24,579 nt of DNA from Syncephalis plumigaleata (lineage: Eukaryota; Zoopagomycota; Zoopagomycetes; Zoopagales; Piptocephalidaceae). Under the pieces are notes generated by a model. The model did no database searches, was not told the origin of the DNA, and saw nothing but the letters and a program-made list of their open reading frames with translations. Each line of letters begins with the position of its first letter. Within the stretch, counting starts at the first letter, position 1. Positions 1-24,579 of the stretch are shown here, in pieces. The translations under genes and the position numbers were made by a program. The stretch spans positions 1 to 24,579 of the forward strand of contig JAIXMF010000199.1 in the NCBI GenBank assembly GCA_025201365.1. Direction: 5' to 3'.

Positions 1-483
1 TTAGTAGGAATAATGATATAAGCAATAGAGCTGTTTAAATAGCAGAGTACACGCTTGTAGTCGGTTCATATGAATCACGCATTATATCTGTGCAGAATAG
101 TTGAATCAACAGAGAATTCATCGTGCAATGACAACGATTGCTGACTCATTAATACCATAACATATACGCTCTTTGAACTCACTGCCGAGTAGGATAATTT
201 TATTGAATTACCTTCTAAATAAACAGCTGATCGTTAATAGACATGAACACGGGAATGAGCAAAATATTGAATATGTATGCAAAGGGTTGCGAATGAAGTA
301 GAAAACAAAGTAGGGGAGCAGTATTGAGATAAATAGACAAAGCTGAATGAACAGAATAGAACAAGAGAAGACGAGTTAAGGCTGACGCTAAGCAAAAAGA
401 ATAACAGAAAGCAGTAAACAAAGAATAGAATAACAGTATGGCAGAATAGTTGCTATTGGGAATGTGTATGTTAAAGTGAAAGA

Positions 484-735
484 AGGAGTAAGTAGAATGC
501 AGATGACACGAAGAAGACGCGTATTACTGAGAAAGTAAACAGGTAAATAAAAGGAAAAGGAATAACTAGCATAGAGCCAAGAGGAAGAGGACGTATGTTG
601 TTTACTGACAAGTGGAATGTAGTTGACACAAAGAAGACAATAGCGGTAAAGAGGTAAAGGGAAACAAGGGAAACAAGGAACCAACTAGAATGCGGTTAAC
701 ACGAAGAATACGCGTGCTATGTAAAGAAGTAAACA
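484..735 (-). repeat. Degenerate ~65 bp repeats downstream of left kinase
   Basis: Read on the minus strand, three imperfect units share the pattern TTTAC-Y-T-rich lead, CGCGT-TTCTTCGTGT, then a GCATTCTA-like tail. They are the mirror of 12441-12692. Several open frames cross this stretch, but they are Ser/Tyr/Leu/Cys-rich translations of biased DNA and I do not regard them as proteins. The units lie 250-500 bases past the kinase stop, so they could be 3' UTR or intergenic. Confidence 0.55.
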
Positions 736-988
736 ACAAGGGGAATGGGCAATAGGTGGAATAGTGAATACATGCAGTGTGAAACGACAATAGTGACAAG
801 CAGGTGTATGTAGTGGAACAGTAGAATGATGAAGATAAGCATAGTGAATAAAGAGAGCAATAGTAGAATGAATGGAGTAGCAAGTATGGAAATGTTTGCA
901 TGCAGTAATTTAAATTGTTAATGACAATAGTAGTACATTTATTGAACAGAATTGTATGGTACATTAGTGATGACAGTTAAAAGCGCCG

Positions 989-3542
989 TTATCGCTTTGC
1001 TGGTGGCTCAGACAGGTCAGATTGTAGGAAGCAGTCAAGCTTTCGCTTTGCTTCCTGCGCGAATTTAAGCCATGGATGCTCTGCAGCATCCACGGCCGTC
1101 ATGCGTCGGGCCGGATTAACATGGAGAAGGCCATTAATAAAACGTTTCGCTAAACATGATTGATTGCAATTAGTGGATTGTACTAGTGTAATAATAATAG
1201 CGTACCTTCTACCATGGGCTCATTAGAATTTATAATTTTAAATGGCGTTTGCTCATTAAAAATTGTCTTGATGTACTCTTCATAAGTGTATTCATTTTGA
1301 TCCTTCATGAATGGATACTGACCTGTAACATACTACGTTAGCTATCGTTAATTTTAAGTAAAAATTAACTTACCGCTTAACAAATAATACGTAAGTATAC
1401 CTAGGCTCCATAGATCGGCGCTTTTGTTGAAGCCGATATGTGAGCCGTGGAGATGGGCAACCTTCTCTTTGCCACCATCGCCTTGTTTGGCAAAAAAATC
1501 AACAACAGCGTTTACATCCGTGCCGCTCAAAAGGACTTCGGGTGCCATGTATTCTGGCGTGCCAATAGGCCCATTGGTATTTGTGTTTGAGCTTGTGAAT
1601 ATAAGCGACAGCCCAAAATCTGCCAAGAGGGCGCATGCACATTTCTTGTCTTTGAAAAGAATGTTCTCGGGCTATACTTGTGTTAATATTTATAATAAAG
1701 CAAATAACCAAATAACTTACCTTGATATCTAGTTGTAAATGAATTACATTAATAAATTATCATTAATGAATACTATTAGTTAATCATAAGCATAATTACT
1801 TACCAAGGTGAGCTATGTTGGCCTCGTGCAGATCCTAATAGTGTATGGGTTAATATGGTTTTGATATTAATTATGGTTGTATTACTTACTTGAAGGGCTA
1901 ACAGAATTTGCCGGACAATTGTCTTGACCTTGGTTTCAGGGAGATATGGAGGATTTTTGCTAATGTAGTCTCTTAGACTGCCTCCTTTAGCTAGGTCGGT
2001 AACAACAAACGTGCCATAGTCATTTATGTTGAAACTAATGGCACGTAGTATATGCTGTTGTTGTCGAAACTTTTGCATTATGCCCCATTCATTCACCAGT
2101 GTCGTATCGTCGCTACCGGCTTGTTTGATCGCGACTTCTTCTCCGGTAGTGCACGATACCCCCTTGTATACTGTGCCGAAAGCACCGCTAGATACGCATG
2201 TTAGCTATTCATTATAGAACTTCCCTGCATTTAACTATTTGGTCACCTACCCGCCGAGACGCTCTGTGGTGTGATAATAACCACCCAGCATCTGTATCGT
2301 GTTAATAGTAATATTGTATGTATTTGTCTTCATTTACCTGTATGTAATAAACAGGTGACACCTGCTCTGATTCTGGTTGTTCTAGTGCGGTATATATAAA
2401 ATTGTCTATATATATTGTTAGCTCAAGATTATAAGGAAAGCTGTAACTTACAATTATAAATGCTTATCTTAATAATACCAACATTTCCAAATGTACTGCT
2501 TTCATCTTCCTGCTTATCGTTTACTACAGAAATGATTAACATGCATATTTGACCGCGCATACCAATAACTTACTAGTTAAGGCAACAGAGCCTCCATTCT
2601 AATAAATGATTAGTTGAACATTCAATATATTTGAGCATAGTACTTACTGTTATGTGAATCATACCATTCTCCTAATGAGCTGCAGGTTAGATTACATTCA
2701 TCGTTTAATATGATTATTATCTTACCTCTGATATATTAAAAACACAGATCTTATCGAGAGGAAGTTTATAATTACTGATGTATTGCAATTAGTAAGTATA
2801 GCAAGGCGACATAGTAGCAACTTACCAGTCATCTTCATTACCGAATGATAAATTGCCGCCACGGTAAAGTAGCAATTCTATAGATAGGTTAGTTAGTGTA
2901 GCCAATATCATTTAAACATAGCTTACGTTGCTTATCCTCATCTACCGTTACCCACCCTACTAGCTTCGCGCGTTTCTCCTGCTTCAGCTCGAGCCACTCA
3001 AAAGGCACATGAATAAATTTACTATGCTTTTTTTCTACACCTGTACCACCGCCGCCAGCAGCTGATAGTTGTGCTGGATTCGGTAATGCCTCCGCTGATT
3101 GAACAGGCACCGGCTCCGAGGTAGCACCAGTGGCAGTAGTAGTAGAAGCGATAATAGGAGAGATGGCAGTGGTAGTAGCAGGAGAAGTGGCGGGAGCGGG
3201 GACGAGAATAGGAGAGATGGCAGGAGAGATGGCAGGAGTGGGAATAGGAGCAGAATTAAAAGCGGCAATAGGTGCTCTTCCGTCGTTAATACCAGCAGTA
3301 GTGGCTGGTATTATAATAGGCGCGGACTTTGATGCTGGTACTAGTATTGGAGCTGAAACTGAAGCTGAAGATTTAGTGCTGTTACTGCCATTGCTGGCAC
3401 TAATAGACACGGCACCTTGCTGCAGTTCGTCTCCCAAGGTAAGTGGAGTCGCGGCATTCGTAAGAGTATCGCGAATCGCAGCCTTGCTTGGTGTTGACAC
3501 GTCGCTTTTGTTGTTGGCAGCTGGACCGGCACCTTGTTCCAT
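989..3542 (-). CDS. Chk2/Rad53-like FHA-protein kinase, intact copy (14 exons)
   Basis: A Ser/Thr kinase of the CHK2/Rad53 checkpoint type, a family that signals DNA damage in the nucleus. The spliced frame is 619 aa from the ATG at 3542. Residues 1-165 are Ala/Pro/Ser/Thr-rich and probably disordered. Residues 173-302 resemble a degenerate FHA domain (LSFGNEDDC region), lacking the usual GR and SxxH residues. The kinase domain has the glycine loop GGGAFGTV near 316-322, VAIK Lys337, a probable helix-C Glu349, a catalytic loop HLDIKPEN with Asp426/Lys428/Asn431, DFG at 446-448 and APE at 471-473. A roughly 25-residue insert follows APE before ADLWS. The C terminus ends in PPAKR, a possible nuclear signal as in CHK2. 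Thirteen GT-AG introns are inferred; exon 11 is only 8 nt. HRD reads HLD. Exon 1 spans 2927-3542 and the stop is at 989-991. The FHA assignment is weaker than the kinase assignment. CaMK-type kinases are the alternative family. Confidence 0.88.
2927..3542 (-). other. Exon 1 of intact kinase: low-complexity N terminus
   Basis: This exon encodes about 165 residues rich in Ala, Ser, Thr, Pro and Ile, with repeated AISPI/APIPTPA-like short units, then the start of the FHA-like region. The complementary strand is also open over much of this stretch because of the skewed composition (3130-3555 plus); I treat that as a shadow. The donor is placed at CAA-C/gtaagc because this joins in frame to LLLYRGG in exon 2. 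Confidence 0.75.
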
Positions 3543-3770
3543 TCTGAAAGCGTAATTGTTGAGTATATCACCGTAAGAGTATGAACAGCGGGACTGGAGC
3601 CGTATGGGACTTAAGTAAAAGCTTGTGCGTAAGCCTAGGTTGAACTAGATAGTGGATAGAACTAAATGAGTAGCAGAATATGAGCTTGTTCATGGCCTAT
3701 TACCTACCGTCGCCATCACTAGTGGCTTTATATGACTCAGTACACTACGTCATATAACTGTAGCTTCAGC

Positions 3771-3959
3771 TTATACCGCTACACTTCCTCTAGGACGCTT
3801 TGTACCTGGGAATGTCTCAAACTCATACTGAGCAGAACTGAGCAGCTCCAACACTACAATAATCACATGTTTTTTACGATCTTTGCCAATACTTGACCAA
3901 TTTCTACGCGGCAAATTTGCTTGTATAGCTTGACACTTGACTAAATACGCTGTACACAT
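3771..3959 (-). CDS. Small unidentified ORF upstream of left kinase
   Basis: A 62-codon frame on the same strand as the kinase, ending about 230 bases before its ATG. It is mirrored exactly at 9223-9411. The peptide has a basic middle (DRKKH), a hydrophobic stretch (VIIVVLELL) and a basic C-terminal segment (TKRPRG). It starts with ATG, but an acceptor-like gtatttag lies just inside the frame, so it could be the last exon of a spliced gene. I do not recognise it. It may be chance: the two copies are identical because the arms are, which says nothing about selection. Confidence 0.22.
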   Translation of the reverse strand: MCTAYLVKCQAIQANLPRRNWSSIGKDRKKHVIIVVLELLSSAQYEFETFPGTKRPRGSVAV

Positions 3960-5231
3960 TTAATGTAGATATCTTTATTCATGATAAATTTCTAGGGCAT
4001 ATAAGATATTGGTCGTCAAGATAAACAAGCAAAGTGACTGCGCACTTGCATCGTCTTTATTTGGAAGGCGGTTTCACTCTGCGTAAAGTAGTCACGATTT
4101 GTCTGATTATTGACAAAGGACCCGCACCGATACCGTTTACCAAGATTTCCATCCATCCATCCATCTTTTACTGACGTTTATGACGTAGGCAATTCATCGT
4201 ATTCTTCCAACGCTATTGACATGTCAATTCCGATATCGCAAACTATCGTTTTTCGTTTTTTGTCCACTTACGTAACACAACGCGTCCAAAAAATTCTCAC
4301 ACCGTTATTCCACTTATGCACTGCAGCCACGTCACTACAACATCACACTGCTACCTAGCTTAATCCTGTGCATGTCATCATCGTAAACTGTTATTTAATT
4401 CTAGCCTATCGGAACTAACTGACTGCACACTGCACCCGTTACCTTCCTCAACTGTCTACGTCTTTTGCGCTTTTTATTTTTCTTTCGTTTTCCACCATCA
4501 TTCTGCTATTCTTTCCTTGTAATGGCACTTTCTACATAATACTATCGCTTATATACATAGAATGAGTTATTCTTTATTGTATTTGTTCGTATGGCGTTAA
4601 TAATAAGTATACTATTAGGTATTATATATTTGCGCTTTATTTGCTTGAAAATACACATGCATGGGACATTGGTTGTTGGATCTACAGCAGAAAGTAGCAG
4701 CTACTTAAGCGTTGGGACTGGTGCCGGTTAAAGAACGCAATAGTGCATTGAGATTAAAGTTCACCCACGAGCGCTAATTACCCAATTCTTAAGTAAGCTG
4801 CTATGGGCTGTAGTAATCCGCAATCAATGTAAACGATATTTGAACGTCTTGAATAGTTGGAAGGCTAATCAACGTAGCATAGTTCTGCTATTACAAGACC
4901 CTCATTTATCGCGGTAGGTGGATGTTGTGTATGTCCGCTATTACGCAGATCGAAAGATTGCTCAATAGTATTCCGTGGGGAATTCTAGGACATACAACGG
5001 CATCCGACTCGCTACCCTTTTGCTACTAACTATTTTGATTAATTAGATAGCCGTCTATTCATATTACGAGGATACACGCAACGCACAGCAGTAACCAGAA
5101 GGTAAGTAAATATGGCCACTCGTGCATACAATCAATACTAATAGCTGCCGTTTACTAATTATACTCTTTATTATTCATTTACAACGCTATCAACCATTTA
5201 ATTGCTGCCATTATAGTCTAAACATTGCAAT

Positions 5232-5347
5232 CATAGGAAGCATATTTGGGTTGCCTAAGCCAGCATTGTTTGGCTTAGGAGGGATAGGGGTAGCTTACTG
5301 GTCTATGGCCGGTATTGCTTTGGGTGTACACAAATATGCTTCCTATG
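5232..5347. repeat. Nested inverted repeat at inner edge of left arm
   Basis: A 17 bp perfect stem (5232-5248 with 5331-5347, core aggaagcatattt) encloses a 9 bp hairpin (5254-5262 cctaagcca with 5271-5279). It lies 37 bases from the arm/spacer boundary. The same stretch is inside an 87-codon open frame (5122-5385) whose second half is Gly/Ala-rich and hydrophobic. An intron-like gtaagt...atag precedes it, so that frame's start is doubtful. It could be a tiny MITE-like element, a structured RNA or coincidence. No target-site duplication was seen. Confidence 0.7.
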
Positions 5348-5429
5348 CGGGTTTTCCTTCACTTAATAAACATATTATAACATAATACAATCAACTTAAT
5401 AACAGTGGATATTGATTACGTTTATCTTT

Positions 5430-6637
5430 TTGCATTCTCATCGTCACTTGATAGACCAATACACTTTACATGAACTACATTGCTCTGCCACGTTAATTAG
5501 CAATGCCTATGAAGTATTCTCGTTCAATAAAGGTATGTTGATAAGAAGTGTGAGCAGCATACGCAACGGTAGAATTAATATTTGCTTTGTTTATTGTAGC
5601 TATTCAGGAATTGAATCGCTTTACCAACTCGCAACTATCGGCGTCCTACTTTGAATCTATCAAGGAGCGGCTTTACGTTGACGACAAGTTATCGTTGGCA
5701 CGAAGGTCGGCACAGACTGCCGTATACCGCGTAAGAAGCCATTGATACTTGGTATGCAATTGCAGCTAAGCAAGAAATACTGCATAGATAATTGAGGTGT
5801 ACACACGCGCACTCGCACCAACTACTTGTCATTTAGCCGAGGAGATTCAGCTTTTCTCCTCGTCGAGTTGGTCGACACCGCTTGACAGCGTATTCCAGTC
5901 GGGATGGATATCTCTGGTAAACACTTGCAATTACTGAGCTATGTGTGGTCTAACACTCGAGCATTGGCAATGAATAGGATGATCGTTGGCATAATATTGC
6001 TTTGGAGCAAGACTGGATAGTGCTACGACACCTTTGTAGTCAGTATTACCAGCTAGTCGAGAAGGTGCGGCAGGCCAAGTAAGTGCTATCTGCAGTATAC
6101 CAAATGATTTGTTTACAAATTTCATTGTCTGACAAGGGAACCAAGGCAAGCGAGCAAATCGATCTGTCACTAGAACTAGAAGACAGAGCAATGTCTCCAC
6201 TAGGCCAACTGCTACAGAAATACAGTAAGATAATAACAATAGCGATAGTGATATTATTTGTACATATTTACTAAGCAATATGCATTAGCATCACAACTAC
6301 CTGAACTGTTCTTATGTGCATCGGTTAATATTGCTGCACAGTCGACATTAACCACAAGAAATGACACTGTCCTTATTAGTGAAACGATATCATTACCAAG
6401 TAAGTATGAAGTATGCAGTATGAGTGTGCCATGATAATGACTATTAATCTACAACGTAATAGACACTATGAACGGTGCATCTGGCCAAATGATTCTACAT
6501 TTATCGGCACGACATAAATGCCGAGATGTTGGAGCTATCGATCTGATCAGCCGGAATGTCTATGCAATCGATGCCGACTTGTTGTGAACAATAACAAGGG
6601 ACATGTCATTACTACTGCTATGCATTCATATAACTAA
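5430..6637 (+). pseudogene. Mitochondrial-type isoleucyl-tRNA synthetase, 3' fragment, copy 1
   Basis: IleRS charges tRNA-Ile. This fragment covers only the anticodon-binding and C-terminal zinc-finger regions, as in bacterial and mitochondrial IleRS. Seven exons can be joined: 5430-5532, 5600-5730, 5788-5916, 5978-6078, 6151-6224, 6289-6399 and 6463-6637. Diagnostic stretches are LIDQYTLHEL, LSASYFESIKERLY followed by ARRSAQTAVYR, LAPTTCHLAEEI and FQSGWISL. The zinc finger is KC-x-RCW then CLCNRC, but it needs a one-base shift at about 6522-6526 (tgccgagatgttgg), so the last Cys pairs are out of frame. The Rossmann domain with HIGH and KMSKS is absent upstream, where the palindrome arm begins. 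It is therefore a truncated and frameshifted copy. Some splice choices, especially the acceptor at 6150, are judged by protein fit. Confidence 0.85.
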
Positions 6638-7315
6638 TAGCAACATCCCATCGATGGTGTCCTAGCAAGCCTATTGAATAACGACCCCATTCATTCGATC
6701 ATCCTGAACATATAGAACCAAGTTGTCAGACACATACCAATTATAAATTGTTACTTTATCATACTGTATTCGCGTACGATATTCACTATTAGTTGAATGG
6801 ACTAGAATGATCAGCTAGCAATTATTACTACTAATGATACCATCATCATCATCTGTCTATTAACATCCAGATGGTATGATCAATTATAGATATTGATACA
6901 CGCGATACTACTATTATGCAATCTATGCTACATTAATTACTGCCAGCATAGCGAACACTCGATTATTACCATTGACGGCATTTCCATATGAGTATGGGCA
7001 ATCGTCATCTCAATCAATAGATTAGACTGAGCATATCACATGGCTGACATACCGCAGCAAGTATTCGGTAATTAGAATGGAGTCGGATGTTATTCTCGGT
7101 CAGTGGGTGGACTAACCGTTTCAGTCGTCGTCAAAACCCAGCAAGACTAATCACCTAGTATAGATTCATCCATGACATACACCATTTGCATTAATGTAGA
7201 ACAATGATTGCTCGAAGAATCAGCATATAGCTATTGTAAAGATGGATGTTTATTCCGTAAAAGCATTGGCAAGAATATCATAGCGAGTACATCATAATAA
7301 AATCTGTGTTTACGC
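6638..7315. other. Non-coding 3' flank of IleRS fragment, copy 1
   Basis: No credible coding frame was found. The stretch is AT-rich with scattered catcatcatc and tagaatgg motifs. It is duplicated together with the IleRS fragment (21300-21977), so the duplicated segment was genomic and not a processed transcript; the retained introns agree with this. Confidence 0.6.
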
Positions 7316-7797
7316 GGTATTAGAATGTGCACACAATGGACAGCTTGTTTTTATTGTTATGTGTATGATGGTAGTAGAATGGAATAAATGACTTGCATTA
7401 CTGATGGAAATGCCGGAATAGTAGAATGGAATGAGTGTATGGAATCATTGATGCTGGCTGAAAAAGAGGAACGAGTATGCTAAGATACAATGTTGATTTG
7501 ACAGGTAGAAGGCAATGAAGCAATAATGGGATAGGAAGGGATAGAATAGAAAGAGTAGTAATGCAAATGGTATACAACAATGACACGTCGATATAGATCA
7601 AAATGATTCATGTTTATTAATATTGCTAGTGGATGCTTGTCAATGATGGATGGCAATGAGTGATGGCAGTAAGCATTAGCGTGGTTGATTATCCTGGTAT
7701 ACTGTCGTTGTTGCTGAATATTAATTGATAGACATTTAGAATGGGAATTAGTACATATTGTCTGGATGTCGTCTCTTGTATCAGCAGGGAATAAAGC
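7316..7797. other. Unique right end of palindrome spacer
   Basis: 482 bases between the direct-repeat end and the right arm. It includes the 93 bp dispersed repeat at 7334-7426 and AT-rich sequence. The minus-strand frame at 7398-7601 is hydrophobic low-complexity translation without a recognisable family, so I leave it out as a gene. Confidence 0.5.
7334..7426 (+). repeat. 93 bp dispersed repeat, copy 1
   Basis: It aligns without gaps to 16323-16415, from caatggacag through gtatgatggtagtagaatgg and on to ggaatagtagaa, with scattered substitutions. This copy is followed by further tagaatggaat motifs. It lies 0.7 kb after the IleRS stop; the other copy lies 0.3 kb after the eIF5B stop. It could be an old short interspersed element or a shared 3'-end signal. 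Confidence 0.75.
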
Positions 7798-7834
7798 TAT
7801 GTTATAATATGTTTATTAAGTGAAGGAAAACCCG

Positions 7835-7950
7835 CATAGGAAGCATATTTGTGTACACCCAAAGCAATACCGGCCATAGACCAGTAAGCTACCCCTATCC
7901 CTCCTAAGCCAAACAATGCTGGCTTAGGCAACCCAAATATGCTTCCTATG
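7835..7950. repeat. Nested inverted repeat at inner edge of right arm
   Basis: Mirror of 5232-5347: outer 17 bp stem 7835-7851 with 7934-7950, inner 9 bp stem 7903-7911 with 7920-7928. It starts 37 bases inside the spacer-arm junction. Confidence 0.7.
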
Positions 7951-9222
7951 ATTGCAATGTTTAGACTATAATGGCAGCAATTAAATGGTTGATAGCGTTG
8001 TAAATGAATAATAAAGAGTATAATTAGTAAACGGCAGCTATTAGTATTGATTGTATGCACGAGTGGCCATATTTACTTACCTTCTGGTTACTGCTGTGCG
8101 TTGCGTGTATCCTCGTAATATGAATAGACGGCTATCTAATTAATCAAAATAGTTAGTAGCAAAAGGGTAGCGAGTCGGATGCCGTTGTATGTCCTAGAAT
8201 TCCCCACGGAATACTATTGAGCAATCTTTCGATCTGCGTAATAGCGGACATACACAACATCCACCTACCGCGATAAATGAGGGTCTTGTAATAGCAGAAC
8301 TATGCTACGTTGATTAGCCTTCCAACTATTCAAGACGTTCAAATATCGTTTACATTGATTGCGGATTACTACAGCCCATAGCAGCTTACTTAAGAATTGG
8401 GTAATTAGCGCTCGTGGGTGAACTTTAATCTCAATGCACTATTGCGTTCTTTAACCGGCACCAGTCCCAACGCTTAAGTAGCTGCTACTTTCTGCTGTAG
8501 ATCCAACAACCAATGTCCCATGCATGTGTATTTTCAAGCAAATAAAGCGCAAATATATAATACCTAATAGTATACTTATTATTAACGCCATACGAACAAA
8601 TACAATAAAGAATAACTCATTCTATGTATATAAGCGATAGTATTATGTAGAAAGTGCCATTACAAGGAAAGAATAGCAGAATGATGGTGGAAAACGAAAG
8701 AAAAATAAAAAGCGCAAAAGACGTAGACAGTTGAGGAAGGTAACGGGTGCAGTGTGCAGTCAGTTAGTTCCGATAGGCTAGAATTAAATAACAGTTTACG
8801 ATGATGACATGCACAGGATTAAGCTAGGTAGCAGTGTGATGTTGTAGTGACGTGGCTGCAGTGCATAAGTGGAATAACGGTGTGAGAATTTTTTGGACGC
8901 GTTGTGTTACGTAAGTGGACAAAAAACGAAAAACGATAGTTTGCGATATCGGAATTGACATGTCAATAGCGTTGGAAGAATACGATGAATTGCCTACGTC
9001 ATAAACGTCAGTAAAAGATGGATGGATGGATGGAAATCTTGGTAAACGGTATCGGTGCGGGTCCTTTGTCAATAATCAGACAAATCGTGACTACTTTACG
9101 CAGAGTGAAACCGCCTTCCAAATAAAGACGATGCAAGTGCGCAGTCACTTTGCTTGTTTATCTTGACGACCAATATCTTATATGCCCTAGAAATTTATCA
9201 TGAATAAAGATATCTACATTAA

Positions 9223-9411
9223 ATGTGTACAGCGTATTTAGTCAAGTGTCAAGCTATACAAGCAAATTTGCCGCGTAGAAATTGGTCAAGTATTGGCAAA
9301 GATCGTAAAAAACATGTGATTATTGTAGTGTTGGAGCTGCTCAGTTCTGCTCAGTATGAGTTTGAGACATTCCCAGGTACAAAGCGTCCTAGAGGAAGTG
9401 TAGCGGTATAA
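9223..9411 (+). CDS. Small unidentified ORF upstream of right kinase
   Basis: Exact mirror of the 62-codon frame at 3771-3959, in the same orientation as the kinase copy that follows. Not recognised. It could be a terminal exon, a short upstream gene or chance. Confidence 0.22.
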   Translation: MCTAYLVKCQAIQANLPRRNWSSIGKDRKKHVIIVVLELLSSAQYEFETFPGTKRPRGSVAV

Positions 9412-9639
9412 GCTGAAGCTACAGTTATATGACGTAGTGTACTGAGTCATATAAAGCCACTAGTGATGGCGACGGTAGGTAATAGGCCATGAACAAGCTC
9501 ATATTCTGCTACTCATTTAGTTCTATCCACTATCTAGTTCAACCTAGGCTTACGCACAAGCTTTTACTTAAGTCCCATACGGCTCCAGTCCCGCTGTTCA
9601 TACTCTTACGGTGATATACTCAACAATTACGCTTTCAGA

Positions 9640-12191
9640 ATGGAACAAGGTGCCGGTCCAGCTGCCAACAACAAAAGCGACGTGTCAACACCAAGCAAGG
9701 CTGCGATTCGCGATACTCTTACGAATGCCGCGACTCCACTTACCTTGGGAGACGAACTGCAGCAAGGTGCCGTGTCTATTAGTGCCAGCAATGGCAGTAA
9801 CAGCACTAAATCTTCAGCTTCAGTTTCAGCTCCAATACTAGTACCAGCATCAAAGTCCGCGCCTATTATAATACCAGCCACTACTGCTGGTATTAACGAC
9901 GGAAGAGCACCTATTGCCGCTTTTAATTCTGCTCCTATTCCCACTCCTGCCATCTCTCCTGCCATCTCTCCTATTCTCGTCCCCGCTCCCGCCACTTCTC
10001 CTGCTACTACCACTGCCATCTCTCCTATTATCGCTTCTACTACTACTGCCACTGGTGCTACCTCGGAGCCGGTGCCTGTTCAATCAGCGGAGGCATTACC
10101 GAATCCAGCACAACTATCAGCTGCTGGCGGCGGTGTACAGGTGTAGAAAAAAGCATAGTAAATTTATTCATGTGCCTTTTGAGTGGCTCGAGCTGAAGCA
10201 GGAGAAACGCGCGAAGCTAGTAGGGTGGGTAACGGTAGATGAGGATAAGCAACGTAAGCTATGTTTAAATGATATTGGCTACACTAACTAACCTATCTAT
10301 AGAATTGCTACTTTACCGTGGCGGCAATTTATCATTCGGTAATGAAGATGACTGGTAAGTTGCTACTATGTCGCCTTGCTATACTTACTAATTGCAATAC
10401 ATCAGTAATTATAAACTTCCTCTCGATAAGATCTGTGTTTTTAATATATCAGAGGTAAGATAATAATCATATTAAACGATGAATGTAATCTAACCTGCAG
10501 CTCATTAGGAGAATGGTATGATTCACATAACAGTAAGTACTATGCTCAAATATATTGAATGTTCAACTAATCATTTATTAGAATGGAGGCTCTGTTGCCT
10601 TAACTAGTAAGTTATTGGTATGCGCGGTCAAATATGCATGTTAATCATTTCTGTAGTAAACGATAAGCAGGAAGATGAAAGCAGTACATTTGGAAATGTT
10701 GGTATTATTAAGATAAGCATTTATAATTGTAAGTTACAGCTTTCCTTATAATCTTGAGCTAACAATATATATAGACAATTTTATATATACCGCACTAGAA
10801 CAACCAGAATCAGAGCAGGTGTCACCTGTTTATTACATACAGGTAAATGAAGACAAATACATACAATATTACTATTAACACGATACAGATGCTGGGTGGT
10901 TATTATCACACCACAGAGCGTCTCGGCGGGTAGGTGACCAAATAGTTAAATGCAGGGAAGTTCTATAATGAATAGCTAACATGCGTATCTAGCGGTGCTT
11001 TCGGCACAGTATACAAGGGGGTATCGTGCACTACCGGAGAAGAAGTCGCGATCAAACAAGCCGGTAGCGACGATACGACACTGGTGAATGAATGGGGCAT
11101 AATGCAAAAGTTTCGACAACAACAGCATATACTACGTGCCATTAGTTTCAACATAAATGACTATGGCACGTTTGTTGTTACCGACCTAGCTAAAGGAGGC
11201 AGTCTAAGAGACTACATTAGCAAAAATCCTCCATATCTCCCTGAAACCAAGGTCAAGACAATTGTCCGGCAAATTCTGTTAGCCCTTCAAGTAAGTAATA
11301 CAACCATAATTAATATCAAAACCATATTAACCCATACACTATTAGGATCTGCACGAGGCCAACATAGCTCACCTTGGTAAGTAATTATGCTTATGATTAA
11401 CTAATAGTATTCATTAATGATAATTTATTAATGTAATTCATTTACAACTAGATATCAAGGTAAGTTATTTGGTTATTTGCTTTATTATAAATATTAACAC
11501 AAGTATAGCCCGAGAACATTCTTTTCAAAGACAAGAAATGTGCATGCGCCCTCTTGGCAGATTTTGGGCTGTCGCTTATATTCACAAGCTCAAACACAAA
11601 TACCAATGGGCCTATTGGCACGCCAGAATACATGGCACCCGAAGTCCTTTTGAGCGGCACGGATGTAAACGCTGTTGTTGATTTTTTTGCCAAACAAGGC
11701 GATGGTGGCAAAGAGAAGGTTGCCCATCTCCACGGCTCACATATCGGCTTCAACAAAAGCGCCGATCTATGGAGCCTAGGTATACTTACGTATTATTTGT
11801 TAAGCGGTAAGTTAATTTTTACTTAAAATTAACGATAGCTAACGTAGTATGTTACAGGTCAGTATCCATTCATGAAGGATCAAAATGAATACACTTATGA
11901 AGAGTACATCAAGACAATTTTTAATGAGCAAACGCCATTTAAAATTATAAATTCTAATGAGCCCATGGTAGAAGGTACGCTATTATTATTACACTAGTAC
12001 AATCCACTAATTGCAATCAATCATGTTTAGCGAAACGTTTTATTAATGGCCTTCTCCATGTTAATCCGGCCCGACGCATGACGGCCGTGGATGCTGCAGA
12101 GCATCCATGGCTTAAATTCGCGCAGGAAGCAAAGCGAAAGCTTGACTGCTTCCTACAATCTGACCTGTCTGAGCCACCAGCAAAGCGATAA
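9640..12191 (+). pseudogene. Chk2/Rad53-like FHA-kinase, frameshifted copy (14 exons)
   Basis: Second copy of the kinase at 989-3542. Exons inferred: 9640-10253, 10303-10354, 10406-10454, 10509-10532, 10582-10606, 10657-10728, 10775-10842, 10889-10929, 10993-11290, 11346-11376, 11452-11459, 11509-11806, 11858-11974 and 12031-12191. All thirteen introns are GT-AG. Exon 1 has two one-base losses against the left copy, near 10134 (ggtgg to ggtg) and in an A run (seven to six) at 10147-10152. A TAG at 10144-10146 therefore closes the frame after 168 residues, before the FHA-like and kinase parts. Everything downstream matches the intact copy with no further net indel. It is either a recent pseudogene or an intact gene carrying homopolymer-type sequencing errors. 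As written it would give only the low-complexity N terminus. Confidence 0.85.
11452..11459 (+). other. 8-nt microexon inside the kinase catalytic loop
   Basis: The bases atatcaag lie between a 75-nt intron ending tttacaactag and a 48-49 nt intron starting gtaagtt. Including them gives the in-frame catalytic motif HLDIKPEN; skipping them destroys it. The mirror is at 1721-1728 in the left arm. Confidence 0.82.
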
Positions 12192-13174
12192 CGGCGCTTT
12201 TAACTGTCATCACTAATGTACCATACAATTCTGTTCAATAAATGTACTACTATTGTCATTAACAATTTAAATTACTGCATGCAAACATTTCCATGCTACT
12301 CCATTCATTCTACTATTGCTCTCTTTATTCACTATGCTTATCTTCATCATTCTACTGTTCCACTACATACACCTGCTTGTCACTATTGTCGTTTCACACT
12401 GCATGTATTCACTATTCCACCTATTGCCCATTCCCCTTGTTGTTTACTTCTTTACATAGCACGCGTATTCTTCGTGTTAACCGCATTCTAGTTGGTTCCT
12501 TGTTTCCCTTGTTTCCCTTTACCTCTTTACCGCTATTGTCTTCTTTGTGTCAACTACATTCCACTTGTCAGTAAACAACATACGTCCTCTTCCTCTTGGC
12601 TCTATGCTAGTTATTCCTTTTCCTTTTATTTACCTGTTTACTTTCTCAGTAATACGCGTCTTCTTCGTGTCATCTGCATTCTACTTACTCCTTCTTTCAC
12701 TTTAACATACACATTCCCAATAGCAACTATTCTGCCATACTGTTATTCTATTCTTTGTTTACTGCTTTCTGTTATTCTTTTTGCTTAGCGTCAGCCTTAA
12801 CTCGTCTTCTCTTGTTCTATTCTGTTCATTCAGCTTTGTCTATTTATCTCAATACTGCTCCCCTACTTTGTTTTCTACTTCATTCGCAACCCTTTGCATA
12901 CATATTCAATATTTTGCTCATTCCCGTGTTCATGTCTATTAACGATCAGCTGTTTATTTAGAAGGTAATTCAATAAAATTATCCTACTCGGCAGTGAGTT
13001 CAAAGAGCGTATATGTTATGGTATTAATGAGTCAGCAATCGTTGTCATTGCACGATGAATTCTCTGTTGATCAACTATTCTGCACAGATATAATGCGTGA
13101 TTCATATGAACCGACTACAAGCGTGTACTCTGCTATTTAAACAGCTCTATTGCTTATATCATTATTCCTACTAA
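12192..13174. other. 3' flank of right kinase, pyrimidine-biased
   Basis: Mirror of 1-988. The plus strand is rich in C and T, which leaves long frames open (12216-12491, 12293-12574, 12492-12788, 12755-12961). Their products are Ser/Leu/Tyr/Cys-rich with no domain, and one frame is broken by the 4-base arm difference near 12294, so I do not call them genes. The degenerate repeats at 12441-12692 lie here. Confidence 0.5.
12441..12692 (+). repeat. Degenerate ~65 bp repeats downstream of right kinase
   Basis: Three units start near 12441, 12513 and 12628. Each has a tttac-ttta lead, a core like acgcgtattcttcgtgt (12461), attgtcttctttgtgt (12534) or acgcgtcttcttcgtgt (12654), then a tail like gcattctagtt or acattccactt. 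Spacing is uneven. Confidence 0.6.
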
Positions 13175-13647
13175 GACGCTCATTGACTAGTAGTGCTATG
13201 AAATATTCCATTAATGCATTAATCTTTGTAAACTGCCTGTCAACTCCTTACTTATACGCATATCGTACAGCTAAAAGCGAAGGAATGGCGATAATAGTCC
13301 TACTGAAGTTCGTTAGCCGCATACTATGAAATTAAATGACATAAGCTGGCATTCTGACAATAATTGATGATACACTAGTTACGCCGTAGCATAAGGTCTA
13401 TATCATTATTAATAGCGTGAAATAACTCGGCATACTAATTGTGCCATACAATGCTCTTACTGCAATATGGCGTATGATTAACATACAATGGTATGCGATA
13501 TTAAGCATGTGAATGCATTAGCAATAGTGCATGTATAGATTGTATATTAGCTAACATCATCGTCATCATTGCCGAGTAGAATCGACTTATCATCTATGTT
13601 TACGACGATAGAAACGTATGGAGGAAGCACTTGCTGCCTGATCAAAG
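13175..13647. other. Unique sequence between palindrome and eIF5B
   Basis: 473 bases with no recognisable exon. A real eIF5B would need a Lys/Glu-rich N-terminal coding region here, and none is visible in any frame. An acceptor-like ctgatcaaag ends this stretch just before the eIF5B homology. Confidence 0.5.
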
Positions 13648-16035
13648 GATGATCTTCGCTCGCCCATTTGCTGTATTCTTGGTCACGTAGATACGGGTAA
13701 AACCAAGCTATTGGATAAGGTGCGCATTATTTGATTAGCTATTACCAATGCTAACCATTATTTCATATAGATCCGACAAACTAATGTTCAAGAAGGTGAA
13801 GCTGGTGGTATTACCCAACAAATTGGTGCCACCTACTTCCCAATTGATGCGGTTAAGCAAAAGACGGAATGCTTACCCGAGGTGATTCGATATTGCCACC
13901 GATCCACTAGTCAATAGTTATTAACGCTCGCTTATTAATAGGACATCAGAATTGAATACAAACTGCCTGGTCTATTGGTCATCGACACGCCAGATCACGA
14001 GTCATTCACTAATATACGATCTCGTGGTTCATCGCTGTATAACATCGCCATTCTCGTTGTAGATATTGTGGTAAGTAGATTGAGATAACGCGAATGGAGT
14101 ACATGAATACATTAGCTGATTGATTCATTCATTTGCACTATTATTATGTAGCATGGTTTAGAGCCACAAACACTCGAGTCATTACGTCTATTGCGTGATC
14201 GTAAAACGCCATTTATTGTTGTACTAAATAAGGTTTGTACACATCGAGGAATATACAAACAGAACAACTAATAATAATGTGCAACGATATCGTTCGTATA
14301 GATTGATCGTGTTTACGACTGGAAACCAATTCCAAACAATACGTTCCGCGACTCGCTTAGTAAACAAAAGCAACACGCACAACGGGAATTTGAGGATCGT
14401 ACCAAAAAAGTCATATTGGAATTTGCTGAACAAGTGAGTCTAGTCGTTAGCTATTATAAAAGTAACACTAATAAATCATTCTATCCTCTACGATACGATA
14501 CGATACAATACGATTAGGATCTCAACTCGTGTCTTTACTATGAGAATAAGAATCTTGGCCGTAATGTGTCGCTCGTGCCAACTTCAGCCATTACAGGCGA
14601 GGGTATTTCCGATCTACTTAACCTGCTGGTGCAACTAACTCAAACGCGTATGAACGACAAGCTAATGTATTTGTCGGAACTGGAGTGTACAGTATTGGAG
14701 GTAAAGGTGATAGAAGGCCTCGGCACCACCATTGATGTTGTATTGTCGAATGGCGTGTTGAACGAAGGTGACCGTATTGTAGTATGCGGCTTGAACGGAC
14801 CTATCGTCACCAATGTCCGAGCACTGCTTACGCCGCAACCATTACTGGAATTACGAGTTAAGATAAGGGAGACAAGCAATAGTGTCTTGGTTAGTAGCAT
14901 CAGCTTACCTGTAAATATACAATGATGATAGTCGGCCTACGTGCATCACAAGACCATTAAAGCCGCCATGAGTGTTAAGATATGCACGCCAGAACTAGAA
15001 AAGACCATTGCCGGTTCCTGTCTCATGGTGGTTGGTCCGGATGACGATGAAGACGATCTCATGGACGAGGTCATGTCCGATCTGCAAACATTGTTGAAGT
15101 CGGTCGACAAAAGTGGTCGCGGTGTTTGTGTACAAGCATCGACTATTGGTTCACTGGAAGCATTGCTGGAATTCCTGCGAGTATCAAAGATCCCCGTGTC
15201 CGGCATTAACATTGGTTCCGTGCATAAGCGTGACATTATTCGCTGCTCGACCATGTTGGAACGAGCCAAGGAATTCGCGGTAATGCTATGCTTTGATGTC
15301 AAGGTCGACAGGGATGCGCAAGAGTTGGCAAATGAAATGGGCATACGTATATTTACCGCCGATATCATCTACCATCTATTCGATCAATTTATGGCATACA
15401 ATAAGATAAATCTACTAGTGCACATAGCATAACAATTGATTAGCAATGATGATGATGAACTAATATGGATGATTTTATTGTGTTATGTTATTTAGAAAAT
15501 TATGAAACAAAAACGCAAGGATCAAGCACCTGAAGTGGTCTTCCCTTGCGTATTAAAGATCGTGCCCGGTTGTGTATTCCACAAGCGTGATCCAATCGTT
15601 TTGGGTGTCGACGTGGTAGAGGGTAATCTTCGTCCCGGTACATCGATCTGCGTGATTAACACGGATCCCGAGACGAAGGAGAGAGAAAGCATCACGCTCG
15701 GTAAGGTGACCAGTATCGAGCAGAATCACAAGAGTGTCGACCTTGTAAAGAAGGGACAAGCTACCGCGGGTGTTGCCGTTAAGATTGAATGTCCCGTCTA
15801 TGAAACACCAAACATGGTAGGTTGTCACTTTACAGAACAGAATGAACTATACAGCAAGGTAAGCGCGACACGACTATTGTTGTACTAATGGATAGCATGG
15901 CTAGAGTATTAATCATCATGTTATTAGATATCTCGTCAATCAATTGATATTCTTAAGGAAAGCTTCCGTAACGATGTGTCCAAGAAGGAATGGGCATTGA
16001 TTGTTAAACTAAAGAAGACGCTGGACATTCAATAA
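13648..16035 (+). CDS. eIF5B conserved core, 5'-truncated and with lesions (9 exons)
   Basis: eIF5B is the IF2-family GTPase that promotes ribosomal subunit joining. Exons inferred: 13648-13719, 13771-13881, 13942-14070, 14152-14232, 14302-14433, 14518-14862, 14932-15405, 15496-15858 and 15928-16035, giving 604 codons with no internal stop. Motifs: GHVDTGKT (P-loop), [10 protein letters not shown] (switch I), [26 protein letters not shown] and the C-terminal [12 protein letters not shown]. The core is full length to the C terminus, but the long charged N-terminal region and any in-frame start are missing. Switch II reads IDTPDHE where the family has DTPGHE. Introns 6 and 7 begin ataagg and ataaat at the places where protein alignment puts the donors; the other donors are GT. 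A cryptic donor gttaag (14857) and gtgcac (15418) could rescue splicing with small changes. I infer a decaying or partial copy. The lack of stops leaves function possible. Confidence 0.85.
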
Positions 16036-17240
16036 ATAAAATGACATGCCATTAGGTAGTAAACTACATAAGAGTGCATTTTTGTATTAATTACATACAG
16101 CGTGAACGAGTAATGATGATCTACGTCACATGGCTATTCAATACATGGCTATATCATTATTTATAATTATGTAACATGATTATGAATTAATAAACGGAAT
16201 TACCGTATTTACTTGATGTTCTTGCCGTGTACCAATACATGTATGATTATTTGGATTATTACGAAATAATAGAAAATAATGATGCATCCTGTGCAAGTAT
16301 AAGCATAGTAAATGGTAGGAAGCAATGGACAGTTTATCTTTATTGCTATGTGTATAATGGTAGTAGAATGGAATAAATGGCTTACATTACTGATAGAAAT
16401 GTCGGAATAGTAGAACGAGTAATGTAGAATGGAATGTAGTCAATATCGTTGACAGTTGGATGTTCTAATTGTAATATTGTTAGTGTATTGTAATAAATGA
16501 ACTTACCTGCAATTAATACTTATGAATGAATGAATGAATGGATTGTAATAAAGTAATAAAATATGTTATGTCCCCATCATATCCGCTATCTTCGGACCGG
16601 GCCTTCCCATCCATAAGTGAAGCGCCATGCTAATACAGTTGAATGTCTTGCGACAAATATCACTATATTACTAAAAATTAATGTAATTGCATTTGGAGTA
16701 CGTGCCTATCAACATATGTACGTCCACCCACCACAGGTGAACATACATCGCTTCGTGTGGTTGTGCAAATTAATACTAGCAAGTAACCATTACTGCTATC
16801 GTATTAATTACGAAGCCGTTGATAGGGATGTTGTCGTCACAAATGCGCTTACATCAACATTTAGCAATAGGGACTACGGTGGCCGGTATATGGGCATTGA
16901 TCACAAGCGGAAACACACACACTTGTGGCAATGACCATATACACATTGACTGATATGGACGATGATTGTTGGCTAGGCGACCACCGCCATAGAACAATGC
17001 TGCCACGGCCGTAGTCGTTCGCGATATATTCAACCGCGCACATGCAATGGGATCAGTAAACTAGCAATGTAATGTATCTAAATACATATGGGCTAGTTTG
17101 GACATAACATAAAAAGGGAGGGAGGATTTTGATGTACATAGGCATATTACAGTTTGAATAGAATAGCGCGAATAAAGAATGATTAAACATACACGAAAAC
17201 ATACCATTAAATAACGTCAGTCATCATAATATCAAGTAAA
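16036..17240. other. Intergenic, mostly without features
   Basis: Contains AT-rich sequence, the second 93 bp repeat (16323-16415) and a (TGAA)4-5 run at about 16523-16541. A 105-codon plus frame at 16617-16934 has no recognised domain or splice context, so I leave it uncalled. An AATAAA just after the eIF5B stop (about 16034-16040) is a plausible polyadenylation signal. Confidence 0.45.
16323..16415 (+). repeat. 93 bp dispersed repeat, copy 2
   Basis: Gap-free partner of 7334-7426 with scattered substitutions, mostly transitions. It starts at caatggacag and ends at ggaatagtagaa. It is followed, like copy 1, by more tagaatggaat motifs. Confidence 0.75.
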
Positions 17241-17570
17241 CTAAGCCCCTTCACCAGCGAAGGCAGCAACATGATGATCAAATATCATGGCAAAGCGTCG
17301 TTTAAATGATAATATGGTGGCAAATTGCCCTAGACACATATCAATATAGAATAAAGATACATGTTCAAGTATTTGCAATCCAATACATTTCATAATACTC
17401 ATATAATAGAGAGGCCATCGCGCTACATTACAACTTAATGACCTGTAGAAACAATGCAGCAGTCCCAAATTATAGCCAGGATCGCGCAATTTGAGATATA
17501 TAAAAGTTTTCCTGGGACAAGGACAGACGCTGCATGTTTCTGCAATCTCTTTACCGGACAGTTCCCGGAA
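17241..17570 (-). CDS. Unidentified open exon, possibly 3' end of a gene
   Basis: On the minus strand an acceptor-like ctaactacatgctgactag is followed by 110 codons ending in TAG at 17241-17243. The translation has a polar start (FRELSGKEIAETC), a Cys cluster (CSVCPCP), then a mixed hydrophobic region with several Tyr, Phe and Met residues and an HH pair near the end. I do not recognise the family. A second minus frame (17435-17788) overlaps it in another phase. The call rests only on an open frame beside a plausible branch point and acceptor. Confidence 0.25.
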   Translation of the reverse strand, partial: FRELSGKEIAETCSVCPCPRKTFIYLKLRDPGYNLGLLHCFYRSLSCNVARWPLYYMSIMKCIGLQILEHVSLFYIDMCLGQFATILSFKRRFAMIFDHHVAAFAGEGA

Positions 17571-18450
17571 CTAGTCAGCATGTAGTTAGCCTCAAAAGAG
17601 TCACATGAAACAGGACGAGCGGAAAGAGAATTGCATCGCAATAGCATCGTATTATACAAGCATACGAAAGCCCGCAAGCAAGCACGAATAGAAGACCGAA
17701 AGCTCGTTACAAGCTCCGTCTCACGCTGGCCGTGATAGGATTTCACCACTTCCAGTATTACGCTGCACGCAAGCAGTTTACAGAGCACTGACCTATTTTA
17801 TTATGTATATGTACAAACAAGAAGGAGTAGAAAGAAGAGAAAGAAAGCAGAGAGAAGAAGAAGAGTAATGAGAAGAGAAGCAAGAAGAAGTAATGAGGAG
17901 AAAGAAGAGTAAAGAAGCAAGGAAGAAGCAAGAAGAAAGCGAGGAAGCGAAATGAAGTAATGAGAGAAGAAGAACGAAGAGACGAAGAAAGAGTAAAGAG
18001 AAGTGGATAGGAAGAAGAAAGAAGAAGCGAGGAAGAAGCGAAGCTGAACAAGCTGTAGAATCGAGCGCTATTTATTTGTTAAAATGACGTCGTTAATCGT
18101 CATTTGGTGATTTGAATAAGTACTGATGATGCCTCATTGTAATTCATTTTGAAATTTAGTATGTCGATAAACACCCACTTCGATAATCCAACTTGATCAT
18201 ATCCTTGTATTTCATTTCATTTTATTTCTTACATATGATCTTTTTACTTGAACGTTTCATAATAGTGTTTATTATAATAAAATAAGGTATGACAACATTT
18301 AAAAAGAGAGAGAAAGATATATTTAGTATGTGCAAAGGGCGCCGCCATTATTACCATTTAGATTGCACGCTATTCTGTATTTGGCAATAAATGCTTTATT
18401 GATAACGATAGTGCTACATTCTACTTCATTTCTTAGTTTAGCATCTACGA
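17571..18450. other. Non-coding stretch with purine tract
   Basis: No supported gene. It contains the purine-rich tract at 17817-18050 and, beyond it, AT-rich sequence with no detectable structure. The minus frame at 17758-18051 is the Ser/Leu/Phe-rich translation of the pyrimidine strand. Confidence 0.45.
17817..18050 (+). repeat. ~230 bp purine-rich (AAG/GAA) tract
   Basis: The plus strand is almost entirely A and G, built of agaag, gaagaa and gaagcaag units with occasional taatg interruptions. Such tracts can form triplex structures or slip in replication. No function is claimed. Confidence 0.8.
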
Positions 18451-18546
18451 TTATTTTATTACGAATGATTTGTCAAGGAGATTAGTCGAGACAGCAGAGT
18501 CTATTAATGTGTGCGCTGATATACCGTTTATCAAAGGTGAAACGGT
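18451..18546 (-). pseudogene. Retropepsin-like protease fragment
   Basis: Minus-strand residues LINGISAHTLIDSAVSTNLL and DKSFVIK resemble the start of a Ty3-type protease, where the active site is normally D(S/T)GA. Here it reads DSAV, so the Gly is lost. A TAA follows at once. It is short, so family assignment relies on its position 3' of Gag in the same strand. Confidence 0.55.
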
Positions 18547-18738
18547 AAGTAACGCTAAAGTGGCACGTATCTGAATGAGTGGGGCCAGCTCAAACCAGGC
18601 GGAATCCTTATTGGTAGAGATGTAACGACGAACCAGTCATCAGTAGAAGTATCACAAGCCATTACTAATGAGTGTCGTTTCTCGAGTTCACGTCATTAAC
18701 ATCTAGTATGTACATTTCCTATGTTGATCAATCTACTT

Positions 18739-19548
18739 CTAAATTGCTATTTTGCGGACGATTGTTATTGTTATTGTTATTGTATTGCCAACGACGATTA
18801 TTGCTGTAGGTATTGTTGCGATTCCTCTGGAAGCAATTTCTCGCAATGTGACCAAGTTCGTTACACGCATAGCAACGCCGTGCATACTACTGTTGTTATT
18901 ATACCTGTGATTGTTATTGTTTCGATTATTCTGGAATCCTAAACTGTTTAGTGCTTGAACTAACGCATCAATATCCATAGATGTGACATTGCTATTATCT
19001 TCCTTTCTTGCTTCGTTTGAGACTCTTTCACTTCTGCAATGTTGTCGAGAATAATAAAGGGCGCGTGTGTTGAGGAATGTATCATCAAGACTGCAAGGAT
19101 TTGCTCGAAGGGACTCAGTCAAATAGTCTACTGGAAGTGTTTGTCGGAATGCCGCAATGAGTTCTTCGTCTGCTGCGTTGGGGATACGACTACGAATGAC
19201 CATGAACCTGGTAATATGTTCTTCTAAATCGAGATTTTCCTTCCACTGCAAACTAGATAATTGCAACCGAGCAATGGAAGCTGACTGGTTGCCTCCATAA
19301 CGTACGAGGATACCCTTTCTAAACTGTTCCCAGGTCTTAGGTGCCTTGGGACTAGCACGCATGGATTGATGCCACGTTGCCGCTGATCCTCCTAATCACT
19401 GAACAGCCCAAACTATTTTCTGTGCTTTATTGTAATTGCTAATTTTCCATACTTGTTCAACAAGGTTGCACCAACGGTCCACAGGAAACTCATTTTCTCC
19501 GGTGAACTTCGGGACTGATGATAAAGGTGATCGATCAGCCTGCACCAT
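18739..19548 (-). pseudogene. Retrotransposon Gag remnant
   Basis: Likely start is the ATG at 19546-19548. The frame reads a Gag-type region (KFTGENEFPVDRWCNLVEQ, later LGGSAATWHQSM and TWEQFRKGIL), matching the capsid-like retrotrans_gag family. A TGA at 19396-19398 interrupts it before LGGSAATW. The frame then runs open from 19395 down to 18739 with an Asn-rich linker. A frame change before the C-terminal knuckle (C-x2-C-x4-H-x4-C at 18833-18874) makes the open frame miss it. At least two lesions are therefore present. Confidence 0.78.
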
Positions 19549-20089
19549 TGATAATAACAATAAAGCAATACCTTACTGAAGTGACCGACGCTTGAAAATG
19601 AAGACGATATGTAAACAATAATACTAAGAGACTTGCTGAAACCTTTTGACGAAAGCGGTGTCAATAATACGGTGACAGTAAAAGAGAGAACGGTTGCCAC
19701 TAGTGTACCAACTACAATTGACATGAGATGTTGACTAATGAATCCTTCTCTTTAATAGAACATAAGAATATTTATATAGGTGTCATTCGTATATAGTGTG
19801 AATAAATTATGCTCCTCACGCCATGTGCAAAGTGCTGATCAACGAATTCTCATCAACTTGCATGGACGCGCATTTTAATGCATATATGCTAAATTGAATT
19901 ACTCTAGCTTTAATTACGACCTATACACCTACTTGTCTCGCTCACCTTATAGAATTGATGATGATAGTTATCGCTACCAATGAAGCATGCATGACTAACA
20001 CTGATTTATCATTATTATTACGCTTGACATTGTTGCGTTCCGTCAGTGGGCATTTTTACGGTGATAATGGATATTGCTCACGTCAACCG
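19549..20089. other. Stretch between Gag remnant and IleRS copy 2
   Basis: No gene is supported. Part may be the 5' leader or LTR of the retroelement, but I found no matching direct repeat. The last bases, tggatattg at 20068-20076, pair in register with 5406-5414 before the big direct repeat. Confidence 0.4.
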
Positions 20090-20091
20090 TT

Positions 20092-21299
20092 TTGCATTCT
20101 CATCGTCACTTGATAGACCAATACACTTTACATGAACTACATTGCTCTGCCACGTTAATTAGCAATGCCTATGAAGTATTCTCGTTCAATAAAGGTATGT
20201 TGATAAGAAGTGTGAGCAGCATACGCAACGGTAGAATTAATATTTGCTTTGTTTATTGTAGCTATTCAGGAATTGAATCGCTTTACCAACTCGCAACTAT
20301 CGGCGTCCTACTTTGAATCTATCAAGGAGCGGCTTTACGTTGACGACAAGTTATCGTTGGCACGAAGGTCGGCACAGACTGCCGTATACCGCGTAAGAAG
20401 CCATTGATACTTGGTATGCAATTGCAGCTAAGCAAGAAATACTGCATAGATAATTGAGGTGTACACACGCGCACTCGCACCAACTACTTGTCATTTAGCC
20501 GAGGAGATTCAGCTTTTCTCCTCGTCGAGTTGGTCGACACCGCTTGACAGCGTATTCCAGTCGGGATGGATATCTCTGGTAAACACTTGCAATTACTGAG
20601 CTATGTGTGGTCTAACACTCGAGCATTGGCAATGAATAGGATGATCGTTGGCATAATATTGCTTTGGAGCAAGACTGGATAGTGCTACGACACCTTTGTA
20701 GTCAGTATTACCAGCTAGTCGAGAAGGTGCGGCAGGCCAAGTAAGTGCTATCTGCAGTATACCAAATGATTTGTTTACAAATTTCATTGTCTGACAAGGG
20801 AACCAAGGCAAGCGAGCAAATCGATCTGTCACTAGAACTAGAAGACAGAGCAATGTCTCCACTAGGCCAACTGCTACAGAAATACAGTAAGATAATAACA
20901 ATAGCGATAGTGATATTATTTGTACATATTTACTAAGCAATATGCATTAGCATCACAACTACCTGAACTGTTCTTATGTGCATCGGTTAATATTGCTGCA
21001 CAGTCGACATTAACCACAAGAAATGACACTGTCCTTATTAGTGAAACGATATCATTACCAAGTAAGTATGAAGTATGCAGTATGAGTGTGCCATGATAAT
21101 GACTATTAATCTACAACGTAATAGACACTATGAACGGTGCATCTGGCCAAATGATTCTACATTTATCGGCACGACATAAATGCCGAGATGTTGGAGCTAT
21201 CGATCTGATCAGCCGGAATGTCTATGCAATCGATGCCGACTTGTTGTGAACAATAACAAGGGACATGTCATTACTACTGCTATGCATTCATATAACTAA
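20092..21299 (+). pseudogene. Mitochondrial-type isoleucyl-tRNA synthetase, 3' fragment, copy 2
   Basis: Copy of the fragment at 5430-6637 with the same inferred exons (add 14662) and the same one-base frame break in the KC-x-RCW zinc finger at about 21184-21188. It again lacks the aminoacylation domain: the sequence upstream belongs to the retroelement region. Just before the identical block the two copies would encode different residues (WILLTSTV here, WILITFIF in copy 1). The homology thus reaches slightly further than the identity. Not functional as a synthetase. Confidence 0.85.
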
Positions 21300-21977
21300 T
21301 AGCAACATCCCATCGATGGTGTCCTAGCAAGCCTATTGAATAACGACCCCATTCATTCGATCATCCTGAACATATAGAACCAAGTTGTCAGACACATACC
21401 AATTATAAATTGTTACTTTATCATACTGTATTCGCGTACGATATTCACTATTAGTTGAATGGACTAGAATGATCAGCTAGCAATTATTACTACTAATGAT
21501 ACCATCATCATCATCTGTCTATTAACATCCAGATGGTATGATCAATTATAGATATTGATACACGCGATACTACTATTATGCAATCTATGCTACATTAATT
21601 ACTGCCAGCATAGCGAACACTCGATTATTACCATTGACGGCATTTCCATATGAGTATGGGCAATCGTCATCTCAATCAATAGATTAGACTGAGCATATCA
21701 CATGGCTGACATACCGCAGCAAGTATTCGGTAATTAGAATGGAGTCGGATGTTATTCTCGGTCAGTGGGTGGACTAACCGTTTCAGTCGTCGTCAAAACC
21801 CAGCAAGACTAATCACCTAGTATAGATTCATCCATGACATACACCATTTGCATTAATGTAGAACAATGATTGCTCGAAGAATCAGCATATAGCTATTGTA
21901 AAGATGGATGTTTATTCCGTAAAAGCATTGGCAAGAATATCATAGCGAGTACATCATAATAAAATCTGTGTTTACGC
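21300..21977. other. Non-coding 3' flank of IleRS fragment, copy 2
   Basis: Repeat of 6638-7315. No coding frame recognised. Confidence 0.55.
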
Positions 21978-22008
21978 TGTAATGGAATGAGCAAGCCATT
22001 TTGCCTGC

Positions 22009-22048
22009 TTATTTAGTGTGTGGTATAAAAAGGACGCGCACTAAATAA
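22009..22048 (+). promoter_or_regulatory. TATA-box promoter inside a perfect dyad
   Basis: ggtataaaaagg (22022-22033) is a strong TATA-box match. It sits at the centre of a perfect 10 bp inverted repeat, ttatttagtg (22009-22018) and cactaaataa (22039-22048). A C/T-rich leader follows (ttctttctttctttc near 22070-22085). Transcription would start about 25-35 bases downstream on the plus strand and serve the gene at 22446. Confidence 0.65.
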
Positions 22049-22445
22049 TGTCACATCATCAACTCATTCATTTCTTTCTTTCTTTCAACACTAAAAAGCA
22101 CTCACTAAAAGCTATTCACTTGAACTTTAAACGCTGTTTGTTTTCTTGTAGCTTACTAAACCATAACTGGTAAGTATATTGTTGATTATGTTGCTGCTGT
22201 ATCTCCCTTGTATGTTGTCTGTACGTATTCGTCTCTGTTCTACCCGTTGTATGTTCTCTCGTGTGTAATAGTCTCGTGTGCATGACTATGCTATTTACAC
22301 TGCAAGCGCTCTTCTCAAATACTTTCTATTGTATGTACTCCATATGTGCTTCTCCCCACTACATACTTGTTCTATGTTACTCACGCTGTTCTAATTAATT
22401 GATAGTACAAGCATCCATCTGCATCTACCTGTATTCATCTGCAGT
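22049..22445 (+). other. 5' leader with an intron
   Basis: Non-coding leader of the gene at 22446. A donor ctg/gtaagt at 22170 and an acceptor atctgcag ending at 22444 would remove a 275-base intron that stops one base before the ATG. The intron is longer than others in the window and pyrimidine-rich. Confidence 0.5.
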
Positions 22446-22883
22446 ATGTTTTCAGCTTACCAATCCATCTTTATGCCATCTGTGCACGGTGCACAGGGCA
22501 ATAACATTGTGCCACCACACGTCACGGTAAGTGATTATGGCACTAGCAGTTGAAACGCGTTACTAATACGTCACACTTAGTGTGGTATGGTGGGCTTACG
22601 CCCGTTTTATAATTCAGAAGCGACATCCGCGTCAATGATCGTTCGTAAGCGATCACACTCCGAAATTGAGTTAAAACTAAAAAGCACTTCGGTGCATAAA
22701 AAGACTCGTCGTCTCGAGCCTGAGCGCAAGCTCAGTATTGCGCAGCGCATCAAACAACGCGCTATTGAGCGCAAAAAGCTCTGGCGCCAGTGGAATCGCG
22801 AGCGCCTAAGCCGCATCGGCGCTACGCCTCCCCCGCTCTCGCTACTACCTCTCTCCCTCATATTGATCCTTTCTATATCTTAA
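22446..22883 (+). CDS. Small basic protein of unknown function (2 coding exons)
   Basis: Exon 22446-22526 (ATG, 27 codons, MFSAYQSIFMPSV start) joins in phase to 22581-22883 across a GT-AG intron with an actaat branch-like site, giving 127 aa. The second exon is rich in Arg and Lys (VRKRSHSEIELKLK, KKTRRLEPERK, then QRIKQRAIERKKLWRQW), which suggests a nuclear or nucleic-acid-binding protein with a helical basic segment. The last 20 residues are hydrophobic Leu/Pro/Ser and may be out of the true frame. No family recognised. A TATA promoter and leader intron upstream support a real gene. Confidence 0.6.
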
Positions 22884-22959
22884 ATCCCTCTCCTATCCCC
22901 GACTTCTGCTTCATCCGCCACTACCACTCCTCCTCCTCCTCCAACAATACCCCACGCCA

Positions 22960-23214
22960 ATGGAAGACGTCCAATATCAACGGGACATCGCTCCATTGGC
23001 GATCATCTTTAAACCTAACACCACGGCTCGACCCAGCCGTCCTCCTCTCCGCTCTCGCCGCAATTCCCGCACCTCCCGCCCTCATCTTCCTTCTCCTCCC
23101 ATTTCCCCTACCACCCCCTCTCCCTCCAAGTCTGGTTCGGTAGGGTCGGCCAAACCAGACAAACCACAACGCAAGCATGATCGTCGCGTGCGTCGTGTGA
23201 TACCCGATGAATAA
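22960..23214 (+). CDS. Proline/arginine-rich open frame, possible C-terminal continuation
   Basis: An 84-codon frame, different in phase from the preceding exon. It is rich in Pro, Ser and Arg (RPSRPPLRSRRNSRTSRP, then KHDRRVRRVIPDE) and ends at a run of TAA codons. A 3' UTR-like intron (gtaagt at 23228, acceptor near 23279) follows. The basic, low-complexity style resembles the end of a nuclear protein. No GT donor occurs between about 22805 and 22965 to join it to the upstream exon by a normal intron. Either an indel separates them or this is chance openness of C-rich DNA. Confidence 0.3.
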   Translation: MEDVQYQRDIAPLAIIFKPNTTARPSRPPLRSRRNSRTSRPHLPSPPISPTTPSPSKSGSVGSAKPDKPQRKHDRRVRRVIPDE

Positions 23215-23803
23215 TAATAATAATAAGGTAAGTCAACACTAATATACACTACTAATACAATAACTAACATTACTACTAGGTTTTTATTATTACTACTACT
23301 ACTACTATCGGGTTATACCAACAATGTGGCCGTTGCCACACTTTTCCTATTCCATTCAATATGCGCCATGTATGGCCATCTGTATCAAATATGTTTGTTT
23401 TGCTTTCCTGTCAATAAATATTCATAATCTCCTGTATACACTTGTCTAAGCGTGTTTACATTTGGTCATATCTAAAAAGCAAACGATTCAAGTAAGTACA
23501 ATGCACTCATATCACACTACTAATACTTTTTATTAGACATTAGCTTATCATCAAATCCATCATCATTCAATAGGTTAGTGCATATCGATCAGTTACTACG
23601 ACATCTAGCACATCATATACCAGTAGTGTATCACCAGCTGTAAAGGTATACCACATTGTAATTGACACTCCATTGTAGGTAATGTTTAATGATGCATCAT
23701 TCTATGGACTACTTGGTCGGCTACACATCGTGGCAACATATGTCGTATAAGTGTACCAAGTTGAGATATTCACTTTATTATTCCTTGATGTCTACATAGC
23801 TAA
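23215..23803. other. Intergenic / 3' UTR stretch
   Basis: Between the basic-protein gene and the convergent PUF60 gene. It contains (TAA)n at 23211-23225, (ACT)n near 23294-23307, a short gtggc-cgtt-gccac hairpin near 23325-23340 and intron-like signals (gtaagt near 23490, attag near 23535). No coding frame recognised. Confidence 0.4.
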
Positions 23804-24557
23804 TCAATGATTGTCTCGAATAAACGCACCCTGGTTGTAAAAGTCGGCCGCCAACTGTCGTCCACCGAACCAGCGACCATGGAGCATCTTTACCGCTTGC
23901 TGTGCATCAGACACATCATCAACCTGCACGAATATATAGGCGGCACCAGCGATGTAGTTGTCAACTTTAATGGGAATACGAGTTATGACATCAAAGCGAC
24001 GACACTCCTCCTCGAGCTCTTCGTTTAGTGTATTGTCCGCTTCACCGGCAGTGACTGCATTAGCAATACACACCACAGTAGTTGTCCTGTTGTCGTTCTT
24101 TTGTGCACGATCATGTACAACACGAGCTGCCTATACCAGCGATGTTACTCGATATATCAGTACATACGCGTTGCCTACCTCTTCACTCTGTGCGAGTTTC
24201 TGCATTACCGCGTAACGTTGACTTCCTTTAATACTGATGTTTTCTTCACCCAATACACTATTCAATGGTTCCATCGGTGATATTTCCATGAATTGTCCTG
24301 TCAAGATATTGGTATAGTATTCTTAGATTGCTATGTATATATATATGTATGCATGTATGTACGTGTATGCTACCTTTGATCATAGTACTCGTAGTAGCAG
24401 TACTGGCTATCGCGGCAGGTGATGCTTGATGTGGTGCTAATCCTTTTAATGTATTCATGCCTTCAATCAATATGCCATGTATCATGGCTGTAATAACATG
24501 GAGACTATTGTCATCTAGTTCACATCCATTCATTGCTGCTATGGCCACTGGAACTAT
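23804..24557 (-). CDS. PUF60: PUF60-like splicing factor, C-terminal part (cut by window edge)
   Basis: PUF60 is a U2AF65-related splicing factor that helps recognise 3' splice sites. Minus-strand exons: 24374-24557, 24179-24297 and 23804-24130, joined by GT-AG introns into 210 codons (209 residues and the stop). The first part reads as the end of RRM2 (AIAAMNGCELDDNSLHV), followed by an Ala/Ser/Thr linker. ENISIKGSQRYAVMQKL matches the conserved motif before the last domain. The C-terminal UHM follows: IPIKVDN, AGAAYIFVQVDDV, then HGRWFGGR (the Arg-Trp-Phe of UHM domains) and DFYNQGAF, ending in TGA at 23804-23806. The N-terminal RRMs lie beyond the window. RBM39 or U2AF large subunit are alternatives, but the ENISIKGS motif favours PUF60. 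Confidence 0.88.
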
Positions 24558-24579
24558 CTATTCGATTCGAAATCAATAA

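Follow-up and report, generated by a model that had tools for sequence, protein, structure and literature searches.

The window, a stretch of 24,579 bp that makes up the entire contig C111 of a genome assembly of 32,639,069 bases in 383 contigs, contains long, near-identical inverted arms around a spacer, and each arm carries a copy of a protein kinase gene. The features are as follows.

1 to 5384, no strand assigned: left palindrome arm, truncated where the contig begins
989 to 3542, minus strand: kinase gene, left copy, with 14 exons that read open over 619 aa
3543 to 5384, minus strand: X, the kinase upstream region, whose inner end adjoins S-head or D
5384 to 5385, no strand assigned: left centre junction, X to S-head, found also in C157, C373a, C373:47k, C56, C24a and C24b
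5385 to 7333, plus strand: S-head, a dispersed repeat in the spacer, with a fragment like the tRNA-ligase anticodon domain (weak match)
7334 to 7797, plus strand: D, a dispersed 464-bp module in the spacer, which elsewhere joins an eIF5B-like module to the kinase upstream region
7797 to 7798, no strand assigned: right centre junction, D to X, found also at 10 other compared D-side junctions and in C24b
7798 to 13174, no strand assigned: right palindrome arm, an inverted copy of the left arm
9640 to 12191, plus strand: kinase gene, right copy, its exon 1 lacking 1 nt at each of two places in the assembly
13175 to 16303, plus strand: E, a right flank module with an eIF5B-like gene, its GTPase domain starting at 13657 and its C-terminus at about 16035 (by eye)

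Global alignment of the two arms gives no substitution in 5377 aligned bases and four indels (in left-arm positions, 1 nt at 105, 4 nt at 883-886, 1 nt at 3034 and 1 nt at 3047), and the spacer between them, 5385-7797, is 2413 bp long. The first-pass annotation had described inverted, near-identical arms of about 5.38 kb, a 2.4 kb spacer and four indels, all of which we recover. It had also remarked that the left arm reaches base 1; because the window is the whole contig, the arm is indeed cut there and the true arm may be longer. We regard the four indels as probable consensus errors, because the 0:4 ratio of substitutions to indels between these arms is unlike the 147:10 ratio between the right arms of C111 and of a second palindrome, C157 (Fisher p = 3.7e-5). 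Rfam and tRNA scans of the window returned no match.

The left kinase copy has GT-AG borders at 13 of 13 introns, whereas the frame of the right copy is broken, as assembled, by its two exon 1 deletions. The earlier description of a complete gene in each arm thus stands for the left copy and fails for the right. The left-copy protein contains a Pfam Pkinase domain (3.2e-53), and its translation includes HLDIKPEN, DFG and APE, which we take to be the catalytic motifs. CAMK-type kinases are the best PDB relatives of the domain, with Rad53 and CHK2 chains in the best 60 of 915, and by these matches the catalytic domain is CAMK/Rad53-like. The N-terminus is of low complexity. Pfam detects no FHA match in the 619-aa protein or in the pre-kinase region of eight copies, and a profile of that region, built from the eight copies, finds no chain among PDB sequences up to E = 10. 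The FHA label initially given to this kinase is therefore not supported by either sequence search: the protein resembles Rad53 and CHK2 in its catalytic domain, but carries a low-complexity N-terminus without a detectable FHA domain. Among the papers listed by our literature searches, no entry reports this kinase family. The E module has 10 other long copies in the genome; the top-scoring chains for its eIF5B-like protein are presumably from yeast (one is labelled KLLA0F23265p) and rank above presumably mammalian ones, a pattern suggestive of a fungus.

The kinase gene recurs widely. A search with exon 12, in which 64 of 64 candidates were scored, gave 54 rows, 34 of them with at least 45% identity (leaving aside one on C299 at 44%), so the earlier picture of a doubled DNA-damage kinase gene is not supported: the gene is no doubled single copy. 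Eighteen of the 34 matches form nine head-to-head pairs (minus strand on the left, plus on the right), each within 14 kb, in C111, C72, C373a, C373b, C24a, C24b, C24c, C290 and C324. Two more palindromes, C157 and C383, each have one arm cut by the contig start and bring the total to 11. Palindromes occur inside long contigs, C373 (969 kb) and C24 (741 kb). In addition, the first 400 bases of C90 and of C373 are identical and lie within the kinase; another palindrome that interrupted the assembly at this point would have that effect. Users of this assembly should be warned that several of its contig ends fall inside palindrome arms.

We projected the gene onto 17 kinase copies. Eight are open as projected, and C373aR makes a ninth, its frame being open once the conserved region begins. 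Stops in the other eight go with a misaligned exon 1 (C72L, C72R, C373bR) or with indels (C111R, C90, C373aL, C373_530k, C56). Among the nine copies with usable open frames, a selection that favours intact genes and in which the C373bL row has one exon border mis-projected by a codon, dN/dS is 0.27-0.54. Because these low values extend over dS up to 0.85, we conclude from the codon comparison that the open copies are under purifying selection.

The centres of the palindromes are built from a small set of joints. At 16 of the 16 junctions compared, the last base of the arm falls in the same alignment column, with a few substitutions nearby, also in palindromes whose kinase regions are about 21% apart. 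The neighbour of the arm is S-head at five of these junctions and D at 11. C111, C157, C373a and C24b have one junction of each kind; in C72 and C373b, a D module borders the central eIF5B-like module at either end; and S-head lies on both sides in C24a (by eye) and in C290 (judged from matches). The S-head junction is also present in C373:47k and C56, copies not seen as palindromes, and centre junctions occur outside seen palindromes in C201, C356, C329 and C373:535k as well. With both junction kinds present in copies not seen as palindromes, palindromes might form repeatedly.

We compared the arms by sequence in nine of the 11 palindromes (all except C290 and C383), four of them over 236-699 bp only. 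In C157 there are no substitutions in 3667 bases. The short comparisons give 0 differences in 592 positions for C24a, near one edge of the centre, 2 in 236 for C24b, 4 in 694 for C24c and 11 in 699 for C324. The arms of C373b show 2 substitutions in 4345 bases, and BLAST over a wider 4778 yields 9 mismatches. The C72 arms show 31 mismatches in 4041 by BLAST. A tandem block is longer by one unit in one of the two, which puts the arm alignment out of register beyond about 3570 columns (447 substitutions reported); 9 substitutions lie ahead of this part. The arms of C373a, over their whole length, differ by 43 substitutions and 23 indels with MAFFT, or 17 mismatches and 29 gap openings with BLAST. 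These differences are confined to the outermost 1.4 kb and to the 20-30 bp nearest the centre: alignment columns 1433-5887 hold no substitution and one 1-nt indel. Such a clean middle with differences at its edges is what conversion tracts would be expected to leave. Homogenisation is thus incomplete in C373a, C72 and C373b. Separately, consensus building may have merged small arm differences in the assembly.

Between palindromes, the kinase region is 2.5-22% different, except for C72 versus C373b (0.1-0.2%). Among palindromes of shared structure, arms are more alike within than between palindromes, again except for C72 and C373b, whose arms are equally alike within and between. In a tree, from which C157L is absent, the two C111 arms are joined and the two C373a arms are joined, both with full support, and the C72 and C373b arms are inseparable. 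C111 and C157 have their centre junctions and right flank in common. They differ by 1.69% in E, 3.62% in the G part, 2.73% in the right arms, 3.28% in the left arms and 9.12% in the whole spacer (7.7% in S-head, 15% in D). Of the 3647 columns present in all four arms, 120 sites differ between the palindromes, and at 120 of 120 the two arms of each palindrome agree. If C111 and C157 descend from one palindrome, that palindrome is older than its present arm sequences.

We propose that C111 belongs to a family of kinase gene pairs, arranged head to head and scattered through the genome, and that arm-to-arm gene conversion would hold the two arms of each palindrome identical or nearly so. That these are dispersed palindromes older than their arm sequences and homogenised by conversion between arms is, in our judgement, probable. 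Upkeep by gene conversion had been suspected at the outset, and it is the best supported explanation of the 120 of 120 concordant sites together with the shared junctions. Conversion is the most likely process given these traces; template switching between arms would leave similar ones, and we name it as an alternative route because, according to PMC8604942, switching of templates between inverted repeats in yeast makes the arms uniform and turns the spacers around. The first palindromes may have arisen by recombination at the D module, a proposal we make because neither kind of centre junction is restricted to palindromes; a plausible origin would be an exchange at D in which a kinase-S-D copy recombined with an eIF5B-D-kinase copy. 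A second arm could serve as a template for repair or contribute to gene dose.

It is also conceivable, though unlikely, that the palindromes are separate recent inverted duplications, formed by break and fold-back or by D-module recombination between near-identical copies, whose arms are alike because they are young. Zero substitutions in the C111 and C157 arms would fit, and, with centre junctions existing outside palindromes, recombination there could remake the same junction. But C111 and C157 have common junctions and a common right flank, and yet 120 arm sites differ, each the same in both arms; newly joined paralogues should begin different; and C373a and C24b retain differences at the inner edge. 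The recent inverted duplication listed by the first-pass annotation could account for a single locus, but it fits poorly with the shared junctions and with agreement at 120 of 120 sites. A composite mobile element, with two inverted arm copies moving together around a passenger segment, seems to us very doubtful. It would account for an arm end at 5384 that adjoins two different neighbours at the same base, for outer flanks that differ among units and for a host-gene-like fragment in the spacer; against it, a Pfam scan of six window proteins detected a Gag-like fragment, which lies outside the palindrome, but no transposase, and the arms hold a 14-exon kinase whose open copies are under purifying selection.

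We judge it highly improbable that library preparation or assembly created the palindrome artificially. The C111, C157 and C383 contigs do start inside an arm, C90 and C373 share their start inside the kinase, and the small indels resemble uncorrected read errors. However, the spacer is asymmetric and 2.4 kb long, and the structure recurs in the 969- and 741-kb contigs; the left and right flanks are different, and both are common to C72 and C373b; and C324, C24c and parts of C373a retain arm differences, which shows that arms were not invariably merged in the assembly. A fold-back or amplification chimera was considered in its own right and rejected, as the structure is not private to one contig, has a 2413-bp spacer and recurs elsewhere. 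Among the three options first listed, a real palindrome is thus the best supported, and a chimera is nearly excluded by the recurrence of this structure, with same-base junctions, in other contigs, C373 and C24 among them.

We see here a real gene palindrome that recurs across the genome and most likely owes its uniformity to gene conversion, a new example of an already known phenomenon. In Caenorhabditis (Zhao and others, PMC1803023), divergent gene pairs keep their inverted structure better than their sequence. Those pairs and the present palindromes alike are head-to-head duplicates in which structure outlasts sequence and the spacer evolves faster than the arms; there three species were compared, whereas here the comparison is of paralogous loci and one related locus pair within a single genome, where the copies are many and the arms several kb long. 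For human Y palindrome P6, PMC3723533 ascribes arm similarity above 99.9% to gene conversion and reports rare inversions. Arm identity is similar here, but the P6 study traced conversion through 378 Y chromosomes whose relationships were known, whereas we infer it from one assembly, and the kinase palindromes lie on several contigs with no known sex link. Folsomia candida, according to PMC5490193, has several gene-bearing palindromes with a wide Ks range and no support for concerted evolution; the present genome likewise has several gene palindromes, but most of the compared arms are nearly free of substitutions. The importance of the kinase family is that a compact genome offers no fewer than 11 related gene palindromes side by side, homogenised to different degrees (arms 0 to 1.6% apart in the stretches compared). 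This should make it possible to test what conversion tract, spacer and gene function each contribute to palindrome upkeep away from known sex chromosomes.

Our proposal of conversion between arms also makes room for occasional crossing-over between them, which would invert the spacer. C72 and C373b provide a candidate case. Their left flanks differ at 0 of 1081 positions and their right flanks at 11 of 1110, whereas their spacers match only when one is inverted (2.14% different, versus 47% uninverted). In this one locus pair, the inverted spacer is as crossing-over between arms would give, unless it reflects assembly ambiguity: because the arms are long and nearly identical, an assembler could pick the wrong orientation. 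One member of the pair in which the inversion is seen lies on a 28.7-kb contig.

Exchange may extend between loci. For 11 of the 17 kinase sequences, with 725 informative sites, compatibility of neighbouring sites is above that in all 200 shuffles at each of three spans; because neighbouring sites are more compatible than in the shuffles, the kinase copies are, by this test, mosaics. One could imagine a genome-wide recombination network for a fast-evolving kinase family, in which arm-to-arm conversion repairs the pairs and inter-locus exchange makes new mosaic kinases, comparable to surface-antigen diversification but acting on a signalling enzyme; we think this quite unlikely. Within the window itself, the S-head of the C111 spacer is 0.52% different from a copy at 20068-21993 on the same contig, compared with 7.7% from that of the C157 spacer, and this contrast suggests that S-head was converted from the neighbouring copy.

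Two copies of the dispersed S repeat lie in the window, and on three other contigs of the assembly (C24, C290 and C157) S repeats are joined head-on:

5406-7333 and 20068-21993, window: S repeat copies
C24:13624-16593, C290:13373-16349 and C157:198428-201397: head-on S repeat junctions

The S position of the join is nearly constant across the three loci (1164-1167): a second type of shared palindrome centre. The S repeat, which has at least 45 genome matches, including fragments (40 of 151 candidates were scored), carries a fragment resembling the anticodon domain of a tRNA ligase, presumably of isoleucyl type, whose Pfam score of 23.0 bits lies below the curated 25.1.

Three further features with copies elsewhere in the genome lie to the right of the palindrome:

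13657-16035, plus strand: eIF5B-like gene, GTPase domain to C-terminus
18739-19395, minus strand: retrotransposon Gag-like fragment
21994-24579: region containing part of an RRM protein

The last of these has 19 further long copies, and the end of contig C90 matches it at 99.9% identity (1.5 kb compared), whereas divergence in the adjoining S and G stretches is 3-4% in the same comparison, so that the whole is a patchwork. The eIF5B-like gene lacks its N-terminal part and has an in-frame stop shortly before it; its module has 10 further long copies (94-98% among the pieces compared). The stretch around the Gag-like fragment has 18, at 94-96%.

Smaller elements occupy the kinase upstream region:

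5232-5346, window, and a mirror copy: element of ~115 bp with inverted ends ATAGGAAGCATATTTG
C383:9001-9895 (part in L022): tandem repeats of a 297-bp unit of this region

The ~115-bp element appears MITE-like by eye.
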